Shown here: piece by piece, positions 1 to 64,000 of the stretch | How the letters are laid out: each line of letters starts with the position of its first letter | How positions within the stretch are numbered: position 1 is the stretch's first letter | Virus record (IMG/VR): IMGVR_UViG_3300031669_000003 | Coordinates: 1 to 64,000 of that record | From: a virus | Direction: 5' to 3' (one strand) | Length of the DNA: 64,000 bases | Made by a program: the position numbers and the translations under genes | The notes under the pieces: model-generated | The model's database searches: none | What the model was told of the DNA's origin: nothing | The model's input: only the letters and a program-made list of their open reading frames with translations

Positions 1-1
1 G

Positions 2-136
2 ATCCGCCGGATCGGGGATCTCTCTTCCGGGTCGAGCCCGCTCAACGCCGGAGATATCCTGCGGATCCACTACCACCACTACAACATGCCGACGATCGAC
101 GACTGGATGGCGTTCACGATCATCTATCTGTTCTGA
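2..136 (+). CDS. C-terminal end of an upstream late protein (partial)
   Basis: An open frame enters from the left edge and stops with TGA at 134-136, giving the last 44 residues of a protein ending in M-A-F-T-I-I-Y-L-F. The tail is rich in His, Tyr and hydrophobic residues. The next gene starts 7 bases downstream on the same strand, so this is probably the preceding member of the tail/fibre gene cluster. The family cannot be told from this fragment. Confidence 0.6.
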   Translation: MRRIGDLSSGSSPLNAGDILRIHYHHYNMPTIDDWMAFTIIYLF

Positions 137-143
137 GAATGAG

Positions 144-1769
144 ATGGTACTCGATCCGAGACAGACCAGAAGGACGGATGTCCTCGATTCGGTGAGACCA
201 TGGGCCTCTGGATTCCCAGGAGAGCTCCGAAGAGATCCCTACACGGGAAACATCTACTCGTCCGCGGATACGAACCGCTGGCTTCCCGTGTGGACTACGG
301 ATAAGGATGTGATTCTACATGTCAACCCGTCCATCGGAGACGATGCCAACGACGGCGACGTAGGATCTCCTCTCGAGACGATTCAGGAGGCTCTCGATAG
401 AATTCCACCGACCGTTTGTCATTTCGTGATCATCGATCTCCAGGACAATGGAGGAATCCAGACCTTCGATGAGCAGGTCTTCGTCAGAGACTTCCAGATC
501 CAGGCGGGTGGAATCAAGATCCTCGGGAAAACACAGATCGCCACGCTGGCCCAAGGTTCGACCACGGTCACCCCGAACGCCGGTAACACTGGAACGAACA
601 AGTTTCTGACGATCACTCCGAGCCCGAACTGGCTCGCGAACGACCTCGTGGGCAGGTTCTTTGAGATCACCACCGGCACCCATGCAGGGTCTTTCGTCTC
701 GATCATTGGGAATACCGCGGACACACTCGAGCTCGGATCCGTGCCGTTCACGTTCTATGGGTCGTACGATAATACGGACGGGGGAGATATTCTCGACATC
801 TCCACCATCATCAAACAGGCGAGCCAACTCTATGTAATCCCGACCATGGAGATTAGCAACATAATGCTGTCCGAGGACATATCTGTCGATTCGGGGTTGG
901 TCTTCGAGCGTGTTCATATTGCCGGCGACAATGATGTAAGAGCCTCCGTCTTCATGCACGGAAACGTGAGCGTCGAATTCAACGAGAGTCGCATTGACGA
1001 TTACATGTCAGCGACGACTGGTGTTCTTCAGATGACGATGCGGGATAGTCTGATTTGGGCCACGAAGGATAATCCGTATCAAGCCGAACTTTTCTCCTCG
1101 ACATCTTCTTTCGACGGCGGAGTCGCTTTTCTCTTCTGCGGATTCATAGGTGGCATCCTGGTCAGCGAGTGGGGGAGTCCGCAAGTCCAGATCATCCAAT
1201 CGAACTTCAAGGTGGATCCGATTACCCCGGCTAACATGCCCGACAGATTCATCCGGGCGGCGGGAGGTATTCTCGTTCTTTCAATGTGCTCCCTTGATGG
1301 AGAGGGATCGATCATTCCGATCGAGATCAGAGGAGGGTCGAAGGCCGAGCTCAGGATTCAACACGGAGTGGAACTCCTCAATTCACCGACGTCAGGAATT
1401 ATGACGAACAAGTTGTCCCTGGGTCACGCCCACATCAGGATAGACGAGTTGGCGAACGGGGGATCTAATCCGTACTCGCAGATCGACGGGAACGCTGAGT
1501 ACGGAATTGATGTATCCGGGCCGCATATCATCGATTTTTACAAACCCACTTTCGGATCGAACGGGATCGCTGGAATGAGGTTAAGGTACGGAGCCGTGGG
1601 CAAGTTCAGCGGAGCCTTCGGCAGTGAACCGCTGCTTTACGGTCCTGGCGGAGCCGGTGTGGACGAGATAGATTTCGACAACCAGGTGGGACCTGTTTTC
1701 ATAAACTTCGACGATGCCGACACTGTCGGCCTTCAGTCCCTGTGCCAGTACATTCAGAACGGTCAGTAG
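144..1769 (+). CDS. Beta-helix tail fibre or tail-spike type protein
   Basis: 541 residues. Around residues 57-85 there is a motif of the type V-N-P-x-x-G-D-D-A-N-D-G followed by S-P-x-x-T-I-Q-E-A-L-D, which in known proteins opens right-handed parallel beta-helix domains of tail spikes and other polysaccharide-binding or -cleaving phage proteins. The rest is low in Cys and rich in short hydrophobic strands, Gly and Asn, as expected for stacked helix rungs. It lies next to a second beta-helix-like gene (1991-3325), suggesting a host-recognition cluster at the tail tip. Whether it is enzymatic cannot be judged; no catalytic residues are assigned. Confidence 0.65.
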   Translation: MVLDPRQTRRTDVLDSVRPWASGFPGELRRDPYTGNIYSSADTNRWLPVWTTDKDVILHVNPSIGDDANDGDVGSPLETIQEALDRIPPTVCHFVIIDLQDNGGIQTFDEQVFVRDFQIQAGGIKILGKTQIATLAQGSTTVTPNAGNTGTNKFLTITPSPNWLANDLVGRFFEITTGTHAGSFVSIIGNTADTLELGSVPFTFYGSYDNTDGGDILDISTIIKQASQLYVIPTMEISNIMLSEDISVDSGLVFERVHIAGDNDVRASVFMHGNVSVEFNESRIDDYMSATTGVLQMTMRDSLIWATKDNPYQAELFSSTSSFDGGVAFLFCGFIGGILVSEWGSPQVQIIQSNFKVDPITPANMPDRFIRAAGGILVLSMCSLDGEGSIIPIEIRGGSKAELRIQHGVELLNSPTSGIMTNKLSLGHAHIRIDELANGGSNPYSQIDGNAEYGIDVSGPHIIDFYKPTFGSNGIAGMRLRYGAVGKFSGAFGSEPLLYGPGGAGVDEIDFDNQVGPVFINFDDADTVGLQSLCQYIQNGQ

Positions 1770-1770
1770 C

Positions 1771-1989
1771 ATGAGACTTGAACTCGACAAGGTATATGTG
1801 ATCTTCCTCGCCGAGGTGGGAGCCGCCGGTGCGAAGGGGATCAGAAATGTGTTCAGAGACATAGAGGCCGGAAAGATTCCTCCTCAGATGGGAGGAAGGA
1901 TCATCGATAAACTGATCGTAGACTACGCGATCGTAGGAGACGATCTTACCTTCATCGAGAATCTGAAGGCTACCATCACCGCAGGTTAG
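1771..1989 (+). CDS. Small hypothetical protein between two fibre genes
   Basis: 72 residues from ATG 1771, which lies one base after the previous stop. An upstream in-frame ATG at 1714 lies inside the preceding gene and is less likely. The product has an N-terminal beta-type stretch (L-D-K-V-Y-V-I-F-L) and an amphipathic remainder. Its position between two beta-helix genes suggests a small fibre-associated or chaperone-like protein, but no family is recognised. Confidence 0.65.
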   Translation: MRLELDKVYVIFLAEVGAAGAKGIRNVFRDIEAGKIPPQMGGRIIDKLIVDYAIVGDDLTFIENLKATITAG

Positions 1990-1990
1990 C

Positions 1991-3325
1991 ATGGCGACTA
2001 TCAAAGAGATCATTGCCGGGACCATAGGAATCGAGGACGGCGGTAAGATCTTCCTCGACACCAAAAGGACCGTGTATCTCTACATGGCGAAGGACGGTGA
2101 GATGCACATCGTTTCTCCGTCTATAGGAGACCGGCAGGTCGGGGATCTGTATGAGAAATACACTGGCGATTCCTACTACGTGAAGCCTGGTGATCGTAGG
2201 GCCTACAGCACGATCGCTGATGCCGTCAAAGCCATCGAGGACGGTGCGGCCGTCAACGAGACCGGAGTCATCGAACTGGCACCAGGTGTACGTCATGTCA
2301 TCGACGAAGTTCTTGAGATCCAGCCGAACAGAAGTTTATCGTTCATCTCCAAAGGGAGGGCCGAGATTCTCGGCTCGATTTCGCTGGGTGTGAGGTCCGG
2401 CGTAAACGGGCGAGGCGTGTTCTCGCTGTGCGGCGTCAACATCCTGGGAGACGTCATCGGGAGAGATCGTTGGGAAGTGAGGATGGACGATTGCGGGATT
2501 GCCGGGATCGTTGGCCAGGAGAACGGAAACGAAGGCGCCGGGTGCTCGACGATTCTGAGCGGATGCCGCACCCTCACCCATCCAATGACGGGAAAATCAC
2601 TTGCGTTTCGGCAGTCAGGAGTCACAGGAGAGTCCAGTCTCGTTCTGTCTCATTGCGCTTTCCGATGGGACAGAATCAGAGATCCTGTTTTCAGGTTCGG
2701 AACTGATGAGTGCGTTGTGCACGTGTTCAACTCCTCCTTCGACCTGGACCTTGACGTGCCATCGTTCAAGTTCATAGAGGTCCCGCATCCGGACTACAAT
2801 CCTTCGATTTTTCTCGAGATCTGGAATACGTTCGTATCAGCACGGTCGAGAGAACCTTCCGTTTTCGGTGTCCTCGATGGGTCAGGAGCCGAGCAACTTG
2901 AAGGACATGGATTCGTGATCGAGGCCATGGATCCTTCCATGGATGTGGTTCTGGAACCAGGAACCTGGTTCAGATCGGAAGACATCCGCGGTGTCTCGGT
3001 CATAGGCAACCTCATGAAATCCGATAATCCGAGCCGGTCCGTACTCAACAAGATCCTCGTGCCATCGGTCAACGACCGGAACATGAGGAGATCGATGACT
3101 CGCAAGGAGATCACCGATCTTGATCTTGCCATCGCCTCGGGAGGCAGCGATCTTTTGGACCACTTCGGTAAGATATACGACGACTCAGTATCTCGTCTCG
3201 CAGTTAAGAGACTCGAGTTGAGAAGGCAGAGAATCGAATCGCAGAGGGGCACGATCAGAAACGAGATTCATAAACTCGTCTTCAGAAAGGTCGGAGCCCT
3301 CGCGTATAAAAAAGCCATGTCGTAA
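1991..3325 (+). CDS. Second beta-helix-like fibre protein
   Basis: 444 residues, starting two bases after the previous stop. An N-terminal domain of about 75 residues precedes a segment with a Y-S-T-I-A-D-A-V-K-A-I-E pattern and V-I-E-L-A-P-G-V, typical of the opening rungs of a pectate-lyase-like beta-helix. The last 60 residues are basic and helical (many R, K, E), unlike the rest, and could be a trimerisation or attachment segment. It is distinct from the 144-1769 product but shares its likely role in the adsorption apparatus. Confidence 0.6.
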   Translation: MATIKEIIAGTIGIEDGGKIFLDTKRTVYLYMAKDGEMHIVSPSIGDRQVGDLYEKYTGDSYYVKPGDRRAYSTIADAVKAIEDGAAVNETGVIELAPGVRHVIDEVLEIQPNRSLSFISKGRAEILGSISLGVRSGVNGRGVFSLCGVNILGDVIGRDRWEVRMDDCGIAGIVGQENGNEGAGCSTILSGCRTLTHPMTGKSLAFRQSGVTGESSLVLSHCAFRWDRIRDPVFRFGTDECVVHVFNSSFDLDLDVPSFKFIEVPHPDYNPSIFLEIWNTFVSARSREPSVFGVLDGSGAEQLEGHGFVIEAMDPSMDVVLEPGTWFRSEDIRGVSVIGNLMKSDNPSRSVLNKILVPSVNDRNMRRSMTRKEITDLDLAIASGGSDLLDHFGKIYDDSVSRLAVKRLELRRQRIESQRGTIRNEIHKLVFRKVGALAYKKAMS

Positions 3326-3356
3326 TGGTGCCCTGGGTTTCATGAGGTCGAGAGAG

Positions 3357-3959
3357 ATGGAACTCTACGATCATGGAGAGCTGGAGAAGGAGTTGGATAA
3401 GGCTCTGGACCTACTTGAGAATAGCGTCCAGGAGTTCTCTGCACAACAGAGGATGACCAGGATCGAGGTGGACCGATATGCCGAACGACTCAACGGAGAA
3501 TCAGACGCCAAAGCCCTTGGAGCGTGCAACAGAGAGGACGGATTACTTGAACCGTCTTCTCGATCTCGTGGACAGGTGGCGGGCGGAAATCACACAGACA
3601 ACAGCAAGCATCCAGTCAATGACGAACTTCATGGACCAGATTTCGTCATGCCAGAGGGAGATCAAGACGAAGATCTCGAAGATCGAGACGAACAGCGAAA
3701 GGATTGCGAAAGTGACGGAGAGGAGGAGCGGGATTATGGGTGCATTGGATTGGGCCTTGGACAAGGCTCAGAACCAGACGAAAGCCTTCCTCTTGGTGCT
3801 GATGGCAGTGGTCGCTCTGGCGGTGTTGGGTGCGACACTCGGGTGGGATATCCCAAGACTGCTTGTCAAATGAACACATTGAGTGCCATTGTCTGGGTCA
3901 TGGTCGTCTTGATCGTCGTGTTCGGGGCGAGCAGTGTTGTCCGGCTGGTTTTGAAATAG
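3357..3959 (+). CDS. Coiled-coil ORF that overlaps two membrane-protein ORFs
   Basis: The frame is open from ATG 3342 (alternative ATG 3357, preferred because GAGGT lies about 10 bases upstream) to TAG 3957-3959. Residues 1-50 from 3357 are a convincing acidic helical segment (E-L-E-K-E-L-D-K-A-L-D-L-L-E). The middle is an odd Asp/Glu/Gly-rich run that coincides with a better-looking ORF in another frame (3478-3873). The last 29 residues form a hydrophobic helix that could also be a separate gene (3870-3959). Either the whole frame is used, giving a coiled coil, acidic linker and C-terminal membrane anchor, or only its ends are coding. Confidence 0.35.
   Translation: MELYDHGELEKELDKALDLLENSVQEFSAQQRMTRIEVDRYAERLNGESDAKALGACNREDGLLEPSSRSRGQVAGGNHTDNSKHPVNDELHGPDFVMPEGDQDEDLEDRDEQRKDCESDGEEERDYGCIGLGLGQGSEPDESLPLGADGSGRSGGVGCDTRVGYPKTACQMNTLSAIVWVMVVLIVVFGASSVVRLVLK
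3478..3873 (+). CDS. Coiled-coil protein with C-terminal membrane anchor, possible lysis accessory
   Basis: 131 residues from ATG 3478, preceded by GAGGTGG at good spacing. Residues 15-85 are helical and coiled-coil-like; residues 103-123 (starting A-F-L-L-V-L-M-A-V-V) form one membrane helix, followed by a short tail with Lys. The architecture resembles XhlA-type haemolysin accessory proteins of phages, but similarity is only architectural. It sits just upstream of a papain-like hydrolase candidate, which fits a lysis role. Its frame lies inside the longer 3357-3959 ORF. Confidence 0.6.
   Translation: MPNDSTENQTPKPLERATERTDYLNRLLDLVDRWRAEITQTTASIQSMTNFMDQISSCQREIKTKISKIETNSERIAKVTERRSGIMGALDWALDKAQNQTKAFLLVLMAVVALAVLGATLGWDIPRLLVK
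3870..3959 (+). CDS. 29-residue single-helix membrane peptide
   Basis: ATG 3870 overlaps the TGA stop of the 131-residue coiled-coil gene (ATGA), which suits translational coupling. The peptide is almost one hydrophobic helix (I-V-W-V-M-V-V-L-I-V-V-F) ending in a basic V-L-K. It is in the same frame as the long 3357-3959 ORF, so it may instead be that protein's C-terminal anchor. A tiny holin-like or lysis-control peptide is possible but not shown. Confidence 0.4.
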   Translation: MNTLSAIVWVMVVLIVVFGASSVVRLVLK

Positions 3960-3969
3960 GGAAGGTGAG

Positions 3970-4176
3970 ATGAGCGATCCGTTGGTGGACTTCAAGGTGG
4001 TGAAGAGGACGGAGAGTTCGGTGGTTGTAGAGATCAATGGTTCTTTAATGGAGATTCCTGTATGCCGATCAACTTCGTCTTCACAAGAAACGACAAGTCC
4101 TTTATCAGCCGGGCCATCATATGGTTCGAGCAACGAAGGACTCAGAAAGAAAGACGCACTTCTCACGGCCTCCTGA
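3970..4176 (+). CDS. Small hypothetical protein overlapping the next gene
   Basis: 68 residues with a strong Shine-Dalgarno (GGAAGGTGAG) before ATG 3970. The first 31 residues look like a compact beta-rich peptide (F-K-V-V-K-R ... V-V-V-E-I-N-G). The last 37 residues overlap the 4062-4661 gene in another frame and are Ser/Thr-rich without clear structure, so the C-terminus may be an accident of overlap. No family recognised. Confidence 0.45.
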   Translation: MSDPLVDFKVVKRTESSVVVEINGSLMEIPVCRSTSSSQETTSPLSAGPSYGSSNEGLRKKDALLTAS

Positions 4177-4661
4177 AGTTCTGGCCCTCGGGTCCGATCT
4201 TCAGGGAGAACTTTCTTTCCTTCGAGGCCATGGAACGCGGCGTCTGGATGAGCATCTACGAGAAGTCCATCGGCCAGCAGACGGTCGTGGCTGATTTCGA
4301 GATAGATCTACCGGACCACATCGCCGATGAGGTCGCCAGGATCGCGATCAAACGCTACAGCGACTGGTACTACGACTTCGAGGGTGTAGCCTCCAACGCC
4401 GTGTGGATCCTGATGAAGCGGTGGTTCGGAACGCTGATCCGTTGGTTCAACTTCACCTGGAAGTTCGAGGTGGAGCAGGGCCAGTTGTTCTGTACGGGTC
4501 TCCTCTACGAAATCGCCAAGGTCGCCCAGGAGAAGGATCCGAGCGGCCGTGAGTGGGTGGGGGACATCAAGAACGCCGAGGAGGCTACGCCCAGGCGCCT
4601 CATCGACGTCTGCTTCGGGAATCCGTGCTACAGGTGGAAGGGAGGATCGGCGAAGCCGTGA
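4062..4661 (+). CDS. Permuted NlpC/P60-like (YiiX-type) papain-fold hydrolase candidate
   Basis: 199 residues from ATG 4062, with GGAG about 8 bases upstream. The order of motifs matches circularly permuted papain-fold enzymes: an early S-H-G-L-L-K-F strand (candidate catalytic His35), an acidic Y-D-F-E-G middle region, then Q-L-F-C-T-G-L-L-Y-E (candidate nucleophile Cys144 at the start of a helix). In known families such enzymes cleave peptidoglycan peptides or amide bonds. Next to coiled-coil/membrane genes it could be the endolysin or a virion-borne wall hydrolase. The assignment rests on motif order, not on strong sequence identity. Confidence 0.45.
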   Translation: MPINFVFTRNDKSFISRAIIWFEQRRTQKERRTSHGLLKFWPSGPIFRENFLSFEAMERGVWMSIYEKSIGQQTVVADFEIDLPDHIADEVARIAIKRYSDWYYDFEGVASNAVWILMKRWFGTLIRWFNFTWKFEVEQGQLFCTGLLYEIAKVAQEKDPSGREWVGDIKNAEEATPRRLIDVCFGNPCYRWKGGSAKP

Positions 4662-5116
4662 TTTCTTTTTACGCAGCATTCGTTGACGAACTGGACAAGA
4701 TCTCCGGTATGCCTGTTGTCGGGCCACCTGGACAGGTTCCGGTTCCACACCCTGCCGGTGGGATCACGTATGCACCGATCGGCGAAGTGCGTCGGGTATC
4801 GAGGACACGCCCTGGGAGTACGGGATTCGTTCCGATAAAGAAGATCGCCAGTCCGGGCGCTCCCAAGGGCCATCCGGACTGGAAGACTTTCAAGAAGCAC
4901 AGGACTCCTCTCACGCCCGAGGAGCGCAAAGCAGTCATGGACGCCAAGGCTGTCTGGCATCACGGTAAGCGTGGAGCGCCGACACCGGCTGTCAGCAAAG
5001 CGGTCATCGACGGCAAGACCTGGTTCGAGACGCACACTCATCGTGCCCTCAATTACGCCAAGTCGGTGAAGGGAGCCATCGGCCGCTTCCATAAGTTCAT
5101 AGAGGGGACAGCATGA
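4658..5116 (+). CDS. Hypothetical basic protein with a D-E-L-x-K-I N-terminal motif
   Basis: 152 residues from GTG 4658, which overlaps the preceding TGA (GTGA) and follows GGAGGA. In-frame starts further upstream lie inside the previous gene. The N-terminus Y-A-A-F-V-D-E-L-D-K-I closely matches the start of the gene at 5235 (Y-S-A-F-L-D-E-V-I-K-I). The remainder is rich in Lys, Pro, His and Gly and looks poorly ordered except near the C-terminus. Function unknown; the shared N-terminus suggests a common targeting or assembly signal. Confidence 0.6.
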   Translation: MISFYAAFVDELDKISGMPVVGPPGQVPVPHPAGGITYAPIGEVRRVSRTRPGSTGFVPIKKIASPGAPKGHPDWKTFKKHRTPLTPEERKAVMDAKAVWHHGKRGAPTPAVSKAVIDGKTWFETHTHRALNYAKSVKGAIGRFHKFIEGTA

Positions 5117-5238
5117 AGCTCCCAGGATACGACGGCCCAAACCCTCCCGAGAAGATGAAGGACATCATCGCTTGGGAGAAGGCTCTTGCCGAACTGATGA
5201 AGAAGATCACATTCGTGAAGGATGGAGAGGGGTCATGA
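5113..5238 (+). CDS. 41-residue hypothetical peptide
   Basis: ATG 5113 overlaps the TGA of the previous gene, and its own TGA (5236-5238) overlaps the next ATG (5235), so three genes are chained by ATGA junctions. The peptide starts M-K-L-P-G-Y-D-G-P-N-P-P-E-K and continues as an amphipathic helix with W, A and L. The chain of couplings is the main evidence that it is real. No family recognised. Confidence 0.55.
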   Translation: MKLPGYDGPNPPEKMKDIIAWEKALAELMKKITFVKDGEGS

Positions 5239-5462
5239 GCATCTATAGCGCCTTCCTCGATGAGGTGATCAAGATCGCGGAGGGAAAGCCCAAGCCGGGC
5301 CAGCAGGGCCTCCTGGGCACGTCCACGGTACCCGATCCGAAGAAGGCATCCGGCCAAACGGCGGCGATCGTAGGTCCTAAGGGAGGCCTGAACTTCACCA
5401 AGGATCTCGGGAAGATGCTGACCGCGAACCGTGCCGGGAAGCGCATCATGTGGGGAGGGTAG
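5235..5462 (+). CDS. Small protein with Y-S-A-F-L-D-E-V-I-K-I N-terminus
   Basis: 75 residues from ATG 5235, with AGAGGGG upstream and start-stop overlap with the 41-residue gene. An alternative upstream start at 5172 would lie inside that gene. The first 15 residues form a helix matching the start of the 4658 gene. The rest is Gly/Pro/Lys-rich with a short conserved-looking end (A-G-K-R-I-M-W-G-G). Likely a minor virion or assembly protein; no family recognised. Confidence 0.6.
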   Translation: MSIYSAFLDEVIKIAEGKPKPGQQGLLGTSTVPDPKKASGQTAAIVGPKGGLNFTKDLGKMLTANRAGKRIMWGG

Positions 5463-5490
5463 TTGCTTCTCAAACTCTATGGCTTATAAC
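5463..5490 (+). promoter_or_regulatory. Candidate sigma-70-like promoter
   Basis: TTGCTT (5463-5468) and TATAAC (5485-5490) are separated by 16 bases in the 53-base gap before the gene at 5516. This is one of the few gaps in the + strand cluster and would drive the lysine-rich protein and the RNA polymerase gene. It is a motif match only. Confidence 0.35.
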
Positions 5491-5515
5491 TTCTTAGGGA
5501 AAGACCAGGTGGGTC

Positions 5516-6076
5516 ATGAAGAATAACAGGACGAAACTGAACGAATCCCAGACGAAGATCCTGTTGAGGAACCTCGGAGATCCGAGCCTGATCGCAGGCA
5601 AACTCGACATCTTCACCAGTGAGGAGACCCATTCGATCATCGAACTTGATATCTCCAAGAAGACGCACATTCTGGTCTACGAGACGCTGAAAAATGACCA
5701 CGAGAAATTTGAGGTGCTCCAGGAGAAGGATTTCGGCGGGACCGGATCGTACGTCAGAATCCGCTACGTAAGGAAGGGGATATGGACGCTCGACTTACCT
5801 CCCGATTTGGCGAATCCTTCCTCGATGAAATCCTCCCGATCTTCGAAAAAGAAGGAGGAGGAGAAGAAGGAAGGGGAAGCTCCGATCATAGGGTTCGGAG
5901 CTGCGGTTTCGAAGCCGAAGCCTGCCAAGAAGAAGATACCAGCCAAGAAAAAGAAGGCTCCAGTCAAGAAGAAAGCCCCGGCGAAACGGAAGGCTCCGGC
6001 CAAGAAAAAGTCGCCCGTAAGAAAGAAAAAGGCGGTTCCTCGGAAACGCTCCTCGCGATCCTCGGGAGCGCGATAG
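5516..6076 (+). CDS. Protein with histone H1-like lysine/alanine/proline tail
   Basis: 186 residues. Residues 1-100 form a compact mixed domain (S-L-I-A-G-K-L-D-I-F-T-S-E-E and later V-R-I-R-Y-V-R-K-G). From about residue 105 it becomes a highly basic tail built of P-A-K-K-K-type repeats like eukaryotic and bacterial H1-like tails, suited to DNA or RNA binding. The tail's DNA (5782-6076) is also read in another frame by the next gene. It sits directly before the RNA polymerase, so a nucleic-acid-linked role (packaged DNA, transcription) is plausible but unproven. Confidence 0.6.
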   Translation: MKNNRTKLNESQTKILLRNLGDPSLIAGKLDIFTSEETHSIIELDISKKTHILVYETLKNDHEKFEVLQEKDFGGTGSYVRIRYVRKGIWTLDLPPDLANPSSMKSSRSSKKKEEEKKEGEAPIIGFGAAVSKPKPAKKKIPAKKKKAPVKKKAPAKRKAPAKKKSPVRKKKAVPRKRSSRSSGAR

Positions 6077-6330
6077 GGGCCGGTGCAGGAGGCGCCTCCC
6101 ACATATCGAAATTCCTGAAGCAGCGCAAAGAGTGGCTCTCCGGCAGAAAAGATCCTCCCATCCATCCGAAGAGCAAGAAACTCTGGGACGTTCTCAGGAA
6201 ACCCTCCTTCGTCACGCCTCATATGATCAGGAGGATCGGCGGTGGGGCTGCGCTCGGTTACATTACCGCAGCGAGTCTCCCAGGAATCGCCAGGCGCCTT
6301 CGTGTGCTTCTCAAGAAGGACCGTAAATGA
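5782..6330 (+). CDS. Hypothetical protein with glycine-rich membrane-like segment, overlapping the lysine-rich gene
   Basis: 182 residues from ATG 5782, preceded by AGGAAGGGG. The start (F-G-E-S-F-L-D-E-I-L-P-I-F) resembles the D-E-L-x-K-I N-termini of the genes at 4658 and 5235. Residues 30-85 are an Glu/Gly/Ser-rich stretch that is the out-of-frame reading of the lysine repeats of the 5516 gene. The last 95 residues look like a genuine domain: a hydrophobic Gly/Ala segment (L-L-A-I-L-G-S-A-I-G-A-G-A), a basic helix, and a second Gly-rich hydrophobic stretch. ATGA overlap with the RNA polymerase start supports translation of this frame. Confidence 0.55.
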   Translation: MDARLTSRFGESFLDEILPIFEKEGGGEEGRGSSDHRVRSCGFEAEACQEEDTSQEKEGSSQEESPGETEGSGQEKVARKKEKGGSSETLLAILGSAIGAGAGGASHISKFLKQRKEWLSGRKDPPIHPKSKKLWDVLRKPSFVTPHMIRRIGGGAALGYITAASLPGIARRLRVLLKKDRK

Positions 6331-9300
6331 TTGACGCCGATCTCCAGTTTCCAGAGATGATGAAGCGCGTCGAGCGGACGATTGCCTCAGCATTCCCGAT
6401 CGAATCGACCGGTCACATTATGGAGTTGAGCAATCTCGAGTGGAAGGGATTCGGTAACGATGTGCGTGACAACATCACCCTTCACAAAGACTACAAGATG
6501 AAGGACAAGACCCTTTCGACCGATCTGGTGGGCGACATCACCATCCGCAAGAAAGGTGGAAAAGTGGTGGATAAGAAGACCGGGGCGGTCCTGCTCACGC
6601 TTCCCCATATCACCAACCGAGCCTCCTATATCGTCAACGGGAATGAGGTCCAGACCATCAATCAGCTTAGGCTCAGACCCGGGCCGTATACGCGGTTCAC
6701 CTCCGATGACAATACCGAGACCTTCATCAATGCGGCCGGTGGCGGATACAAGATCATCTTTGACAGGCAGACCGGTGTCATTCGGATCAAGTCGGGCACG
6801 ACGTTCGTCTACATCTACCCCATCATGAAAGCCCTTGGCGTGTCTGACCAGGCGATGCAGAGTGCTTGGGGATCGGTGATCTTCGAGGCGAACAAGAAGT
6901 ATGACAAGCGTGAGCACGTCGAGAAACTCTTCAGGACGATGCGGAGATTCAGCGCCGTTCCGGATAATCAGGTCGAGGTGGATCAGGCCGTGGAGGACTT
7001 CTTCAACTCGAAGAGGATCGATCCGAAGATCTCCAAGATCACATTGAAAAAGGAATTCACGAGTATCACCCCGGAATTGCTCCTGGACGCGAGCCGCAAG
7101 GCCGTGGATCTGGCCAAAGGGACGGCCGAGATGGACGACACGGAATCACTGGCTTTCAAATCGATTCACTCGGTCGAGGACTTCGTCCCGGAGAAACTCG
7201 AGAGAGCCGTGCCGTCGATTCGTCGCCAGATCCAGATAAAGATGGATCGGATTCCTGTCGTCGAAACATTGATTTCGCCCAGGATGTTCTCGAATCCGGT
7301 GATCGACTGGTTCATGACCAGCGAGTTTACCAGGTATTCGGATCAGCAGAACCCCATCGACATGGCCGGGACCTCCCAGCTCACGACCACCATGGGCGAG
7401 GGAGGTATCCGGAGTATGCACGCCGTCACGGACCAGGTGCGAACGGTTCACCCATCCCAGATGGGTTTCCTGGATCCGCTGCACACTCCTGAAGGCGGAA
7501 AGATTGGCGTCACCGGGCACCTGACCATCGGAGCTCAGAAGAGAGGCGACTCCCTCTTCTTGACCGTTCTCAACGCGAGGACGGGAGCACAGACTCAGAA
7601 GAGCGCGCAGGAGCTCGAGGACGCAACGGTGGCCTTCAATGATCAGTACGTTCTCGACACTGGAAAGCCTAAACCCATCGCTTCCCTGATCGCGGCCAGG
7701 AAGGCGGGCAAGATCCAGATGGTCCCATCCGGAGAAGCGGACTTCATCTTTAAGGATCCCCGTTCTTTCTTCTCGGTCGCATCCAACGCGATTCCGTTCC
7801 TGCACAACAACAGTTCGAACCGCGGGCAGATGGCCGACCGTCATATCGAGCAGGCCGTTCCGCTTGTCAACCCCGACAGACCCCTGGTCCAGGCTCGGTT
7901 CAAGGGCGACATGGGGTACGACGATTACTTCGGCAAATACTCGAATGTAGCCGCTCCGATGGCTGGCACCGTGACCAAGGTCACGGACGATCTGATCAGG
8001 ATCAAAGATCAGTCGGACCAAACCCACGACGTCAGATTGCACCACAACTATCCTCTCAATGGGGGCTCGTTCCTCACGGACAGGCCTGTCGTGGTCACGG
8101 GGGATCGTGTCACTAAAGGCCAAGTCATCGCAGAGAACAATTTCACCAAGGATGGATCTCTGGCGCTCGGTAAGAATCTCCGCACGGCCCTGATCCCTTA
8201 CAAGGGTCAGAATTTCGAGGACGGGGTGGTCATTTCCCAGGATGCCGCTACGAAGCTCACCTCGGAACATAAGCATGAGATGCGTCTCGATCTGACGAAG
8301 GACATTAAGATCGGACTCGACATCTGGCTGGCGCACTATCCGGACGAGGTGTCGAAGGTGAACCGGGGGAAGTACGACACGTCCGGAGTCATTCGTAAGG
8401 GCTCGAGAATCGATCGTGGCGATGTCCTGATCCCTGCCGTGGAGCAAGTCCAGATTCATGAAGAATATGATTACGCGAGGCTTCACAAGGCCCTGCGTCG
8501 ACCCTGGCGCAATGTGGCGGTCACGTGGGAGTCGGATTATCCAGGAACCGTGGTGGACGTGGTGAGGACGGCTAAGTTCATCAAGGTGTTCATCAGGACG
8601 GAGGAGGCTGCCCAGGTAGGCGACAAGTTATGCTATACCCCGGATCATGAGGTTTTGACGCTCAGCGGATGGAAGCCTATTGCGGAGGTGACTCTCGACG
8701 ATTGGGTAGCGGTTCTGGATGCAGATGGATTCCTTAGATACGAGCAGCCATACGAACTCCATTCTTACCTGATAGACGAGAACATCTACTCGCTGGAATC
8801 CCAACAGGTATCTCTGTCCGTGACTACGAATCACAATCTCTATGTCCGTAAGAGAGGGAATAAGGAGCACGAACTTATTCCCGCCGCTGAGTGCGTTGGA
8901 AAGCGCGTTCGACATAAAAAAGATGCGAAATGGGATGGTTCTTCCGTCGAAAAGATCGTGATCCCTGGATACACGGTGAAGTGCGGGCAGGGTGGCGCGG
9001 CGACGAAAATGATAGAGCCCTCCGAATTCGAGTCACGGGACTTTCTTCGTTTCTTGGGATTCTTCATTGCTGAGGGGAACCGGTGCGCCCCGAGGCGCGG
9101 CTCTTACAGAGTTTCGCTATCTCAGAATGACGGACCGAACAAGGTGTGGATCAAGCGGGTCCTCAAGAGACTCGGTCTCGGTTGTTCTCTGCCGAAAGGT
9201 AAGGTGGAGTTCTGTCACAGGGGAATCTGGGAATGGCTTGATTGTGTGGGTGATGGCGCTGGGAACAAACATATTCCGAAGTTGATCCTCGGTTTTAGCA

Positions 9301-12300
9301 GTGACCTTCTATTGTGCCTCTGGGAAGGACTGCATAGGGGAGATGGATCAATAAGCAAGTCTGGCTCTGAGATCTACTATACATCGAGCCGTCAACTCGC
9401 GGATCAGGTTCAAGAATTGGCTTTGAAGGTCGGCTGGTCTGGAAATATCTACACCAGATTCGAGGCTGGATGGGAGACGATCATTAAAGGGAAGAAGACT
9501 AAAGCCAACTTTGATGGTCTTGTGGTTCGGATCGTGAAATCGAAGAACCAACCCATGATCAACCACGGGCACGCACGGACGCAGAACGGACAGGTGGAGG
9601 AATTGCGGCGATATTGTGGTCCGGTCCACTGTGTCACGGTTCCAGGCCACATACTATATACGAGGAGAAATGGAAAGCCGGTCTGGTGCGGTAATTCCAA
9701 TAGGGCAGGCGGCAAGGGCATCATCGTGAATATCCTTCCGGACAACGAGATGCTCAGGGATGAGTCGGGACAACCTCTCGACGTCCTGTTCAATCCCGGA
9801 GGCGTTGCCGGTCGAGTTAACCCGGGCCAGATCTTCGAGGGTGCAGCCGGAAAGGTGGCGCTGAAGACGGGCAAGCAGTACCTCGTCGACAACTTCTCGG
9901 AGCAGTCGTCCCTGGAGATGGTCAAGAAAAATCTCAAAGACGCCGGTATGAGCGACCTCGAGAGCGTCACAGATCCCACGTCCAATAATACGGTCAAGGA
10001 CGTGTTCGTCGGGAACGTGCATTTCGTGAAGTTGCAGCACCAGGTGAGTAAGAAGTTCTCGGCTCGGGGGATCGGAGGATACACGGCCGATGAGCAGCCC
10101 TCTAAGGTCAGCGGTGAGTCGGCACAGAACATCGGTTCAGGAGAGATCTATGCTCTACTGGCGTCAGGATCTCTTCATTTTTTGAAGGATGCTGCGACCC
10201 TGAAGTCGCAGTCGAATCCTGAATACTGGAGAGCCATGCAACTCGGGCTTCCCACTCCTCCTCCGAAACAACCTTTCATTCTCGACAAGTTCATCACGAG
10301 TCTCGAGGGCGCAGGGATCAACATGAAGCGGGAAGGAAACTCGCTGAAGGTCCTTCCCATGACGGACAAGGAAACTGAGTCGAGATCGAAGGGAGAGATC
10401 AAGAGTCCGGATGTCGTGAGAGCCTCGGACCTTCGTCCGGAACGAGGGGGTCTGTTCGACAAGGCCGTGACGGGAGGTATAGGCGGGACATCATGGTCCC
10501 ACATCGATCTCGAGACGCCGGTCCCTAACCCTCTCATGGAGAAGTCGGTGATCTCTGTTCTGGGCCTCAAGCCGGCCGAGTACAGGGCAATCATGGCTGG
10601 GAATCTGTTCGTGACCCAGGACGGAAAATTCACAGCGGATCACCAGAAGGGACAGCCTGCCGGCGTCGGTCTGAAAATCCTTCTGGACAATGTGAACGTG
10701 AACCGAGAGCTCGAGAAGACCATCGTCGCCATTCGTGTGGCCAGGGGTGCGCGTCTCAACGAACTAAACCTCCGTAGACGCTATCTTCAGGCACTCAAGG
10801 CCTCTAAGATGACGCCGTCCGAGGCGTACATTCAGTCGAAAATCCCGGTCATTCCTCCGGCGTTCCGGCCGATCTATCCTCTTCCTGACGGGTCGCTGAA
10901 CGTGGCCGATCCGAACCATAGCTACCGCGAGATCCTCATGATCAACAACCAGCTGAAGGATCTCGCAGCCAAAGGAGTAGACAACAAGAACCTGGCACCA
11001 ATCCGTGCGGATCTATTCGCAGCGGTCCAGGGTATGACCGGGATGATGGAGCCCCTTACCAGATCGAAGAACTTCAGGGGATTCGTGTCCACGATCAAGG
11101 GAAGGGTGAATAAGCGGGGCCTGTTCCAAGGTCGTGTGGTGAAGCGACCACAGGATCTGTCCGGCCGCTCCACCATCATCCCGGACCCACAGCTCGGAAT
11201 CGACGAGATGGGGATGCCCGCGGAGATGGGCCTTGTCATCTACAAACCGTTCATTGTGCGCCGACTCGTCGGTCTCGGGTACAAGCCGACCGAGGCCCTC
11301 GATCTCATCGACAAGAAAGACGAGAAGGCCCTCGAGGCACTCAGGCAGGAGGCGAAGGAGAGACCGGCCTATCTGAATCGAGCTCCCACGCTTCACAAAT
11401 TCGGCATCATGCCTTTCCATCCGAAGATCATGGAAGGGAAAGCGATCAGGATCAATCCGTTGATCGTCCGGGGGTACAACGCCGACTTTGACGGGGACGA
11501 TCAGATAGGCATAGTGTTATTGCACCTCGACCAGGAATCTCTTACCTTCGTAGAAGAGCAGTACGGTAAGAGATTCCTGGAGGACAGAGATGTGACGGCT
11601 CGTTACAAATGCTGCGTTCCGGCGTTTCAATCCGGGCGCTTGATCATGGTAGATCTCGCGGATTTCCCTGCCCTTCAGAAATTCAGAACTACTGAAGGGC
11701 GTAACGGCCCGATCGATTGGCATAAGATTCCGAAGGGCACCAGCGTAATCGCCTATAATGAGTCCTCTGGTTCGCTGAAGTGGGCCAGAGCCACGGTCTG
11801 GTCCAAACACTATGACCGGCTTGTCGAGATCGTCGAACTTCAGAGTGGGAGACAGATCATCACCGATGACGATCCTCGCGCTGTGTACGGTATAGTCGCA
11901 GGATCGCTCGATTTTGTGAGGGCAACTCCAAAGGAGGCGGTTGAGACAGGGATTTTCGTACCCAGAATGGCGACAGCGGAGGTGCCGGATCTTGAACCAG
12001 AGTACATTCCGGCCCGAAATATCAAAGGAGCCAGATTACACCTGAAGGAGCGCATCGATCTCACAGGAGATTTTGGATATTTACTCGGATCCTTGGCTGG
12101 GGATGGCTGGCCGGTTTTTGTCCATGATGATGCCCGCGGCGTATCACTCGCTGGGATAGCAGACGAGGTAGTGGCCCGATGTGACCGGGCGGTAGACTCG
12201 CTGTTCGATGGCGCGGCGCCTGAATGTAGCCCGGTGGATGGTAAGGAATCCTACGGCGAGAGTCGTCGAGTGACTTGGACTTCGGTCGAGCTTGGCTGGT

Positions 12301-14933
12301 TCATACACGGCCTGATCGGGAGGGGGGCGGAGAACAAGCATCTCCCTCCTTGGGTGTTCTCTTGTCGTAAGGAATTCAGATTTTCCGTGTTCGCCGGTCT
12401 CATGGATACGGACGGCGGAGTCGGAATTTCCAAGGCAAAGAAAAAGCCGCAACTCATGGCAAGCTATTCCTCTGTCAGTCTGCGGCTTGTAAGGGAGGTC
12501 AGGCTCCTCGCGGCTTCTTTGGGAATCGATAGCCGGATCACACCATCTAAGACCCCAGCCGGAGAGCCCTTTTGGGTGCTTAGTTTTTCAAATATCGGAA
12601 TCAAGGAATGGGGAGGATCTGGTTTACAAAATCCGGACAAGATCAGAAAGATCTCCGAGACACCTGTCGATCCAAATTCCAATGTGGCTGCCCGATTTGA
12701 TATCGTTCCGATCTCGTCCGGCCTTGCCCACGAGATCCGTAAGGTGATCAAGGCTCCAAGGGATGCTTCCAAGGAAAGGAAATCGATCTATGTTGTTCTT
12801 AGTAAGGCGATCACCGTTGGATCTATGAGTCGCCAGATAGCTGTAAAGATACTCAGCATGTTCAAGACGTTCGATCATCCAGATTACGAGAGGTGGAAGA
12901 CGATTGTTAGATCCGGCGTCAAGTGGGATCGAGTCGTTTCGTTTGAAAGAACCGGTATCAAGGAAACTGGGTATGACTTGACTGTTCCCGGGTTTGAGAC
13001 CTTTGTCTCGATCGATGGACTCGTTTTGTCGAACACCATGGGCGTTCACGTTCCTGTGAGCGAAGAGGCCAGGATCGAGGCCCTGTCGAAGATGCCGTCA
13101 AAGCAGCTCTTTTCCGTCACGGATGACTCGGTGATTCACACGCCGACCAAGGAATACGTCCTTGGTCTCTACCTCATGACGAAACCTATTGGGCCTAAGG
13201 TGACGGCCAAGAATGTTTCCGAGATGCTCGATCGGTTCAACAAGAAAGAGATCCTGGTGAACCAGACTGTGAGCATCCTCGGGAAGATCTGGACGCCTGG
13301 ACAGGCTCTCGTGAACGATGTGTTTCCTTCCGGGATGAGGCCCGGCAACGTCATTGTCAATAAGAGCAAGATGTCGGCCCTGATCGAGGAAGCTGCGAGG
13401 ACCTACCCTAAGGAGGCCGGGAGCGTCATCACGAAACTCAAGGACCTCGGTGCGTTCTACGTCACGGAGATTGGGTACTCGGTCGGTCTCAAGGATCTCG
13501 AATTCAATTACGTGAAGAGGGACAAGATTCTCGCGGATGCGGCCAAGAAGACGCCCAGAATAGGATTCGAGGCGGCCTACGGACAGGCCCTCGGTCGTCT
13601 CGACAATCAGGTGAAAGGAATGAAGGGGAATCGATTCGTTCTCGGGAACATCGAGTCGGGAGCCTTCGGTAAGGCCGACATGGTGACGCAGATGATCGCC
13701 ACACCGGTGGCGGTGCGTGATCATAAAAATGAACTCATTGAAGTTCCAATCGCCAAGAGCTTCGTAGAGGGGCACAGCATCACGTCATACTGGTCCACGA
13801 TTCCAGGCGCACGGAAGGGCCTCATCGAGAAGGGCCTCGGTACCGCCGAGACGGGAGCGCTGAGTAAGAGGCTCATCAACACGACGATCGAGCAGATCAT
13901 TTCGATTCAGGACTGTGGAACGCTCGAAGGCATCATGATGCCCATCGAATCGAGGGAAGCGGTCGACCGTGTGGTCTCCGACGGGCGAAACGCCGGCAAG
14001 ATATTGACTCAGTCCCTTGCCAGGCAGATGAAGGCCGCAGGGAAGTCACAGGTCAAGGTCAGATCTCCGTTAACTTGCCGCGCTCAGAGAGGAATCTGCG
14101 CGAAGTGTTTTGGTCTGCTCGAGAACGGTCAGTTCCCTCCCATCGGGTATCACGTAGGTGTCCTCGCGGGTCAGGCCATAAGCGAGCCTATGACCCAACT
14201 GATGCTTAAATCTTTTCATACCGGCGGTGCCATGAGCCGGAAGATGGTCGGTTTCGATCGGATCCGCCAGATCATGGAGATGCCCGAGAATGTTCCCGGG
14301 AAAGCTACGATCGCCATGACGACCGGGACCGTGGATAGCATCACTCAGGCTGCCGGTGGCGGCTGGATCGTGAAGATAGATGACGTGGATCACTTCATCC
14401 CGAAAGAGCGTGGACTGGGGGTTAAGCGCGGAGATAGAGTTCTCGCCGGTAAGACGATATCGAAGACCGGAGTCGTGAGGCCTCAGGATCTACTCTCGGC
14501 TACGAACGACATCAACGTGGTTCGTGGCCGTCTGATCAAGGACCTCGAAAATGAGTTCAGCCAGGGAGGCGTCAGGATCAAGCGTAAACTCTTCGAGACG
14601 GTAGTGAAGCCCATGACCGATAGGTCCGAGGTGCTTGATGCCGGGGATGGAGAGAAGCACGAGATCTTCAAGGGGGATATCATTCCGACGAATCTGATCG
14701 ATGAGACCAACAAGAAGATCAAACAGACCGGCGGCCGGCTGATCCAGTTCAAGCCGTCACTTCTGTCGATTAGGGTCGCCCCTTATCACAGCGGGGATTT
14801 CGTTGGTAAATTGATGTTCGAGCGTCCACATGAGACAATCTCTGCGGCGCCTCGGATAGGGGCCAAGTCGGATATCGCTACGGGTCATCCGATTACGCAG
14901 TATGTTTTCGGCCAGCTCGGAAAGAAGAAATGA
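6327..14933 (+). CDS. Fused multisubunit-type RNA polymerase beta-beta' chain carrying two inteins
   Basis: 2,868 residues; 2,001 after removing two inteins (769-1123, 1725-2236). Beta landmarks: Y-I-V-N-G-N-E-V near 101, H-P-S-Q-M-G-F and H-T-P-E-G-G near 365-385, G-K-N-L-R-T-A and Y-K-G-Q-N-F-E-D-G near 615-630, G-D-K-L|S-N-R at intein 1. Beta' landmarks: H-I-D-L-E-T-P-V near 1395, D-L-S-G-R-S near 1605, L-N-R-A-P-T-L-H-K near 1683, catalytic N-A-D-F-D-G-D at 1718-1724, a four-Cys zinc site (C2530, C2584, C2591, C2594) and trigger-loop region T-Q-L-M-L-K-S-F-H-T-G-G-A. The N-terminal beta' zinc finger is missing. ATGA couplings join it to both neighbours in the late cluster. It should catalyse DNA-templated RNA synthesis; alpha and omega were not found. 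Confidence 0.93.
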   Translation: MIDADLQFPEMMKRVERTIASAFPIESTGHIMELSNLEWKGFGNDVRDNITLHKDYKMKDKTLSTDLVGDITIRKKGGKVVDKKTGAVLLTLPHITNRASYIVNGNEVQTINQLRLRPGPYTRFTSDDNTETFINAAGGGYKIIFDRQTGVIRIKSGTTFVYIYPIMKALGVSDQAMQSAWGSVIFEANKKYDKREHVEKLFRTMRRFSAVPDNQVEVDQAVEDFFNSKRIDPKISKITLKKEFTSITPELLLDASRKAVDLAKGTAEMDDTESLAFKSIHSVEDFVPEKLERAVPSIRRQIQIKMDRIPVVETLISPRMFSNPVIDWFMTSEFTRYSDQQNPIDMAGTSQLTTTMGEGGIRSMHAVTDQVRTVHPSQMGFLDPLHTPEGGKIGVTGHLTIGAQKRGDSLFLTVLNARTGAQTQKSAQELEDATVAFNDQYVLDTGKPKPIASLIAARKAGKIQMVPSGEADFIFKDPRSFFSVASNAIPFLHNNSSNRGQMADRHIEQAVPLVNPDRPLVQARFKGDMGYDDYFGKYSNVAAPMAGTVTKVTDDLIRIKDQSDQTHDVRLHHNYPLNGGSFLTDRPVVVTGDRVTKGQVIAENNFTKDGSLALGKNLRTALIPYKGQNFEDGVVISQDAATKLTSEHKHEMRLDLTKDIKIGLDIWLAHYPDEVSKVNRGKYDTSGVIRKGSRIDRGDVLIPAVEQVQIHEEYDYARLHKALRRPWRNVAVTWESDYPGTVVDVVRTAKFIKVFIRTEEAAQVGDKLCYTPDHEVLTLSGWKPIAEVTLDDWVAVLDADGFLRYEQPYELHSYLIDENIYSLESQQVSLSVTTNHNLYVRKRGNKEHELIPAAECVGKRVRHKKDAKWDGSSVEKIVIPGYTVKCGQGGAATKMIEPSEFESRDFLRFLGFFIAEGNRCAPRRGSYRVSLSQNDGPNKVWIKRVLKRLGLGCSLPKGKVEFCHRGIWEWLDCVGDGAGNKHIPKLILGFSSDLLLCLWEGLHRGDGSISKSGSEIYYTSSRQLADQVQELALKVGWSGNIYTRFEAGWETIIKGKKTKANFDGLVVRIVKSKNQPMINHGHARTQNGQVEELRRYCGPVHCVTVPGHILYTRRNGKPVWCGNSNRAGGKGIIVNILPDNEMLRDESGQPLDVLFNPGGVAGRVNPGQIFEGAAGKVALKTGKQYLVDNFSEQSSLEMVKKNLKDAGMSDLESVTDPTSNNTVKDVFVGNVHFVKLQHQVSKKFSARGIGGYTADEQPSKVSGESAQNIGSGEIYALLASGSLHFLKDAATLKSQSNPEYWRAMQLGLPTPPPKQPFILDKFITSLEGAGINMKREGNSLKVLPMTDKETESRSKGEIKSPDVVRASDLRPERGGLFDKAVTGGIGGTSWSHIDLETPVPNPLMEKSVISVLGLKPAEYRAIMAGNLFVTQDGKFTADHQKGQPAGVGLKILLDNVNVNRELEKTIVAIRVARGARLNELNLRRRYLQALKASKMTPSEAYIQSKIPVIPPAFRPIYPLPDGSLNVADPNHSYREILMINNQLKDLAAKGVDNKNLAPIRADLFAAVQGMTGMMEPLTRSKNFRGFVSTIKGRVNKRGLFQGRVVKRPQDLSGRSTIIPDPQLGIDEMGMPAEMGLVIYKPFIVRRLVGLGYKPTEALDLIDKKDEKALEALRQEAKERPAYLNRAPTLHKFGIMPFHPKIMEGKAIRINPLIVRGYNADFDGDDQIGIVLLHLDQESLTFVEEQYGKRFLEDRDVTARYKCCVPAFQSGRLIMVDLADFPALQKFRTTEGRNGPIDWHKIPKGTSVIAYNESSGSLKWARATVWSKHYDRLVEIVELQSGRQIITDDDPRAVYGIVAGSLDFVRATPKEAVETGIFVPRMATAEVPDLEPEYIPARNIKGARLHLKERIDLTGDFGYLLGSLAGDGWPVFVHDDARGVSLAGIADEVVARCDRAVDSLFDGAAPECSPVDGKESYGESRRVTWTSVELGWFIHGLIGRGAENKHLPPWVFSCRKEFRFSVFAGLMDTDGGVGISKAKKKPQLMASYSSVSLRLVREVRLLAASLGIDSRITPSKTPAGEPFWVLSFSNIGIKEWGGSGLQNPDKIRKISETPVDPNSNVAARFDIVPISSGLAHEIRKVIKAPRDASKERKSIYVVLSKAITVGSMSRQIAVKILSMFKTFDHPDYERWKTIVRSGVKWDRVVSFERTGIKETGYDLTVPGFETFVSIDGLVLSNTMGVHVPVSEEARIEALSKMPSKQLFSVTDDSVIHTPTKEYVLGLYLMTKPIGPKVTAKNVSEMLDRFNKKEILVNQTVSILGKIWTPGQALVNDVFPSGMRPGNVIVNKSKMSALIEEAARTYPKEAGSVITKLKDLGAFYVTEIGYSVGLKDLEFNYVKRDKILADAAKKTPRIGFEAAYGQALGRLDNQVKGMKGNRFVLGNIESGAFGKADMVTQMIATPVAVRDHKNELIEVPIAKSFVEGHSITSYWSTIPGARKGLIEKGLGTAETGALSKRLINTTIEQIISIQDCGTLEGIMMPIESREAVDRVVSDGRNAGKILTQSLARQMKAAGKSQVKVRSPLTCRAQRGICAKCFGLLENGQFPPIGYHVGVLAGQAISEPMTQLMLKSFHTGGAMSRKMVGFDRIRQIMEMPENVPGKATIAMTTGTVDSITQAAGGGWIVKIDDVDHFIPKERGLGVKRGDRVLAGKTISKTGVVRPQDLLSATNDINVVRGRLIKDLENEFSQGGVRIKRKLFETVVKPMTDRSEVLDAGDGEKHEIFKGDIIPTNLIDETNKKIKQTGGRLIQFKPSLLSIRVAPYHSGDFVGKLMFERPHETISAAPRIGAKSDIATGHPITQYVFGQLGKKK
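8631..9695 (+). other. Intein 1 in RNA polymerase (beta conserved G-D-K-L site)
   Basis: 355 residues (769-1123 of the host protein). It starts with Cys (C-Y-T-P-D-H-E-V-L-T), has block B T-T-N-H, two LAGLIDADG-like helices (L-G-F-F-I-A-E-G and L-H-R-G-D-G) and ends in W-C-G-N followed by Ser as first C-extein residue. The penultimate His is replaced by Gly, which some active inteins tolerate. Joining gives G-D-K-L-S-N-R-A-G-G-K-G, matching the conserved beta segment, so the borders are well supported. Confidence 0.9.
11499..13034 (+). other. Intein 2 in RNA polymerase, inside the NADFDGD catalytic loop, with atypical termini
   Basis: 512 residues (1725-2236). Removing it joins N-A-D-F-D-G-D to T-M-G-V-H-V-P, exactly the conserved beta' sequence. 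Hint-like features: G-T-S-V-I-A-Y-N near 70 residues in, block-F-like G-Y-D-L-T-V-P, C-terminal V-L-S-N|T. LAGLIDADG-like motifs are L-A-G-D-G and L-M-D-T-D-G. It begins with Asp instead of Cys/Ser/Ala, block B reads T-D-D-D instead of T-x-x-H, and the penultimate residue is Ser instead of His. The nearest cysteines (a C-C pair) are 37-38 residues inside. The N-terminal border is inferred from the extein only. Confidence 0.8.
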
Positions 14934-16243
14934 TCGCAGTCGGAGAAGTCACGCAGTCCGTCCCGACGAAGCGGGCGTACTTCGTTAATTTCTACGACGG
15001 GGTCGAGAAACTGTGCTCCATCGGAAACATCGGGATCGACATACCTCTGCGGGAAGGCGACAAGGTTCTATGCGCTTTCTCTGATACACGGGTGAACAGC
15101 GGGTGGGTGATCCTCTGCCGGATCGACACGCCGAGACTCCCTAAGCCGGGCGAGGAGAATCTCGAGAAGAGCATCGAGCAACAACTCGCCGAGGAGCAGG
15201 AGAACCTGATCAAGACGGCAGTTGGCGGCTACGAGCCCGACGGCATTCCGGACTGGGGAGGCGGTTGGGACGAACCCCCGACCTACGGCGAGATCCTGGC
15301 CAAGAGTCGGACATCCCAAGGATTCTCGAAGGTGATGTCCGATGGGTCCATGATCAACTTCGTGGATCAGATCCTCCACATCGTCCTGAGCAAGCACAAT
15401 AAGGCGGCGATCTTCAGGATGAAGCAACTTATTCTCGACGTGATTCCTGGATTTTTCCTGAACGTCACTCCTAAGGACCAGGTCGACGTGCAGCCAGAGG
15501 CTCCTACCGAGGCGACATCTCCGAACAAGAAGAAAGTCATAATCGAATCCGGGATCGCTCCTGATCCAGAAGACAACCTCATCGATTTCTTCATGGAAGC
15601 CGGAATCCTGAAGCAGATGGACGACCCTGGCTACGGGAAGAGCGTCGATACACAGGGCAAGAAGATCAAGCGAGGAGGTCGGGTAAGGATCAGGGATTTC
15701 GCCATCTTCGAGTCCGACATCGAGAACAAGGAGTTGCGACTCACGTTTCAGATCCCAGGAACGGCTCCGACAGATCTGTACCAGATCAGGGCTAACACGA
15801 GCGAGTTCGTGATCTCGTGGGGAAAACAATTCTTCGCGATCAGGGACTCCGGAATCATGATGAAGGGGGATCTTCTTGGCTTCGCCGGACCCTGGGCCAT
15901 GTGGAGTAAGATGACTACCGAACCCCTTATGCACAATACGGAGCTCTCCGAAGACCAGATGCAGCCGATCTGCGAATGGAAAGAGGATGCCCCGGCTGGC
16001 GGGATTAAGTTCCTCAAAAGTGTATACTTTGGACAGAACGAGGAACCTGCGGTTCTCCAGTCGTTTATCGACAATGTGTATACGAAGGAGATGGATCTCA
16101 TTCGGGACCACTTCCACTCGTATTCGCCGCCTGCGGTCGTCACTGGCACGTCGCCGGCACTCCAGGCGGGATTACTGGTGCTCGATGCTCTTCTGGATCC
16201 GCCGCTGGTGTCAGATATTCTGAGCGGACAGATCACGATCTGA
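14930..16243 (+). CDS. Baseplate/spike-like OB-fold structural protein
   Basis: 437 residues; ATG 14930 overlaps the RNA polymerase stop (ATGA). Residues 1-65 look like a small beta-barrel (V-G-E-V-T-Q-S ... L-R-E-G-D-K-V-L-C-A-F ... S-G-W-V-I-L), reminiscent of the OB domain of gpV/gp5-type baseplate spike proteins. A long middle region with acidic and Pro-rich linkers follows, then beta-rich segments. A role in the tail tip or baseplate is inferred from this and from the late cluster. Confidence 0.45.
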   Translation: MIAVGEVTQSVPTKRAYFVNFYDGVEKLCSIGNIGIDIPLREGDKVLCAFSDTRVNSGWVILCRIDTPRLPKPGEENLEKSIEQQLAEEQENLIKTAVGGYEPDGIPDWGGGWDEPPTYGEILAKSRTSQGFSKVMSDGSMINFVDQILHIVLSKHNKAAIFRMKQLILDVIPGFFLNVTPKDQVDVQPEAPTEATSPNKKKVIIESGIAPDPEDNLIDFFMEAGILKQMDDPGYGKSVDTQGKKIKRGGRVRIRDFAIFESDIENKELRLTFQIPGTAPTDLYQIRANTSEFVISWGKQFFAIRDSGIMMKGDLLGFAGPWAMWSKMTTEPLMHNTELSEDQMQPICEWKEDAPAGGIKFLKSVYFGQNEEPAVLQSFIDNVYTKEMDLIRDHFHSYSPPAVVTGTSPALQAGLLVLDALLDPPLVSDILSGQITI

Positions 16244-16255
16244 CGGAGGAAGAAG

Positions 16256-18055
16256 ATGGCCATGGAAGTTGCAGGACAGCCCCTTTTCCTGACGAAGGAG
16301 GACGTTCTCCCCGTAATGGAGAAGGTGGCCATGTATAAACTGAGTCCCGACCCGTCGAAGTGGGACCAGGAAATCATGACCTTCCTTCACGAGCAGAATC
16401 CCTATCTCCAGGACTACGACATCCGGATCCACATGAACAAGACCAATCCGGATTCGGGTTCCGGCGTGGGCCAGATTGTCATCGAGGAGAAGATCGCGGT
16501 TCCGATCATCATCGAATCGAACAAGCTTTACCCGCTCGATCTTTTCTGGTCCGAGGACAAACTTCAGCCCATGACCAAGCCATCGCTGATGAGTGCCCTT
16601 CAGCGAACCAATGTCGGAAAGGCGGTGGAGCCGGGTCACGGAGAGATCTCGGATGTGAGCATCTACCAGGCCACCCGTCCACCGTTCTCGGGGAAATATT
16701 CCTTCGCCGAAGGCCTGACCTTTACCAACGACGAGCTCCAAGAAGTCCTTTCGGTCATGGGATCCGAGGCTCTCGACTTCGCCATTCGTACCAACCCGGT
16801 GTTCAAGGACTCGCTGGCCGCATACAGCCGCAACGCTCTGACGGACGAGGACCTTAAGAAGACGGCGTCCGCGTCCATCCTCGACGCGAATCTGGTCGAC
16901 CTTTTCTCCTACAGCGAGATCGAGAGTCCCGGGATCTACAGCGTCGTGGCCAACGGCTTCATGAAGAGGGCTGCGTTCGTCTTCGACATGGTCATCGACT
17001 GGGATGATCAGCTGGTCGAAGGCAAGAAGATGGCCCTCGATATCGAGGATCGGGGCATTTCCATCCAGGACTCCATGGGCGGCATACCCCTCGAGCTCGG
17101 TGGGGACTTCGAGAAGATCGCCATGGCCGAGGACCGTCCGTGTTCCGGTGACATCGGGATCTTCTGGCTCACGAAGAATGGCCGCGCTGTCGCCACGATG
17201 CCGGTCAAGGTCCTGTTCAGCGGATCAAGCGACAGCGACATCCCGTTCGTCAAGGTCGCTGAACTCGGTCTGGTGGAGAGGAACAGAACGGTCTACCGCT
17301 CGCCGGAGTACAGCAGTTTCACGAAGGTGGGCGAGAACATCTTCATGTCCAGAGAATGGGAATGGGCGAAGGTCGGGGAAGTACGGAAGATCGCAGCCGT
17401 CGAGATCGCCAACAAGCTCGACTGGCCCGACGACGTGGTCGAGATTCAGAACAGGCGGGGATTCTTCATGCTCGAAGGTCTCGATGTCGACGGCATCCCG
17501 AAGGAGGGCGCCGGACGTCTGGAGTTCGAGGAGCATCTTTCCAAGGTCATGAACCCGGAGACCGTGTCCGGTCTCATGAAACAGGCCGAGGATCGGGGGA
17601 GCGTCTTTTTCACGGTACAGGAGCAGGAGGCCGTCAAGACGGCCAGTGAGAAGCGCGTCATCGATCTCAAGGCCGGGTTGACGAAGGCCCTGATCAAGAT
17701 GGCTCACCAGAGGAACATAGGACCAAGCCGTTTGGTACAACATGCGGCCCATGTGAGGCCGTGCGAACGGTTCGAGTTTCTCAAGTTCGCAGTTCATGTC
17801 AACGAAGACATGGCGAAGAACACGGTGGACTCCATCCTCGGTCTGAACTTCGTCAACGACGAGAATCTCTACAAGTTCGTAGAGAAGACCGAGATCCTCG
17901 AGAACGCCCTCGACACCCTTGCTAAGCTTCTCCTGGCTGCGCGACTCGGTCTCGACATCGAACAGGCTCCTCTCCGTACGGCCATGTTTTCGATGGACGA
18001 GGTGGTTCGCCAGTTGAAGAGTCTGGGAAGCCAAGTCTATGGTGAAGAGGAATAG
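16256..18055 (+). CDS. Large hypothetical virion protein
   Basis: 599 residues with GGAGGAAGA before ATG 16256. It is a soluble, mixed alpha/beta protein with no membrane segment and several Phe/Asp-rich strands (for example F-W-L-T-K-N-G-R-A-V-A-T-M-P-V-K-V-L-F). The C-terminal 120 residues are helical. It precedes an unassigned helical gene and the terminase, so it may belong to the neck, portal vertex or baseplate. I do not recognise the family; portal is possible but no portal signature is visible. Confidence 0.65.
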   Translation: MAMEVAGQPLFLTKEDVLPVMEKVAMYKLSPDPSKWDQEIMTFLHEQNPYLQDYDIRIHMNKTNPDSGSGVGQIVIEEKIAVPIIIESNKLYPLDLFWSEDKLQPMTKPSLMSALQRTNVGKAVEPGHGEISDVSIYQATRPPFSGKYSFAEGLTFTNDELQEVLSVMGSEALDFAIRTNPVFKDSLAAYSRNALTDEDLKKTASASILDANLVDLFSYSEIESPGIYSVVANGFMKRAAFVFDMVIDWDDQLVEGKKMALDIEDRGISIQDSMGGIPLELGGDFEKIAMAEDRPCSGDIGIFWLTKNGRAVATMPVKVLFSGSSDSDIPFVKVAELGLVERNRTVYRSPEYSSFTKVGENIFMSREWEWAKVGEVRKIAAVEIANKLDWPDDVVEIQNRRGFFMLEGLDVDGIPKEGAGRLEFEEHLSKVMNPETVSGLMKQAEDRGSVFFTVQEQEAVKTASEKRVIDLKAGLTKALIKMAHQRNIGPSRLVQHAAHVRPCERFEFLKFAVHVNEDMAKNTVDSILGLNFVNDENLYKFVEKTEILENALDTLAKLLLAARLGLDIEQAPLRTAMFSMDEVVRQLKSLGSQVYGEEE

Positions 18056-19130
18056 CAAACTCAAGACGTTCACCAGAGCCGGACTTTTAGCGAAGTACGG
18101 GATCTCTTTTGACACTCTGGGCACGTTGCTCGGCTCTGATCTCCTCGATGGGGAGTTCGAGCATAAAGCGGGCAAGAGCCTGTTTGCGGTGTCTCCTCAG
18201 GATGATTTCGTTTTTCGCTGCTCCAGGCTTCAGGTTGACAGCTTCCACACTATCGGACTGACTTTCCCTTTCCACCGTTTTCTCGTCTACCGGTTCATCA
18301 ACACGCCCGTGGACGAAGTCTACGAGGAGATCTTCCAGCTCGGCCTGCTCCCGAAGATAGACGCCTTCACGAAGGACGAGATGAAGCGTCTCCATAAGAA
18401 GATCATCGGAGCCGCTCCGAGAGAACTGGCGAAGGCGTTCAAGGATCTGAGGGAACCGAAGAAGGACGAGAAGAAGAAATACGATCTCTTTCTGAAGACC
18501 TTGAACATCCAGTTGTACTATGACAAGCCGTCGCTCGTTGACGATCTAATGTTCTACATACCCATGCGGGCGGAGCTCGAGGTCATCCTTACGACGATCT
18601 GTACCGCGGAGGAGGCGACTGAGGCGCTCTCCAAAATGATCGACGTGTCGATCCCGCTCTCGGCTATCACCACCTACAGGATCCTTCTTTACGCTTCCCA
18701 TAACGTCAATCCGAGGCACATAGATATGTATTACAACCTGATCCTTCCGAGCGAGAGACTCGTAAAACGCGAGGCGATGGGTCTCACCCTCACTGAGTTC
18801 TGTGTCAAGAAGGGGGCCGATCGTGTGGTGGACACGAAGACTGTCCTTGAGGTCATCATGAGGCACGCCCAGAAGGAGGTCATGCGTCTCCATCAGATCA
18901 AGACCCCTGAAGGGCACCAGGCTGCCAGGGCCGCTCTCGATCGGCTCATCAAGGCTCACGACAGACTCGAGGCCATGGGCGCCACGAGCGAGGAGAGCCG
19001 CGAGAATCTGGCGAAGACGTTCAAGAAGTTCAGGATCAAGAAGGTCACGAACGCGGAGGCTGGACCCATTTTCACCATACACGACATCCAGAAGGACGGC
19101 GTCGGTGAGGTGGAGTCCGGTGGCAAATGA
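18039..19130 (+). CDS. Hypothetical helical protein upstream of terminase
   Basis: 363 residues; overlaps the previous gene by 17 bases, and its stop overlaps the terminase start (ATGA at 19127). The protein is mostly helical, basic, with an N-terminal segment that could be a helix-turn-helix (F-T-R-A-G-L-L-A-K-Y-G-I-S-F) and a Lys-rich C-terminus. Coupling to terL makes a small-terminase or packaging-adaptor role conceivable, but it is larger than usual small terminases and no family signature is seen. Confidence 0.6.
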   Translation: MVKRNSKLKTFTRAGLLAKYGISFDTLGTLLGSDLLDGEFEHKAGKSLFAVSPQDDFVFRCSRLQVDSFHTIGLTFPFHRFLVYRFINTPVDEVYEEIFQLGLLPKIDAFTKDEMKRLHKKIIGAAPRELAKAFKDLREPKKDEKKKYDLFLKTLNIQLYYDKPSLVDDLMFYIPMRAELEVILTTICTAEEATEALSKMIDVSIPLSAITTYRILLYASHNVNPRHIDMYYNLILPSERLVKREAMGLTLTEFCVKKGADRVVDTKTVLEVIMRHAQKEVMRLHQIKTPEGHQAARAALDRLIKAHDRLEAMGATSEESRENLAKTFKKFRIKKVTNAEAGPIFTIHDIQKDGVGEVESGGK

Positions 19131-20395
19131 GTTTTCAAGTCAAATATCATGATCCGTCGACGACGGGTGTCAGGTTCAGGCCTAACAAATACTCCCTGCT
19201 TCCGGAGGCGGCTTCGCTCATCGGATGCGGTCTTGTGGATGTGGACGAGGATGCGATTGACGAAGTCACCCAAGAGACGATGGAGAGCGACGATTCCCAG
19301 ATCGAAGGATGGATCTCCAATTTCGCTGAAGCTCTCGTCACCGTAAATCGAGAGCCTCTCTCCCTCAAGGATCGCGACTACCTTCGTATGATCTACGATG
19401 TCAGGAGCGAGTACCCGAACGGATCGAGGAACACGGTGATCGTTTCCGGCCGACAGGTCGAGAAATCGACCACCATTGCCGCGAAGGTTATGACCTTGTG
19501 CATCCTCCACCCGTCGTTCTCGGCTCTGGTAGTCGAGCCCCGGGTAGATCAGATCAAGGTCATCAGCCAGCAGCGCTTCGACCCGATGGCCCATGATTCC
19601 AAGCCCCTTCGCCAGGGATGGCTCTCAAGCAAAAACGTCTGGCAGGTAGGAATGAAGGGGTTCAACAACGGGTCCATCGTGAACTTCAAGTCCTGTTATT
19701 ACTCTGCCGACCCCTCCCGTGGGATCACGGCCGGATTCCTCGCAATCGACGAGTTGCAGGACATCATCTCGGACAACATTCCGATCCTCGAGGAGTGCCA
19801 GTCCCACCTTCAGATGGAGCCGGACCGCGTCTTCAATCTCTATACCGGGACCCCGAAGACGACATCAAACACGCTCAACCAGCACTGGAGGGATACCTGC
19901 CAATTCGAGTGGCTCGTCAAGTGCCAGTCGTGCACCAACTATAACTACCTCGACGAGAAGGTCATCGGAAAGCACTTCTACATCTGCACTCGATGCGGGA
20001 GGCAGATTTACCCGACTAAGCACGGGCAGTGGATTGCCATGAAGCCGAGCAAGCTCGACTACAGATGGGGGTTCAGGATCTCCCAGCTGATGGTCCCGTT
20101 CATGGAGCACGCTAAGATCCTGGAGAAAATGGAGAATCCGAACATTCCTCATCGGGTATTCATGAATGAGGTGGTGGGACTCTCCTACGACGAGGGACAG
20201 CTGCTCCTGACGGAAGCCGATATATTGAAGCACTGTGAGCCCAGGCCCCAGGATACGCCCCAGAACATTGCACAGAGGACCGATATATTCATGTGCGCCG
20301 GGGTCGATCATGGGACCGGCGACTATGCCGTTTCCGGCATGGACGACGGCGGAACCCGTGGGATGAAGGCTCGGGCCAAGCCGTCGTTCACGTGA
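19127..20395 (+). CDS. terL: Large terminase, ATPase part (reading stops at an internal UGA)
   Basis: 422 residues. The ATPase domain shows a Walker A-like V-S-G-R-Q-V-E-K-S-T-T near residue 107-115 (Glu where Gly is usual), Walker B F-L-A-I-D-E-L near 205, and a coupling-type Y-T-G-T-P segment. A zinc-ribbon-like insert follows (C-Q-S-C ... C-T-R-C). The nuclease domain begins at C-A-G-V-D-H-G-T-G-D-Y, giving the first catalytic Asp, and then the frame stops at TGA 20393-20395. The same frame stays open to 20956 and holds the rest of the nuclease, so this product alone would lack nuclease activity. Confidence 0.85.
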   Translation: MSFQVKYHDPSTTGVRFRPNKYSLLPEAASLIGCGLVDVDEDAIDEVTQETMESDDSQIEGWISNFAEALVTVNREPLSLKDRDYLRMIYDVRSEYPNGSRNTVIVSGRQVEKSTTIAAKVMTLCILHPSFSALVVEPRVDQIKVISQQRFDPMAHDSKPLRQGWLSSKNVWQVGMKGFNNGSIVNFKSCYYSADPSRGITAGFLAIDELQDIISDNIPILEECQSHLQMEPDRVFNLYTGTPKTTSNTLNQHWRDTCQFEWLVKCQSCTNYNYLDEKVIGKHFYICTRCGRQIYPTKHGQWIAMKPSKLDYRWGFRISQLMVPFMEHAKILEKMENPNIPHRVFMNEVVGLSYDEGQLLLTEADILKHCEPRPQDTPQNIAQRTDIFMCAGVDHGTGDYAVSGMDDGGTRGMKARAKPSFT

Positions 20396-20956
20396 CTGGC
20401 TTTCGGCGGTTTTGGAGCCGACGATCGGTTCCGAATTCTCAAGATGGAAAAGTTCCATGGTGAGATGGCCAACCTGGCACGTCAGCCGGAGTATATCGAC
20501 GAATACGTCAGGAAGTACGGCGCTAAGTGGGTGATGTCAGACTACGGGTTCGGCGCCCACACGAACGCCAGACTCGTTGCGGATCACGGGTGGACACGGT
20601 CTGATGTCGAGGGAACGAGGGATCCCCTCCTGATGGAATGCGAATACTCTGGGATACAGAAGGTTCCGATCAGATGGCACAGCGGAGCCTGGAGATATAT
20701 TATCAATCGTAACTTTGCCATCGAGCATACGGTTGACGGGATCAAAAGGGGGACGATCTGGTTCTTTCGTGAAGCCGAAATGAAGGAATTCATTGACGAC
20801 TTCACCTCCATGTATACCGAGTACGACTTCAGGAGCAAGCACGTAAGATACGACCACGTTCTCCCGGATGACTGTTTCCAGGCGGTTCTATACTGCTATC
20901 TGGCCGCCTTGCAGCATCGTGGGATGCTCGTCCCCACAATGGTTCCGAACATTTGA
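20396..20956 (+). CDS. terL: Large terminase, C-terminal nuclease part, in frame after the UGA
   Basis: The frame of terL continues after TGA with L-A-F-G-G-F-G-A-D-D-R-F-R-I-L, which reads as the second strand of the RNase H fold, then W-V-M-S-D-Y-G-F-G with the second catalytic Asp, and Y-D-H-V-L-P-D-D-C-F-Q-A with the third. If translated alone, the first good ATG is 20444, which would lose strand two. The natural reading is one protein with Trp or another residue at the UGA (TGG to TGA is one change). Sequencing error, inactivating mutation and readthrough are all possible. Confidence 0.7.
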   Translation: MAFGGFGADDRFRILKMEKFHGEMANLARQPEYIDEYVRKYGAKWVMSDYGFGAHTNARLVADHGWTRSDVEGTRDPLLMECEYSGIQKVPIRWHSGAWRYIINRNFAIEHTVDGIKRGTIWFFREAEMKEFIDDFTSMYTEYDFRSKHVRYDHVLPDDCFQAVLYCYLAALQHRGMLVPTMVPNI

Positions 20957-21013
20957 CTTGTTTTAGGTTTAGAGTACCCTTTCTATTGCAAGGCGAGTCC
21001 AGAGGAGTGAAAT

Positions 21014-22153
21014 ATGGACATCAACCCGATCAGGCTCATGGATCTCGCTAAAGTAGCGAGCCGGGAATTCCTGTCGAACGGGAAGACCCTGAACGAGGTC
21101 ATTGCCAAGATCGCCGAGGAGCACGAACTCACTCCGATGCAGATCCGGAGGGTCTCAGAGCACGCCAATCATGAGGCGAATCTGGCCCTTTACAAGCGAT
21201 CGGAGGACAAGACGTTCGCGTTCGAGTTGGCTGATCCGGATCAGATCATCAACATGATCCAGGCCGAGGTCCCGAAGACGGCCGGGGTGGACGTCTTCGA
21301 CGTTATCGATGCCACCAGGGCCATGGGTCTGGAGAAGAGGGCGGAAGGCGACCCGGAGATCTTCGGACTGACGATCGAGGAGGATCCCACGCTCGGTGAG
21401 TGCCAGCAGCGAAATATCAATATCCTCCTGGAGAAACTGGCCTACAAGACGAAGGCCTTCAAGCGCGAGACGATGCAGAAGCTCGCGGGAATCAGGGCGG
21501 AGATCTCGGGGATCATGGACCAGATCGGTGAGATGGCTCGGGATCACATCTTCGATAACAAAGGGAACCTCTCCGACCTGCTCAAGTTCGCCTGCGTTCA
21601 CGACCCGGACTACTCGAATGTCTTCAAGGTCGCCTTCGAGCACATTCGGGATTCCCTCGTCGAGAAACTCGGAGCCCCGGTCGACGCCGCCCTGCTTGCC
21701 GATAATCTTGAGATCCCCGACTCGACTCTCGAGGTGATTAACGGCGAGCATTCCCTCGCCATCATCCTCGACACGTTCAAGAACAAGATCAGTGACGAGG
21801 ATCGTGAAACCCAGCACCAGATCCTTCTCGGCACCTTCGGGAACGCCGTAGTCGACCAGATGAACGTGCTCAAGACGCCTGAGGACGTGGACAAGAACCT
21901 GGAAGAGACTCTGGTGGGTATGGACAAGAAGTCGGAGGAGGGGCGGGAGGCATTCCTCGAGATGCTCGGGCAATCCAAGGAAGCCTTGGGGCCGATGGGT
22001 AAGGCCCTCCTCATGTTGGGCGGCGGACTCGGTCTCAAGGGGGTCTACGACATCACCAAGGAAACGACCAAGGGGGCGGTCAAGGGAGCGGCGCGAGAAA
22101 GGAACGAGCGGAAACGGCTCGAGGAACTCGCCGTCCGTCGAGGCCTCTACTAA
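21014..22153 (+). CDS. Hypothetical helical virion protein
   Basis: 379 residues with GAGGAGTG before ATG 21014. Predicted almost entirely helical, acidic, with a Gly-rich hydrophobic stretch near residues 335-350 (A-L-L-M-L-G-G-G-L-G-L-K-G) and a very basic C-terminus (R-E-R-N-E-R-K-R). The next two downstream genes also have hydrophobic Gly/Ala stretches, suggesting a set of internal or membrane-interacting virion proteins. No family recognised. Confidence 0.65.
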   Translation: MDINPIRLMDLAKVASREFLSNGKTLNEVIAKIAEEHELTPMQIRRVSEHANHEANLALYKRSEDKTFAFELADPDQIINMIQAEVPKTAGVDVFDVIDATRAMGLEKRAEGDPEIFGLTIEEDPTLGECQQRNINILLEKLAYKTKAFKRETMQKLAGIRAEISGIMDQIGEMARDHIFDNKGNLSDLLKFACVHDPDYSNVFKVAFEHIRDSLVEKLGAPVDAALLADNLEIPDSTLEVINGEHSLAIILDTFKNKISDEDRETQHQILLGTFGNAVVDQMNVLKTPEDVDKNLEETLVGMDKKSEEGREAFLEMLGQSKEALGPMGKALLMLGGGLGLKGVYDITKETTKGAVKGAARERNERKRLEELAVRRGLY

Positions 22154-22164
22154 AAGGAGCTCCG

Positions 22165-22812
22165 ATGTCTCTCCTCAAGAAGTACGCCTGCATGTACGGC
22201 GATCTGGAGTTCACTCCTTCCGAGGAAGAAGAACTCGGGAAGTTTGCCGCGCAGCTCATGAAGATTGCCATGGATCAGGACGAACACGCCATGGTCGATC
22301 TCTTCAAGGAGGCCTTCGTCGACGTGGATGCGGAGGGTTTCCGCCGGATCAACGATTACCTGGAGTGGTTGGAATACTCCGAGAAGAACGCCGCGCTCGG
22401 CGCCACCATCGGGAAGATCCTGGGACCACTGTCTCTGGCTCTCGCCGCGATACCGCTCATTGGTCACGGCATCAAGGCCGTTACCAGTGGATCGGAGCTC
22501 AAGAGGTCACTGGCGAAGATCTACATGATGCACCCGGAACTTAAAAACGATCCTAACGTGCAGGACTACTTCCAGGCCCTGGCGGACTTCGCTCCGGACA
22601 TCGCCAAAAATCCGCTGGTCGCCGGCAACGTGATCGTGCAGATGCACCGGGTCGGGCCGTCCTTCGTGACGCCCCAGTTGATCCGTGAACTGATCGGGAT
22701 CCAGGGACAGACCCAGAGTCCCAAGTTCGGGACGCCGTCGTCGGCCGCTGCGGAGATGTCGAAGCCGACGTTGGATTTGGCCAAGATGCTCTCGAGCAAG
22801 TTCGGAAAGTGA
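22165..22812 (+). CDS. Hypothetical protein with hydrophobic segment
   Basis: 215 residues with AAAAGGAG before ATG 22165. Residues 1-75 are acidic and helical; residues 78-105 form a Gly/Ala-rich hydrophobic region (L-G-P-L-S-L-A-L-A-A-I-P-L-I-G-H-G-I) that could insert in a membrane; the rest is amphipathic with a Lys-rich end. The stop overlaps the possible GTG start of the next gene. It could be an internal virion or ejection protein; no family is recognised. Confidence 0.65.
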   Translation: MSLLKKYACMYGDLEFTPSEEEELGKFAAQLMKIAMDQDEHAMVDLFKEAFVDVDAEGFRRINDYLEWLEYSEKNAALGATIGKILGPLSLALAAIPLIGHGIKAVTSGSELKRSLAKIYMMHPELKNDPNVQDYFQALADFAPDIAKNPLVAGNVIVQMHRVGPSFVTPQLIRELIGIQGQTQSPKFGTPSSAAAEMSKPTLDLAKMLSSKFGK

Positions 22813-22814
22813 CG

Positions 22815-25800
22815 ATGTTCGACAAAGGCCCCATGATCGTCCTCATTCATCCCGAGGAGGACAGCAAGGCCCCCTTCGTAGATCGCGGTTCGGATACGAA
22901 TGTCACTGGAGAGAAGCCTCTCAAGAAGAAGGCCTCCCTGGTCGCACTCGTTCCCGAAGATGCCGTGCACGTCGATGTGCAGGTCAAGACCGCCTCCGTG
23001 GACGATATCGCCCTCGACCTCTTCACGCTCGAGCTTCGGGCCATGGAGAAGATCGCTCAGCCGATAGCTCCTCCGATTCTCAAGAGACCAGTCGGAAGGA
23101 TCCTTCCAGGCATCTCCAGGGCACTCTTCACGCCATCCAAGGTCGCTCCCGCAAAACCCAAACCGGCAAGACCCGAGGTATCTCCCGAATCGATCCAGAA
23201 AGCTCTTCAGCCTGAACCTTCGGTTGCCAAGGGAAAGGCTCGCGAGATTGCGTACCGCAGGACCGAAAAAGGCCCTGAACTCGCCTCTCCAGAACCTGTT
23301 AAGGCGCCTAAGGGATACGAGTATCTCGAGAGGAGGGAAAAGGTTCCTTTCGCCGAGAGTGAGAAGCCATTCAAGGAAGAGCTTCGTACTCCGTTCCGTC
23401 AAGCCCTGAGCAAGATCCCGCTTGTTGGCAAGAGACTTGGAAAGGGCGTTCCGACCGAATTCGTTTCGAAAGGTGAATACGAGTACCTCAGACCGAAGAT
23501 TGTTAGCGGAGATATCCCTCGACAGGTAGCTTATGCGTTCGGTAGAGGAGTGAAGGGCGTGGGTGGGGCTGCTGCTGGTGCTGCTAAGGCAGTTCCCGGT
23601 GTGGGAACGATTCCAGCCGTTCTTCGCGCCCATGAAAAGATGCCTCTGAAGGAACGTGTCACGTTGCGGGCTCTTGAGGGAGCTAAAGGTGAGCAGGCAC
23701 AGAAGGCACGCAAAGAGCTCGTTAAGAAGCTCACGATCGAACCTAAGAAAATAAAGCCCGAGCTCGAACAGTTGCCGAAGGAACTTCGGAGCAAGCCTGA
23801 GATCGCCCAGATGGCCGTTAAGGCATCCGAAGATATCGATAGGTTCAAGAATCTGAGCGAGGGGGAGCAGTCCAGGGAACTCTTCGGCTCGATGGAGGTC
23901 AAGGGACACAAGGGTGGATGGCGTCAGGCGAGCCAGGATGAGATCGGTAAGGCGGTCAAGGAGTACAGGCAGAAGGGTTCCTTCCCGCAGGGTACGAGAG
24001 CGACAGGTCGTCTCGGAGAGGCCCACGAACTCTCGCGAGTCATCGAAGAGAAACAACTTCCCGAATGGGCTACCTCGAAAGGAATCAAAGGCGGGAAGAA
24101 AGTTCCGTTCAGTGCCGAAGAAGCCCAACAACAGGCGGCGACCCAGGCATTCATGCGCGGTGCCAGAGGAAAGGGCAAAGAAGTACAGAGAGCAGCCGGG
24201 ATCGAGGAGCGCCAGAAGTTCCTCAAAGAACAAGCAAAGAAAATCCCGGAAACGGCGGCGCCTGGCGGTCGGCTACCTGGTGGTAAACAGCCGGAAGGCC
24301 GTGGGAAGCCCGGTATCCCTCCTCCGGGAACGGCTGGGCCAACTCCCACGCCGAAGAATCTCGTTCCTCCATCGGGAGGAACTGCCGCGAAGCCGCCGGC
24401 CGAGCCCACTGCGAAGCCTGTCACGGCTCCGAAAACGCTCGAAGATCTTCACAGCGCAGCGAGGTCCGGGACCCTTCACAAGGTCGACATGAAGGACATC
24501 CAGGGCATCGTCTCCAAGGAATTTCATGATCCCCAAGCGGCGGCGAAGGCTCTCAATGTGTTCATCGACCAGCGCCAGATGCTGGCGAGCAGGGCGACAA
24601 GGGGAGCGGCCCTCGGCAAAGGGCTCGATGTCGCTGGTGGAAAGCCGGCGCCAGTGGGAGCACCTGCTCCGGTAGCGGCTCCGCCAGCGGTTCCAACTGC
24701 TGCTCCGGTTGCTGCTCCAGCCGCACCGGCTCCGGCTCCAGCTCCAGTTGCGGAGAAGCCGAAGATTGACGTGGGCGGCGTGTCGAAGTCCCTCGAGGCT
24801 GTGTCAGCCCAGACCAATGTCGGTCCGACCCAGAACATGCTCTACTACGCGCAGACGAATATGCCTCCCGAGGGATCTCCCGGGCATGCGGAGGCCATGC
24901 AGCGTCTCAATAGGGTCACCAAATTCCATAAGCAGATGTGGAACGTGCCCCCGAAGGGTGTGAATTCGAAACTTCAGACCTACCTGAAGGCAAATCCAGA
25001 GGATGCGCAATTCTTCCAGGGAGCACTCGAGCAATATGCTGCCGGTGGCCAGATTCCCGGTCAGGTATCGATGTTCCAGACCGGAGGTCCTCAAGCCCCT
25101 CCCGTGGTGCCAAAGTACACGATATCGGCCGCAGATGAGCAGGCCAGAGCCGCTGCGCAGAAGTGGGTCAAGAACGTCCAGAAACAGATTCCGGGATTCG
25201 ACTATACGGACCCCGGTCAATTTGCTCAGGCGAAAACACAATTCAAGATGAGTCCCACGGCCGAAAAGGCTTTCATGCAGGTCGCCCCGGAAGGATGGCG
25301 GCAGCCAGCGCCTGCGCAGCAGACCTTTATTTCTGGAGGTCCTTTGGCTGGTGGAATCCAGCCAACCGAGCAGCAGATTCAGGCCGAGCAGGTTAAGAGG
25401 ATGCTCCAGAGTCTGGGATATCCGATTCCGAGCACATCAACGGTTCCAGGCGCTCAGGGTGCCGGTCTTCCTCCAGCAGCTGCCCAGGGCGCTTTATCCG
25501 GAGCCAGCCAGGGTGCACTTCCTGGAGGTGCACAGGCTGGACTTCCGGCCGATATGTCGAAGAGGATCGCCGATGTGGTCGGTGGTGGAAGTCCAGAGCT
25601 CCAGGCCTTCTTGCAGTCACAGGGCGTCAAACCGGGAGGCGGGTTCATGGAGGGCGCCATGAACATGCTTCCTTGGTTCGCCGTCCCGATGGGACTCCAG
25701 GCCATGGGAGTCGAAGGGATCCTTCCGCAGCTCGCCGGATACGCCTCAATTCCGTTTCTCCAGCAGAAGATGCAGGGCATGATGGGGCGAGATCCCGAGA

Positions 25801-25877
25801 AGATCAGGCAGGCCACGCAGGCATACCTCGCCGGGCAACAGCCTGGAAAGATTCCTGCACCCGTACCCCAAGGATAA
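22815..25877 (+). CDS. Large Ala/Pro/Lys-rich low-complexity protein
   Basis: About 1,020 residues from ATG 22815; GTG 22809, overlapping the previous stop, is an alternative. The first 90 residues look folded. Residues 90-520 are rich in Lys, Glu, Pro and Gln and helical. Residues 610-660 are an A-P-A/V-A-P repeat linker. The C-terminal third holds Gln/Gly/Ala-rich segments and a hydrophobic patch near residue 940-990. The layout resembles long scaffold, ejection or tape-like proteins, but it lies next to the head protease gene rather than tail tube genes. Function unknown. Confidence 0.65.
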   Translation: MFDKGPMIVLIHPEEDSKAPFVDRGSDTNVTGEKPLKKKASLVALVPEDAVHVDVQVKTASVDDIALDLFTLELRAMEKIAQPIAPPILKRPVGRILPGISRALFTPSKVAPAKPKPARPEVSPESIQKALQPEPSVAKGKAREIAYRRTEKGPELASPEPVKAPKGYEYLERREKVPFAESEKPFKEELRTPFRQALSKIPLVGKRLGKGVPTEFVSKGEYEYLRPKIVSGDIPRQVAYAFGRGVKGVGGAAAGAAKAVPGVGTIPAVLRAHEKMPLKERVTLRALEGAKGEQAQKARKELVKKLTIEPKKIKPELEQLPKELRSKPEIAQMAVKASEDIDRFKNLSEGEQSRELFGSMEVKGHKGGWRQASQDEIGKAVKEYRQKGSFPQGTRATGRLGEAHELSRVIEEKQLPEWATSKGIKGGKKVPFSAEEAQQQAATQAFMRGARGKGKEVQRAAGIEERQKFLKEQAKKIPETAAPGGRLPGGKQPEGRGKPGIPPPGTAGPTPTPKNLVPPSGGTAAKPPAEPTAKPVTAPKTLEDLHSAARSGTLHKVDMKDIQGIVSKEFHDPQAAAKALNVFIDQRQMLASRATRGAALGKGLDVAGGKPAPVGAPAPVAAPPAVPTAAPVAAPAAPAPAPAPVAEKPKIDVGGVSKSLEAVSAQTNVGPTQNMLYYAQTNMPPEGSPGHAEAMQRLNRVTKFHKQMWNVPPKGVNSKLQTYLKANPEDAQFFQGALEQYAAGGQIPGQVSMFQTGGPQAPPVVPKYTISAADEQARAAAQKWVKNVQKQIPGFDYTDPGQFAQAKTQFKMSPTAEKAFMQVAPEGWRQPAPAQQTFISGGPLAGGIQPTEQQIQAEQVKRMLQSLGYPIPSTSTVPGAQGAGLPPAAAQGALSGASQGALPGGAQAGLPADMSKRIADVVGGGSPELQAFLQSQGVKPGGGFMEGAMNMLPWFAVPMGLQAMGVEGILPQLAGYASIPFLQQKMQGMMGRDPEKIRQATQAYLAGQQPGKIPAPVPQG

Positions 25878-25880
25878 GTC

Positions 25881-28800
25881 ATGTTCGTAGATGCTTCAGG
25901 ATTGGCGATCACGCCCCTCGGCATGGACACGCCGGAATGGGGTCCGAACATGATCCACCTGCATCCGCGCACGATGGAGAAGATCGCTTCCGAACTCTTC
26001 GTTCCCGAGCGTCTCGTCGAGTTCATGGAATCGATTCGTCCGAGGGAGGACGGTCGATACATCCTTCTACATGCCATCGGTGCCGGAGAATACTGGGGTT
26101 GCTTTCTTCCTGGATCACTCGTTCAAAGGGCAGACGGACGGTATGTTCCGATCGAGGACGTTAAGAAGGGGGATCGGGTTCTCAGTCGTAGCGGGCACTT
26201 CCGCGAGGTCCTTGCCGTCTGGAAGCATGGCCGCCATCGTGAGGGTGTCAGCATTTCGGTGGAGGGCCTTGTTGATGACATCAAAACTACGCCGAATCAC
26301 GAATTTCTCGGCCTTCCTTTTGATGAGATTGTCTGTGACAGGGATCGTACCGGGCGGTGTATTCCAGAGACCAGCGGCACGCAGAATATATGCAAGAGGA
26401 CCCAGTCCGCAGCCTGCGTTTTAGCGCCGAAGACGCATACAGGGCGTTGGGTGGCGGCCGAGGCGCTGGCTCTCAAGGACTTCCTTCTCTGTGCCATTCC
26501 TGATCATGACGAGCCTCCTATTTTCACGGAGGATGAGGCCCGCGCTATTGGTCTGTGGGTGGCAGATGGTAATTTCATCGGTAATGTTTTGGAGTTCTCT
26601 GTCGCCGACTCCGAGATATATCTCGTCGAGGACATCGAGAAACTCACAAAGGCCAAGACCTACGACGGGCACGGTGCCTGCAAATCGGTTCGAGTTAATC
26701 GCCCCGATCTCGCGCCCAAGATTAAGGCCCTCTTCGGAGAATATTCTCACGGGAAGCGAATTCCCGGCACATTCTGTAGGCAGCCTGAGGAGGTCGTGCT
26801 CGCCTTTCTTTCTGGCTACTTTGACGGTGACGGTTCACAGAACCTGAAAGACAGTACGACCTATGCCCACACTGTCTCGAAGGATTTGGCCCTTGGGGTT
26901 CAGAGGCTTCTCTGGTCCGTCAAGATACCGGCGACCGTGTGCATGACACCTGGTGGGTTCCACGTCAACTTCTCGCTGGATCGAGGACGTCGACTCACCG
27001 AACGATGCCGGAAATTCTCTGATCACACCCCGAAGGGGCGCCCGAGTTATCGGCAGTTCTTTATCGACGGGTACGTGTGTCTCCCGATCAGGAAACTGGA
27101 GAGGTTTCAGATTGACGGCCCAGTCTACGATCTGGAGGTCGAGGAGGAGCACGCCTATAACGTCGGCCAAGTGGTCTGTCACAATAGCAATAAGAACGGT
27201 GACTACTTCCCGGAGTGGAGTCTCAAGGGCCTCCAGATGCCGGACGAGGTGAAGGTCTACGTCCGGGATCGAGGTCTTCCTGTTCCCCAGGAATACGGCT
27301 ATAGGACCTTCGAGTTCTACGGCTGGCCTTACAGGTATCACAACAACTCCGACCCGATCCATACCATCGGCGAGCGCGTTTGCTGCTCGGCCTACAACGA
27401 TCGCATGCATCGGATCGAGTTGATAATTTTCGTTCGGAAGGATCTGGCTCCGGATCTCGTGAATAGGATTGACGCCGGTGTGCAGGTTCCCTGGTCCATG
27501 GGATCGAAGCTCCCCTTCGACGTTTGTCTGCCGGCTGGATCTCCCGTGCATGGTCCAGAGGGTGTGGAGCGGATTGAGGACGTTCAGGAGGGTGATCTGG
27601 TCTTTACGAAGGAAGGCCGGGTTCGTCCGGTCACTAAGACCTTCAAGAGGCTATTCTCCGGGACTCTGGTGACCCTCGACGTGAAGGGGCTTCCCGAAAC
27701 GCTTACACTGACCGGAAACCATCCGATCTTTATCTTCCGAAAGGAACAGATCAGGCAGCCAGGCGGTCGGAGATTGGATGAAAGGGCTAAAGAGGCTGAA
27801 GGTCAGTTCGTGAACTCCGAGGATGTGAAGCCCGGAGATTACGTCTTCGTGCCTAAGATCAGGCCGGACGATACGGAGTTCGAGGCTATCGACCCTGTAT
27901 TCTCCCGGTTGTGCGGCTACTACCTCGGCGACGGTCACATCATCACCCAGCGTCGTGGTGAGAAAAAGGATGGTCCCAGAGATTTCACAGGTGTTTCCAT
28001 CTCCTGTGGGACCGATGACGAGGAGCATCTGAATAGAGTGGTGAACACCCTTGAAGATCTCTCCGAATCCAAGGTTCACGTCTATTCAGCGGGAGAAGAC
28101 AGAGCCGCCGTTGCTGTGGTGTGCCACGACAAGATTCTTGCCGCGAGGGTTGCGGCTATGTGTGGCCGTAAGAAAGAGAAGCGACTTCCTCCCGAAATCT
28201 TCTATAGCGCAACGGAATCGCGGTTGGCTCTTCTCGGTGGTTTGATGGACTCAGATGGAAGTATTGATCAGAAGAAGAGTTCATCGAGAATCACGATCAC
28301 TCTTCTGGATCTTATGCGCCAAACGCAGATGCTTGCGTTGTCTGTTGGGATACCGGCTACTCTTTCTTTCGTGAAAAGCAAAGGAAACGCGTATCGCGGG
28401 GCCGATACAATCGTAGGGCAGGCGCATCTCGGCGCGACTGCGACTCAGATTTTGGCCCCGTACTCGATCAAGTGCGGAAGGGCTGAGCCGAGAGCGCGGT
28501 GGGGCGCAACGGCGGTCGAGCGAGAGGATGGTTTCCTCTTCCCAGTGAAAACCGTGATCCATGAGGAGGTCGAGCAAGAACCGGTCTTCAACCTTTCCGT
28601 GGAAGAGGATGAGACCTACTTGATCGGCCCGGCAGTCCATAACTGCTCTGTTTGCATGAATCCGGCCAAGACCCGGCAGCAGTATTGCTTCGTCTCCGGA
28701 ACCCTGATCACGCTCGCCAACGGTTCCGTCAAACCGATCGAAGAAATTCGTGTTGGCGACTCGGTACTGGGGGCCGAGGGTCTTCCTACGACAGTCACCC

Positions 28801-30749
28801 ATCTGTTCCAGCGAGAAGTAGACGAGGAGATCGTCGAGATCCGCCATAGCGTTAGCCAAGAGATCCTGCGCTGCACGAAGGAGCACCCGATCCTTTCCTC
28901 TCCGAGGGAGGCTTTCTCCTGCTACTACCATCGGTACGGCAGAGAAGTCCGAAGCTGCTTCCCTGGGGCGTTCGAGGAGTGTTCGTCCTGTCGTAGTCCC
29001 GAGGAGACTCCCGATTTTGTGAAGGCACGAGATCTCCGGATTGGGGATTCCGTGTACTCTCCCGGTGTTCTACAGGAAACTCCATCAGATCTTATCGAGA
29101 CCGATGCCTACATGATTGGCCTTTTCATGGCCGAGGGCAGCTTCGCCAAGGCCGGTGATCGATTCCGCTCTGCCCAGTTTTCCATCCATGAAGATGAGTC
29201 GCACCTCATCGAGAAGATTGCCGCCTTCGGCGAAAAGTTCAACCACACGGCCAAGGTATATGGTCGGGCCGGGAGTCAGGGCATCAGTGTCCGAGTCCAC
29301 TCCCATGATGCTGCTGCCTTCCTTCACGGGCATACCGGAGAGTATGCCCATTCAAAATTCGCCTCTGACCAGGTCGTCTTCTCTCCTCCGCAGATCGTCG
29401 CCCAGTATCTGGGCGGTCTATGGGATGGAGACGGCCATGTTCAGTCCCGGTCCGGAAGACAGCCCGTGTCCCGACTGAATACGGCATCGAGATCTCTGGC
29501 GTGGCAGACGTCGGCGCTGCTCCGGAAGGTGGGACACCCGGCGTATCTTGGGCGTGCCCGCGTTCCTGGAGGCCCCACAACCAGGACGAACAAGTTTGAC
29601 CAGTGGTACGTCACCACCGACTTTCTCAGGTCGACGTCCTTGTCCAGGTCCGCAATCCGCCGTGGGATCGAAATCGGCTCGATCCGGGAGATAGGGCGAT
29701 CCCGCTATAGGGGGCCTGTTTTCAACTTCGAGACGGAAAACAACACCTATGTGGCCGGCGGTATCGCCGTCCATAATTGCAACCACTTGAAGAACATGCT
29801 GAATAGGATTCTTCCTGATGGGACGAAAGTTTTCTCCTTCAACTATTTCCCCAGGTTCTTCGATATCAGCGAGGTGACAGTCCCCGCGGATCGCAGCGCC
29901 TACTCGTTGAAGAAGGTGGCGGAGTTCATGGAATCCGGACAGGCCAGTCCGATCTGGGTTCCAGGGACGGATTACGTGTCCATCGGTCCCACCCATGAAG
30001 AGTTCAGAAGGGTTATCGAAACCGAGATGGAAAAGATCGCTGAGCGGCCGAGATTCACTCTGGAGGAGCAGGCTCACTTCGACGAAATGATCGAGATCAT
30101 GTCGAATGGCGGCGAAAAGGAAGCGGACATCGACAAAGAGGTTCCTGCCCAGGAACCCGGGAAGAATCTCGGATCCGAACCCGTGAGCAAGGATCTATGG
30201 CAGTTCGTTTACGACCTGGCCAAGAAGGACCGTGAGATGGTTCAGGAGATGCCGTCGTCGATGCGAGGTGCTCTCAGGAACCAGCCGATCGACAAGGTGC
30301 TCCAGGCCCTAACGGCAACTGGAATCCAGATGACCCCTGATGAGTCCGAGGACATCATAGGGGATCGTGAACTACCAGACGAACTTGACACTTCCTGTCC
30401 GGATCCTACACTACTCAAGAGGATTTCAGGTATCGTTCCGGGAAGATCGATGTTCGAACCTCGATTCTCGGTACGGGTGATCCAGATCTCGAGAGTTGGA
30501 GATGAAGAGTCGGATCTCCCGAAATTTCTTGTGAAAAGGGCGAACGGGATCTATGATCAATACATCAAGTGGCTCCGTTCAATCGAGTTGGAGAAGCTGG
30601 CAGAACTTGTCGCTCATCCTCCTGTTCAACTGCTCCTTAGCCCGGACGTTCTAAAAGACAAAATGTTCGAGTTCGAGGAGGAAAAGACAGGATGCTCCTT
30701 GGAAGAGGAATTCCTGCCTTTCGTTGCGGGAGCGGCCCTTGAGGATTGA
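25881..30749 (+). CDS. Prohead protease-like head protein carrying three inteins
   Basis: 1,622 residues; 523 after removing inteins at 74-435, 549-921 and 936-1299. The joined core reads E-Y-W-G|S-N-K-N-G-D-Y-F-P, then a R-Y-H-N-N-S-D-P segment with a candidate catalytic His, a V-P-W-S-M-G-S segment with a candidate Ser, a four-Cys cluster (D-V-C-S-V-C, Q-Q-Y-C), and F-F-D-I-S-E-V-T-V-P-A-D-R-S. This order resembles phage head-maturation protease-like proteins (S78-type His/Ser), and the gene lies upstream of decoration and capsid genes. A C-terminal acidic/helical region of about 300 residues follows. Protease function is inferred from motifs and position. Confidence 0.65.
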   Translation: MFVDASGLAITPLGMDTPEWGPNMIHLHPRTMEKIASELFVPERLVEFMESIRPREDGRYILLHAIGAGEYWGCFLPGSLVQRADGRYVPIEDVKKGDRVLSRSGHFREVLAVWKHGRHREGVSISVEGLVDDIKTTPNHEFLGLPFDEIVCDRDRTGRCIPETSGTQNICKRTQSAACVLAPKTHTGRWVAAEALALKDFLLCAIPDHDEPPIFTEDEARAIGLWVADGNFIGNVLEFSVADSEIYLVEDIEKLTKAKTYDGHGACKSVRVNRPDLAPKIKALFGEYSHGKRIPGTFCRQPEEVVLAFLSGYFDGDGSQNLKDSTTYAHTVSKDLALGVQRLLWSVKIPATVCMTPGGFHVNFSLDRGRRLTERCRKFSDHTPKGRPSYRQFFIDGYVCLPIRKLERFQIDGPVYDLEVEEEHAYNVGQVVCHNSNKNGDYFPEWSLKGLQMPDEVKVYVRDRGLPVPQEYGYRTFEFYGWPYRYHNNSDPIHTIGERVCCSAYNDRMHRIELIIFVRKDLAPDLVNRIDAGVQVPWSMGSKLPFDVCLPAGSPVHGPEGVERIEDVQEGDLVFTKEGRVRPVTKTFKRLFSGTLVTLDVKGLPETLTLTGNHPIFIFRKEQIRQPGGRRLDERAKEAEGQFVNSEDVKPGDYVFVPKIRPDDTEFEAIDPVFSRLCGYYLGDGHIITQRRGEKKDGPRDFTGVSISCGTDDEEHLNRVVNTLEDLSESKVHVYSAGEDRAAVAVVCHDKILAARVAAMCGRKKEKRLPPEIFYSATESRLALLGGLMDSDGSIDQKKSSSRITITLLDLMRQTQMLALSVGIPATLSFVKSKGNAYRGADTIVGQAHLGATATQILAPYSIKCGRAEPRARWGATAVEREDGFLFPVKTVIHEEVEQEPVFNLSVEEDETYLIGPAVHNCSVCMNPAKTRQQYCFVSGTLITLANGSVKPIEEIRVGDSVLGAEGLPTTVTHLFQREVDEEIVEIRHSVSQEILRCTKEHPILSSPREAFSCYYHRYGREVRSCFPGAFEECSSCRSPEETPDFVKARDLRIGDSVYSPGVLQETPSDLIETDAYMIGLFMAEGSFAKAGDRFRSAQFSIHEDESHLIEKIAAFGEKFNHTAKVYGRAGSQGISVRVHSHDAAAFLHGHTGEYAHSKFASDQVVFSPPQIVAQYLGGLWDGDGHVQSRSGRQPVSRLNTASRSLAWQTSALLRKVGHPAYLGRARVPGGPTTRTNKFDQWYVTTDFLRSTSLSRSAIRRGIEIGSIREIGRSRYRGPVFNFETENNTYVAGGIAVHNCNHLKNMLNRILPDGTKVFSFNYFPRFFDISEVTVPADRSAYSLKKVAEFMESGQASPIWVPGTDYVSIGPTHEEFRRVIETEMEKIAERPRFTLEEQAHFDEMIEIMSNGGEKEADIDKEVPAQEPGKNLGSEPVSKDLWQFVYDLAKKDREMVQEMPSSMRGALRNQPIDKVLQALTATGIQMTPDESEDIIGDRELPDELDTSCPDPTLLKRISGIVPGRSMFEPRFSVRVIQISRVGDEESDLPKFLVKRANGIYDQYIKWLRSIELEKLAELVAHPPVQLLLSPDVLKDKMFEFEEEKTGCSLEEEFLPFVAGAALED
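26100..27185 (+). other. Intein A in the protease-like head gene
   Basis: 362 residues (74-435). Starts C-F-L-P-G-S-L-V, block B T-P-N-H, LAGLIDADG-like motifs V-A-D-G and Y-F-D-G-D-G, block F V-Y-D-L-E-V-E, ends V-C-H-N with Ser as first C-extein residue. All key splicing residues are present, so it should be an active splicing and homing element. Removal restores G-E-Y-W-G-S-N-K-N-G-D-Y. Confidence 0.92.
27525..28643 (+). other. Intein B in the protease-like head gene
   Basis: 373 residues (549-921). Starts C-L-P-A-G-S-P-V, block B T-G-N-H, LAGLIDADG-like motifs Y-Y-L-G-D-G and L-M-D-S-D-G, block F V-F-N-L-S-V-E, ends A-V-H-N followed by Cys. Canonical residues are complete. Only 14 extein residues separate it from intein C. 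Confidence 0.92.
28686..29777 (+). other. Intein C in the protease-like head gene
   Basis: 364 residues (936-1299). Starts C-F-V-S-G-T-L-I, block B T-K-E-H, LAGLIDADG-like motifs F-M-A-E-G and L-W-D-G-D-G, block F V-F-N-F-E-T-E, ends A-V-H-N followed by Cys. A small Cys-rich patch (Y-Y-H ... C-F-P ... E-C-S-S-C) lies after block B. Key splicing residues are complete. Confidence 0.92.
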
Positions 30750-30755
30750 GCAGTA

Positions 30756-30793
30756 GAGGACCTTGGAGGTCCTCGCCGCAGAGATGCGGTTTT
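30756..30793 (+). terminator. Tandem hairpins ending in a T-run, likely terminator
   Basis: An 8-bp perfect stem (GAGGACCT/AGGTCCTC, loop TGG) at 30756-30774 is followed directly by a second stem (CCGCA/TGCGG, loop GAGA) at 30776-30789 and TTTT. It lies in the gap between the protease-like gene and the next small gene. The second hairpin alone is a modest rho-independent terminator; the pair may attenuate or process the transcript before the capsid genes. Confidence 0.55.
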
Positions 30794-30827
30794 AGGGCTC
30801 ACCGTGCCAGAGAAAAAGGAGAAGATC

Positions 30828-31247
30828 ATGGCAAAGGACGTCGCTTCCATCATCAGAACACTCCGGAGCGAGTCCCAGATCACGAAGGAGGCACAGGCCA
30901 AGAGCCAGGGGTCGTCCGACAAGACCGAGGACCTCAAGAAGGAAGCCGTTGCACAGAACCTGATCGCGGGAGGAAAACTTTTCGCGTTCGGGATCATCGG
31001 CGGACTCCAGGAGAAGGTCGCAGCGGCTCCGATCGGCGCCTCAGGACAGGCCCAGCCTTCCCAGGGGAACGAGTCCAACGACGACTCGATGATGAAGCGT
31101 ATCACCGACAAGGTGATGAGCTTCAAGGGTTACGCTTCCCCGGGGAGCTCTCCTTCGGTTCCGGGTTCCAACCCCAACGTCGTGGCGGAAACAGTGGAGC
31201 CGGCCCAGGCCGCGAAGCCGAACCAGGACGAGCCCGCGGGCGGTTAA
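30828..31247 (+). CDS. Small hypothetical head-region protein
   Basis: 139 residues from ATG 30828, chosen over GTG 30804 because AAAGGAGAAG lies just upstream. The N-terminal half is helical and basic (S-I-I-R-T-L-R-S-E-S), with a Gly-rich hydrophobic piece (L-F-A-F-G-I-I-G-G-L). The second half is rich in Pro, Ser, Gln and Ala and probably disordered. Position between protease and capsid genes suggests a scaffold or core protein, unproven. Confidence 0.65.
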   Translation: MAKDVASIIRTLRSESQITKEAQAKSQGSSDKTEDLKKEAVAQNLIAGGKLFAFGIIGGLQEKVAAAPIGASGQAQPSQGNESNDDSMMKRITDKVMSFKGYASPGSSPSVPGSNPNVVAETVEPAQAAKPNQDEPAGG

Positions 31248-31270
31248 TCACTGCCGATAGGTGAGCATCG

Positions 31271-31474
31271 ATGATCGATCTCATAAAACTGGCCGAGAAG
31301 TTTAGGGACGGCACTCGTTATCTGGACGACGATGAGACCGTCCTTCTCGCTTCGGCCGTCGAGACCATCGCCCTCGAGAAAGAAGCAGGAAGACTGGAGG
31401 GTGTCGACAGCGAGAAGGAGATCGTCATGCTCGGTGCGGCAATCGCCGACGCGATTTTGAGAAGGAGCTCGTGA
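31271..31474 (+). CDS. Small acidic helical protein
   Basis: 67 residues. A fully helical acidic peptide (L-I-K-L-A-E-K-F ... D-D-D-E-T-V-L-L-A-S-A-V-E). It is followed after one base by the next ATG. One of four consecutive small helical proteins ahead of the capsid genes, possibly scaffold or core components. Confidence 0.65.
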   Translation: MIDLIKLAEKFRDGTRYLDDDETVLLASAVETIALEKEAGRLEGVDSEKEIVMLGAAIADAILRRSS

Positions 31475-31475
31475 C

Positions 31476-31880
31476 ATGGAACTCGTCGATTTCTACAACG
31501 ACCTCGTCACGAAGGAAGCGCAGATCAAGCTCGCTCACGTGCTCGAAGAGTACAAAGAGCAGCCGGAGACTCTCGCGGCCTTCGACAAGACCCTGGACCT
31601 GGTGAAAAAGGCGCAGGAACTGGGCAAGATCCCCGCTCTCAATTCCAGCGAAGCCATCTCCGTCGCAGTCCAGCTCGTGGAAGAGGAGAAGCTCGCGCAG
31701 GCCGCCGAGGAGTGGGAGAAAATCGGGCAGGAGGTGGCCGAGCTACTCAAGGAGAACTTCGGGATCACCCAGGAAGACATCGAGAAGATCTCGTCCGAGG
31801 AAGAGGCCGACGAGTTCGGGCGCTTCTGCGCCAAACTCTGGGCCACAGCCAAGACCGGCGAGAACTACCTGACGGAGTAG
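31476..31880 (+). CDS. Small acidic helical protein
   Basis: 134 residues, very rich in Glu, Ala, Leu and Lys, with a continuous coiled-coil-like pattern. No Trp-rich or Cys motifs beyond single residues. Codon third positions are mostly G/C, as in the nearby capsid gene, suggesting high expression. A scaffolding role is possible on position and composition only. Confidence 0.65.
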   Translation: MELVDFYNDLVTKEAQIKLAHVLEEYKEQPETLAAFDKTLDLVKKAQELGKIPALNSSEAISVAVQLVEEEKLAQAAEEWEKIGQEVAELLKENFGITQEDIEKISSEEEADEFGRFCAKLWATAKTGENYLTE

Positions 31881-31890
31881 GAGACCCGAC

Positions 31891-32181
31891 GTGGACCCTC
31901 TCGAGCTGAACAGGATCGTCGAGAAAGCGAAAGCGGAAGCAACCGCTACCGGTGCCCTCGAGGCACCTCGTAAAGAGATCGACGCCGAGAAGCTGGGTGG
32001 TGTCCAGAAAGAGGTCGAGGATTCCGATATCGAGCGTCTCTCCGGATGGCTGGAGGATCTGGCCGAGGAGAGCGTCGAAGAGGAGACTCTCAAGAAGGAA
32101 GCCGGAGCGGAGCGAAGCAGAAACATGAACGTCGCGAAGCTTCTCGCCGCACTCGACACGCTCATGGAGGTGGGTCGATGA
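31891..32181 (+). CDS. Small charged helical protein (GTG start)
   Basis: 96 residues from GTG 31891, with AGGAGA at 7-base spacing. Charged helices (E-K-A-K-A-E-A, W-L-E-D-L-A-E-E-S-V-E-E-E) end in A-A-L-D-T-L-M-E-V-G-R. Its TGA overlaps the next ATG at 32178. No family recognised; part of the small helical gene set ahead of the capsid. Confidence 0.6.
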   Translation: MDPLELNRIVEKAKAEATATGALEAPRKEIDAEKLGGVQKEVEDSDIERLSGWLEDLAEESVEEETLKKEAGAERSRNMNVAKLLAALDTLMEVGR

Positions 32182-32555
32182 GCGACGACTCCAGGTATGT
32201 CAAAGAGGTCGGAGCGACTCTCCGGAAGCAGCAGGACCTGATCAAACAGGCCCAGGTGCGGGAAACCGACCTACAGACCAAGATCGCATCCATGCAGACC
32301 GAGATGCAGATCCACAGGGACGTGATCGATCTCGTCTCGCAGGGGATGATTGACCCGAGCGATGCCGCCGAGAAACTCGCACTGTTCCTGGAGGATCCAG
32401 AGCAGGTCGAGGTTATCAAGCAAGCACTCGCTCTTGGCCTCGACCGGATTCCCAGCTTGGGATCCGTCATCGAGGAAGAGTCCCTGTCCTCGGAGGACGA
32501 GGATCCCATAACCCGGATGCTGCGGGAGAACGAACCTCATCTGCGTGGCATCTGA
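32178..32555 (+). CDS. Coiled-coil protein, possible scaffold
   Basis: 125 residues from ATG 32178, which overlaps the previous stop; upstream in-frame starts lie inside that gene. Residues 10-50 form a Gln/Lys/Glu coiled coil and the C-terminus is acidic (S-S-E-D-E-D-P). Its place just before the decoration-like and capsid genes and its composition are typical of scaffolding proteins, but this is an inference. Confidence 0.6.
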   Translation: MSDDSRYVKEVGATLRKQQDLIKQAQVRETDLQTKIASMQTEMQIHRDVIDLVSQGMIDPSDAAEKLALFLEDPEQVEVIKQALALGLDRIPSLGSVIEEESLSSEDEDPITRMLRENEPHLRGI

Positions 32556-32594
32556 CGGCAATGAACCGGACATCTGAGTCCGAAGGAGAGAATC

Positions 32595-33089
32595 ATGGCC
32601 AACGACTACGACGAGAGGAAGACCACCAGCGTCGTGCGGCTGAACTCGAAACTCTCCGCAACCGACCTCGAGCACTTCGAGGACGGAGGGGTGGACATCG
32701 CGGAGGGAATCTTGATCGCCGAGGACGCGAACGGGAAGGCCAAGATCGCGGTCGTAACGGACCGTGCGGTCTTCGTGAACTTCCTCGACACCGACCACGG
32801 GTCGGTACGGGATTCCACCAAGGACGTTTTCGATCCCACGGCCCCGGTCCTGACCAGGAGCACGGGCGGGCTGACGGGGATCATCGGGCGCGAGACGCCG
32901 ATCGGCCTCCACAAGTCCCTGTGGGACGGAACGCCGGCGCGGGGCGAACTGGTGACCGTGGGAACCGTCGGAAAACCCAAAGGCGTGGCACCGGCATCGA
33001 TCGCGACCACGCCCCATTTCGGCGTCATCCACCGCGTGCGCGGGGACTTCATCTGGTTCCTGTTCAAGTCGGTGGCCGGCATCGGCTAA
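32595..33089 (+). CDS. Head decoration or stabilisation-like protein
   Basis: 164 residues with GGAGAG before ATG 32595. A beta-rich protein with a pattern like gpD-type decoration proteins (E-G-I-L-I-A-E-D-A-N-G-K-A-K-I-A-V-V-T-D, then G-L-H-K-S-L-W-D-G-T). It lies directly upstream of the major capsid gene, where decoration genes usually sit, and shares its strongly G/C-ending codons, which suggests high expression. The identity is by position and pattern. Confidence 0.55.
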   Translation: MANDYDERKTTSVVRLNSKLSATDLEHFEDGGVDIAEGILIAEDANGKAKIAVVTDRAVFVNFLDTDHGSVRDSTKDVFDPTAPVLTRSTGGLTGIIGRETPIGLHKSLWDGTPARGELVTVGTVGKPKGVAPASIATTPHFGVIHRVRGDFIWFLFKSVAGIG

Positions 33090-33154
33090 ACCCGATCTTC
33101 GAGACGACCCCGAAAGGGTAAAGCCGAAGGTCCCAGAGAGACAAGGAGACAACC

Positions 33155-34339
33155 ATGGACTTCACTCCCGAGAGGTTCAACGCTCTCTTCGGTGAGGCCG
33201 TCCGCAGGGGAGGTGAGTACCTCGAGAAGGTCGCCGACGCCGGGGATCTCTACGTGCAGAAGAAGCTCCGCGAGAACTCCTTCGCCCGGAAGATCATCCA
33301 GCCGAAGACCGTCACCGAGCGCGAGTGCCAGCGGTCCCTCACCGAGGACTCCCTCGAGTACGTGGACGACATCGAGCCGGATTCGATCGCCATGCACATC
33401 AACTGGAGAGGGGAGCCGGAGAAGTCGTGGATCATGGGAAAGCGTTACGCGATCCCGTTCCACACCATCTCCTCCGACATCTTCCAGAAGACGGAATCCG
33501 AGCTCCGGGCGTACCGGATGCCCATCACCAAGATCATCGAGCAGAACATCATCAGGGACATCCAGGAGCAGGAGGACGTGACGTTCATGCAGCACGTCCT
33601 CGCTGCGCTGTTCTTGGCCACCCGTGCCCGCTACAACACTCTCGTGCGGCGCGGCGTCCTTTCCACCTCCAGGAACTTCGCCAACGAGACCGAGTTGGCG
33701 TGCTTCCTCTTCACCCAGAACAAGGCCTACCAGGCATCGCCTTGGGCTGCGGCCATCCCCACTTCGGCCCTCAACCGGGCCAAGGGTTTCCACAGCAACA
33801 TCCTGTTCTCGGACCAGTCCGAGTTCAATCGGATCGTGCTGCGTGACCTGAGCCAGGTCTGCTCCGCCCGCGAGCTCGAGCTCAAGACCTTCCTCATGCA
33901 CAAGTACGACTTCGACGCGACCATCGCGTGGTCGCTGAACGAGGCCGGCCTCGAGATCACCAGCGAGATCGTGCGGGACGGATTCAAGTACACCACGATC
34001 GGCGGTTTCACCTACGTGACGACCGTCCGCGACAACCAGCAGCTGGTGCAGCCCGGCCAGATCTTCGGTTTCCCGTCGCCCCAGTTCCTCGGGAAGTTCC
34101 TCATCCTCGACAACACCAAGTTCTTCATCAACCGGCGCGGCCGGTTCATCGAGATGGAGGCTTGGGAGGAGATCGGCGCAGGCTTCGGGAACATCTACGG
34201 CGTCTGCTGCATCATCCTTAAGGGGGCCGAGATGACCATCCCGGTCGCTTTCCAGAACCCGTCCGATGTGGTCGGCGTCACGGGATCGCTCCGGATCATC
34301 AACGACCATACGCTCACCTCGATCCCGGCTCCGGTGTAG
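33155..34339 (+). CDS. Major capsid protein (HK97-like)
   Basis: 394 residues with AAGGAGA before ATG 33155. Features match HK97-fold phage capsid proteins: an N-terminal helical arm, S-F-A-R-K-I-I-Q-P (arm region), a long spine helix in the middle (Q-N-I-I-R-D-I-Q-E-Q-E-D-V), and a beta-rich end (F-G-F-P-S-P-Q-F-L-G-K-F and V-P-I-like M-T-I-P-V-A-F-Q-N-P). Nearly all codons end in C or G, more than in neighbouring genes, and a strong terminator follows, both fitting the most highly expressed gene. Confidence 0.8.
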   Translation: MDFTPERFNALFGEAVRRGGEYLEKVADAGDLYVQKKLRENSFARKIIQPKTVTERECQRSLTEDSLEYVDDIEPDSIAMHINWRGEPEKSWIMGKRYAIPFHTISSDIFQKTESELRAYRMPITKIIEQNIIRDIQEQEDVTFMQHVLAALFLATRARYNTLVRRGVLSTSRNFANETELACFLFTQNKAYQASPWAAAIPTSALNRAKGFHSNILFSDQSEFNRIVLRDLSQVCSARELELKTFLMHKYDFDATIAWSLNEAGLEITSEIVRDGFKYTTIGGFTYVTTVRDNQQLVQPGQIFGFPSPQFLGKFLILDNTKFFINRRGRFIEMEAWEEIGAGFGNIYGVCCIILKGAEMTIPVAFQNPSDVVGVTGSLRIINDHTLTSIPAPV

Positions 34340-34379
34340 GATCGGGTTGACCCGTAGGGTCAGAGGCGCACTTGAGACA

Positions 34380-34418
34380 AGGCCCGTCCGCCGCGCTGGC
34401 GGCGGGCCTGTCTTTTTT
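34380..34418 (+). terminator. Rho-independent terminator after the capsid gene
   Basis: Left arm AGGCCCGTCCGCC (34380-34392), loop GCGCT, right arm GGCGGCGGGCCT with one bulged T, then GTC and six T. It lies 40 bases after the capsid stop and would cap the decoration-capsid transcript. Confidence 0.85.
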
Positions 34419-34446
34419 GTCGGGAGCAGGAGAAGGACAGGAGATC

Positions 34447-35142
34447 ATGGAGAACGTGAAGATCTACTCGGCGTCGGGGGCCACGATCGACCTGGCTCTC
34501 GACAAGATCAATCCCAGGCAGATGAAGGTCATCCAGAAGGACCAGATCACTCCGCAGGTCCTCCAGGCTCACGGCGCCAGCATCGCCGTGGCCTCTCTGG
34601 ATGGCCAGGTGATCCACGTGGGAGAACAGATCAACCCCCAGTTCCTCATCCGGGAGTTCGGATGGCAGGTGGGAGGCGTGGAGCCCTACAAACCCTCGTC
34701 CAAGGTCGCCAGGCTCCTCGGGAAAAAGAGAGACGGTCTCGATCCGAGAACCGTGGCTCTGAGGCTCGAGAGCGAGGCCAAGGCTCAGAAGGACGCCGAG
34801 GAGACGGGGACGTCTCGGGCAGAGGTCACGAAGCTGGACATCCACACTGCCAAAAAGGCAGCCTTGAACGTGGTCGCGTCCGTGGCCGGGCACGACAGGG
34901 AGGACGGCGCAGGTGCCGAGCCTCCGACCATGCCTGTGGAGTCTGAGATGGCCCCAGGCGAGTCCGAGTCGTCCGACCCTACCTCGGAGACCCATGAGGG
35001 GGAAAACGTCAACGGGGCGCAAGGAGACAAGGCCCAGGACGCCCGAGAAGAGGGGTCCGAGTCTGACCAGGAGCCCAATTCGACCCGGGAATCCCAGAAG
35101 GAGTCCGGTAAGAAGGGGAAGAAAGGCAAGAAGGGTAAGTAG
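34447..35142 (+). CDS. Hypothetical protein with acidic linker and GKKGKKGK tail
   Basis: 231 residues from ATG 34447, with ACAGGAGA upstream; earlier in-frame starts would lie in the terminator. Residues 1-120 look folded (I-D-L-A-L-D-K-I-N-P-R-Q-M ... H-V-G-E-Q-I-N-P-Q-F-L). A long acidic Ser/Glu/Asp region follows, and the protein ends in G-K-K-G-K-K-G-K-K-G-K. Post-capsid position suggests a head-completion or vertex protein; no family recognised. Confidence 0.6.
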   Translation: MENVKIYSASGATIDLALDKINPRQMKVIQKDQITPQVLQAHGASIAVASLDGQVIHVGEQINPQFLIREFGWQVGGVEPYKPSSKVARLLGKKRDGLDPRTVALRLESEAKAQKDAEETGTSRAEVTKLDIHTAKKAALNVVASVAGHDREDGAGAEPPTMPVESEMAPGESESSDPTSETHEGENVNGAQGDKAQDAREEGSESDQEPNSTRESQKESGKKGKKGKKGK

Positions 35143-35168
35143 ACCCCAGGCTGTGAGGACGTTCCGAC

Positions 35169-35660
35169 ATGGAAATACGAGTCCCCAAGCCCCTCGTCCG
35201 GGAGCTCCGGGCCAAGCTTCGGGATTATCCCGAGATCAACTACGTCGATAAGAAGGAGGAGAGTCGGGACAAGGATCTGGCCCGATGCCTCTGGGAGGCA
35301 ATGGAAGATCTCAACCTGATTCCTCCTGTCTTCAATGACGACTACAGTTTCACGAACCTACCCAGGAAGGCCGTGCGGATCATCCTTGACTTGGCCGTGG
35401 TTAGAGTCCTCAACGAGGTCTCGATCTGGATGATTCGTCAGGACTTCAAGTACATTGCCGGCGACGTTCAAGTCGATATCTACAGCCGGTGGAGGTCCTA
35501 CCAGCAACTCATTCCAATACTCTCCGGGGAAGTCAAAGCAGCTGCCCAGGGATTCAAGTTCAGCGAGAATACGGAGAGGGCATGGGGAGCGAATCTCACG
35601 GAGATGTATGATTCGTGGCGGGGCTTGGAGAATGCTGACTGGTTCGTCATCAACGTATAG
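35169..35660 (+). CDS. Putative head-tail connector protein
   Basis: 163 residues. Helical, with Trp-rich segments (W-M-I-R-Q-D-F-K-Y, S-W-R-G-L-E-N-A-D-W-F). Size, helical content and position two genes after the capsid suit the adaptor/connector slot, but no signature is decisive. Confidence 0.5.
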   Translation: MEIRVPKPLVRELRAKLRDYPEINYVDKKEESRDKDLARCLWEAMEDLNLIPPVFNDDYSFTNLPRKAVRIILDLAVVRVLNEVSIWMIRQDFKYIAGDVQVDIYSRWRSYQQLIPILSGEVKAAAQGFKFSENTERAWGANLTEMYDSWRGLENADWFVINV

Positions 35661-35672
35661 GAAGGCGAGACT

Positions 35673-36017
35673 ATGCCAAAGCAAGAACTTCACGGAAGGG
35701 ACCCTGTCGCTTTCAAGAGCAGCACGATCGCGGCCCCCGATGTCACTTTCTCGTCCTTGACCGCGACCTACTTCAAGCTGAAGAACTACGACAAGATCCA
35801 GGACGTGATCTACTGCATCGGGGCTGTAGGGACGTTTCCATCCAAGTGGGAGAAACTCTTCGCCGGAGAAGAGATCGTGGTGCCCTCGTTGGGAGCCGCG
35901 GTGGTGAGTTTCAGGAAGATGGTGTTCTTCCGGAACATAGCCAGGAACGACGACGATTCGACCAGGACGAACGACGTGAGTGTGACCGTCGGACTCGAGG
36001 AGCGCGAAGTTCCGTAG
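35673..36017 (+). CDS. Small hypothetical virion protein
   Basis: 114 residues with AGGAAGGCGAG before ATG 35673. Beta-rich (V-T-F-S-S-L-T-A-T-Y-F-K-L-K, I-V-V-P-S-L-G-A-A-V-V-S-F) with no membrane segment. Located in the connector region; possibly a head-closure protein. Function not recognised. Confidence 0.6.
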   Translation: MPKQELHGRDPVAFKSSTIAAPDVTFSSLTATYFKLKNYDKIQDVIYCIGAVGTFPSKWEKLFAGEEIVVPSLGAAVVSFRKMVFFRNIARNDDDSTRTNDVSVTVGLEEREVP

Positions 36018-36021
36018 TGTC

Positions 36022-36075
36022 CTTCTCAGGCGGCGTTAAAAGTTCCTCTTAAAGGTCGCGCCGTACCTGAAGAAG
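36022..36075 (+). other. Structured leader hairpin in a 164-base gap
   Basis: CTTC-TCAGG-CGGCG (36022-36035) pairs with CGCCG (36059-36063), CCTGA (66-70) and GAAG (72-75) with two small bulges, giving about 14 base pairs around an A/T-rich loop. The gap 36018-36181 has no ORF of note, and the gene that follows lacks a visible Shine-Dalgarno site, so the RNA structure may control its translation or processing. Confidence 0.45.
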
Positions 36076-36181
36076 TGACCCGGTAGCGTCGAAGTCCGAT
36101 GGTGCATCTGCGAGCACGAGCGCAGTCGCCCAGGCCGGTGGTGAGTGAGCGGTCGTCCATCTCTCGTGCGCGGGCCGAACC

Positions 36182-37057
36182 ATGCAGATCACTGCAATAG
36201 AGTTCGATGAACTGAGGGTGTATCAGGCATCTCCGGAGGCCCGGGTCGTCTGGTGGTCCTTCCGTCTGACCAATCGTGATCTCAGCGGGATTCCGGTGGA
36301 CATCCATCGGTCGTTCTCCCCTGATCAGGAATTCGAAAAGGTCGGTACGGTATTGTGGCCTCAGACCTACTTCGTCGATAGCGAAGTGAACCTTGGTGAC
36401 TTCTGGAGAAACGCCTACTACTCCCTCTCCGCCATGGTGGACGGACACACGATCGAGACCAGCAGGGAGGGTCTTTACGGCAGTCCCCCTCCGATGGTGC
36501 AGGAAATGGTAAAACAGTTCGACATCAGCCTTCAGTTCGGTGGCGATCCTGTTTTCATTTATCTGCGGCGGAGCAGGATCCGGTGTCCGGATTGCTGGGA
36601 CGCCGTAAGCAAGAAGGTCACTCGAAGCAAGTGTCCGACGTGTTTCGCCACCGGATACCTGGGCGGGTTCTATTCCCCTATTCTCACTTGCGTAAAGATC
36701 AGTTCTGAGATGAAGAGCAACCAACCTGACGCTACGCTCAGAGAAGGAGCACAGACTGTTTTCAAGGCGTCGAGATTCCCAGAGGTGCGTCCCAGGGACG
36801 TAATCCGTGAGGTGAACTCCGGGAAGTTGTGGCGAATCGTGAATATCACTCCAGTGAGAATGAACGGATATATGATCCATCAGAGTCTCGTGATGACCCG
36901 TCTCGAGACGAGCGAGATCGAGAACGATTTACCTATCCCGGAGAGTCTCGAGTACGTAATCGCACCCCACTGGTCCGACAGGATCAGGAATCACGAAGAT
37001 AAAGTGGCAAGGAATGATCCTGAGAAACCAGTCACAGAAGCGAGGTTGTGGAGATGA
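36182..37057 (+). CDS. Connector-region protein with C-x2-C...C-x2-C zinc site
   Basis: 291 residues. A stop codon 36 bases upstream and no other start make ATG 36182 the choice, although no Shine-Dalgarno is present. The middle holds R-C-P-D-C-W-D then K-C-P-T-C-F-A-T-G-Y-L-G-G-F-Y-S-P, a rubredoxin-like zinc knuckle seen in head-tail connector proteins of several phages. Flanking regions are beta-rich. The stop overlaps the next start (ATGA). Confidence 0.55.
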   Translation: MQITAIEFDELRVYQASPEARVVWWSFRLTNRDLSGIPVDIHRSFSPDQEFEKVGTVLWPQTYFVDSEVNLGDFWRNAYYSLSAMVDGHTIETSREGLYGSPPPMVQEMVKQFDISLQFGGDPVFIYLRRSRIRCPDCWDAVSKKVTRSKCPTCFATGYLGGFYSPILTCVKISSEMKSNQPDATLREGAQTVFKASRFPEVRPRDVIREVNSGKLWRIVNITPVRMNGYMIHQSLVMTRLETSEIENDLPIPESLEYVIAPHWSDRIRNHEDKVARNDPEKPVTEARLWR

Positions 37058-37359
37058 GCGAGAATATGCCCCTGGCATGGCCCCTGAAGAAAGGCGTCGA
37101 AGAGACGATCAATAAGCAGATCGACAAGGGCGCCAAGGACTCCGAAGGGACGGACGACCCGAGATCCCAGGTTTCCGGGAACCCGGACAATGTCCCGGAG
37201 CGGGAGCCCACGGTAACCAAGATGTCTTCGGCCGAGTTCTATATCGACGTTCAGGAGTCGGTGAGTCGGATCCTTGAGAAGAGGGCCATATGCGGGAAGG
37301 ATCACGACAAGAAGAAGAGGAAGATGAAGATCCCTCCCCAGTTCCTGTCGAATAGATAG
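37054..37359 (+). CDS. Small hydrophilic hypothetical protein
   Basis: 101 residues from ATG 37054 overlapping the preceding TGA; GTG 37048 is a weaker alternative. Charged and mostly disordered-looking, with a short helix (Y-I-D-V-Q-E-S-V-S-R-I-L-E-K-R) and a basic K-K-K-R-K-M-K end. The next gene starts on the base after its stop. No family recognised. Confidence 0.6.
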   Translation: MSENMPLAWPLKKGVEETINKQIDKGAKDSEGTDDPRSQVSGNPDNVPEREPTVTKMSSAEFYIDVQESVSRILEKRAICGKDHDKKKRKMKIPPQFLSNR

Positions 37360-37797
37360 ATGCCGCTTGCCATTCTCAGATTCACGGACCCTCCAGGAAA
37401 GGAGGAGATGCAGCGTGTCGCGGTGGATGTGACGCAGGGTATTCGTGAGTATCTGGCCGGAAATCTGAAGCATCGAAGCGGCCGACTGGAGGAGAGCATC
37501 AGGTCCGTGGCGTACGGAAGAGAGATTGTCGTAGAGTCCGATCTTCCCTATGCCGAGTCCCTTGACCGGGGATCAAAGTCGTCTAATGTCATGTGGCATT
37601 TGATAAACCGGGTCGTACCGCTAAAATTAAGAGATGGAAGAACCATATTCCGAGCCATGACCATGGAAAGTGTCCGGCGAGGAAAATGGAGGACAAGACC
37701 GAGAATGGGAGTAGACTTCACAGGTAGAGGAATCGAGATCGCGAGGAGCAAGACTTCGTTGCGGTCCTTTCAAAATTTCATAGTGGTGAAACCCTGA
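37360..37797 (+). CDS. HK97 gp10-like neck/tail-completion protein candidate
   Basis: 145 residues. The pattern H-R-S-G-R-L-E-E-S-I-R-S-V followed by E-S-D-L-P-Y-A-E-S-L-D-R-G-S resembles gp10-like proteins, where a helix is followed by S-x-x-P-Y-A-x-x-x-E-x-G. These occupy the head-tail junction. Its position between connector-zone and tail genes agrees. Confidence 0.6.
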   Translation: MPLAILRFTDPPGKEEMQRVAVDVTQGIREYLAGNLKHRSGRLEESIRSVAYGREIVVESDLPYAESLDRGSKSSNVMWHLINRVVPLKLRDGRTIFRAMTMESVRRGKWRTRPRMGVDFTGRGIEIARSKTSLRSFQNFIVVKP

Positions 37798-37812
37798 GCT
37801 GGAGGAAGAACA

Positions 37813-38127
37813 ATGATTACGGAACCTCTGCAAGGTGCCGACTTGGAATTCGCGGATTCTCTGGCGAGCATCATGGGAACTTCCGATCTGCGGAAAGTCG
37901 CTTCGGCTCCGGCCGGGACGCCAGCGGAAGGAACCAAGGCACCGGAGAGCGGCATGGTGAAGGAGGCCTCGGGAGACATGTGGGACGACATGTTCGGCAT
38001 GTCCCTCCAGGATCTCATGAAGAACGCTGACTTCCGCCGCGGAGTCGAGGAAGGCCTCGAGGAGAGGCGAAGCGATTGGGAGCCCCTGCTCGTGAACTAC
38101 TGGGGCTGCCTGACCGGGCAGCTGTAG
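37813..38127 (+). CDS. Small hypothetical acidic protein
   Basis: 104 residues with GGAGGAAG before ATG 37813. The start is acidic and helical (A-D-L-E-F-A-D-S-L), the middle is Pro/Ala/Gly-rich, and the C-terminus has W-D-D-M-F-G-M-S-L-Q-D-L-M. Likely a minor neck or tail component. No family recognised. Confidence 0.6.
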   Translation: MITEPLQGADLEFADSLASIMGTSDLRKVASAPAGTPAEGTKAPESGMVKEASGDMWDDMFGMSLQDLMKNADFRRGVEEGLEERRSDWEPLLVNYWGCLTGQL

Positions 38128-38128
38128 G

Positions 38129-38791
38129 ATGTCGTCGACGCCAAGTTATGGAGATAAGGTCTCGAGGATTGGCGATTTCATTCGCTATCCGAAACGCGTA
38201 CTGATCGAGGCCCTCCAGATCGGATTCAGAGAAGAGTACCTGTTCACTGATACTGAGGGTGAGAGGGTCGAGAACCCGTTCATCTACAAGACCGACGAGA
38301 ACGGTGAGACGACCAAGGACAGCAGGATCGAGATCGCTGATACATGGACAGAAGAACTCAAAGAGACGGATCCGAGACCGATCATCACGGTCAGACGGTC
38401 CGTTCTCTCGTTCAACAGGAATGCGATCGGCGGTCTTGGTTCGATAGATCTTCCAGGCGGGAAGTGGAAGAAGTTCACTATCATGATGGACTGTCCTATC
38501 ATCGCGAACTGCTGGTCGAGGAAGGACCTCGAGTCGGAAGAGATCGCGATGGCCGTGGCCTTTTTCTTCAGTCTGTTCCGGGAAACGCATCTGAAAAGGA
38601 CAAGGCTCCAGTCGCTTTCGGAGCCCTCCATCGGGGACACGACACCTGTGAAGGTGGACGCGGAGCACGAGCTTTTCGTGACCCCGGTTCAGATCATGAC
38701 CACTATGACCTTGGCGTGGAAGGTAAACTATACTGCCCTCGCTGACGCGAAGGGTGTCCAAATAAACACTAACGAGAGCGGGAGATCGTGA
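38129..38791 (+). CDS. Putative tail terminator or neck protein
   Basis: 220 residues, starting two bases after the previous stop and ending in TGA that overlaps the sheath ATG at 38791. Mixed alpha/beta, with D-F-I-R-Y-P-K-R-V-L near the start and a C-terminal M-T-T-M-T-L-A-W-K-V-N-Y strand. The slot immediately before the sheath is where tail terminator genes usually lie. Identity by position only. Confidence 0.5.
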   Translation: MSSTPSYGDKVSRIGDFIRYPKRVLIEALQIGFREEYLFTDTEGERVENPFIYKTDENGETTKDSRIEIADTWTEELKETDPRPIITVRRSVLSFNRNAIGGLGSIDLPGGKWKKFTIMMDCPIIANCWSRKDLESEEIAMAVAFFFSLFRETHLKRTRLQSLSEPSIGDTTPVKVDAEHELFVTPVQIMTTMTLAWKVNYTALADAKGVQINTNESGRS

Positions 38792-41700
38792 TGGCCAGCA
38801 GCAACCTTAGAACAGACCTCGAAATCATCCAGGTCTTCGAGCCCGCGTCCCCCATCGTACAGGACGCCAACAATCCATTGGTTCTGATTGGCGTGAACCG
38901 TCAGATCGTCTGGCATGAGAACACTGGCAACTTCATCGGTGGCCAGGAGAACGATCCCTTCTACTTCCCCGACCTAATCGCGGGATCGAAGGTGGAGCAA
39001 CCTTCCGCCTCCGAAGAGGAGCTCCGGCCTCACGTCTTCATCTCGGGCCGCTACGGTGTGTCGGAGGTGACTCCCATCTACAACTTCGGCGTCGATCCTC
39101 CGAACATCGAATTATCCCCCACCCTCTCCGCGGTCTTCGAGATCGCGAGCGGTAACACGGGCGAGTATTCCTCCTCGTCGGGGAAGTTCGTGGACCCGAG
39201 CGCCGACTTCATCGAGGCCGAGGTGGCTCCCGGCGACGTGATCAAAGTCGACGACGTGGATGCCTTCCTCGTGACCAACCTGGTGTCCGATACCGAGATC
39301 GATGTCAGTCGGATCGACAAAGCCGATCCGACCTGGTCGGGCGATCTCTCGGCCGAGGATTCCAACGGAGACCGGATCTTCACGGATCTCGGCTATGACT
39401 TCGAGACTGCGGGCGTCATGATCGGCGATCTCATGACCGTCAAGGGCTGGGACATCCTGGCCACGGGTGATGGCATCGACTTCTCGGCGGAGGTCGTGGG
39501 AGTCCGGACCATCACGGCCGGGACCGGTTACGACTTCTCCGGCGCCGGTGTCCAGCCTCCAGTCACGGGTCCCCCGTATCAGGTGGACATCATCTGGATG
39601 CAGGACAACGATAACCCGCCGGACTGGTACCCGGCTCTCAAGGTGAGCGCGAACGTGACCACGAACACGCTTGACGCCGTGAACCTGATCACCACACCGG
39701 CATACCCCGGACCGACAGATGCCGAAGATGACAAGGTCTTCGAGATCTACCACTACACCCAGATCGATTTGACGGGTGGGACCGTGTGGACCGATGCCAA
39801 CGGCGACTGGACTGCGGACGGGATTCCGATCGCCGGCCAGAGGACTTTCAGCATCGGCGGCGGGAACCCCAATGGGATCGATTTCTCCACACTGCTCACG
39901 CTTTCGCTCTCGCGGTACAACCTGGTGGTCCACGGGATCAACGATGCCGGGGGAACCACGAACGCAAGGCCGATCTTCAAGATCATCTCCATCACGAACC
40001 CGACGACCCTCGTGGTGCAGAACTGGGACCCCGATAGGCCCCAGAACTCGACCACCGGGACGGGAACGACCTGGGAGATCTGGGACGATGGCGGAGCCGT
40101 GATCATGGGATTCCAGGGAGCGTCGATCACGGCCGAGGGTCCGGGCGGACTCCTCGCCGCGAACGAGCGTCTGTTCACCAGCACCATCGACATGGAAGTG
40201 GCCGGTGTGGCCGTGGGCGACACGGTCTTCAGCGCGGGCGGCATGGCCATGTTCGAGGTCACCACGGTCGGCGCCAGCGGAAATCCGGGGTATCCCGGAC
40301 TCCTGAACCAGTTCGAACTGGGAGTCACCAACTTGGTACCGGGCACCCCTCCCCCGAGCTGGAACGATGGGAACTTCCCGTTCTACGTGACGGACGTGAC
40401 CGAGGCGATCATGCGGGTCACGCGGGTTCTCGATGCCAACAATCTCACAGTCCGGAACACGATGGCGAGCACGCCTCCGGAGGCTTCGGCGTTCACCGGC
40501 CTGCTCTACTCGATCACCGTGGCCGACTCGCTCTCGAGCCTGAACTACACGATCGAGAAGACCGTGTCTGGCGCCAACCTCACGGGCGACGTCCTCGTGA
40601 CCTACACGGCCCGCAGGAACGACTCCTACACGCAACTATTCACCGTGAAGGCCGATGACTGGGAGTCTCTCCTGGGACAGGCGGTGCCGGCGAACCCCTT
40701 GGCGCTGGCTGCCAAGATCGGCACCCTGAATTCCAACTACCCCCTGTGGGTCCTCCAGGTCCCCAACGATCTGTCCCAGGACTGGACCGACACCTTGAAC
40801 TACCTGAAGACGAACAGGTACTACATCCTCTGCCCCCTGACGCAGGACGAGACGGTCCTCTCTGCCTATAGGGCGCACGTCCTGGCCCAATCGACCCCGG
40901 AGACCAAGAGGGACAGAATCCTCTTCCAGTCCCATCTCTTCGAGAGGATCAAGACCAGGACTACCGGGTCCACCTCGACGTTCACCAAGACGGCTACGGT
41001 CACCACGATCACGGTCACGGGCGATCTCTCGGCCTACGGAGTCCTCGTGGGCGACGTGATGAAGGGGACGGCCAACGTCTCTGGAACCGAGTATGCGTTC
41101 GAAGCCAGGATTATCACCCTGATCACGGGAGCCTCCTCCATCCTGACGGTCGTGAACGACAACGGGATCGGCGGGACGCCTCCGGTCAGCGGGACCATCA
41201 CGGCCTGGACCATTCAGTCCAAGGATCTCACGGACACCCAGTTCGCCATGGAGATGGCGGAGTACGCCGAGGGGCTCGGGAACCGCAGATTCCGTAATGT
41301 GTTCCCGAGCACCTGCCAGGTGAAGTTCTCCGACCAGACCGACCCGTCCCTGGCCTCGGGACTTTACGGAGGGGGCGACGTGATCGTCGAGGTTGGTGGC
41401 CAGTACCAGGCGGCCATGTTCGCGGCCATGCGGTCCTCGCAGAAGCCAGCCCAGGCGCTCACCAAGGTCATGGGTACCGGGATCTACAAGGTCTTGAACC
41501 CGTTCGGAGACTTCTACGGAGGGGACGAGGACACCAACGACATCGTCCTGAACGGCGGTAACTGGATCGCGACCCAGGATACCGTGGGCGGCGACGTCTC
41601 GTCGGCCAGGGCGGTCACGACCGATACAAGCGATATCCAGAAGCTCGAGGACTCGGTCACGGTCCAGGTGGACAACTTCGCCAGGATCCTGCGCAAGCAG

Positions 41701-41928
41701 ATCAAACCGTTGCTCGGACCCTTCAACATCGAGGAGACCTACTTCGACATGGTCAGCGCTAACGTGCAGGCCGTGATCGACAAGATCGTCATCGAGGACA
41801 AGGACATGAAGTTCATCGAGTTCCTCGATATCAGGGAGTCCGAAACGATCATCGATACCTTCGAGCTTGACTTCAATGCCGATCCGTTCATCTCAGCCGC
41901 AAGGGCGAAGGTCACCATCTTCGTCTAA
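38791..41928 (+). CDS. Contractile tail sheath-like protein with large repeated insert
   Basis: 1,045 residues from ATG 38791 (GTG 38788 is possible). The C-terminal 250 residues are sheath-like: W-I-A-T-Q-D-T-V-G-G-D-V-S, then R-I-L-R-K-Q-I-K-P-L-L-G-P and a final beta strand set with D-F-N-A-D-P-F-I. The protein is larger than usual sheaths, and the extra bulk holds several copies of a beta module of the form F-x-D/T-x(4-6)-F-x-x-A-G-V-x-x-G-D (near 39180, 39374, 40163 and 41030). A tube-like gene follows, supporting a myovirus tail. Confidence 0.65.
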   Translation: MASSNLRTDLEIIQVFEPASPIVQDANNPLVLIGVNRQIVWHENTGNFIGGQENDPFYFPDLIAGSKVEQPSASEEELRPHVFISGRYGVSEVTPIYNFGVDPPNIELSPTLSAVFEIASGNTGEYSSSSGKFVDPSADFIEAEVAPGDVIKVDDVDAFLVTNLVSDTEIDVSRIDKADPTWSGDLSAEDSNGDRIFTDLGYDFETAGVMIGDLMTVKGWDILATGDGIDFSAEVVGVRTITAGTGYDFSGAGVQPPVTGPPYQVDIIWMQDNDNPPDWYPALKVSANVTTNTLDAVNLITTPAYPGPTDAEDDKVFEIYHYTQIDLTGGTVWTDANGDWTADGIPIAGQRTFSIGGGNPNGIDFSTLLTLSLSRYNLVVHGINDAGGTTNARPIFKIISITNPTTLVVQNWDPDRPQNSTTGTGTTWEIWDDGGAVIMGFQGASITAEGPGGLLAANERLFTSTIDMEVAGVAVGDTVFSAGGMAMFEVTTVGASGNPGYPGLLNQFELGVTNLVPGTPPPSWNDGNFPFYVTDVTEAIMRVTRVLDANNLTVRNTMASTPPEASAFTGLLYSITVADSLSSLNYTIEKTVSGANLTGDVLVTYTARRNDSYTQLFTVKADDWESLLGQAVPANPLALAAKIGTLNSNYPLWVLQVPNDLSQDWTDTLNYLKTNRYYILCPLTQDETVLSAYRAHVLAQSTPETKRDRILFQSHLFERIKTRTTGSTSTFTKTATVTTITVTGDLSAYGVLVGDVMKGTANVSGTEYAFEARIITLITGASSILTVVNDNGIGGTPPVSGTITAWTIQSKDLTDTQFAMEMAEYAEGLGNRRFRNVFPSTCQVKFSDQTDPSLASGLYGGGDVIVEVGGQYQAAMFAAMRSSQKPAQALTKVMGTGIYKVLNPFGDFYGGDEDTNDIVLNGGNWIATQDTVGGDVSSARAVTTDTSDIQKLEDSVTVQVDNFARILRKQIKPLLGPFNIEETYFDMVSANVQAVIDKIVIEDKDMKFIEFLDIRESETIIDTFELDFNADPFISAARAKVTIFV

Positions 41929-41956
41929 ATGTTGCTGACACAAAAAGGAGCAGGAG

Positions 41957-42697
41957 ATGCCCAGCACGAGTTTCATCAACTGGAAGTTCGCTTCCGAGCA
42001 TGTCCAGGCGGAACTCCAGAACGGTGAGTACGTCAGCGCCGAGTCGACGCTGATCCTCGCCGGTCCTTCCCGTCTGAGGATGATCCAGGACGGAAGCCCG
42101 GATCCTCTGGCCGCAAAAAGCCGGCTGTTCCCGGTGGGCCTGCTTCAGACGATGCAAGTCGCCCAGAACCGTCAGGTGGCCCGCCTCTTCGAGATCGGGT
42201 CGAAGCGATCCTACTTCGTCCCGGGGCGCCTCTTCGCTAACTTCCAGATCAACAGGATTCTCTTCTACGGGCCGAGCCTCATGCGTCTGCTCTACGCCCT
42301 GGCGCCGCGAAGGGGATTCGGACAGCCTTTCAATTTCGCCCCGGACGGCACGACGCCCAGGCATCAGGACGATCTCCGGACGCCTCGGTCCTACGAGTCG
42401 CTGTTCCCGGCCCCTGGTACGAACTTCCAGCTGGGACCTGGCCACGGTGGGAAGTCGGCCGACGACAACAGGGACTTCTTCATCAACCTGGCCTCGGAGC
42501 TCTTCAACGTGCCCTTCGGCCTATGCCCCCTTCTGAAGGATGCCCGTCAACGGCCGTACGGATCCTTCTACATGGAGGACTGCATGATCGAGGCGCACTC
42601 GATCGGCTTCGACTCGAACAACATCGTGATCGCGGAAGGCGTGAACGGACAGTTCGACATGCTCATGCCCGTGCAGGTGTACGACAAAGCAGCCTAA
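41957..42697 (+). CDS. Tail tube-like structural protein
   Basis: 246 residues with AAAAAGGAGCAGGAG before ATG 41957. It follows the sheath-like gene directly, as tube genes do, and is the last + strand gene before the convergent terminator. Composition is beta-rich with G/C-ending codons like the capsid gene, suggesting high expression. Features such as F-I-N-W-K-F-A-S-E-H-V and I-E-A-H-S-I-G-F-D-S-N-N-I are compatible with a tube subunit, though it is longer than many. Confidence 0.55.
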   Translation: MPSTSFINWKFASEHVQAELQNGEYVSAESTLILAGPSRLRMIQDGSPDPLAAKSRLFPVGLLQTMQVAQNRQVARLFEIGSKRSYFVPGRLFANFQINRILFYGPSLMRLLYALAPRRGFGQPFNFAPDGTTPRHQDDLRTPRSYESLFPAPGTNFQLGPGHGGKSADDNRDFFINLASELFNVPFGLCPLLKDARQRPYGSFYMEDCMIEAHSIGFDSNNIVIAEGVNGQFDMLMPVQVYDKAA

Positions 42698-42719
42698 GCC
42701 TTGTGGTTCGTTCCGTGGG

Positions 42720-42755
42720 AGAGCCCGGCGATTAGTCGTCGGGCTCTTCTTTTTT
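42720..42755 (+). terminator. Rho-independent terminator at the convergence of the two gene blocks
   Basis: AGAGCCCGGCGA (42720-42731), loop TTAG, TCGTCGGGCTCT (42736-42747) with one G-U pair, then TCTTTTTT on the + strand. It ends the late transcript. The right arm and loop overlap the last codons and stop of the sigma gene on the opposite strand. Confidence 0.85.
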
Positions 42756-43553
42756 GAGTGCGGCTGGAGGGATGTGACCTTCTCTGATGAGAACGTAGAG
42801 TTTCCTGAGGGCCGCGCTTTCGATCTGTCGTATCCGTTCCCTGGACTTTCCGTAGTGTTCCGAGATCTCCTTCAAGGTCTCTTCGTCGCACGAGATCCCG
42901 TAGCGCCGGCGTATGATATCCTCCTCGAGAGGCTTGAGTCTGTGGAGGACACCTGCGATCTTCTCCTTGATTTCCGCATTCGCTGATATGTCTATCGGAT
43001 CTCCATCGGTTGATGGAATGTCATCGCATATGTTGTGAGCGATCATGGTTCTCTTCTCGTTGTATTTCTTGAAGATCCTGAGAAGGGATACTGACCACCC
43101 AAGGAATTCGTAGACCTCATGTTCGGTCGGAGTTCGTCCCGTGTCCTCCTCGATAGCTTTCTTGGCAAGTTTGAAATCGTTCTTGAGGTTCGAGACAGAG
43201 GCCACTGTTTCCCTACTGAAGAAGTTAAGACCTTTCCTGATTTTAGAGTTGATCCACCAGACGGCGTACGTGGAGAACTTGAACCCGAGGCTGATGTTGA
43301 ATTTGTCGATGGCCGTGAACAGGCCTATCGTTCCGTCACTGATGAGGGACATGACCCTCGGGTCCTTGGGGCCACAGAACTTCATCACGCACGAGATAAC
43401 GAGTCTCATATTCCGTTCGATGAACTCGATCCGGGCTTCTTTATTTCCCTTTTTTATCAACCTCAGAAGTCTCTTCTCCTCCTGAGCCGATAAGGTTCCT
43501 TTGTTCTCGAACTTCTTATAGAACTCGTTGAATTCCTGCTGGTCATTAGCCAT
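42732..43553 (-). CDS. RNA polymerase sigma factor, sigma-70 family
   Basis: 273 residues. Region 2 is clear: R-N-M-R-L-V-I-S-C-V, then D-G-T-I-G-L-F-T-A-I-D-K-F and F-S-T-Y-A-V-W-W-I-N-S-K-I-R. Region 3 follows (G-R-T-P-T-E-H-E-V-Y-E-F), and region 4 ends with L-K-E-I-S-E-H-Y-G-K-S-R-E-R-I-R-Q-I-E, a -35-binding helix-turn-helix. It should direct core polymerase to phage promoters; the phage's own beta-beta' chain is the obvious partner, the host core the alternative. It is the last gene of the long - strand cluster and overlaps its upstream neighbour by 8 bases. Confidence 0.92.
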   Translation of the reverse strand: MANDQQEFNEFYKKFENKGTLSAQEEKRLLRLIKKGNKEARIEFIERNMRLVISCVMKFCGPKDPRVMSLISDGTIGLFTAIDKFNISLGFKFSTYAVWWINSKIRKGLNFFSRETVASVSNLKNDFKLAKKAIEEDTGRTPTEHEVYEFLGWSVSLLRIFKKYNEKRTMIAHNICDDIPSTDGDPIDISANAEIKEKIAGVLHRLKPLEEDIIRRRYGISCDEETLKEISEHYGKSRERIRQIESAALRKLYVLIREGHIPPAALKKEEPDD

Positions 43554-44022
43554 TTCTGATCGTCTGGAAACGGTCGATAAACATGAGGAACCTGTCCATG
43601 ATGAACGGGGCCTCGAATGCCGTAGTGTAGATGATCAGATCCCAGTGGTTCCTGAAGATAGGGTTTTCCGAGGCTTCGGCCTCGACGTTGGTGAGACTCA
43701 TCTCGAGTATTCTCCTGGCCAGATACTCCCCGAGGATCCCCATATTTTGCTTCGTGATCTTTTTGAAATGGAAGGCGATTTTCGACCAGACGGGAGAGAG
43801 TTCCTGGATTCCGTACTCCAACTGGAAGTGAGGATAATCTTTTGTCGTGAACTGGACCACGACCGGATCGCTGTCGTGACCCATCTCCTTCAGGGCGTCG
43901 AGATCGATGCTAACCTCAGGGTTCTTTTCCATGAACTTCTTGAAGGCGCCCGGCGCGTGCTCGTGCAGGGCGTTCGCGAATTCAGGATCTCCCGGCGTTA
44001 TTATCTTTCTCTTTTCCGCCAT
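43546..44022 (-). CDS. Hypothetical protein upstream of sigma
   Basis: 158 residues. Mixed alpha/beta with an aromatic-rich centre (F-T-T-K-D-Y-P-H-F-Q-L-E-Y-G) and a hydrophobic C-terminal half (L-I-I-Y-T-T-A-F-E-A-P-F-I-M-D-R-F-L). The start region reads I-T-P-G-D-P-E-F-A-N-A-L. It overlaps the sigma gene by 8 bases and its upstream neighbour by 41, so it is translationally coupled. No family recognised. Confidence 0.65.
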   Translation of the reverse strand: MAEKRKIITPGDPEFANALHEHAPGAFKKFMEKNPEVSIDLDALKEMGHDSDPVVVQFTTKDYPHFQLEYGIQELSPVWSKIAFHFKKITKQNMGILGEYLARRILEMSLTNVEAEASENPIFRNHWDLIIYTTAFEAPFIMDRFLMFIDRFQTIRNG

Positions 44023-44455
44023 CTTCTTCCCCTCTCTTCTTTCTCTTCATCTCCTCCTTCACATAGAGCCTCGCCTTATCGAGGACCTCGTTGTAGGAGA
44101 TCTTTCTTTCCTCGAGCTCGTTCCTGACCTTCAACTCGCCTCGCAGCATATCCACCTTGATCGAGAGGTTATCGATGGATCTAAGGAGTGGTTCGAGGTT
44201 GGCTCCAAGCAACGCCTGGAGTAGGAGGGCTTTCATGGTCTCGATGGATGGGATCTTCACCTGGGACATCGGAGTCTGGGATCTCAATGGTTCCACAGGC
44301 TTGCCGCACTCAGGGCAGACGAAAGTCAGTATTCCGTCCGTCTCCACCTTCGGAGCTTCCCACACGGGTAGATATGCCTTGCATCCATCGCAGTAGAGGA
44401 TATTTCCGAGAGATCCGAGGTCTACCCCATTAGGAACATTTTCAGGTTTGAGCAT
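43982..44455 (-). CDS. Zinc-ribbon and coiled-coil protein
   Basis: 157 residues. An N-terminal zinc ribbon (Y-C-D-G-C-K-A ... F-V-C-P-E-C-G-K-P-V) is followed by a helical coiled-coil region and a basic-acidic tail (K-R-K-K-R-G-E-E-D). Such proteins often regulate nucleic-acid enzymes or transcription, but the family is not identified. It overlaps both neighbours. Confidence 0.65.
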   Translation of the reverse strand: MLKPENVPNGVDLGSLGNILYCDGCKAYLPVWEAPKVETDGILTFVCPECGKPVEPLRSQTPMSQVKIPSIETMKALLLQALLGANLEPLLRSIDNLSIKVDMLRGELKVRNELEERKISYNEVLDKARLYVKEEMKRKKRGEEDGGKEKDNNAGRS

Positions 44456-44865
44456 GGAACAGTCTCCTCTGCAATACGCATAATCAGGTCTGCCTGCTCT
44501 CTAAAAAATTCGCGAGCGAATAGAAATGGGACCCTGGCGAAGAAGGTCTCCGCCAGGGTTCCGAGAAAGTATTTCCGGTATTCGTTACGAAGCCATGCCC
44601 AGTCGAGCGCGTCAGAGGCATCTTTCTTAGAGAGCCTGAACGTGATGATTTTCTTGCGCCTTGGATTCGTTTCCGGGAACCAATCACTGTCGAATTTATA
44701 GATCGATAGGAACACCCTGAAGAAGTCTTGGAAGGTGCGGTTTGTCTGGGTCTTGAGGCTCCGGATCTTATTCCTGGTGGGAGAGGAGAGGGATGCTCTG
44801 ACGATCGTGCCGAAACGAGATTCTGTCAGACGGGCTTCAAGAATCTCTTTTGGCAGCTCCGGCAT
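44422..44865 (-). CDS. Hypothetical basic helical protein
   Basis: 147 residues from ATG 44865, with GAGGAGAC upstream; an open extension to 44928 is rejected because it overlaps the small zinc-ribbon gene. Rich in Phe, Arg and Lys with aromatic helices (F-Q-D-F-F-R-V-F-L-S-I-Y-K-F, F-F-A-R-V-P-F-L-F-A-R-E-F-F). Possibly nucleic-acid binding by its charge; no family seen. Confidence 0.6.
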   Translation of the reverse strand: MPELPKEILEARLTESRFGTIVRASLSSPTRNKIRSLKTQTNRTFQDFFRVFLSIYKFDSDWFPETNPRRKKIITFRLSKKDASDALDWAWLRNEYRKYFLGTLAETFFARVPFLFAREFFREQADLIMRIAEETVPCSNLKMFLMG

Positions 44866-44993
44866 TCGTAGGTCTCCTCGCTGACCTGCGAGCCGTCGTT
44901 CTCGACCGTGTCGGCGGTCTTGACCCATTCTACGTCGCAGGATTCGCAGTTAGGACACTTCACCGCGCCGTGTTTGTCCATTTCCTGCTCCAT
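44826..44993 (-). CDS. Small zinc-ribbon protein
   Basis: 55 residues from ATG 44993; ATG 44981, which follows GGAGCAGGAA, is an alternative. It contains K-C-P-N-C-E-S-C near the start and Y-E-C-R-S-C-Q-K-R-F near the end, a compact four-Cys zinc ribbon. The C-terminus overlaps the next gene by 40 bases. Function unknown; one of several such mini zinc proteins in this block. Confidence 0.6.
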   Translation of the reverse strand: MEQEMDKHGAVKCPNCESCDVEWVKTADTVENDGSQVSEETYECRSCQKRFLKPV

Positions 44994-45025
44994 GGATTAG
45001 AGAGTAGCGTGGACGGAAGGCCGCG

Positions 45026-45349
45026 TCAAGAGCGAACTTGCGGCTCCTTTCCGACGGCCGAGCAGGCGTTCTCGTAGGTGCTGGCCAGGTCGACCCAGGA
45101 ATCGTCGGCCGCTGGGACGTGATGTCCGCTGCCTTCCGGGTCCTCGACGAGGCCCCCGGTCGCATCGATGGTGGCGATAAACTCAAGCAGAGCCGAGAAG
45201 GTGGCCTTGGGCTCGATCCAGTTCTCGCCCGGAATCGATGGATTCATGCTTCTCCTGTGGAGACGGCCGCAGTCCGGGCACCATCTGAGGTACACTCCGC
45301 TGGCAGCGGTCCCGATGTCCTTCATCGGGGCTCCGCATCTGCATTCCAT
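45026..45349 (-). CDS. Small Cys-rich hypothetical protein
   Basis: 107 residues from ATG 45349, with AAGGAGAT upstream, preferred over an ATG at 45397. The first 30 residues hold four cysteines (M-E-C-R-C-G-A-P and R-W-C-P-D-C-G-R) in a zinc-ribbon spacing. The remainder is acidic and soluble. No family recognised. Confidence 0.6.
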   Translation of the reverse strand: MECRCGAPMKDIGTAASGVYLRWCPDCGRLHRRSMNPSIPGENWIEPKATFSALLEFIATIDATGGLVEDPEGSGHHVPAADDSWVDLASTYENACSAVGKEPQVRS

Positions 45350-45378
45350 GGGATCTCCTTGTATCAATCGGTTTGGTA

Positions 45379-45600
45379 CTACCAATCCAGTTTGCACTTC
45401 TTGTGGATGAAGAGCATCTGTCCGAATCTGGCAAGAAGCAGTACCTTCTCGTGGGGTTCATCCCCTATCGGCTCGCTGCACGTCAGGCAGAGTACACGCT
45501 TCACGCGATCGAGGTCGTATCCATATTCTGGATGGTACTGTTTTTCCGGGGTGGGTTTGCACAGACCGCACTTGCAGTCAGGTGGTTTGCTGCGTTTCAT
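45379..45600 (-). CDS. Small Cys-rich hypothetical protein
   Basis: 73 residues. Cysteines at C-K-C-G-L-C near the start, C-L-T-C-S-E-P in the middle and K-K-C-K-L at the end suggest metal binding. The tail is basic and aromatic. It follows the 45604-45918 gene with a 3-base gap. Role unknown. Confidence 0.6.
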   Translation of the reverse strand: MKRSKPPDCKCGLCKPTPEKQYHPEYGYDLDRVKRVLCLTCSEPIGDEPHEKVLLLARFGQMLFIHKKCKLDW

Positions 45601-45603
45601 TCG

Positions 45604-45918
45604 TTAATCCGAGAAGAGATTCCCCTGGCGGAGATCCGGGGGAATTTCCTTGACCTCGAGATCCGTGTAGCCGGTTTCTCTCAACTCTTTGAGGAGCCGT
45701 CGGTATTCCGTCTCTGTCGCCGGCACGGTCTTTCCGAGAACGGTATCGTAGTCTGCTGCTCTGTGCTGGCCGATGTGGGAGTAGGAGGCGACGTTGCCCT
45801 GGGTGTCGAACGGGATGTCAGGGAACAGGGCCACGACGTCGCCCTCATTGAATTTCCTGAAGATGACGGTAGTCCAGGCCAGGGGTTTCTTGTTCTTCCT
45901 TTTAGGCATTTCATTCAA
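45604..45918 (-). CDS. Hypothetical protein, possible DNA-metabolism accessory
   Basis: 104 residues (alternative ATG at 45909). Beta-rich start W-T-T-V-I-F-R-K-F-N-E-G-D-V-V-A-L-F-P, then S-Y-S-H-I-G-Q-H-R-A-A-D-Y, then a charged helix. It resembles small proteins of unknown function widespread in phages and plasmids, but I do not assign a function. Confidence 0.6.
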   Translation of the reverse strand: MNEMPKRKNKKPLAWTTVIFRKFNEGDVVALFPDIPFDTQGNVASYSHIGQHRAADYDTVLGKTVPATETEYRRLLKELRETGYTDLEVKEIPPDLRQGNLFSD

Positions 45919-45990
45919 CCTGAATATCCGGGATATTATTTCCCTTGACGTTCAATTTGTCGACGAGGATTGTTCAAGCATTCCTCGATG

Positions 45991-46623
45991 TTAACTTTTC
46001 GATTCTAACCATTTCTGGAATCCAAGGTCCTGCTCTTCCCTCTGTTTTACGATCAGACTCGCAGCCTCATCGGCGTCGTCGGGGAGATGGTCCATAAAGG
46101 CCTGGAGCACGGTGAGCGTCATTTCGCAATCGGTGCCGGCGCTGTGGGCGTTACCGTCCACCCAGATTCCGAGCCTGTCGATTACGTTCTCGAGTTTGTG
46201 TCGGCCCTTACCTTTCCAGAAGCGTCCGACTTTCTCGAGTCTGACCACGACCAAGGGATCGATGACCGGCTTGGTCATGGCGAGCCATTTCCAGGCATCT
46301 CCCATTTCGTTCAGCATGAAGGAGGCATCGAATGGCCAGTTGTAGGCCACAAGGACGTCTGCCGTCGAGAGCCAGTCTGCGACCTTCTGAACGATGTCTC
46401 CGAACTCGGGAGCGTCCTTAACCTTCTTGTCCGTGATACCGTGGATCGCGGACGCCTCCGGAGGGATGGGAATGCCAGGGTTGATGAGCCTCGAGTGGAC
46501 TTTGTTGATCTTTCCGTTCACCATTCTGGCAGTTCCCAGCTCGACGATCTTGTCCTTCTCGGGATCGAGGCCCGTGGTCTCGACGTCGATGGCGATGACG
46601 GTTCCCTTCTTCCAGGTCTTCAT
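45991..46623 (-). CDS. DnaQ-like DEDDh 3'-5' exonuclease
   Basis: 210 residues. Exo I is I-A-I-D-V-E-T-T-G-L (D13, E15), Exo II lies in Y-N-W-P-F-D-A-S-F-M near residue 100, and Exo III in H-S-A-G-T-D-C-E-M-T near 160, with the His-x4-Asp spacing of DEDDh enzymes. It would trim DNA or RNA 3' ends, as a proofreading partner or in nucleotide recycling. The DNA polymerase here has its own exonuclease domain, so this is an extra activity. It overlaps the upstream gene by 4 bases. Confidence 0.88.
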   Translation of the reverse strand: MKTWKKGTVIAIDVETTGLDPEKDKIVELGTARMVNGKINKVHSRLINPGIPIPPEASAIHGITDKKVKDAPEFGDIVQKVADWLSTADVLVAYNWPFDASFMLNEMGDAWKWLAMTKPVIDPLVVVRLEKVGRFWKGKGRHKLENVIDRLGIWVDGNAHSAGTDCEMTLTVLQAFMDHLPDDADEAASLIVKQREEQDLGFQKWLESKS

Positions 46624-46850
46624 CTGGCGTTCTCCAGCGTGATCGAGCAGTCCATGTGGGCCGAGAGCGTTCCGGCAATTTCGGCTCTGTAGACTCTGAG
46701 TTTGGGGACGTCGTCCACGTCTATGTCTCCCATGTTGATTTCTTCCCGGATTTTCTCCTTGATCTCGTCGAAGGTTCCGATAACTATCATCACATCGATA
46801 TTGTCGATGACGATAAAAGTGTTACTACAGGCAGGTTTCTTTTTCTTCAC
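46620..46850 (-). CDS. Small hypothetical protein
   Basis: 76 residues. A basic start (K-K-K-K-P-A-C) leads into a beta strand (T-F-I-V-I-D-N-I-D-V-M-I-V-I-G) and an acidic helix. Overlaps both neighbouring genes by a few bases. Compact alpha/beta peptide with no recognised family. Confidence 0.6.
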   Translation of the reverse strand: MKKKKPACSNTFIVIDNIDVMIVIGTFDEIKEKIREEINMGDIDVDDVPKLRVYRAEIAGTLSAHMDCSITLENAR

Positions 46851-47094
46851 GTTCCTTCACCTCCTTGAATTCGATGGTCATGATCGTGTCGCGTGTCCAC
46901 TCGGTATTACATTCGTTGCAGTAGAAGTTGATCACGACGATCTCGCCCGGAATGGGATAGCTGAGTATGCCGGACACCTGGTCTTGGGCTGTCTCGTGGC
47001 CGCACGCCGGGCAGTTGTCCCGGAATTCATGTCCATGATAGAACCGCTTGGCCAGCTCAGGCTGTTGGTCCTGTGGAAGCTTGATGATCTTCAT
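46825..47094 (-). CDS. Small zinc-ribbon protein
   Basis: 89 residues with two Cys pairs, N-C-P-A-C-G-H-E-T and Y-C-N-E-C-N-T-E-W, forming a zinc ribbon around a beta sheet. The end is very acidic (V-K-E-R-E-E-K-E). Overlaps the downstream gene by 26 bases and the upstream one by 4. Function unknown. Confidence 0.62.
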   Translation of the reverse strand: MKIIKLPQDQQPELAKRFYHGHEFRDNCPACGHETAQDQVSGILSYPIPGEIVVINFYCNECNTEWTRDTIMTIEFKEVKEREEKETCL

Positions 47095-47414
47095 CGACTT
47101 CGGTCTTTCCTGCCCTTCGAGCGTATGACCATCTTGGTCGGGTCGAGGAGCAGGCCGTCGTAGATGTAGGCGTTCCCGAACAATAGGAGATAGTCCTTGA
47201 CGAGTTGGTCCGTGGCCGGCCTGCCGAGAACATTTCTCAGGTATGTGACTTCGTCGTGGAGATCTTCGACCAGGCGCATGAGGGACGACGCCGCGCTAAT
47301 GGACGCCTGGATGTCTATCATTTTGGATAGATCAGCCAGTTCACCCAACTTGACCAGCATCTCTTCGGCCTTCTTGATCCTCTCGCTCCACTTGGTTACT
47401 TCTTCGCCGGTCAC
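47091..47414 (-). CDS. Hypothetical helical protein (GTG start)
   Basis: 107 residues from GTG 47414, preceded by GGAGGAG at good spacing. The longer open frame upstream is a shadow of the neighbouring gene. The first 75 residues are a regular amphipathic helix (I-K-K-A-E-E-M-L-V-K-L-G-E-L-A); the C-terminus is basic (S-K-G-R-K-D-R-S-R). No family recognised. Confidence 0.6.
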   Translation of the reverse strand: MTGEEVTKWSERIKKAEEMLVKLGELADLSKMIDIQASISAASSLMRLVEDLHDEVTYLRNVLGRPATDQLVKDYLLLFGNAYIYDGLLLDPTKMVIRSKGRKDRSR

Positions 47415-47416
47415 GT

Positions 47417-48214
47417 TTACTCCTCCACAGCAACCTTGACGGTCTTCGGAATCATGATCTCCTTTTCCTCTACGCGGTGGTTTTTGACGAAGTCGATGAA
47501 TGCGTCCAGGACCTTTTGGATGGTCTTGTCGAAATCCCAGACGATACGTACGCGGTCCCGCAAGGAATCCGTGTCCCACGAATCGAAGTCGTTGGGATCC
47601 TCATCCATCTCCTTGCCCGGCATCGTGAAGGTCCGCATGTGGGTCTTCTTATAGTCCTGCATACCTCCTTCACGGTGGCAATGGCCGCACTGATTTACAC
47701 CGACTTCTCCATTCTTATTCACGTCCTCCTTCGCCCGCTTAGCGATTTCGATTACCTTCTCAACGGGGAGATCGAGCTCGGCGATCTCGGACTGAGTCGG
47801 ATAGACTTCTGGAATCCACATTGTGTGGGTCAGTGCATATAGGTAAGCAACGCCCTCAGGTGATTTGTCATCCAGGACCGTCTGTGGGATTCCCCTACGG
47901 TAGTTCTGCTGTCCGCAGAAATGGCAGTGGCGCTTGTAACCAGAGGGCTTTTGGCCCCCATGATACAAAACCAGGTATCCACCCGAACGTCCGTTGGATC
48001 CAATCTGCCACTCATGGTTCCACCGCTCATCGAATTCTCGGATGATGTCGTTGCCATCATGGAATGCCTCGTCGATGCCGAGGAAGTCATAGGCTTTGGA
48101 GAGGAGGTCACGTGGGACAAATGTATCGACCTTGACACGGGCTGCGTAGGAGGTTGAGAGGTTCCATGAATTCATGGTGTAATACCTGAAGTGTTCACTC
48201 AGGTACGCGATCAT
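47417..48214 (-). CDS. Hypothetical protein with Cys/His metal-binding sites
   Basis: 265 residues from ATG 48214, with AAAGGA upstream; the extension to 48313 lies in the preceding gene. The N-terminal third contains many aromatics (F-R-Y-Y-T-M-N-S-W-N-L). A metal site C-H-F-C-G-Q-Q lies near residue 100 and a second C-G-H-C-H-R near 180. I do not recognise the family; it may be a phage-specific nucleic-acid protein. Confidence 0.6.
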   Translation of the reverse strand: MIAYLSEHFRYYTMNSWNLSTSYAARVKVDTFVPRDLLSKAYDFLGIDEAFHDGNDIIREFDERWNHEWQIGSNGRSGGYLVLYHGGQKPSGYKRHCHFCGQQNYRRGIPQTVLDDKSPEGVAYLYALTHTMWIPEVYPTQSEIAELDLPVEKVIEIAKRAKEDVNKNGEVGVNQCGHCHREGGMQDYKKTHMRTFTMPGKEMDEDPNDFDSWDTDSLRDRVRIVWDFDKTIQKVLDAFIDFVKNHRVEEKEIMIPKTVKVAVEE

Positions 48215-48515
48215 TTCCTTTCTTGTCCTTGGCTTTCTCGGCACGTTCGATCTCCTCAAATTTCTTGATCCCCTCACTGGTGATTGACCATCCCCAGTCC
48301 TTGTGGAATCCATAGTTCACCACGGAGTAGCTCACGAGTCTCTTTTCTTGGAGTGCGTTGAGGACTTTGCCGGCAGTTCTCGCGTAGGCCTGAGGCTTCC
48401 TATTTTTACCCCAGACCGTATCGCCGATGTACCCGGGTCCAAGTTGCCGATCGAATTTCATCGAGTCGTCGTAGAGCACTCCGAGAACCTTGATCTGCGC
48501 TTCGCTCAGGTTCAC
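48195..48515 (-). CDS. Winged-helix-like DNA-binding protein
   Basis: 106 residues. The start L-S-E-A-Q-I-K-V-L-G-V-L, then a helix-turn-helix-like A-G-K-V-L-N-A-L-Q-E-K-R-L-V-S-Y and W-S-I-T-S-E-G-I-K-K-F, matches the outline of winged-helix proteins (recognition helix, wing, final helix). Likely a regulator of phage or host genes, though the target is unknown. Overlaps neighbours on both sides. Confidence 0.6.
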   Translation of the reverse strand: MNLSEAQIKVLGVLYDDSMKFDRQLGPGYIGDTVWGKNRKPQAYARTAGKVLNALQEKRLVSYSVVNYGFHKDWGWSITSEGIKKFEEIERAEKAKDKKGNDRVPE

Positions 48516-49039
48516 TTTATCTTCCTCATCTTTCCGAACACGTTGAGGACCCGGATCACGTTGTTCGGGCCGCAGAGAACCGGGTGAAGTGCCACGCGCT
48601 GGACATTGAACTCCTTATAGGCCGGAATGACCAGGATGTGGAGGATGAGGATAAGACCGCCCGTTCTTGTAAGCCTGGCCGCTTCCTTGAGGACGTGCTT
48701 GGGCTTCGGCAGGTCTTTCATGTCCTTGGACCACTCAAACCCGAATCCTGCCGTGTAAGGAGGATCTGCGATCACCATGTCGAAGGTGCCATTTTTCAAC
48801 GGGATCTTATCGTATGGCGCCACTATCTCGGCTCCCGTTTCGGATCGAAAATCAGTGGTCACTCCGATGTCGGATTCGCCGCAGAACATGGATAAGATCT
48901 TCTTTCCCTCGAGAGGGTAGAACTTCTTGAGGTTATAGATGAAGCGACCTGGCCAGCGCTGACGCTGGCCGGTGTTAGGAGGACTTCCGCAGAGCCATGG
49001 GGTCATGTCCATCCCGCTGCTCGTCTTGAAGTGCTTCAT
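48512..49039 (-). CDS. DNA methyltransferase (D-P-P-Y motif)
   Basis: 175 residues. SAM-binding-type motif I I-L-S-M-F-C-G-E-S-D-I-G, acidic loop, then the catalytic motif V-I-A-D-P-P-Y-T-A-G-F-G-F, and a later G-G-L-I-L-I-L-H strand. D-P-P-Y marks an amino-methyltransferase (N6-adenine or N4-cytosine). It is short, without an obvious target-recognition domain. Phage enzymes of this type often protect DNA from restriction. Confidence 0.75.
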   Translation of the reverse strand: MKHFKTSSGMDMTPWLCGSPPNTGQRQRWPGRFIYNLKKFYPLEGKKILSMFCGESDIGVTTDFRSETGAEIVAPYDKIPLKNGTFDMVIADPPYTAGFGFEWSKDMKDLPKPKHVLKEAARLTRTGGLILILHILVIPAYKEFNVQRVALHPVLCGPNNVIRVLNVFGKMRKIK

Positions 49040-49293
49040 CCGAACATCTCCTTCTCCAGGTCCTCGAGGGTGGGTTCCTCTTCTTCCTTGTGTTTCTTGA
49101 TCTTCTTCGAGACGGTCGCCAGATCGACGCCGTAAAAGGGATTCTTAGCGGCTTTCCTGAAGGCGGCTGTCTTCATGCACTTCGTGCAGTCGACTTCGCA
49201 GGCCCTGGTAGTGACTTCCCGGTCGGGAAGGTCTTTGGCGCCACACTCTCCGACGCCTTTCTGATTCTCATACTCCCTCAGTAGATGTTTCAT
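49036..49293 (-). CDS. Small Cys-containing hypothetical protein
   Basis: 85 residues from ATG 49293; the open frame further upstream overlaps the broken gene at 49268-49529. Three or four cysteines (G-E-C-G-A-K, A-C-E-V-D-C-T-K-C) suggest a metal site. The C-terminus is an acidic/basic helix. It overlaps the methyltransferase gene by 4 bases. Confidence 0.58.
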   Translation of the reverse strand: MKHLLREYENQKGVGECGAKDLPDREVTTRACEVDCTKCMKTAAFRKAAKNPFYGVDLATVSKKIKKHKEEEEPTLEDLEKEMFG

Positions 49294-49529
49294 CCTGCTC
49301 GTCACCTGGAGGATCCTCCAATCCGAGAAGCGAGAGGTCGAGGCCTGCGGAGGCGCCCAGTCCGATGAGGGCGGCAAGATTCTTCATGGTCTTCTCCCGC
49401 TTCTCCGGATTCATTTTCGATAGATGCTCCCTGATCTCGGTCCTTCGAATCTTGAGCTCTCTTTTGTTCTTCTCGATCGCCTCTGTTCTACGCTGGTCGA
49501 AGGACCCTCGCTTTTTTTGCCTCTCCCAT
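49268..49529 (-). pseudogene. Helical protein gene with a frame change at an A7 run
   Basis: ATG 49529, two bases after the RuvC stop, begins M-G-E-A-K-K and meets a stop after 13 codons. If one A of the seven-A run is skipped, a frame of about 80 codons follows: R-G-S-F-D-Q-R-R-T-E-A-I-E, E-H-L-S-K-M-N-P-E-K-R-E-K, ending T-S-T-E-G-V. The length is 262 bases, one more than a multiple of three. Either a homopolymer sequencing error, a natural mutation, or slippage. The downstream frame looks coding and overlaps the next gene normally. Confidence 0.6.
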
Positions 49530-49531
49530 AC

Positions 49532-50047
49532 CTACCTCTCCAATTGACGAATGCGACCCGTGGCTACTATAGCTACGGCCACGGCATCGCTGATGTCCTC
49601 CTGACCGGGTTCGATGGCGAGATCGAACATTTTGTTTACGGTCTTCCTGACGGCTTCCTTGGCCTCATTACGTAATCCTTTACATCTGAGGTCGCTCCGG
49701 ATTTTGGCCGGTGAGAGCTCGATGACCTCTCTGCCGGTGTACGCCTTCGCCGCGCACAACCCGACGCCCATGAACTTCAGGATCGTGATGGCGGCTTTCA
49801 GTTTGGCGATGTGGTGCTGCTCGAAGGCCACATAGTCGGGGCGTGCCTTCTTGAATAAGGCGTCGAGATTCCGGTAGAAGTCCACGAGTCGGTCGGCCAT
49901 GGGCCTCAGTTTTTTGCTGATGTGGGACTTGGTGGTGAACATTCCCTTGTCGAGAATCTTTGATTTCGAGACGAGATCCGTCTCGAGGAGAGCCCAGCCC
50001 GTGATGCCTGATGATGAGTCGAACCCGAGGATTCTGATCTTAGTCAT
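49532..50047 (-). CDS. RuvC-like Holliday junction resolvase
   Basis: 171 residues. Acidic residues of the RuvC fold are in place: G-F-D-S-S-S-G-I-T-G-W (D10), Y-V-A-F-E-Q-H-H-I (E76) and E-D-I-S-D-A-V-A-V-A (D151/D154). Basic loops lie between. It would cut branched recombination or replication DNA, probably before packaging. It overlaps the 50040 gene by 8 bases. Confidence 0.85.
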   Translation of the reverse strand: MTKIRILGFDSSSGITGWALLETDLVSKSKILDKGMFTTKSHISKKLRPMADRLVDFYRNLDALFKKARPDYVAFEQHHIAKLKAAITILKFMGVGLCAAKAYTGREVIELSPAKIRSDLRCKGLRNEAKEAVRKTVNKMFDLAIEPGQEDISDAVAVAIVATGRIRQLER

Positions 50048-50477
50048 CCTTCATCTCCTCTTCCGGAGGATGGGAGCCCATTTCAGCGAATCTGGCCTTG
50101 ACCATGTCCTGGAGAATCTTCTTCCTCTTGCTCGGAGGAATCTTGTGCCAAGGAATCTCGATCGCTCGAGGAGGAATGATCTCGATCTTCTCTCGCATCA
50201 GTCGTACGAACTGGTTCACGACATCCTTCGGAGTCACACGATCCACGGTCCTGCTTTCGAAGAACCACGGAGGGATGACAAATCCGAATGGTTCCTCTGG
50301 CGGCGTCAGATAGTGGTAGAAGAGATCCTTTTCGAGACCACGGACCGCAATGGTCACATAGATGAAGTATCCATAGACCTTCGAGAGAACTTCCTGCTGA
50401 AGACCCGCGGTGATTTCGATCTTCGTGATCAGGATGCTCCAGAACTTTTTCGTTCTAACTTGGTCCGGTTTATCCAT
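50040..50477 (-). CDS. Hypothetical protein
   Basis: 145 residues. Beta-rich first half (F-W-S-I-L-I-T-K-I-E-I-T, G-Y-F-I-Y-V-T-I-A-V) with an aromatic/Pro region F-G-F-V-I-P-P-W-F-F, then a basic helical segment and an acidic C-terminus. It overlaps RuvC by 8 bases and RNase H by 49 bases, so it belongs to the same unit. No family recognised. Confidence 0.6.
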   Translation of the reverse strand: MDKPDQVRTKKFWSILITKIEITAGLQQEVLSKVYGYFIYVTIAVRGLEKDLFYHYLTPPEEPFGFVIPPWFFESRTVDRVTPKDVVNQFVRLMREKIEIIPPRAIEIPWHKIPPSKRKKILQDMVKARFAEMGSHPPEEEMKDD

Positions 50478-50896
50478 CGGTGCCTCGAGCCTTTAGAAAC
50501 AGTATCGGCTTTGTTCATGGCGCCCTTCACGAGAGTGAACCTGAAGAATTTGATACTCCCAGTTTTCCTCATATCGTCGAGTTCGGTGAGGATCCTTTTT
50601 GCGAGACGCTTTGAGGTCTTGGACCTCGTTTTATTGATCTCGTAGAGCGAGTCGATAACGGATGTTGAGTCCGTATGGAATAGAATCCCGTCGCCCTTCT
50701 CGAGGACTCCTGATCTCATAAGGGAAGTAATCAGGTCGATCCCCCAGAACACAGCGAGAAACTCTGCCTCCGTAGTAGTACGGCCGGGTTTAGCGGCCGT
50801 CCCCAGTCGAATGACTTCCTTGCCATCGTTGAGGACGACCGCTCCCAGACCGATGAGCCGTTTTCCTCCGGAGGTGTCGATGTGAACTTCGATCAC
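50429..50896 (-). CDS. RNase H type I
   Basis: 155 residues from GTG 50896, which overlaps the upstream TGA. The D-E-D-D set is visible: V-H-I-D-T-S-G (D7), T-T-E-A-E-F-L-A-V (E43/E45), L-F-H-T-D-S-T-S-V (D76) and N-K-A-D-T-V-S-K (D131). It degrades RNA in RNA-DNA hybrids, likely removing primers or R-loops during phage replication. The last 49 bases overlap the next gene. Confidence 0.82.
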   Translation of the reverse strand: MIEVHIDTSGGKRLIGLGAVVLNDGKEVIRLGTAAKPGRTTTEAEFLAVFWGIDLITSLMRSGVLEKGDGILFHTDSTSVIDSLYEINKTRSKTSKRLAKRILTELDDMRKTGSIKFFRFTLVKGAMNKADTVSKGSRHRWINRTKLERKSSGAS

Positions 50897-52332
50897 TTTC
50901 CGGACCCTTTCTTATCGGCCTTCTTCACGATCTTCTTCTTGGCCACGGCCTTCTTCTTCGATCCCTTCTTGGCTATCTTCGCCTCCTCCTCGTAGAGCCA
51001 GCACAGGAGACTCTGATTGATGTCGAGGCCCACTGGAAGCGTCTTCTCGAGTTCCTCCTTCCTGGAATAGTAGGCGGCTTCGCTGACGCCCAGGGAGGGA
51101 ACGAGGCGAGTGATCTCGGTCTTGACGTCCTTGGATTTCATGACCTTGACCTTCTCGACCACGTTACTGGCCGGAGCCTTGGCCTTCGAGACCTTGGCAG
51201 CCTTTGGCTTCTCGGGAGCAGGCTCCTCGATCTTGATCTCGGGCGTGACCGTGAAGGGTGCCTTGGGCATGAGGGACTGGGCCACCTTGATGGGAAACAT
51301 CCGGACGAGCTTGACGCCGAGGAATATCAGCGCCTCGGATTCGCTGGAGGCCACGCAGAACAGCGGATCGCTGGACCCGTCCTTGTAGCCCTGGAAGATG
51401 TGGGAGGTGGGAGCCACGCCGATCTTCTGGGCCGTGATGTCATCGGACAGTGGCACGAAGATGGCGGCCACTGGAGCAGTGCGCTCGGCCAGCTCCTTGA
51501 GTGCCGCGAGTCCTCTTGACTTCCAGAACGCCGCGTCCTTCTTGTCCTTCAGGTTCGCGTAGTTGCTGGAGAAGTCGATGATCGCCTGGAGATACCACTC
51601 GCCCCTGTTGTTCGCAACAAGAGCGGCCTCGGCGATCTCCTCGAACTGGAGGATGATCGGCATCTCGTAGGCCGCGATCTCGAACTTGACGGTCTTGGTC
51701 TCTTTGCTCATGTTGGCCCGATCGGACTCGGCCACGAGCTTCTTGACCATGTTCTCCAGTGCCTCAAGGCTCGTGAAGTTCTTATCGCCGGGAGCGGCGA
51801 TGCAGCGGGCCAGCCACGTCTCGATGTTCCTGGTCGTGATCTTCCCGTTGACGATGCCCTTACGGATGATCTTGATCTTGGTCCAGGAGAGGCCGCCCAG
51901 GCGCTTGATATTCGTCACGCCGACCTCGATGAGTACGCGCCAGTTCTTCACCAGCTCCGTCGCTTTGGTGTAGGAGATCTGGAGGTGTTCGCGGTAGTAG
52001 TCCTTGCGCTCCCAACCATGGGCCACGTGGACCTGCTTCTCCTCGATCGCGTAGAGCACGGCTGCCAGTTCGGCCTCGTTTTGCGCCTTCGACCGATCCA
52101 GCTGAATGGCCCTCTGTTCCAGTTCCGCGGACGTGAGGCTCATCGGATCCTTGAAAGGCGTGATGCCGATCTCCTGGAGCTCGATGATCGCGGTTTCCTG
52201 ATCCGACATCGGCTTGGCATTGACCTCAATGGGTCCATCGGCCTTTACCACATCGGCCACCTTTTTCCCCTTTTTCGGTGTCGACTTCTTCGTCGCCTTC
52301 CCTGAGCTTTTCCCCGTTGACTTTTTGGCCAT
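50893..52332 (-). CDS. Hypothetical protein with lysine-rich ends
   Basis: 479 residues from ATG 52332, with GAGGAGGAG upstream; earlier in-frame codons lie in the Cas4-like gene. Residues 1-35 and 455-479 are K/A/S-rich histone-like tails. The centre is helical with Trp-containing segments (H-G-W-E-R-K-D-Y-Y-R-E-H-L, L-V-K-N-W-R-V-L-I) and a beta region near 330. It could be a DNA-binding organiser or replication accessory, which is inference from the tails and location. Confidence 0.6.
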   Translation of the reverse strand: MAKKSTGKSSGKATKKSTPKKGKKVADVVKADGPIEVNAKPMSDQETAIIELQEIGITPFKDPMSLTSAELEQRAIQLDRSKAQNEAELAAVLYAIEEKQVHVAHGWERKDYYREHLQISYTKATELVKNWRVLIEVGVTNIKRLGGLSWTKIKIIRKGIVNGKITTRNIETWLARCIAAPGDKNFTSLEALENMVKKLVAESDRANMSKETKTVKFEIAAYEMPIILQFEEIAEAALVANNRGEWYLQAIIDFSSNYANLKDKKDAAFWKSRGLAALKELAERTAPVAAIFVPLSDDITAQKIGVAPTSHIFQGYKDGSSDPLFCVASSESEALIFLGVKLVRMFPIKVAQSLMPKAPFTVTPEIKIEEPAPEKPKAAKVSKAKAPASNVVEKVKVMKSKDVKTEITRLVPSLGVSEAAYYSRKEELEKTLPVGLDINQSLLCWLYEEEAKIAKKGSKKKAVAKKKIVKKADKKGSGK

Positions 52333-52346
52333 GTCACTCCTCCTCG

Positions 52347-53228
52347 TTATGAAGCCTTCGCGGCCCGCTTGGACGGGAAGCACTTCGATCTTCCCCAGCA
52401 CCGCTTCGCCTTGGACACATCTTTGCTTTTGCATAGCGGCGGGGCGGCCATGGGATCTTTTGTATCGAGGAGCATGGCGAGAACTCGTGTCTGTTCATCC
52501 AGCCATGCTATTGCCCTTGGATCAGGTTTCTTCAGGAACGGCCTGAAGTCCCAGTCTGTTTTGTTGATGTAGAGAGGCATGATCAATTTGATCCCCCGTG
52601 CCCATGCGTAGGAGGACGATTGGATGACGTCCTTAGAGACGGCTTTGTGGAGATCCTTGAACTGATCCTGCCTCATGGACTTCATCTCGAGGATCGTTTC
52701 GTTGTCACGAATGACGAGTTCGCCATCCGTGTTTCCGGTGACCTCGATTCCGTTCAAGGTGAAGCTCACTTCAGGTTCGATGTAGATCCATCTGGTATCG
52801 AGATCGGCGCACGATACGTCGAGCGTTCCTCCGTTGTCGTAATGGATCGTGAGTTTCGACGTGCACGGTTCTTTGGGCATGAATCCGTCTTTGCGACTGT
52901 CGCAGACGGAACATTTCCAGGAACCCCGGAGGATCCCCATTGGTCCAAAATACCTGTTCTGCCACCACCAGTGGGTCATCGTCCCGCAGTCGAACATCTT
53001 TCGGTCCTTACCGGAAACCTGGATATCCGCGTATCCGGGATCGAGGAGTTTGAACATGAGTTTTCTGAAGCATGGGGCGAGAAGGTCGGTGACATGGACT
53101 CCTGGTCTTCTCTCGTCCGCTGGTTGCTTCGCGAGAAAGGCATTCAGGTCGCGCCTGAACTGATCGAACGGATCCTCGAATAGGAGGAACCGGTTGAAAG
53201 CCCCGATAACTTCGATGATGTTTTCCAC
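52347..53228 (-). CDS. Cas4/RecB-like PD-(D/E)XK nuclease with four-Cys cluster
   Basis: 293 residues. The nuclease core reads G-N-T-D-G-E-L-V-I-R-D-N then I-L-E-M-K-S-M, and a Q-S-S-S-Y-A-W helix follows. Cys53 with C-terminal Cys266, Cys277 and Cys283 match the iron-sulphur cluster pattern of Cas4/AddB-type exonucleases. A second Cys group (C-S-V-C-D and P-C-T-S-K) lies in the middle. It would resect DNA ends for recombination, together with the nearby RecA and resolvases. No CRISPR array is visible, so no adaptation role is implied. Confidence 0.82.
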   Translation of the reverse strand: MENIIEVIGAFNRFLLFEDPFDQFRRDLNAFLAKQPADERRPGVHVTDLLAPCFRKLMFKLLDPGYADIQVSGKDRKMFDCGTMTHWWWQNRYFGPMGILRGSWKCSVCDSRKDGFMPKEPCTSKLTIHYDNGGTLDVSCADLDTRWIYIEPEVSFTLNGIEVTGNTDGELVIRDNETILEMKSMRQDQFKDLHKAVSKDVIQSSSYAWARGIKLIMPLYINKTDWDFRPFLKKPDPRAIAWLDEQTRVLAMLLDTKDPMAAPPLCKSKDVSKAKRCWGRSKCFPSKRAAKAS

Positions 53229-53443
53229 TAACCCTCCTGGGAAGATTTGAGCCTGGAGGCCAGATCGGAGATGCTCATCTCGGCGAGATCGGATCTCTTG
53301 ATCTGCATGAGTTCCCTTCCGGCGTCGTTGTAGATCTTCACGGTCTCGGGTGTAATCGTGATCTTCGCGACACAGACCGAGGAGTGGTGGATCGCAAGAA
53401 TGAAAATTTCATGGATCCCGTCATCGTCTATGCTTTGAGCCAC
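53228..53443 (-). CDS. Small hypothetical protein
   Basis: 71 residues. Alternating beta and helix (E-I-F-I-L-A-I-H-H-S-S-V-C-V-A-K-I-T-I), with a charged C-terminus. It overlaps the start of the Cas4-like gene by one base and the end of the glycosylase gene by 16. No family recognised. Confidence 0.6.
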   Translation of the reverse strand: MAQSIDDDGIHEIFILAIHHSSVCVAKITITPETVKIYNDAGRELMQIKRSDLAEMSISDLASRLKSSQEG

Positions 53444-54054
53444 TGCTTGGTTCTCCTGAAGATCTCTACAGCGTCGTCCCTCAACTTCACGTCCTTCTGG
53501 TTGTATCCGAGATATTGGGGGTGTACGTTGACGACGACGGGGATCTCACCGTACGTGGTTTTGAGGACCGATTGTCGTCCCACCCAGGTCTTAACGAAAT
53601 TCTCAGGAGATTTCTCCAAGCCCAGGAGCCTCTGTGTAGCCACTTTACCAAGGGTCACGATGACTCTCGGTTGGACTACTTCAATCTGCCTGTAGAGGAA
53701 GGGGAGACAGTTGGACACTTCCTCCTGAGTCGGCGCTCGGTTTCCCGAGACAGGATACAGGCGCTTCGGAGGGTGACATTTGAGGATGTTAGCGATGAAG
53801 ATCCACTCTCTTTTGATTTCGGCATCAGTGAGACATGCCGTCAGAATTCCGCCTGCATTGCCGACGAACACTCTTCCAGCAATGTCCTCGTCGACTCCTG
53901 GAGCCTCACCGACGAGCATCATGCCTGTCGATGCGAGACCGGATCCGAAGACTCGGGTTCTGGCGAATTCGCTGATGCCGCACTTCGTGCAGGTGACCAC
54001 GTCGCGGTAGATCTCGAGGAGTTTCTCTTTTTTCGTCATTTTCTCTTCATCCAC
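53428..54054 (-). CDS. Uracil-DNA glycosylase, family 4 type
   Basis: 208 residues (alternative ATG 54039). It shows the family-4 active-site loop G-E-A-P-G (50-54), a following G-R-V-F-V-G-N-A-G-G loop and a late V-V-V-N-V-H-P-Q-Y-L loop. Cys22, Cys25, Cys93 and Cys116 match the 4Fe-4S ligands of this family. It removes uracil from DNA. SPO1-like phages carry similar proteins, sometimes as part of the DNA polymerase. Overlaps both neighbours. Confidence 0.87.
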   Translation of the reverse strand: MDEEKMTKKEKLLEIYRDVVTCTKCGISEFARTRVFGSGLASTGMMLVGEAPGVDEDIAGRVFVGNAGGILTACLTDAEIKREWIFIANILKCHPPKRLYPVSGNRAPTQEEVSNCLPFLYRQIEVVQPRVIVTLGKVATQRLLGLEKSPENFVKTWVGRQSVLKTTYGEIPVVVNVHPQYLGYNQKDVKLRDDAVEIFRRTKQWLKA

Positions 54055-54419
54055 ACGGAGATCGGAACTGCGATGAAGGTCCTGCTCGGTATGAACGTCC
54101 CCCTCCTCTCGAACCCGAAGACAAAAGCGGGGTCGAGACTATCCTCTTCAGCGTGCAGGATCAACTTCTCTATGTCGGCGAGCTTGATCGAAATGGACTT
54201 TCCTATCGTCCCTTTCGCCTGGATCAGGAGACCTTCGTCCTTCAAGTCCTCTCGCTCGATGCAGCCAGATCCGGACCCGGATTGCCGGGAACAGGAGAGC
54301 ATCCACTCGAGAAGATTCTCGAATCGCTCTCCTCTCTCCCGGTTATCCTTGTTGGTCTTCGATCTCTTCTCCGAGGCTTTCTTTGAGCCAACTCGAGTCC
54401 TCTCCCTCTTCTCGATCAT
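54036..54419 (-). CDS. Small PD-(D/E)XK nuclease, Hjc-like resolvase candidate
   Basis: 127 residues from ATG 54419, with GGAGAGG upstream; a longer ORF to 54518 overlaps recA even more. The core R-G-E-R-F-E-N-L-L-E-W-M, then S-G-S-G-C-I-E-R-E-D-L and L-L-I-Q-A-K-G-T follows the Hjc/VRR-type order (helix with Glu, E-D, Q-A-K). The Lys-rich N-terminus overlaps the recA 3' end by 77 bases. Junction resolution is inferred from motifs only. Confidence 0.65.
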   Translation of the reverse strand: MIEKRERTRVGSKKASEKRSKTNKDNRERGERFENLLEWMLSCSRQSGSGSGCIEREDLKDEGLLIQAKGTIGKSISIKLADIEKLILHAEEDSLDPAFVFGFERRGTFIPSRTFIAVPISVWMKRK

Positions 54420-55860
54420 CTTCTGCCTCTCCGGATAGATCGACTTCACCGGGAGACTCATTGACGATTTTTTCGCTTTCTGCGACGAAGGGGTCGAGTC
54501 CGAACGGTGAGTATTCATAGTGAGATTTCCTCAGGTGATCCTTGGCGGTGACAGGGAGCATTTCGCGGAAAATCAGGTATCTCGCGATATATCCAATATC
54601 TCTCCTCATCAGGAACGAACGCATCTCAGCCACTTTCTTGAACTCCCTGCCAAGGACTGTATGGGCGTTCTTAGTTTTACGGTAGTAGCCGAGCGCCTCC
54701 AAGTAGGAGAAGAGCCTGTCGTAGTCGTTGGTGTCTCCGGCCGTGAGGAAGCCGTGCTTGGTTTTGACCGTGTCGAGGTAGAGGCGGTAGCTGCCCTGCC
54801 CGAGTGGAGGTCCGGCAGCCTTTCCCTTCTTTGCCTCGAACTTCACGTCAATAAACCTCGCGGACTTATCCGCACCAACCCTCGACGCTCTGGCATCGAA
54901 GTCCGGTGTGGCCGATATGATGCGCATCTCGAGGTCCTGGCTATATTGGGCCTTCTTTCCGCCCGAAGGACGTCGTGGATCCTGCTTCGGATTCTTCACA
55001 GGACCAAGATAGAATTGGTTGGTCCAGATCACTGTCGCTCTGGCATTGAAGTCCTGCTTGGCCACTATCTGAGCGTTGACGATCTTCTTCAAGCCCTCGG
55101 AGGCGAGCCTGGCGAGGGGAGAGATACGTGCCTCCCCTACGCCAGGCCCAAGGGTCTCCCGAGGAGTGAGCATGGCCAGTGAGTCGAACGTGACGACGTC
55201 AACGGCTCCGTGCAGGATGGCGTCTACCGCGAAATCGAACGCGGCGTTTCCGTCCCTTGGAAGTGCCACCCAGAACGTCTCGTCGTCACTTTTGATGAGG
55301 TCGAAACCTTTCTTCTGGATGATGTCGTCCCCGACTCTGACGCCCCATCTGCGAGCCCATGGAGGATCGAAGCAATCTTCCACGTCAATGTGGAGTACAA
55401 CCATGGGACTGTTCTTACCGCATTTGCACGTTACGATCACTTCTCCGGTCTCCGGAGAAACCCAATCAATGATCGGCATGAAGCATTCGCGGCAGGTGTT
55501 CTGGGCGGCGCCAGCAAGGATTAGTGTGGTGACGGTCTTTCCGGTGGATTCGTCCCCGATGATGCAGATTCGTTTTCCGAAGGCCGGCTTCAGAACCAGA
55601 TCGATGTCTACCAGCGGGGTATAGATCCGATTCACGGCGAAGATTTCGTACTGTTCCGGGGTGACAAGGAAGCTGGATCCTGTGTCCTTGATGAACTGCT
55701 GGTTGACTTCCCCCATCGACATCCGGACCCGAGGTTCCGCCTTCTCCTTATCCTCTCCGGAGGTTTTCTTGGACGTCTTTCTGGGCGCGGATTTCTTCTT
55801 GACGGCTTTCTTGGCCGCCGGTTTTCCGGCCTTCTTTTTAGACGTCTTTTTCCTCGCCAT
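54343..55860 (-). CDS. recA: RecA-like recombinase with lysine-rich tail and four-Cys insert
   Basis: 505 residues from ATG 55860, with GAGGAGAAG upstream. Residues 1-45 are a K/A/S-rich histone-like tail. Walker A is G-D-E-S-T-G-K-T (102-109); after it comes a loop with C123, C126, C145 and C147, probably zinc-binding and absent from ordinary RecA, before the V-L-H-I-D-V-E strand (catalytic Glu161). Walker B is V-V-T-F-D-S-L-A-M-L. The C-terminus is strongly acidic. It would pair homologous DNA during phage recombination and repair. Ordinary RecA is about 350 residues. Confidence 0.88.
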   Translation of the reverse strand: MARKKTSKKKAGKPAAKKAVKKKSAPRKTSKKTSGEDKEKAEPRVRMSMGEVNQQFIKDTGSSFLVTPEQYEIFAVNRIYTPLVDIDLVLKPAFGKRICIIGDESTGKTVTTLILAGAAQNTCRECFMPIIDWVSPETGEVIVTCKCGKNSPMVVLHIDVEDCFDPPWARRWGVRVGDDIIQKKGFDLIKSDDETFWVALPRDGNAAFDFAVDAILHGAVDVVTFDSLAMLTPRETLGPGVGEARISPLARLASEGLKKIVNAQIVAKQDFNARATVIWTNQFYLGPVKNPKQDPRRPSGGKKAQYSQDLEMRIISATPDFDARASRVGADKSARFIDVKFEAKKGKAAGPPLGQGSYRLYLDTVKTKHGFLTAGDTNDYDRLFSYLEALGYYRKTKNAHTVLGREFKKVAEMRSFLMRRDIGYIARYLIFREMLPVTAKDHLRKSHYEYSPFGLDPFVAESEKIVNESPGEVDLSGEAEDDREEGEDSSWLKESLGEEIEDQQG

Positions 55861-55890
55861 ATTCTTCTCCTCGTACCCAGTCACTTGGTA

Positions 55891-56289
55891 CTACGCCTGC
55901 GGGGTGCTGGGGAAGCCCGGGATTTGCCCTTGTGCCTGGCCCTGATCGGGCGTGAAGCCCTGTTGCGGAGCGGCGGCCTGCGGTGCCGTGGCCCAGCAAG
56001 GACCGAAACCGGAGCCGATGCTGATTCGGTTCATGGTGTCCTGGATCTTCACGACCATTCGAGGGAACAGATTGTCGATGTTATCCTCGAAAGGCTTCCC
56101 AGTGGGGAGGATGGGGATGTCGATTCCGACCTCGAGGGAGCTGTAATCCCCGAAGACGCCCGAGAGCTTCTCGCTGATGCGGAATACCATGGGGGCGTGG
56201 ATCTGGATGACCGTGGGCTGCACTTCAGCGGGCTTGGTGGATTTCTTGGGTTCCGCCTTCAAGGCGGTTCCGGATTTCTTCTTGGCCAT
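55891..56289 (-). CDS. Hypothetical protein between helicase and RecA
   Basis: 132 residues from ATG 56289, with GGAGGAAC upstream; the frame is open further upstream to 56460. It starts with a short Lys-rich tail, then a beta-rich domain (V-I-Q-I-H-A-P-M-V-F-R-I, S-L-E-V-G-I-D-I-P-I-L-P) and ends in a Gln/Pro/Ala-rich flexible tail. It lies between recombination genes; function unknown. Confidence 0.6.
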   Translation of the reverse strand: MAKKKSGTALKAEPKKSTKPAEVQPTVIQIHAPMVFRISEKLSGVFGDYSSLEVGIDIPILPTGKPFEDNIDNLFPRMVVKIQDTMNRISIGSGFGPCWATAPQAAAPQQGFTPDQGQAQGQIPGFPSTPQA

Positions 56290-56362
56290 GAGTTCCTCCA
56301 TGTCTTGTTCGATCTCGAACGATTCCTTGAGAAGAATCTCGTCCGGCTGTCCAGTCACATGC

Positions 56363-57910
56363 CTAATAGCAATGATGGAGCCGAGCAAGGAGATCCGATG
56401 TGTCCCGACAGATGACGATTCCATACCCCTCGTTCCTATAAAACTTGAGATGACTCTCATGCTGATACCTGAAGGTATCCACCGACTGGATCAGCGGATC
56501 GATAATGATCGGCTGTCTCTTCCCCTCACGATATCGGAGCGCACGTCCGATGGTCTGCTCGACGCGGGTGACCGGCATGGCGAGCAGAGCTGCGTCCTTG
56601 TGCGGGGCGTCGATGGCATGTTCGGTATTCTTGTAGGTGGTGAACGTGAGTCTTGGCTTCAGGCACGGTTCCTTGTTCATGCCTCCGAAGAACAGAGACG
56701 CGTCCTCTTCGGGAACGCTCTTGATGATCTGCTCGTACAGGTAGGTGAGGTGATTCCTGAACTTAGAGAAGATCAGGGCGTGACGTCCGGTCTTCCAGAG
56801 TGCGTAGACGATCTGGAGGAGGAATATGTTGTAGGTGACGTCGTTGGCCAGCCTCTCCCACATTTCGCTGAACAGAATCTTGGATCCGGACCCTTCCCGG
56901 TTCTGGCAGATGTCGGTGATCTGGCACATTTTCGAGCATGCCCACTTCGATATGGGCTTATACATGGCGGTGCAGAAATAGGACGCGTGGTCCTTCTGAT
57001 CGATTCTTGTGAAAAGCGGTGCGTCAATCTTGAAGACGACCGGATCCATCGTTCTCCCCTCGAGGTGAACGATCACGGGACCGAGGCAATCCATGAACAC
57101 CCATTCGAGACCATCGGCCCGGTCCGGTGTGGCAGTGAGGGAGATCGAGTATTGGAAGGAGATCCTGAAGATCGTGTCCGCGAACGTAGGGGCCGAGAAT
57201 TTGTGTGCTTCGTCAACTATGAGCAGAGATGCCTGAAGGGGCTCTTCGATGCTCCCGTTCCTGAAGAGCGTCTGAGCCATTACGATAACGATGTCGCCCC
57301 TCGTATCCACTTTAGTACGCCCAGTCGCAGGAATGCCCACTTTCTTGCATATCTTGCGCTGGTCGGCCGTGGGCATGACGAACGAGATGGACGCGCCAGG
57401 AATGAACTTATGAATCGTCTCGGCCCATTGTTCGGCGACGTGTATCTGATCGACGAGAACGATGGATCGGTGAGAGCAGACTTTGGCCAAGAACCATGTT
57501 CCGACCACAGTTTTCCCACTCCCGCATTTCCCCTGGATCGTGACTCCATTCCACTTCTCGAGTGCCTTGACGGCTGCCTCGGTTCCCGCCTTCTGCTCCT
57601 CGAGGAGATCTCCTACGAACTTGAACTTGGGTTCTGGTGGCCGGTCTTGGACCGCGTGGATGATCTTGTCCGACTTAACTGCGAGACCGATGCCGACTCC
57701 AGCCGCGTACTTATACTTCGGAACGAGAAGATGCTTACCGATTGTCTTGTATACCTGGAACGTCGTTTTCTTTCCCGGGGCGGATCTCGATCTTTTTGGA
57801 TCAGCGGTAAGATCCTTCTCCACCCTTGGCGTGAGTCTTGAGATAGGGATTACGGATACGCCGCGGAAAAAGATCTCGTCACGAAACAACGGCAACTGAT
57901 CTGCTTTCAT
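56363..57910 (-). CDS. SF2 DNA helicase (UvsW-like)
   Basis: 515 residues from ATG 57910, overlapping the upstream TGA. Motif I G-K-C-G-S-G-K-T (127-134), motif II D-E-A-H (233-236), motif III S-L-T-A-T-P-D-R, and motif VI V-E-Q-T-I-G-R-A-L-R are present in order. The N-terminal 100 residues form an extra domain. Phage enzymes of this kind unwind branched DNA and remodel forks. Its neighbours RecA, Cas4-like nuclease and resolvases support a recombination-dependent replication role. Confidence 0.9.
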   Translation of the reverse strand: MKADQLPLFRDEIFFRGVSVIPISRLTPRVEKDLTADPKRSRSAPGKKTTFQVYKTIGKHLLVPKYKYAAGVGIGLAVKSDKIIHAVQDRPPEPKFKFVGDLLEEQKAGTEAAVKALEKWNGVTIQGKCGSGKTVVGTWFLAKVCSHRSIVLVDQIHVAEQWAETIHKFIPGASISFVMPTADQRKICKKVGIPATGRTKVDTRGDIVIVMAQTLFRNGSIEEPLQASLLIVDEAHKFSAPTFADTIFRISFQYSISLTATPDRADGLEWVFMDCLGPVIVHLEGRTMDPVVFKIDAPLFTRIDQKDHASYFCTAMYKPISKWACSKMCQITDICQNREGSGSKILFSEMWERLANDVTYNIFLLQIVYALWKTGRHALIFSKFRNHLTYLYEQIIKSVPEEDASLFFGGMNKEPCLKPRLTFTTYKNTEHAIDAPHKDAALLAMPVTRVEQTIGRALRYREGKRQPIIIDPLIQSVDTFRYQHESHLKFYRNEGYGIVICRDTSDLLARLHHCY

Positions 57911-58653
57911 CTGCCAGGTCCCAGAAGAGCAAAGATGGGAGTCCTGATGAACTTCCCCTTCTTTTCCGGATGGAGCCACGTATCGAACGTAGTGCACCAT
58001 TCGCGGAGTACGTCGAGGTGAGTCTTCTCGTTAGTCACGATCTCGCGCTTAGCATCTGCGAGCATGTTCTCAATGTCGGCCAGGTTGATTAACCCATCCA
58101 AGATGGGATCACGTTCCACGATCTCCCACAAACTATCTGACCTATTGTTGGAGACATTCTTGTGGTCGCAGGTACGTTCAGTCCTTCTCAAAAACTGGCA
58201 TTCCACCGGCTTGTTATCGAGCAGGCATCCGTGATCCGCCAGGAACGGGCACGGAATTCCGACCTTCGCCCAGTCGTATTGAAAGACGTTGGGATCGAAG
58301 GGGTTGAAGTTACGAACTCCAGCAGCACGGCACTGATGCTGCCAGACCTGGTACACACCTTTGGACTGTTCGATCGCGTGAATCTTCGCCGGATAGTTCC
58401 TGAACATCTCCCTCGACAGATATTCCAACTCGATGCGACTCGTGATGATCGGGATCCGGTAACAGCAGTCCGAGCATCCTGGAGGGCAAGGGAACTTAGG
58501 GAATCTGCGGCTGAGCAGGTTCCTGACCTCCTTGAGCACGGATCTGAATGCCTTAATCTTCGTGCCGAAGCCGACCTTGTTGTTTCCTATGGTGTTGAGG
58601 TGCTTCTGCACCTTGGATTTCAGGGCATCGAAGAACGGGACCTCGTTTTTCAC
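57907..58653 (-). CDS. YkgJ-type Cys-cluster protein
   Basis: 248 residues. A Cys-rich motif C-P-P-G-C-S-D-C-C (56-64), then P-C-P-F-L-A-D-H-G-C-L-L and V-E-C-Q-F-L, gives the pattern of the YkgJ zinc/iron-binding family. The biochemical role of that family is not well settled. It overlaps the helicase start by 4 bases. Confidence 0.7.
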   Translation of the reverse strand: MKNEVPFFDALKSKVQKHLNTIGNNKVGFGTKIKAFRSVLKEVRNLLSRRFPKFPCPPGCSDCCYRIPIITSRIELEYLSREMFRNYPAKIHAIEQSKGVYQVWQHQCRAAGVRNFNPFDPNVFQYDWAKVGIPCPFLADHGCLLDNKPVECQFLRRTERTCDHKNVSNNRSDSLWEIVERDPILDGLINLADIENMLADAKREIVTNEKTHLDVLREWCTTFDTWLHPEKKGKFIRTPIFALLGPGR

Positions 58654-58655
58654 GG

Positions 58656-58910
58656 CTACTCCTCGATTTCAGGGAAGTGAATGTGGGTGCTGATCGCCCG
58701 TTCCTGGACTTCCTTCACGAACTTCTCGGCACTCTTGTCGTGCGGAGCGTCGAAGAAGATGATGATCGCGCTTCCGTCTTCGTCATCCTTGACCAAGGCA
58801 AATCCTTCCGGAAGGTTGCCCATGTCGGAGTAGAGTCTCCCATTCAAGTCGCTATCATCGATTTCGACCATTGACTGCTCCACCCGGGTCATTCTCATTT
58901 TGACCTTCAC
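58656..58910 (-). CDS. Small hypothetical protein (GTG start)
   Basis: 84 residues from GTG 58910, with GAGGAGG upstream. Mixed beta/alpha with an acidic centre (V-K-D-D-E-D-G-S-A-I-I-I-F-F) and an acidic end. Two bases separate its stop from the next gene's start. No family recognised. Confidence 0.6.
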   Translation of the reverse strand: MKVKMRMTRVEQSMVEIDDSDLNGRLYSDMGNLPEGFALVKDDEDGSAIIIFFDAPHDKSAEKFVKEVQERAISTHIHFPEIEE

Positions 58911-58932
58911 GGTTCCTCCTCTTTGCAACGGG

Positions 58933-58964
58933 CCAGGAGGGCCGTCGATGGACGACCCTCCTGG
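58933..58964 (-). other. Strong intergenic hairpin
   Basis: CCAGGAGGG (58933-58941) pairs with CCCTCCTGG (58956-58964), and the inner GTC/GAC extends it. It lies between the DUF932-like gene and the GTG-started gene on the - strand. No T-run follows on the - strand, so it is more likely an RNA-processing or attenuating structure than a simple terminator. Confidence 0.5.
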
Positions 58965-58980
58965 TTTCCGTCAGTGCACC

Positions 58981-60225
58981 TCAGACCACCTCAACGTCAA
59001 TTTGCTTCGCGAACATGACCTGCGGCATCCGCAGGACCTGGGACCCGGCTTCCTCGAGGACCACGGCCTTCTCGTAGTCCTTGTCCTTCAACTCGTGGGC
59101 CTGGAAGGTGATGGCCTGGGCCATGGCGAAACGTGTGCGCCCGTGATCTTGCGTCTCCTCGATGTACTTGGAGAGGATGCCTTTGCTGATCTCATCGCCG
59201 AAGGAGAACTTGTCGGAGATGTTCAGGATTGCCTGTTCCGGGTGATCCACCGGCCATCCGGCGTTCTCGGCGAACAGGTCGGCGATGGCCTGGAATTTCT
59301 CGGCCACCAGGCACGCCTTAATGACGTCCCTCATGCGGGCGAAGAGGGAGGCGTTCATCTTCCGGATCGTGTCGTGGGACAAGATGTCCATGTCTTTGTA
59401 CTCGGATCCCACGTGGATCTGGGAAAGTTCTTCCGTCGACACCAGTAGGTTGGTGCACGAAAAGACCAGGAGAGTGGGCACCACGACCATCTGGGCGAGG
59501 CCTACGTCGGAGTTCTTCACTCGGAGGCCGGCACCACAGGGAACACGGATCATTTTGTGGCCGTGGCCCTTCTCTGGGAATGAGATCTCGGCCCGCATGT
59601 CGGAGAGGGTGAAGTTGAGGTGCATGCGCTCCTCGGACAGGGATCCGTCGATCTTGACGTCGTCTCGCTTAGCCTTCTCGATCTGGTCGAGGGCTATGCC
59701 GGCCACATCGAGGTTGTCGATGATCCGGTAGCCCTTGGACAGGATTGCCCGGAGAACGCCGTCGCTCCCGTTGGGCTCGAAGGCCCGGACGAGTTGGCGC
59801 TGCGTCCCGGGATCCACGCGATTTACCCTGGGTTTGGCCGTCCCGATCCGGTTGGCGATGTCGCTGTCGTGCATCCAGCGGTTAACCATGTCCGCGGCCA
59901 GATCCGGGTACTTGGCGGCCGTGAGCCGCAGGTGGTCGAGAGGGATCCTGGTGAGGTTCGAGAGATGGGTCAAGGCCACATTGGTAGGCCTGAAGGTTCC
60001 GTCGTGTCCGCTGAACGTGAACCCAAAACGGTCCCCTTCTTTTGTCCCGATGGATTTCGCCTTGAGATCATTGCGGCGGACGATGGTGTCGAATCGCGCC
60101 TTGTTCCTCGACTCCAGGGTCTTGGCCAGGTCGCTGATGGAGAGAAGCTTATTGGTTCTCTCGCCGAAAGGCTGAACGGTCGCTGCCGAGACGTCGAGTC
60201 CCGGTACCCCGTTTTTCTTCGCCAT
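58981..60225 (-). CDS. DUF932-like phage protein
   Basis: 414 residues. Features typical of the DUF932 phage/plasmid family are seen: an N-terminal region F-G-F-T-F-S-G-H-D-G-T-F, the segment V-L-R-A-I-L-S-K-G-Y-R-I-I-D-N-L-D-V near 160, and G-L-R-V-K-N-S-D-V-G near 235. Family function is unknown, with a link to plasmid and phage replication. It starts with a short basic M-A-K-K-N-G. A hairpin follows the stop. Confidence 0.7.
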   Translation of the reverse strand: MAKKNGVPGLDVSAATVQPFGERTNKLLSISDLAKTLESRNKARFDTIVRRNDLKAKSIGTKEGDRFGFTFSGHDGTFRPTNVALTHLSNLTRIPLDHLRLTAAKYPDLAADMVNRWMHDSDIANRIGTAKPRVNRVDPGTQRQLVRAFEPNGSDGVLRAILSKGYRIIDNLDVAGIALDQIEKAKRDDVKIDGSLSEERMHLNFTLSDMRAEISFPEKGHGHKMIRVPCGAGLRVKNSDVGLAQMVVVPTLLVFSCTNLLVSTEELSQIHVGSEYKDMDILSHDTIRKMNASLFARMRDVIKACLVAEKFQAIADLFAENAGWPVDHPEQAILNISDKFSFGDEISKGILSKYIEETQDHGRTRFAMAQAITFQAHELKDKDYEKAVVLEEAGSQVLRMPQVMFAKQIDVEVV

Positions 60226-60253
60226 GGATTTCTCTGCTCCTATTTCGGTGTTG

Positions 60254-60673
60254 TCAATTCCTCTCCGCCTGTGTTTTCAACTCGTCGCCCACCATTGAAT
60301 TCCTAAGGACGTTATCGAGTCGACGGAGTACGGACCCCATGGTGTCCGCGTCATCCTTGAGTACAATTCTCAAGAACGGCATGTCGTTCTTTAGGACTCT
60401 CCAGGTTGCGCCGGAGTCCTGGTACGGGCCTGTGCCTGGGTAGAGAGCGATGTCGTCGTAGGACTTCTTCAGCCTCAATATCATTGTGACGATGTCCGCT
60501 ACGGCGTTTTGAATGAGCCCCCACTCGCCTGAGCCGTGAGTGTCTGCCTGACGTCCGTAGTTTCCGTTCTCCTTCTTCTCCCAGATGAAACTATCGAGGC
60601 CAATACGACCACCTTGGGAGAGGTGAGACGTGCACAGTATCCTGAACAAGGACTCCTCGTCCTCAAACATCAT
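60254..60673 (-). CDS. Hypothetical protein coupled to DNA polymerase
   Basis: 139 residues from ATG 60673 (second ATG at 60670), with AGGAGGT upstream; it overlaps the polymerase 3' end by 11 bases. The long open frame further upstream is a shadow of the polymerase. Acidic start (F-E-D-E-E-S-L-F), basic helical C-terminal half (L-R-L-K-K-S-Y-D-D). No family recognised. Confidence 0.6.
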   Translation of the reverse strand: MMFEDEESLFRILCTSHLSQGGRIGLDSFIWEKKENGNYGRQADTHGSGEWGLIQNAVADIVTMILRLKKSYDDIALYPGTGPYQDSGATWRVLKNDMPFLRIVLKDDADTMGSVLRRLDNVLRNSMVGDELKTQAERN

Positions 60674-63600
60674 ATCCACCTCCTGCGTAGAATTCGTCAA
60701 TGGAGACGAACCCCGACGACTCTGCCACCTCGGCGATTTCATCGAACTGTTCGAAGCTGGGAACGAATTTCGAGGCCCATCTCCTCTGGTCGTCATCGAG
60801 CATGGCGACACAGGGTTTGATCCCGGATTCTGGATCAGGCATGTGTCCGATTTCCAGGATGTCGTCGTTATCCTTATCGCTCCAGGCGTCACAGATTTTC
60901 GCCGAAGCGAAGGTCGGAACTCTCAGATTGAACCAGGCGAGTTCCATGATGTACTTGACCAGGATTCCGACGTCCTGCGCCTTCTTCTCGGGAACTTCCG
61001 CACCGATTTCATCGTGGACCTGGAGGACGAGTTTGGTGCCCTTAAACTTCCTGTTCTTGACAACGTACTCCCAGATGGCCCAGCAGATGATCTTCAGGAC
61101 ATCGGCAGCCGATCCCTGGATGATGAAGTTGAGGAGTTTACCGGCGGAGATGAAACTTTCCGTGAAATGACGCTCCCGGCCCGAGAGGGTTTTGAACATT
61201 CTCTGTCCCTCGTTCCAGCACCCATCGAGATACTCCATGCTTTCGGGGATTCCTGAGTAGAGGGACATGAACGCGTTCCGGAATCTGTCGGCACCCTGGA
61301 TGTCGTACTCGCCGTCTTCCTTGAAGAGTTTCGCGTAGACGGCGAAGCCGGCGGCCATCATGCCGTAGCAGTTATGGGATACGAGTCCGTTAGCGATGAA
61401 GCTGTGATCGTCGGCGACGGTGAAATCATGGACGGTAGTCGGTTCGACATAGTCTATCGTGACTCTTGTAATCTTCTCCTCGGCGTCGAATCGTTTCTTT
61501 GGTTCGTAGTTCTTACCCACGACTTTGACAGTCGGAATGCTTACGAGGAATCGAATCTTGCTATTCTGCCCGACGACCCCGACGGCCGCCGATATATCCT
61601 TGCCATAGTCGTAGACTCTTGAGTTGATTCCGACGCTGTCGAGAAGCCGTATCACGTCATTCAATAGGCCACGGCTCTTGGATGCGTAGGTGATCTGCGC
61701 CCGTCTTCTCGTGACAGAGACGGATCCATCTCCGTCCCATAGAGATCCGAGAACCTCGAGACGAGCCTTCCTATTCAGCGAGAACACGGATTCTGGTATC
61801 CGCTTTCCTATGGATTCCTTTACGCCGAACTTCCTGAGGTGTTTCTCGAACACACTTTTGGGGGCGGAGATGTGGGGAGATCCATCAAGGTCGTACCATT
61901 TGAATCCGAGGTACTTGTCCATCTTCTCTGCCACTAAGGGATTGACATTCGGGTCCTGAGAAATCTTGTATCTGGAGTTGCTGTAACTTCCCTCGGACAG
62001 GAACCAGCCGAGTAGGGCGCAGGACTCTTTCGGGGCTTTATCTCCATTGGAATATCCCCTGCCATGGTAGACGAGGTAGTTTCCAGTTTTGAGTCGGCCC
62101 ATTTCGACCCATCCCTTGCCTCCTTTCATACCGTTGGCAGAGGGGAAGTATCTTTCAAGCATGTGGTCGGGAGTGCCTGTGATGATCTTGCCGGTCGATG
62201 TCTCGACGGTAACGAGCGTCTTCGTTTTGAGTCTCTGAAGTGCTGTCACGGATCGCCACCCGGTTCTCGTCATGACCAGGTCGCCAATCTCGATCTTCTC
62301 GATGGGTCTGTAGCCGTCGATAGTCAGGATCTGCGTTCCGGCTACGAGACACAGACCGAAGTTGAGATTCTTCGCCAGCTTCCTTCCGATGTCGAATCCC
62401 ACCATCTGGGAGACGAACGACTTCGTCGATGCGTGGACGTCTCCCGTGTAGTAGGTGATGCCGTCGTGGTGAACACACTCCTGGTAGATCTTCATGAGAT
62501 TGGCGTCACCTGTTACGTGGGCGATCAGTCTCAATTCGATCTGGCTCAGGTCCGCGCTGAGGAACTTCTTTCCCCGTGGGGCCGCGAATGCTTCTCGGAT
62601 CTTGGGTCCGAGTTGCTGGATTCGTTCGTCGTACTCATGGGGCTTTGATCTCGCTGGTATGTTCTGGAGGTTAGGCCCAGATGAGGAGGCGCGGCCTGTC
62701 TTGCGTGCTCCGATTGGGTTGAACTTGGCATAGATTCTATGATTCTTGTCTTCGAGAGACTTCAGTCGCATCTTATGGACGTAGGTCCCGTAGAGTTTCT
62801 TCAGGGATTTGAAGTTCAGGATCATCTGCGGAAGCGGGTGCTTAATCCGCATCAGATTCTTCTCATTCGTTCCCCTATTCCCTGAGTAGTCTGTGAACCC
62901 GTGGATATCATAAAGGACGTTGGCAACCTGCTGGGGCGAGTTAGGGTTGAATTCCATCTTTGCAAGGTTGAAGACCTCGGCCTCGAACTCGTTAATGAGA
63001 GGGACGAAGATGTCCTCCAGTTTCTGGAGTCGATCCGGATTCACATGGATGCCGGACACTTCCATTGCCGCCGCGGCGAACGTGGTCTTGATCTCCATGC
63101 CGGCCCATCGATCGAGTCCTCGGTTTGTGAGATATCTGCGGAGGAAGTAGAAGAGCCTGAGCGTTTGCCGCGCATCGTCCTCGGCGTACTCGCGCTTCTG
63201 GGCATCTGCTTCGGCCTCGAGGTGAACCATGTCCGCTTTGAGGTCTCCGATCTTCCGGTTCATAGCCTCGATGGTTTCGTTCTTGATCTGGCTTCCGAAC
63301 TTCCTTTCGATGTAAGCGTCGACCTTCGCCTGGTAGATAGATCTCTCCTCTCGGTCCTCCTTTTTCCTGCGGCCCTTGAACCTCTCCTTCAATTCGTTTC
63401 CGAGCCGCTTTATTTCGCTCTTCGCTTCCTTGTTGATCTCGGTGATGATCTGGGACTTTCTCTCCTCGAGGTCAACTATAACCTTCTCGCTTTGACGAAT
63501 CATCATCATGGCTGGAGAGTAGATGTACGCCTCCTCGTACGTGACCATCTTGTAGCCGAAGATCCGATCGACCATCTCTTTCAACCCGTGAGGGATCATC

Positions 63601-63935
63601 CCCTTGTAGAGCCACGATAGGGGGAGCGTATCGATAACCTTTGCCTGGACGTCGTTCAAGTTGAAGATCCCATTGAAGTGGAGGACCTCGAGGTCGAATC
63701 GGATGATGTTGTGTCCGATGACGCGAAGACTCGGGCGCCTCAGTTGTTCTTTGACGAACGATATGACCTCCGAGGTCGGAGGGACGGCCACAGCTACCGT
63801 GGCCGTCCCTTTACCCGAAGCCATTGCGACGAGTTCGACCTTGGCTTCCCTCGATATTTTGGAGGTCGTCTCAAGGTCGAGAGATAGGATGCCGTACTCG
63901 TCGATCTTATCCCTGAGGAGCCTGAACTTGGACAT
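60663..63935 (-). CDS. polA: Family A DNA polymerase with exonuclease domain and one intein
   Basis: 1,090 residues; 763 without the intein. Proofreading domain: Exo I L-S-L-D-L-E-T-T (17-24), Exo II G-H-N-I-I-R-F-D (about 75), Exo III Y-A-E-D-D-A-R-Q-T (about 250). Between Exo II and III there is a long charged coiled-coil insertion (about 150-245), unusual for the family. Polymerase motif A S-A-D-L-S-Q-I-E-L (460), motif B R-K-L-A-K-N-L-N-F-G interrupted by the intein after residue 528, motif C V-L-Q-V-H-D-E-I (H974-E976). It should be the replicative enzyme. The start overlaps the upstream stop (TGATG). Confidence 0.93.
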   Translation of the reverse strand: MSKFRLLRDKIDEYGILSLDLETTSKISREAKVELVAMASGKGTATVAVAVPPTSEVISFVKEQLRRPSLRVIGHNIIRFDLEVLHFNGIFNLNDVQAKVIDTLPLSWLYKGMIPHGLKEMVDRIFGYKMVTYEEAYIYSPAMMMIRQSEKVIVDLEERKSQIITEINKEAKSEIKRLGNELKERFKGRRKKEDREERSIYQAKVDAYIERKFGSQIKNETIEAMNRKIGDLKADMVHLEAEADAQKREYAEDDARQTLRLFYFLRRYLTNRGLDRWAGMEIKTTFAAAAMEVSGIHVNPDRLQKLEDIFVPLINEFEAEVFNLAKMEFNPNSPQQVANVLYDIHGFTDYSGNRGTNEKNLMRIKHPLPQMILNFKSLKKLYGTYVHKMRLKSLEDKNHRIYAKFNPIGARKTGRASSSGPNLQNIPARSKPHEYDERIQQLGPKIREAFAAPRGKKFLSADLSQIELRLIAHVTGDANLMKIYQECVHHDGITYYTGDVHASTKSFVSQMVGFDIGRKLAKNLNFGLCLVAGTQILTIDGYRPIEKIEIGDLVMTRTGWRSVTALQRLKTKTLVTVETSTGKIITGTPDHMLERYFPSANGMKGGKGWVEMGRLKTGNYLVYHGRGYSNGDKAPKESCALLGWFLSEGSYSNSRYKISQDPNVNPLVAEKMDKYLGFKWYDLDGSPHISAPKSVFEKHLRKFGVKESIGKRIPESVFSLNRKARLEVLGSLWDGDGSVSVTRRRAQITYASKSRGLLNDVIRLLDSVGINSRVYDYGKDISAAVGVVGQNSKIRFLVSIPTVKVVGKNYEPKKRFDAEEKITRVTIDYVEPTTVHDFTVADDHSFIANGLVSHNCYGMMAAGFAVYAKLFKEDGEYDIQGADRFRNAFMSLYSGIPESMEYLDGCWNEGQRMFKTLSGRERHFTESFISAGKLLNFIIQGSAADVLKIICWAIWEYVVKNRKFKGTKLVLQVHDEIGAEVPEKKAQDVGILVKYIMELAWFNLRVPTFASAKICDAWSDKDNDDILEIGHMPDPESGIKPCVAMLDDDQRRWASKFVPSFEQFDEIAEVAESSGFVSIDEFYAGGGYDV
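61371..62351 (-). other. Intein in DNA polymerase motif B
   Basis: 327 residues (529-855). Starts C-L-V-A-G-T-Q-I-L-T, block B T-P-D-H, LAGLIDADG-like motifs F-L-S-E-G and L-W-D-G-D-G, block F V-H-D-F-T-V-A, ends V-S-H-N followed by Cys. Removal joins N-L-N-F-G-L to C-Y-G-M, the conserved O-helix sequence. All splicing residues are canonical. Confidence 0.93.
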
Positions 63936-64000
63936 CAGAGGTTACCCTTCTGGAAAGGGTCGAAAGCCTTGTTTCCATCCTCGATGTCATCGAGGTCATC
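63935..64000 (-). CDS. C-terminal end of an upstream replication protein (partial)
   Basis: A frame enters from the right edge on the - strand and ends at TGA 63937-63935, overlapping the polymerase ATG. The visible 21 residues are acidic then aromatic: D-D-L-D-D-I-E-D-G then A-F-D-P-F-Q-K-G-N-L. An acidic C-terminal tip with Phe is common on single-stranded DNA-binding proteins, but this fragment is too short to assign. Confidence 0.55.
   Translation of the reverse strand, partial: DDLDDIEDGNKAFDPFQKGNL

Follow-up and report, generated by a model that had tools for sequence, protein, structure and literature searches.

The DNA analysed here, the window, comprises 64,000 nucleotides and corresponds to positions 1-64,000 of the 120,910-bp IMG/VR record IMGVR_UViG_3300031669_000003. 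One of its open frames, 2,868 amino acids long, encodes a fused β-β′ RNA polymerase (RNAP) with two inteins inside (Table 1). Removal of residues 769-1123 and 1725-2236 leaves a chain of exactly 2,001 amino acids, which reproduces the intein-free length given by the first-pass annotation. Along the ORF, the Pfam domains follow the order β then β′ (Rpb2_3, Rpb2_6, Rpb1_1, Rpb1_2, Rpb1_3, and Rpb1_5); intein and LAGLIDADG domains were also matched. The Rpb2_6 match (1.4e-41) falls into two halves around the first insert, and the Rpb1_1 and Rpb1_3 matches are both below their own Pfam cut-offs. The PDB sequence search matched bacterial β′ down to 4.7e-90. The earlier description of one ORF with β motifs followed by β′ motifs is thus confirmed: profile searches recognise cellular β and β′ domains, and the NADFDGD loop, the Cys site, and the trigger loop were all located.

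Table 1. Coordinates of the RNAP gene, its parts, and associated genes in the window.
Feature	Position	Strand	Evidence
Fused β-β′ RNAP ORF, 2,868 aa, two inteins inside	6327..14933	+	Single open frame; Pfam and PDB matches
Extein 1: β N-terminus to basic loop VGDKL, aa 1-768	6327..8630	+	Rpb2_3, first half of Rpb2_6
Intein 1, 355 aa, Cys1...GlyAsn, +1 Ser	8631..9695	+	Canonical ends read directly
Extein 2: remaining β barrel, β C-terminus, fusion linker, β′ clamp helices, β′ barrel to NADFDGD, aa 1124-1724	9696..11498	+	
β/β′ junction: GAGINMKRE (β end), short linker, β′ start up to RPERGG	10308..10434	+	Alignment with Salmonella and Omnitrophota
Catalytic Mg2+ loop NADFDGD	11478..11498	+	All three Asp of DxDxD kept in 76/76 rows
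Intein 2 (HINT + LAGLIDADG, 512 aa), immediately behind NADFDGD	11499..13034	+	Pfam, AF2 model
Extein 3: β′ past the catalytic loop (bridge helix, Zn site, trigger loop, C-terminus)	13035..14930	+	
C-terminal β′ four-Cys zinc site (DCGT ... LTC-GIC-AKC)	13914..14108	+	Alignment
Trigger loop (EPMTQLMLKSFHTGG)	14184..14228	+	Alignment with Salmonella
Function-unassigned ORF overlapping the RNAP stop (ATGA, 14930-14933)	14930..16243	+	Homologue only in L007
Conserved neighbour, 599 aa	16256..18055	+	Homologues downstream of RNAP in 53 loci
Terminase large subunit (TerL), in-frame TGA at 20393-20395	19127..20956	+	
Major-head-protein-like ORF, same gene cluster	33155..34339	+	phrog_2522, 1.2e-5
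Phage sigma factor, 273 aa, regions 2, 3, and 4	42732..43553	-	Sigma70_r2 4.1e-10, r4 2.2e-14, r3 1.5e-4

Alignment of the phage chain with Salmonella β and β′ showed that β′ starts after the linker with SPDVVRASDLRPERGGLFD. The β′ N-terminal zinc finger, already noted as absent, is deleted, with about fifteen residues in its place. The phage chain also lacks the large insertion found in the trigger loop of the Salmonella enzyme, and the basic loop (GDK..GKG) is present in the intein-free chain. Conservation was assessed over 76 rows, namely 75 intein-free relatives and the spliced window protein. Each Asp of DxDxD and each of the two basic-loop lysines is kept in 76/76 rows; the four Cys of the C-terminal zinc site are kept in 71-72. 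The distance from the β end to GLFD is 51-52 residues in 58 of the 76 rows. Production of a separate β′ by internal initiation was considered and rejected, as the junction Met is kept in only 13 of the 76 rows.

A 36%-identical relative with both barrels (L009) was modelled with AF2 from 31 sequences (mean pLDDT 82, pTM 0.67). The predicted fold is that of bacterial RNAP: the best PDB fold matches are bacterial β′ chains (E down to 1e-52), and since only β′ chains are among the matches listed, the β barrel rests on the Rpb2 sequence matches. It is nearly certain that the ORF is a genuine phage single-chain RNAP. The enzyme would probably be catalytically active after splicing.

The ORFs from the RNAP to TerL overlap or almost touch; the RNAP and the terminase therefore probably share a transcript. 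The placement of the RNAP among virion genes, made in the first-pass annotation, was correct, with the terminase and a head-protein-like ORF in the same cluster (Table 1). The conserved 599-aa neighbour gave no identification by Pfam, PHROGs, PDB profile, or phage tblastn searches. The terminase gene is split in two by the in-frame TGA, and is a single ORF in the nearest relative. This may reflect recoding, a nonsense change, or an assembly error. A further ORF of 1,622 aa (25881-30749) has homologues among the structural proteins of phages Arash and D69, and contains stretches that match intein and endonuclease families; on these matches, it is another intein-bearing virion gene. Scans of positions 1-20000 found sigma-70 promoter-like sites only modestly above shuffles, mostly inside genes, and no clear excess of terminators over shuffles.

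The minus strand carries the genes from 42.7 kb onwards, among them an intein-containing PolA, a helicase, RecA, UDG, RuvC, and an exonuclease. The intein-bearing family A DNA polymerase occupies window positions 60663-63935. Past the window, the record encodes a class II RNR and a DnaB-like helicase. A reverse transcriptase ORF (RVT_1, 6.3e-19) is also found there, at 79681-80733 of the record, and is possibly part of a diversity-generating element or a retron.

A phage sigma factor is encoded on the opposite strand (Table 1; its region 3 match is below the cut-off), and further along the 120,910-bp record a second, weaker sigma is located at about 91.8-92.5 kb. The Sigma70_r2 model matched 13 of 31 records, among them those of the nearest relative, Arash, and D69; for most marine relatives among these records, no sigma was found with this model. 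The use of sigma is perhaps not general, because most marine relatives have no such match. No α was found in the 31 records (13/14 controls were positive). The β′ clamp helices bind sigma region 2 in bacteria, and this region is retained and conserved in the phage RNAP family.

Intergenic stretches contain a repeated TGTGTCATAAGA, at most sites with an A-rich block 12-16 bases upstream. The TGTCATAAGA motif occurs four times in this record and four times in the nearest relative, always on the minus strand; the reversed-pattern control gave 0 occurrences. The sites are at 81583, 94687, 111563, 113227, and 115028 in this record, and at 4161, 19902, 31620, and 110857 in G001. In this record (81.6-115 kb) they are intergenic and upstream of minus-strand genes, and the late cluster has none. 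The bases after several sites could form a hairpin, as read from the sequence. RNAP-encoding jumbo phages have short conserved AT-rich motifs of the -10 type at their early operons (PMC7598289). The TGTCATAAGA motif might be the promoter motif of the fused RNAP; host RNAP with the phage sigma is an alternative user.

As an overall explanation, we consider it likely that an α-less single-chain RNAP is made late, packaged, injected, and used for early transcription from its own motif. The enzyme would be the phage's own DNA-dependent RNA polymerase, an α-less one-chain version of the bacterial β + β′ core. Once the two inteins were removed, the chain would fold into a two-barrel crab-claw core, which homology and the model of the relative support. 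The fusion linker presumably takes over the assembly role of α by tethering. Promoters would be found via a sigma factor at the retained clamp helices, which might be the phage sigma or a host sigma. Because the RNAP gene is tightly packed in one run with the terminase and head genes, it is probably expressed late. For an RNAP made at that stage, packaging, injection, and transcription of early genes from TGTCATAAGA would be the likeliest use.

Packaging itself, raised in the first-pass annotation, is plausible from the gene position. To our knowledge, the late-made phage RNAPs known so far all serve the next infection, yet a sigma gene near the replication genes fits de novo use. For these reasons packaging is judged about evenly balanced, with at most a slight lean in its favour; the co-encoded sigma is either neutral or argues for de novo use. 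The strongest competing account is that the fused RNAP and the opposite-strand phage sigma transcribe middle and late genes during infection, with nothing packaged. In its favour, a complete sigma gene adjoins the replication genes not only here but also in the nearest relative and the Arash/D69 group, and each record has a single RNAP, unlike the two-enzyme scheme of phiKZ-like phages. However, the RNAP gene is embedded in a terminase/head cluster, as is typical of late genes, and the promoter-like motif is confined to the 81-115 kb region outside the late cluster. Such a non-virion enzyme is quite conceivable, though somewhat short of probable.

The phage sigma could also redirect the host RNAP, leaving the fused RNAP sigma-free, as are the jumbo-phage enzymes. 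Jumbo phages without an RNAP use sigma in that way (PMC7598289), and in many relatives that carry the fused RNAP no sigma was detected. Nevertheless, the clamp-helix region has been retained, and sigma and the fused RNAP co-occur in two sub-lineages. This division of labour is unlikely, although it deserves consideration beside the preferred reading, in which sigma serves the fused RNAP.

Intein 1 separates the lysine pair of the β basic loop (VGDKL / SNRAGGKG), and among the relatives found, an insert at this site was seen only in the window protein. In the polymerase family there are six intein sites, at spliced positions of about 389, 645, 768, 938, 1368, and 1760. Intein 2 starts with Asp, not Cys/Ser, has TxxD in place of TxxH in block B, and ends in SerAsn followed by Thr. 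It thus departs from class 1, which has Cys/Ser at position 1, and also from class 3, which has the block F Cys of the WCT motif; YDLTV with an Asp is found there, at a position judged by eye. The AF2 model of intein 2 (pLDDT 79) has an intact HINT and endonuclease fold, and in the PDB it is matched best by the folds of TliVMA and other inteins.

The splicing of intein 2 is uncertain because the usual first nucleophile is absent, and restoration of the catalytic loop may be inefficient for the same reason. This copy of the RNAP might even be inactive, with intein 2 unable to splice and the catalytic loop left interrupted. Its Asp1 in place of Cys/Ser/Thr and the missing block-B His point in that direction, and class 1 inteins require the first nucleophile (PMC7664689). 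On the other hand, the intein of another phage (L037, 2291-3826) is 41% identical, starts with Gln1, and has the same block B; it shares the atypical features, and its open, full-length frame speaks for maintained function. The predicted fold of intein 2 is intact, as are the extein catalytic residues. An inactive copy is therefore improbable. In three distinct relatives (L019, L055, and L062), DFDGN precedes the intein, and the intein ends in Asp; the third catalytic Asp, absent before these inteins, is invariant in the intein-free enzymes (76/76). One highly speculative idea is that the RNAP is packaged as an inactive, intein-interrupted precursor. Its catalytic-Asp intein would splice without the known first nucleophiles, activation would be gated by splicing after injection, and the DFDGN relatives would regain their Asp by similar chemistry.

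The single-chain RNAP is widespread. Two conserved-region searches of IMG/VR supplied 80 of 124 and 80 of 514 confirmed relatives; patterns built from the raw ORF found no relatives, but the conserved-region alignments did. At least 514 IMG/VR loci encode a relative of the fused RNAP, although the search patterns may also catch other RNAPs. After repeats were removed by contig name, 131 loci were inspected, in 16 of which the RNAP ORF is cut by the contig end. One full-length RNAP ORF was found in 103 of the 115 uncut contigs (87 distinct proteins), which supports the full-length single chain reported earlier; nine loci are split, and three have a partial gene that does not touch the contig end. 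The one-ORF enzymes are mostly 2,018-2,200 aa, and up to 3,010 aa with inteins. Breaks occur inside β or β′, near spliced positions 494, 622-631, 680, and 1420-1455; none of the inspected loci is split at the β-β′ junction (about 973-1020). In L004 and L071, the β part is broken at the same spliced position (494/495). The gap of the broken β in Vibrio phage D181 (L004) contains a homing-endonuclease gene, an intron-like arrangement. The beta-barrel profile found one gene per record in 31/31 records. The suggestion that a full-length single chain is unusual was only partly right: one chain is the rule within this phage lineage, and such phage multi-subunit RNAPs were described in 2020 (PMC7481178).

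A phylogenetic tree of 74 sequences was reconstructed with FastTree from phage and bacterial sequences only. The window protein and L007 group together within a phage clade to which the Arash/D69 group also belongs; this clade is separate from bacterial rpoBC, bacterial fused rpoBC included. The nearest relative in the IMG/VR search shares 72% identity over extein 2, and carries homologues of 4062-4661, 5516-6076, 14930-16243, 16256-18055, 18039-19130, and TerL in the same order. Relatives, tree, and synteny thus support a phage origin. An assembly chimaera or contamination with a bacterial fused rpoBC, which does occur in bacteria (ORFs of about 2,500-2,700 aa in Omnitrophota-labelled contigs), can be dismissed as extremely improbable, given the separate phage clade, the identical gene order on an independent contig at 72% identity, the loss of zinc finger 1, which bacterial enzymes have, and the uniform base composition across the RNAP ORF.

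Several other loci were encountered in these searches. L005 and L006 (OR846602 and OR844998), deposited as Enterococcus/Staphylococcus phage clones, were dropped as split mReC relatives, as both fall among the bacterial sequences in the tree; they encode bacterial-like rpoBC and may be bacterial contamination. Phage-type RNAPs were found in contigs binned as bacterial genomes (L095 and L101, and also L096-L100); these are probably phage contigs that ended up in MAGs, and they may point to hosts. Bacterial contigs with labels such as Omnitrophota, TA06, and Vermiphilus carry fused rpoB-rpoC ORFs about 2,500-2,800 aa long (L107-L111, L114-L116, L118, L119, L122, L151, and L158).

Taken together, a widespread phage lineage runs a complete bacterial-type RNAP as one α-less chain, with sigma in some members. 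A one-gene bacterial-type polymerase of about 220 kDa could be expressed for structural work, and would test whether α is dispensable when β and β′ are tethered. The cultured relatives Arash and D69 make the virion-packaging question directly testable.

The fused RNAP was compared with several known systems. Like the RNAPs of phiKZ/AR9-type jumbo phages, it is α-less and putatively associated with a short AT-rich early-promoter motif; those enzymes, however, have several subunits in two sets, and no sigma factor (PMC7598289). The phiKZ arrangement, with β and β′ each split, differs from the one ORF and one RNAP per record found here. Fused rpoB-rpoC is known in Helicobacteraceae and Wolbachia (cited in PMC7483510). 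The head-to-tail β-β′ fusion is similar; however, the fused ORFs of bacteria have lengths of at least about 2,500 aa, and zinc finger 1 is kept in the aligned L110 and Salmonella. The phage enzyme lacks this finger and does not group with bacteria. Both barrels are also in one chain in crAss-like phi14:2 gp66 and P23-45 gp64/gp96 (PMC10770324), and P23-45 gp96 is a demonstrated virion RNAP (PMC10770324). These RNAPs are highly diverged and belong to a phage/QDE-1 clade (PMC10770324), whereas the window chain keeps the cellular domain set and aligns closely with bacterial β/β′. Enzymes of the crAss/P23-45/QDE-1 type are unrecognisable by cellular β/β′ profiles, which match strongly here.

Salmonella phage Arash (gp206/gp216) and Vibrio phages D69, D181, and D148 have RNAPs of the same family (25-31% identity). 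They share the fusion of β to the N-terminal half of β′ and the structural-gene neighbourhood, and Arash and D69 also encode sigma. In contrast to the window protein, their β′ is broken after the catalytic loop, and a separate gene (about 610 aa) encodes the C-terminal part; the catalytic loop is AADYDGD, and the trigger loop has diverged.

The fused RNAP most likely belongs to the mReC lineage of tailed phages, the multi-subunit-RNAP-encoding Caudovirales of Weinheimer and Aylward 2020 (PMC7481178). Shared features are an RNAP alignable with bacterial β and β′, the NADxDGD loop, a clade apart from cells, an origin in IMG/VR metagenomic contigs, and phage hallmark genes around the RNAP (here TerL and a head protein). 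As in mReC, cellular profiles recognise β and β′, here with Pfam/PDB in place of COG profiles, and the clade is separate from Bacteria in the 74-sequence tree. The mReC capsid family PF07068 (Gp23) was matched in 0/31 records, and the model matched no control either; the three named mReC exemplar contigs were not among the relatives' loci listed from IMG/VR. The mReC main text (PMC7481178) treats β and β′ subunits, mentions fusion only for crAss, and does not contain the word intein; the window RNAP has two inteins. Relative to that main text, the single-chain rule, the cultured relatives with a fused and then resplit RNAP, the co-encoded sigma, and the active-site inteins are new here.

Follow-up and report, generated by a model that had tools for sequence, protein, structure and literature searches.

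Genes and features at the locus

The DNA analysed here, called the window below, is a stretch of 64,000 nucleotides belonging to a 120,910-base virus record of IMG/VR; a large terminase gene lies on that record, and the source of the window is therefore a tailed phage. The gene under study is a single open frame of 2868 amino acids, which encodes the fused beta and beta' subunits of a phage multi-subunit RNA polymerase and contains two inteins. In the beta' part, an insert of 512 residues follows the catalytic loop NADFDGD, and the polymerase then continues as TMGVHVPVSEEA. The features are the following (a slash within a motif marks the boundary between insert and host protein):

6327..14933, + strand: host gene, fused beta-beta' subunit of the RNA polymerase; rpoB and rpoC profiles match along the whole protein
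8631..9695, + strand: separate canonical intein in the beta part (Cys1, TTNH, GN/S), an internal control; direct reading
11478..11498, + strand: end of the N-extein, catalytic loop NADFDGD, whose third Asp is residue -1; direct reading, loop kept in homologues
11499..13034, + strand: non-canonical intein of 512 amino acids; same-site homologues, and an AlphaFold2 model that matches inteins over its whole length
11499..11534, + strand: block A (DQIGIVLLHLDQ), with Asp at position 1, which varies within the family; alignment of 22 members and the sister inteins starting with Cys (C1) or Ser (S1)
11655..11669, + strand: LADFP motif (family consensus LEDFP), common to most C1 and S1 sister inteins at the site; alignments
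11853..11891, + strand: block B (QIITDDDPRAVYG), with Thr at B:7, Asp-Asp-Asp at B:8 to B:10 (His replaced) and Arg at B:12; DDD, R and A in 22/22, B:7 Thr or Ser
12072..12422, + strand: LAGLIDADG homing endonuclease core (GYLLGSLAGDGW and FAGLMDTDGG motifs); Pfam LAGLIDADG_3 at E=1e-8, I-DmoI-like fold with Z about 15
12969..13019, + strand: block F (GYDLTVPGFETFVSIDG), with Asp at F:4 and Glu where the usual block-F His sits; D, E, T and F in 19/19 members with the C-terminal end
13020..13034, + strand: block G, LVLSN, with Ser at G:6 and Asn at G:7; LSN in 27/27 distinct members
13035..13037, + strand: C-extein Thr+1, the proposed first nucleophile; Thr in 27/27 insert-bearing genes against 46/68 empty ones

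A sequence-only reading of this region had described an insert that separates NADFDGD from TMGVHV, begins with Asp, has T-D-D-D at block B and ends in Ser-Asn, and direct reading bears this out in full: positions 11499-13034 translate as one open frame with exact boundaries, its first residues being DQIGIV and its last VLSN, and block B reads GRQIITDDDPRAVYG. The boundary is right because homologues without the insert read NADFDGD/TMG, the very join that gives an uninterrupted polymerase; one of them, L016, has a host part 62% identical to that of the window. The insert is thus in frame, and taking it out gives back the conserved host protein (NADFDGD/TM in empty relatives), its catalytic loop intact in every member examined.

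Within these 64 kb the phage has at least six inteins, this insert and at least five others. One is that of the beta part, a second sits in a family A DNA polymerase (60663-63935, - strand; Cys1, TPDH, HN/C), and three are in the protein at 25881-30749 (Cys1, HN/S or HN/C). Those five, read from their sequences, all have Cys1 and a block B His, so the odd residues belong to this element and not to the phage. The intein of the beta part has a Cys at the F:4 place despite its Cys1; its homologue in L003 has Gly there.

Fold and boundaries of the insert

Pfam finds in the insert LAGLIDADG_3 and Intein_splicing, the latter at 5e-5, below the curated cut-off, and homologues of the insert are found with E-values down to 2e-141; together these matches place its identity as an intein far beyond chance. 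An AlphaFold2 model built with 18 related sequences has a mean pLDDT of 83, and its best match in the PDB is PI-PkoII (2cw7; Z 27.0, 398 residues, rmsd 3.1), with the TliVMA intein also matched (Z 25.7 over 342 residues, rmsd 3.0). Complete inteins are matched end to end, and both this comparison and Pfam give a predicted HINT fold with blocks A, B, F and G around the endonuclease. The insert is an intein by fold, site and life style, and the homologues, the fold and the alignment all support the earlier view of an intein-type element with non-canonical catalytic residues.

The N-terminal junction is modelled poorly, with pLDDT below 50 at model residues 1-9, and in this stretch the fold comparison pairs the first strand two residues off the sequence alignment (model residue 9 with intein residue 4), an offset that carries no weight at such low confidence. 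Block A lies at the very start of the insert, where xQxGxVxV aligns without gaps to the CxxG or SxxG starts of the sister inteins, so that position 1 really is Asp. An extension of 75 amino acids ahead of block A was considered and rejected, as the sister inteins place block A at the junction; the first strand as a mimic of the C-extein was also rejected, since that strand is block A itself. Block F reads YDLTVPGFETF, with Asp at F:4, confirming that the class 3-like Cys is missing.

A family of inserts at the same site

In IMG/VR, searches with the insert, alignments and the block F pattern brought up at least 28 further distinct relatives. Each one whose upstream flank was read is preceded by DFDGD (or DYDGD) and followed by the same strand of the polymerase. 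The pattern DLTVPGxETF occurs in 31 stretches, of which 30 are the family element and one is an unrelated intein (L119). A two-member alignment run against prokaryote genomes, one per species, found no relative, and tblastn of named phages and plasmids found no close relative of the insert.

Residue 1 is unconstrained in the 22 aligned members: Gln occurs in 10, Asp in three, Phe, Glu and Lys in two each, and Cys, Leu and Tyr in one each. Homologues with a canonical start restored had been named as what would overturn the sequence-only reading; instead, 21 of the 22 aligned inserts, the window's included, have a non-nucleophilic residue 1, and the state is therefore real and old and not a sequencing error. 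A sequencing or assembly error hiding a canonical start is refuted by this count (21/22 without Cys, Ser or Thr at position 1) and its probability is negligible; in the window and in L003 alike, stops interrupt both other frames, and nothing was found in favour of an error save a frame break near the start of one relative, L045. An internal start at a Cys-Cys pair, also suggested earlier, is rejected because no relative in the alignment of 22 has the pair at that place.

The other catalytic positions behave in the opposite way to residue 1. In block B the three Asp, the Arg and the Ala of [TS]DDD-[PE]-R-A are without exception in the 22 members that have the N-terminal half. Of these members, 19 also have the C-terminal half, and none of the 19 departs from Asp F:4, the block-F Glu, Ser G:6 and Asn G:7; LSN/T stands at all 27 distinct C-termini. 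Members recruited through block B keep block F, and the reverse; the signature was not made by the search, because its two ends were found independently. Frames are intact in all members but L045 and L125. The frame-broken L045 (from 3517) is outside the set of 22 and has TDND at block B; its frame break near the start, together with TDND, may be assembly error or decay. In L003 (5911-9677) the beta' gene stops about 140 codons past the intein and continues as a separate downstream open reading frame.

For the pair L116 and L122, which are 76% identical, dN/dS is 0.18/1.26 = 0.15, as low in the N- and C-terminal HINT parts as in the endonuclease, and within this pair residue 1 is Asp in one and Glu in the other. 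Judged from these substitution rates, the lineage is under purifying selection. This bears directly on the possibility of a degenerate insert that does not splice, its host gene being dead or dispensable. The loss of all three usual histidines and of Cys or Ser at residue 1 is what such decay could leave behind, but the new residues are invariant in 27 C-termini and 22 N-terminal halves; together with the dN/dS of 0.15 and the intact frames (except in L045 and L125) this nearly refutes it, and we regard it as very improbable. The earlier suggestion that the polymerase is dead if the insert does not splice finds no support either, given the conserved relatives and the purifying selection.

Residue +1 is also constrained. 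Thr follows the insert in all 27 carriers, whereas among the 68 empty hosts Thr is found in 46, the others having Ala (15), Lys (4), Gln (2) or Ser (1); a Fisher test gives p of about 1.5e-4 with 28 carriers counted, a value to be taken only as a guide, since careful counting gives 27 and the sequences share ancestry. The enrichment matters for a second alternative, cleavage without ligation, in which Asn would cyclise at the C-terminal end, perhaps with cleavage at the N-terminal end too, and the polymerase would work as two chains. A cleavage-only HINT domain could afford to lose both its N-terminal nucleophile and its block B His, and the Asn-Thr pair is invariant. Cleavage, however, needs no nucleophile at +1, where carriers always have Thr though Ala, Lys and Gln occur in empty hosts, and the polymerase would hardly tolerate a break in its chain next to the metal-binding Asp; we consider this alternative improbable, although less so than decay.

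The window's lineage is monophyletic and apart from the other inteins at the site (support 97/98), its nearest sister in the tree being the long-branched L058. Carriers lie dispersed over the host tree, where 9 of them require 8 changes, and the window's closest host relative, L016, has no insert; such a distribution suggests that the element moves, or is often lost.

The same site is also occupied by inteins of a more usual kind. Among phage inteins, L042, L058 and L145 start with Cys, and L072, L085/L089, L032, L044 and L077 (L077 lying two residues further on) with Ser, all with a block B His. Another Cys1 intein, L150, lies at this site on a bacterial MAG contig; it was the only C1 intein in a scan for the pattern NADFDGD/C over one genome per prokaryote species, which gave two chance matches besides. 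These class 1-type inteins share with the window's element the site, an LxDFP-like motif in most and the LAGLIDADG layout; they differ in having Cys1 or Ser1 and the block B His, and the complete ones end in [WYQ]D or HN. Four of them (L042, L058, L089 and L145) end in Asp ([WYQ]D/T) and not Asn, another unusual C-terminus.

Proposed mechanism

We infer splicing, and each of the chemical steps set out here, from the observed sequence, site, family, invariant residues and purifying selection and from the predicted fold. The element has entered the heart of a polymerase and persists there, monophyletic and scattered among empty hosts, which is hard to imagine without excision; counting against this argument, the phage RNA polymerase may be dispensable in some hosts.

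On balance we lean towards a lineage of mobile inteins whose excision needs no N-terminal nucleophile and most likely proceeds by direct attack of Thr+1, the class 2 shortcut. The Thr+1 hydroxyl would attack the carbonyl of Asp-1 directly, at the bond between Asp-1 and residue 1, giving a branched ester; Asn512 would then cyclise, with Ser standing in for the penultimate His; and an O-N acyl shift would join NADFDGD to TMGVHV. The ligated host peptides expected from splicing are NADFDGDTMGVHV and GYNADFDGDTMGVHVPVSEEAR. Asp B:10, Arg B:12, Asp F:4 and the block-F Glu may take the activating roles of the usual histidines.

A different first step can be drawn for the same outcome, in which the first acyl acceptor is a carboxylate, either the Asp-1 side chain by way of a cyclic anhydride or Asp B:10, and Thr+1 takes the acyl group afterwards. 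Closure of a cyclic anhydride by Asp is the chemistry of Asp-specific self-cleaving proteins; we know of no intein in which a carboxylate is the first acceptor. Asp-1 is always present, being a catalytic, metal-binding Asp of the polymerase, block B has three invariant Asp, and residue 1 is free, all of which would suit such a route. Yet it is the host enzyme that fixes Asp-1, which stands beside the Cys1 and Ser1 inteins of the same site too, so its presence is not specific to this chemistry, which we hold to be unlikely but more plausible than cleavage without ligation.

The direct attack by Thr+1 that we prefer has its own weak point: Thr is a weak nucleophile, and the class 2 inteins known so far employ Cys+1 and depend on His B:10 (PMC4031507), a position taken by Asp here. 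According to PMC5222942, the direct attack step is possible for class 2 inteins only.

Comparison with known inteins

We found no description in the open literature of inteins with this signature, nor of phage inteins at this site, and the main text of PMC7481178, on phages with such polymerases, does not mention inteins. A natural lineage with neither the cysteine nor the block B His would widen what the HINT fold is known to be capable of, would provide tools for which neither residue 1 nor oxidation matters, and would show how an element lives inside the metal-binding loop of RNA polymerase. Its signature ([TS]DDDxRA, DLTVPGxETF, LSN/T) makes the question of splicing directly testable. Of the three intein mechanisms on record, those of classes 2 and 3 each rely on a cysteine and on the block B His; an altered active site common to at least 28 relatives points to a putative way of protein splicing not described before.

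RNA polymerase inteins are known in archaea (rPol A' and A'') and in eukaryotes (RPB2, RPA2 and RPC2). They too have multi-subunit RNA polymerases as hosts, and the eukaryotic ones lie near the active centre but, unlike the insert, in the second largest subunit (PMC1635734).

Class 1 chemistry requires Cys, Ser or Thr at residue 1 (PMC4031507, PMC5222942, PMC7664689); the window has Asp, and such a residue is missing in 21 of the 22 aligned members. Bacterial intein-like (BIL) domains lack a nucleophile at +1, where all 27 carriers have Thr. Class 3 inteins, of the phage DnaB and TerL type with a Trp-Cys-Thr motif, resemble the insert in the lack of a residue-1 nucleophile, in Ser or Thr at +1 and in a phage home; they have Cys F:4 with Trp B:12 and Thr G:5 (PMC5222942), whereas the insert has Asp493, Arg127 and Leu510 at these places, all invariant, and Asp for His B:10.

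The nearest likeness is to class 2, that is, KlbA of Methanococcus jannaschii and its orthologues, which has Ala1, Ser G:6, Asp F:4 and His B:10 and in which Cys+1 attacks the N-terminal bond directly (PMC4031507). Like these, the insert has no residue-1 nucleophile, Ser G:6 and Asp F:4 (Ser511 and Asp493, in 19/19), Thr at B:7 (Thr or Ser in the family) and a proposed direct attack from +1. In contrast to class 2, its residue 1 is variable and not Ala, +1 is Thr and not Cys, B:10 is Asp and not His, block F has a Glu, and the host protein is another one, not a KlbA orthologue. Since the element departs outright from classes 1 and 3 and also lacks some of the tested defining features of class 2, it is a candidate for a fourth class by its presumed chemistry. 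We think it somewhat probable that such a fourth mechanistic class exists, confined to the catalytic loop of RNA polymerases from phages. It would splice with no catalytic Cys, residue-1 nucleophile or block B His and would use Thr+1 (or a carboxylate) and a set of invariant acidic residues.

What the first reader, a model, noticed from the sequence alone, without database searches (positions are those of the whole stretch)
25881..30749. Three inteins in one head-protease-like gene, two only 14 residues apart
1,099 of 1,622 codons are intein. Extein pieces are 73, 113, 14 and 323 residues. The sites surround the conserved motif blocks, including the Cys cluster D-V-C...Q-Q-Y-C. Three inteins in one phage structural gene is rare, and a 14-residue extein between two inteins tests how splicing proceeds.
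Basis: partly seen in the sequence, partly recalled or inferred. Interest (0 to 1): 0.8.

Follow-up and report, generated by a model that had tools for sequence, protein, structure and literature searches.

The report
Phage head protease carrying three inteins
A phage gene for the protease that matures the virus head is interrupted by three self-splicing mobile protein elements (inteins), two of them only 14 amino acids apart, and this protease family turns out to be an intein hot spot with at least five insertion sites around its active site.

Summary
ORF 25881-30749 (1622 aa) holds three full-length inteins (362, 373, 364 aa) between extein pieces of 73, 113, 14 and 323 residues. Each has Hint-type and LAGLIDADG homing-endonuclease parts and canonical splice residues. 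Intein-free homologues run straight through all three junctions. An unmodified homologue folds like T4 gp21 prohead protease, and the gene lies between terminase and major capsid, so 'head protease' holds. In IMG/VR relatives the same sites are filled separately: a only (L163, nearest relative), b only (L109), a+b (L092), c only (L130, L122). Two further sites lie directly after the presumed catalytic His (d) and Ser (e). Inteins group largely by site; about nine in ten close relatives have none. The site-c intein is closer to that of a distant phage (51%) than the exteins are (38%), which points to lateral transfer. Best reading: three separate homing events into one essential, conserved gene. 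I saw no other triple allele. Splicing was not tested. Three inteins in one gene are known in archaea; in a phage head protease, with a 14-residue spacer, I found no report. New member of a known kind; interest 0.5.

The parts
25881..30749 (+). Precursor ORF, 1622 aa: prohead protease with three inteins
25881..26099 (+). Extein piece 1, 73 residues
   Evidence: aligned with intein-free homologues
26100..27185 (+). Intein a (362 aa), site 73|74 before SNKNGDYF; Cys1, ends HN, +1 Ser; LAGLIDADG
   Evidence: allele 70.7% identical in L163, also L092
27186..27524 (+). Extein piece 2, 113 residues; contains the NxNGD motif and the presumed catalytic His and Ser
27189..27203 (+). NKNGD motif (extein residues 75-79), next to site a
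   Evidence: conserved in 53 homologues
27339..27341 (+). His125 (extein numbering), presumed catalytic; site d of relatives follows it
   Evidence: invariant; site d in L091 and L140; catalytic role inferred
27495..27497 (+). Ser177 (extein numbering), presumed catalytic Ser of WSMG; site e of relatives follows SMG
   Evidence: invariant; site e in L106, L100, L104; catalytic role inferred
27525..28643 (+). Intein b (373 aa), site 186|187; Cys1, ends HN, +1 Cys; LAGLIDADG
   Evidence: fold Z 30 to whole solved inteins; alleles in L109 (59%), L092 (38%)
28644..28685 (+). Extein piece 3, 14 residues CSVCMNPAKTRQQY, 42 bp between inteins b and c; holds the first two Cys of the C-C-C-H cluster
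28686..29777 (+). Intein c (364 aa), site 200|201; Cys1, ends HN, +1 Cys; LAGLIDADG
   Evidence: allele 51% identical in L130
29778..30746 (+). Extein piece 4, 323 residues; begins with the third Cys and the His of the cluster (CNH)
19127..20956 (+). Context: terminase large subunit upstream
   Evidence: phrog_675 E 3.6e-44
33155..34339 (+). Context: major capsid protein downstream
   Evidence: phrog_2522 E 1.2e-5; NF042927 E 2e-6

Best explanation
The gene encodes the prohead (head maturation) serine protease of a tailed phage. Three class 1, LAGLIDADG-containing inteins have invaded it one by one, each at its own fixed point. After translation each intein most likely removes itself by the standard route: acyl shift at Cys1, transfer to the +1 residue (Ser for a, Cys for b and c), Asn cyclisation aided by the penultimate His, and a final acyl shift. 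This restores the 523-residue protease and its Cys3His cluster, probably a zinc site. As DNA, each intein's endonuclease most likely cuts the matching intein-free gene of a co-infecting phage and is copied in. The gene is a favoured target because it is essential and its active-site motifs change little. Shown here: the anatomy, intact splice and nuclease motifs, empty sites in relatives, separate occupancy of the same sites elsewhere, signs of purifying selection on splicing and nuclease parts, and lateral transfer of the site-c intein. Inferred: that splicing and DNA cleavage happen, their order, and the zinc site.
For: Canonical ends and block residues in all three; LAGLIDADG and Hint matches; fold of b; gap-free empty sites; same sites filled separately: a in L163, b in L109, a+b in L092, c in L130 and L122; inteins group by site (5 label changes, shuffled mean 11.0) whereas occupancy of a, b, c needs 8, 5, 4 changes on the extein tree; intein c 51% identical to L130's although extein cores are 38%; pN/pS 0.27, 0.37, 0.52 for the nearest a, b, c pairs, 0.29, 0.33, 0.48 in their nuclease parts; protease identity.
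Against: No splicing, cleavage or homing was measured. Synonymous sites are near saturation, so selection is only roughly estimated. Hint matches of a and b are below Pfam cut-offs. No other allele with all three inteins was found. The extein tree is the quick version.
Confidence: 0.87

Rival explanations
1. Conditional splicing: the inteins have become a timer. The protease cannot form its active site or metal cluster until three splicing steps are done, so splicing gates head maturation, perhaps by sensing zinc or redox state at the Cys-rich junctions.
For: All five known sites lie at the NxNGD motif, the presumed catalytic His and Ser, or the Cys cluster. Zinc is reported to inhibit splicing of a mycobacterial DnaB intein (title and abstract of PMC7360933).
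Against: About nine in ten close relatives have no intein, the nearest relative lacks b and c, and occupancy comes and goes on the extein tree, so the phages do not need them. Preference for conserved sites is general for inteins (PMC2814812).
Confidence: 0.06
2. Decaying elements: one or more inteins no longer splice, so the gene is a broken protease.
For: No activity was tested.
Against: Frame open over 1622 codons, all catalytic splice residues and both LAGLIDADG acidic residues present by inspection, pN/pS well below 1 in splicing and nuclease parts, extein core conserved.
Confidence: 0.04
3. Assembly artefact: the three-intein gene is a chimera of alleles that each carry fewer inteins.
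For: The record is a metagenome assembly and no second triple allele was seen.
Against: G+C and GC3 are even across all pieces; no other contig holds inteins close enough to have supplied b or c (best identities 59% and 51%); an independent double allele exists (L092).
Confidence: 0.03

Closest known systems
Haloarchaeal MCM helicase inteins, sites a-d (PMC10643990)
   Same: Four LAGLIDADG intein sites close together in one conserved gene; alleles with one or two filled; frequent lateral transfer.
   Different: Archaeal replicative helicase, not a phage head gene; mostly one or two sites filled; there homing was measured and the inteins hindered each other.
Haloquadratum walsbyi polB with three large inteins (cited in PMC10643990)
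   Same: Three endonuclease-bearing inteins in one gene.
   Different: Archaeal DNA polymerase; spacing not compared here.
crAss-like phage TerL with two inteins; up to three inteins per genome (PMC7886860)
   Same: Several inteins in one phage head/packaging gene.
   Different: Hint-Hop type, terminase, two in one gene; the window's record has six inteins in three genes.
Terminase inteins of cluster J mycobacteriophages (PMC3706429)
   Same: Intein in an essential late phage gene, with an intein-free relative (Courthouse) and different intein types in different phages.
   Different: One intein per gene, reported there with HNH endonucleases; terminase, not protease.
T4 gp21 prohead protease and relatives (Gordonia phages Pupper and Stormageddon, Bacillus phage G gp19)
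   Same: Fold, gene order and, for the phage G and Gordonia proteins, sequence of the host protein.
   Different: No inteins; the Cys cluster is shared by the phage G and Gordonia proteins and was not checked in T4.

Membership tests
Class 1 intein (each of a, b, c) | Nucleophile Cys1, block-B TxxH, penultimate His, terminal Asn, +1 Cys/Ser/Thr | tested here: met
   C..TPNH..HN|S (a), C..TGNH..HN|C (b), C..TKEH..HN|C (c) by reading the translation
Class 1 intein (each of a, b, c) | Hint splicing fold | tested here: met
   b: whole-intein superposition Z 30; c: Hom_end_hint above cut-off, TIGR01445 and TIGR01443; a: Intein_splicing E 4.7e-6 below cut-off, and 71% identical allele in L163
Class 1 intein (each of a, b, c) | Removal restores a gap-free host protein | tested here: met
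Class 1 intein (each of a, b, c) | Autocatalytic splicing | not testable with these tools
   needs expression
Homing (LAGLIDADG) intein | Two LAGLIDADG motifs with acidic residues | tested here: met
   LAGLIDADG_3 above cut-off in all three; acidic pairs D/D, D/D, E/D by inspection
Homing (LAGLIDADG) intein | Same-site occupancy in distant lineages out of step with the extein tree | tested here: met
Homing (LAGLIDADG) intein | Cleavage of the empty site | not testable with these tools
   needs purified protein and DNA
Phage prohead / herpesvirus-type assembly protease (host protein) | Protease fold | tested here: met
   homologue L012: T4 gp21 Z 9.9, VZV protease Z 9.3; BFVD prohead proteases
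Phage prohead / herpesvirus-type assembly protease (host protein) | Catalytic His and Ser | tested here: inconclusive
   H125 and S177 invariant in 53 sequences, but not superposed residue by residue on gp21
Phage prohead / herpesvirus-type assembly protease (host protein) | Gene order between portal/terminase and major capsid | tested here: met
Phage prohead / herpesvirus-type assembly protease (host protein) | Cleavage of scaffold or capsid proteins | not testable with these tools
   needs experiment
Bacterial intein-like (BIL) or Hedgehog Hint domain | Lies in variable protein region, lacks LAGLIDADG part | tested here: not met
   conserved protease core; LAGLIDADG present

The most novel reading that the evidence does not exclude
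The prohead protease of these phages is held inactive by inteins at its active site and metal cluster, and the removal of three inteins, sensing zinc or redox state, times head maturation.
Probability: 0.06. Interest if true: 0.85.

Novelty: new member of a known kind. Interest (0 to 1): 0.5.

Why it matters
It adds a host gene class, phage head maturation proteases, with five insertion sites, to the known intein hot spots. It is a natural triple-intein precursor with a 14-residue middle extein, in which splicing order and cross-talk can be measured. Sites b and c lie 42 bp apart and are each found filled alone as well as together, so they suit a test of whether neighbouring homing endonucleases help or hinder each other, the question raised by the MCM work (PMC10643990).

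Tried and rejected
Close-relative scans with the joined extein alone and with intein c alone found nothing; profile and junction-pattern scans were needed. The cellular genome scan found no relative. A joint model of b-E3-c was dropped because MAFFT laid the site-c inteins of relatives on intein b. PDB search by sequence with the extein and Foldseek in PDB gave no significant match; the second look did. BIL/Hedgehog-type Hint domains rejected: LAGLIDADG parts, HN|C/S ends, conserved empty sites. Introns rejected: continuous frame, no Rfam match. Pattern scans cover only the codons and spacings written into them, so occupancy counts are lower bounds; 14 of the 80 loci were not parsed.

Full report
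Observation. The ORF at 25881-30749 is open over 1622 codons. Three inteins can be cut out at aa 74-435, 549-921 and 936-1299, leaving extein pieces of 73, 113, 14 and 323 residues; 1,099 residues are intein. I call the sites a, b and c. Each element starts with Cys and ends with His-Asn before Ser (a) or Cys (b, c). All three have LAGLIDADG_3 above Pfam's cut-off and Hint-type matches, of which only c's is above a cut-off. NCBIfam's intein end models hit c. The PDB chains hit by sequence are mostly intein endonucleases: PI-PkoII for a and b, PI-SceI and others for c. A model of intein b with its own flanks (unchanged window sequence, mean pLDDT 82) matches whole solved inteins with Z 30, aligned from Cys1 to the +1 Cys.

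Host protein. The joined extein has no Pfam family and only weak PHROG matches, among them a head maturation protease. By tblastn it matches a structural protein of Salmonella phage Arash, a protein of Vibrio phage D181, gp19 of Bacillus phage G and, weakly, capsid maturation proteases of Gordonia phages. In phage G and the Gordonia phages the gene lies between portal and major capsid. The window's gene lies between terminase and the major capsid gene. To avoid folding an edited protein I folded an uninterrupted natural homologue, L012, with 52 relatives. Its core (about residues 41-240) mostly has pLDDT above 90, and its best solved matches are T4 gp21 (Z 9.9, 129 residues, 2.8 A) and varicella-zoster protease (Z 9.3). 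BFVD gives phage G gp19 and many prohead proteases. His125 and Ser177 are invariant in 53 sequences, as are Cys187, Cys190 and Cys201, with His203 nearly so. The Cys3His cluster looks like a zinc site; that is inference.

Where the inteins sit. In extein numbering, a is 73|74, just before the NxNGD motif; b is 186|187, directly before the first cluster Cys and nine residues after the presumed catalytic Ser; c is 200|201, directly before the third. Homologues run straight through all three points. Two further sites appear in relatives: d at 125|126, directly after the presumed catalytic His (L091, L140), and e at 179|180, directly after SMG/SMA (L098/L106, L100, L104). Local conservation at the five sites exceeds random junctions of the domain (p 0.02), but the three window sites alone do not (p 0.17).

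Occupancy elsewhere. Pattern and profile scans of IMG/VR found site a filled in 16 contigs by one pattern (some near-identical), and in L163 and L205. Site b is filled in L092, L107, L108 and L109, and site c in L122, L125, L130, L134 and L140. L092 has a+b; the window is the only a+b+c allele seen. Of 66 parsed genes among the 80 nearest to extein piece 2, five carry an intein at a or b: L163, L164 (= L109), L178 (= L092), L205 and L213 (= L108). The nearest relative, L163 on a 125-kb contig, has only a; its intein a is 70.7% identical to the window's, like the extein core (71.5%). L109 has only b (59%; extein core 66%). L011 and L012 have none.

Trees. Inteins group mostly by site: 5 label changes, shuffled mean 11.0. 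On the extein tree (quick version) the filled state of a, b and c needs 8, 5 and 4 changes. L106 (a+e) and L122 (c) have nearly the same extein core. The site-c inteins of the window and L130 are sisters with full support and 51% identical, whereas their extein cores are 38% identical and in different supported clades. Hence intein c moved between distant phages. pN/pS of 0.27, 0.37 and 0.52 for the closest a, b and c pairs, and 0.29-0.48 in the nuclease parts, suggest that splicing and nuclease functions are or were recently selected; pS is close to saturation, so these are rough.

Mechanism. Most likely these are three ordinary class 1 inteins that splice independently, spread by endonuclease-driven homing. 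Alleles with a single filled site exist for all three sites, so the triple allele can arise step by step. This agrees with the MCM study, where invasion of alleles already filled at one site worked better than co-invasion (PMC10643990). With 42 bp between b and c, filling one leaves 42 bp of native sequence beside the other, enough for a typical half-site of a LAGLIDADG enzyme (own knowledge), so each can probably still be cut. Sites e and b, 21 bp apart, were not seen filled together. A timer role for the inteins is possible but not needed, and the sporadic occupancy speaks against it.

Novelty. Three inteins in one gene are known in archaea, for example H. walsbyi polB (PMC10643990). [quoted passage not shown] Searches for inteins with prohead or capsid maturation protease gave no report of this host gene, in a library that lacks most subscription journals. 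The window's record has six inteins in three genes; its nearest relative lacks the RpoB intein and has PolA and RpoC inteins that differ. I therefore rate it a new member of a known kind, with unusual density.

Noticed in passing
window 6327-14933 (+): One 2868-aa ORF holds a fused RpoB-RpoC RNA polymerase homologue with two inteins: one in the RpoB part (8631-9695), absent from the nearest relative.
   Followed up: partly
window 11499-13034 (+): The second polymerase intein (about 512 aa) splits the catalytic NADFDGD|TMGVHVP motif. Its first residue after NADFDGD is Asp, not Cys or Ser, and block B reads TDDDPR, so it is non-canonical. The relative L248 has a Cys-starting intein close by, and its motif reads NMDFNGD.
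   Followed up: partly
window 61371-62351 (-): Family A DNA polymerase gene (60663-63935) has an intein at NLNFGL|CYG. The relative L250 is empty there (NLNFGLMYG) although its record has a LAGLIDADG match in the same 1130-aa ORF, so another site is filled.
   Followed up: partly
window 20393-20395 (+): The terminase large subunit gene (19127-20956) is interrupted by one in-frame TGA; the relative's gene (L249) is intact. Assembly error, readthrough or a broken gene are all possible.
   Followed up: partly
L225, protease ORF of 1114 aa; L224, 977 aa: Two relatives of the protease have long C-terminal extensions or insertions without intein motifs.
   Followed up: no
L091 site a: The site-a intein of L091 is only 264 aa, much shorter than its alleles, so its endonuclease part may be decaying.
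   Followed up: no
window 56363-58000 (-): Helicase-like ORF (ResIII/DEAD) with a weak PbeA defence-model match; most likely just a phage helicase.
   Followed up: no
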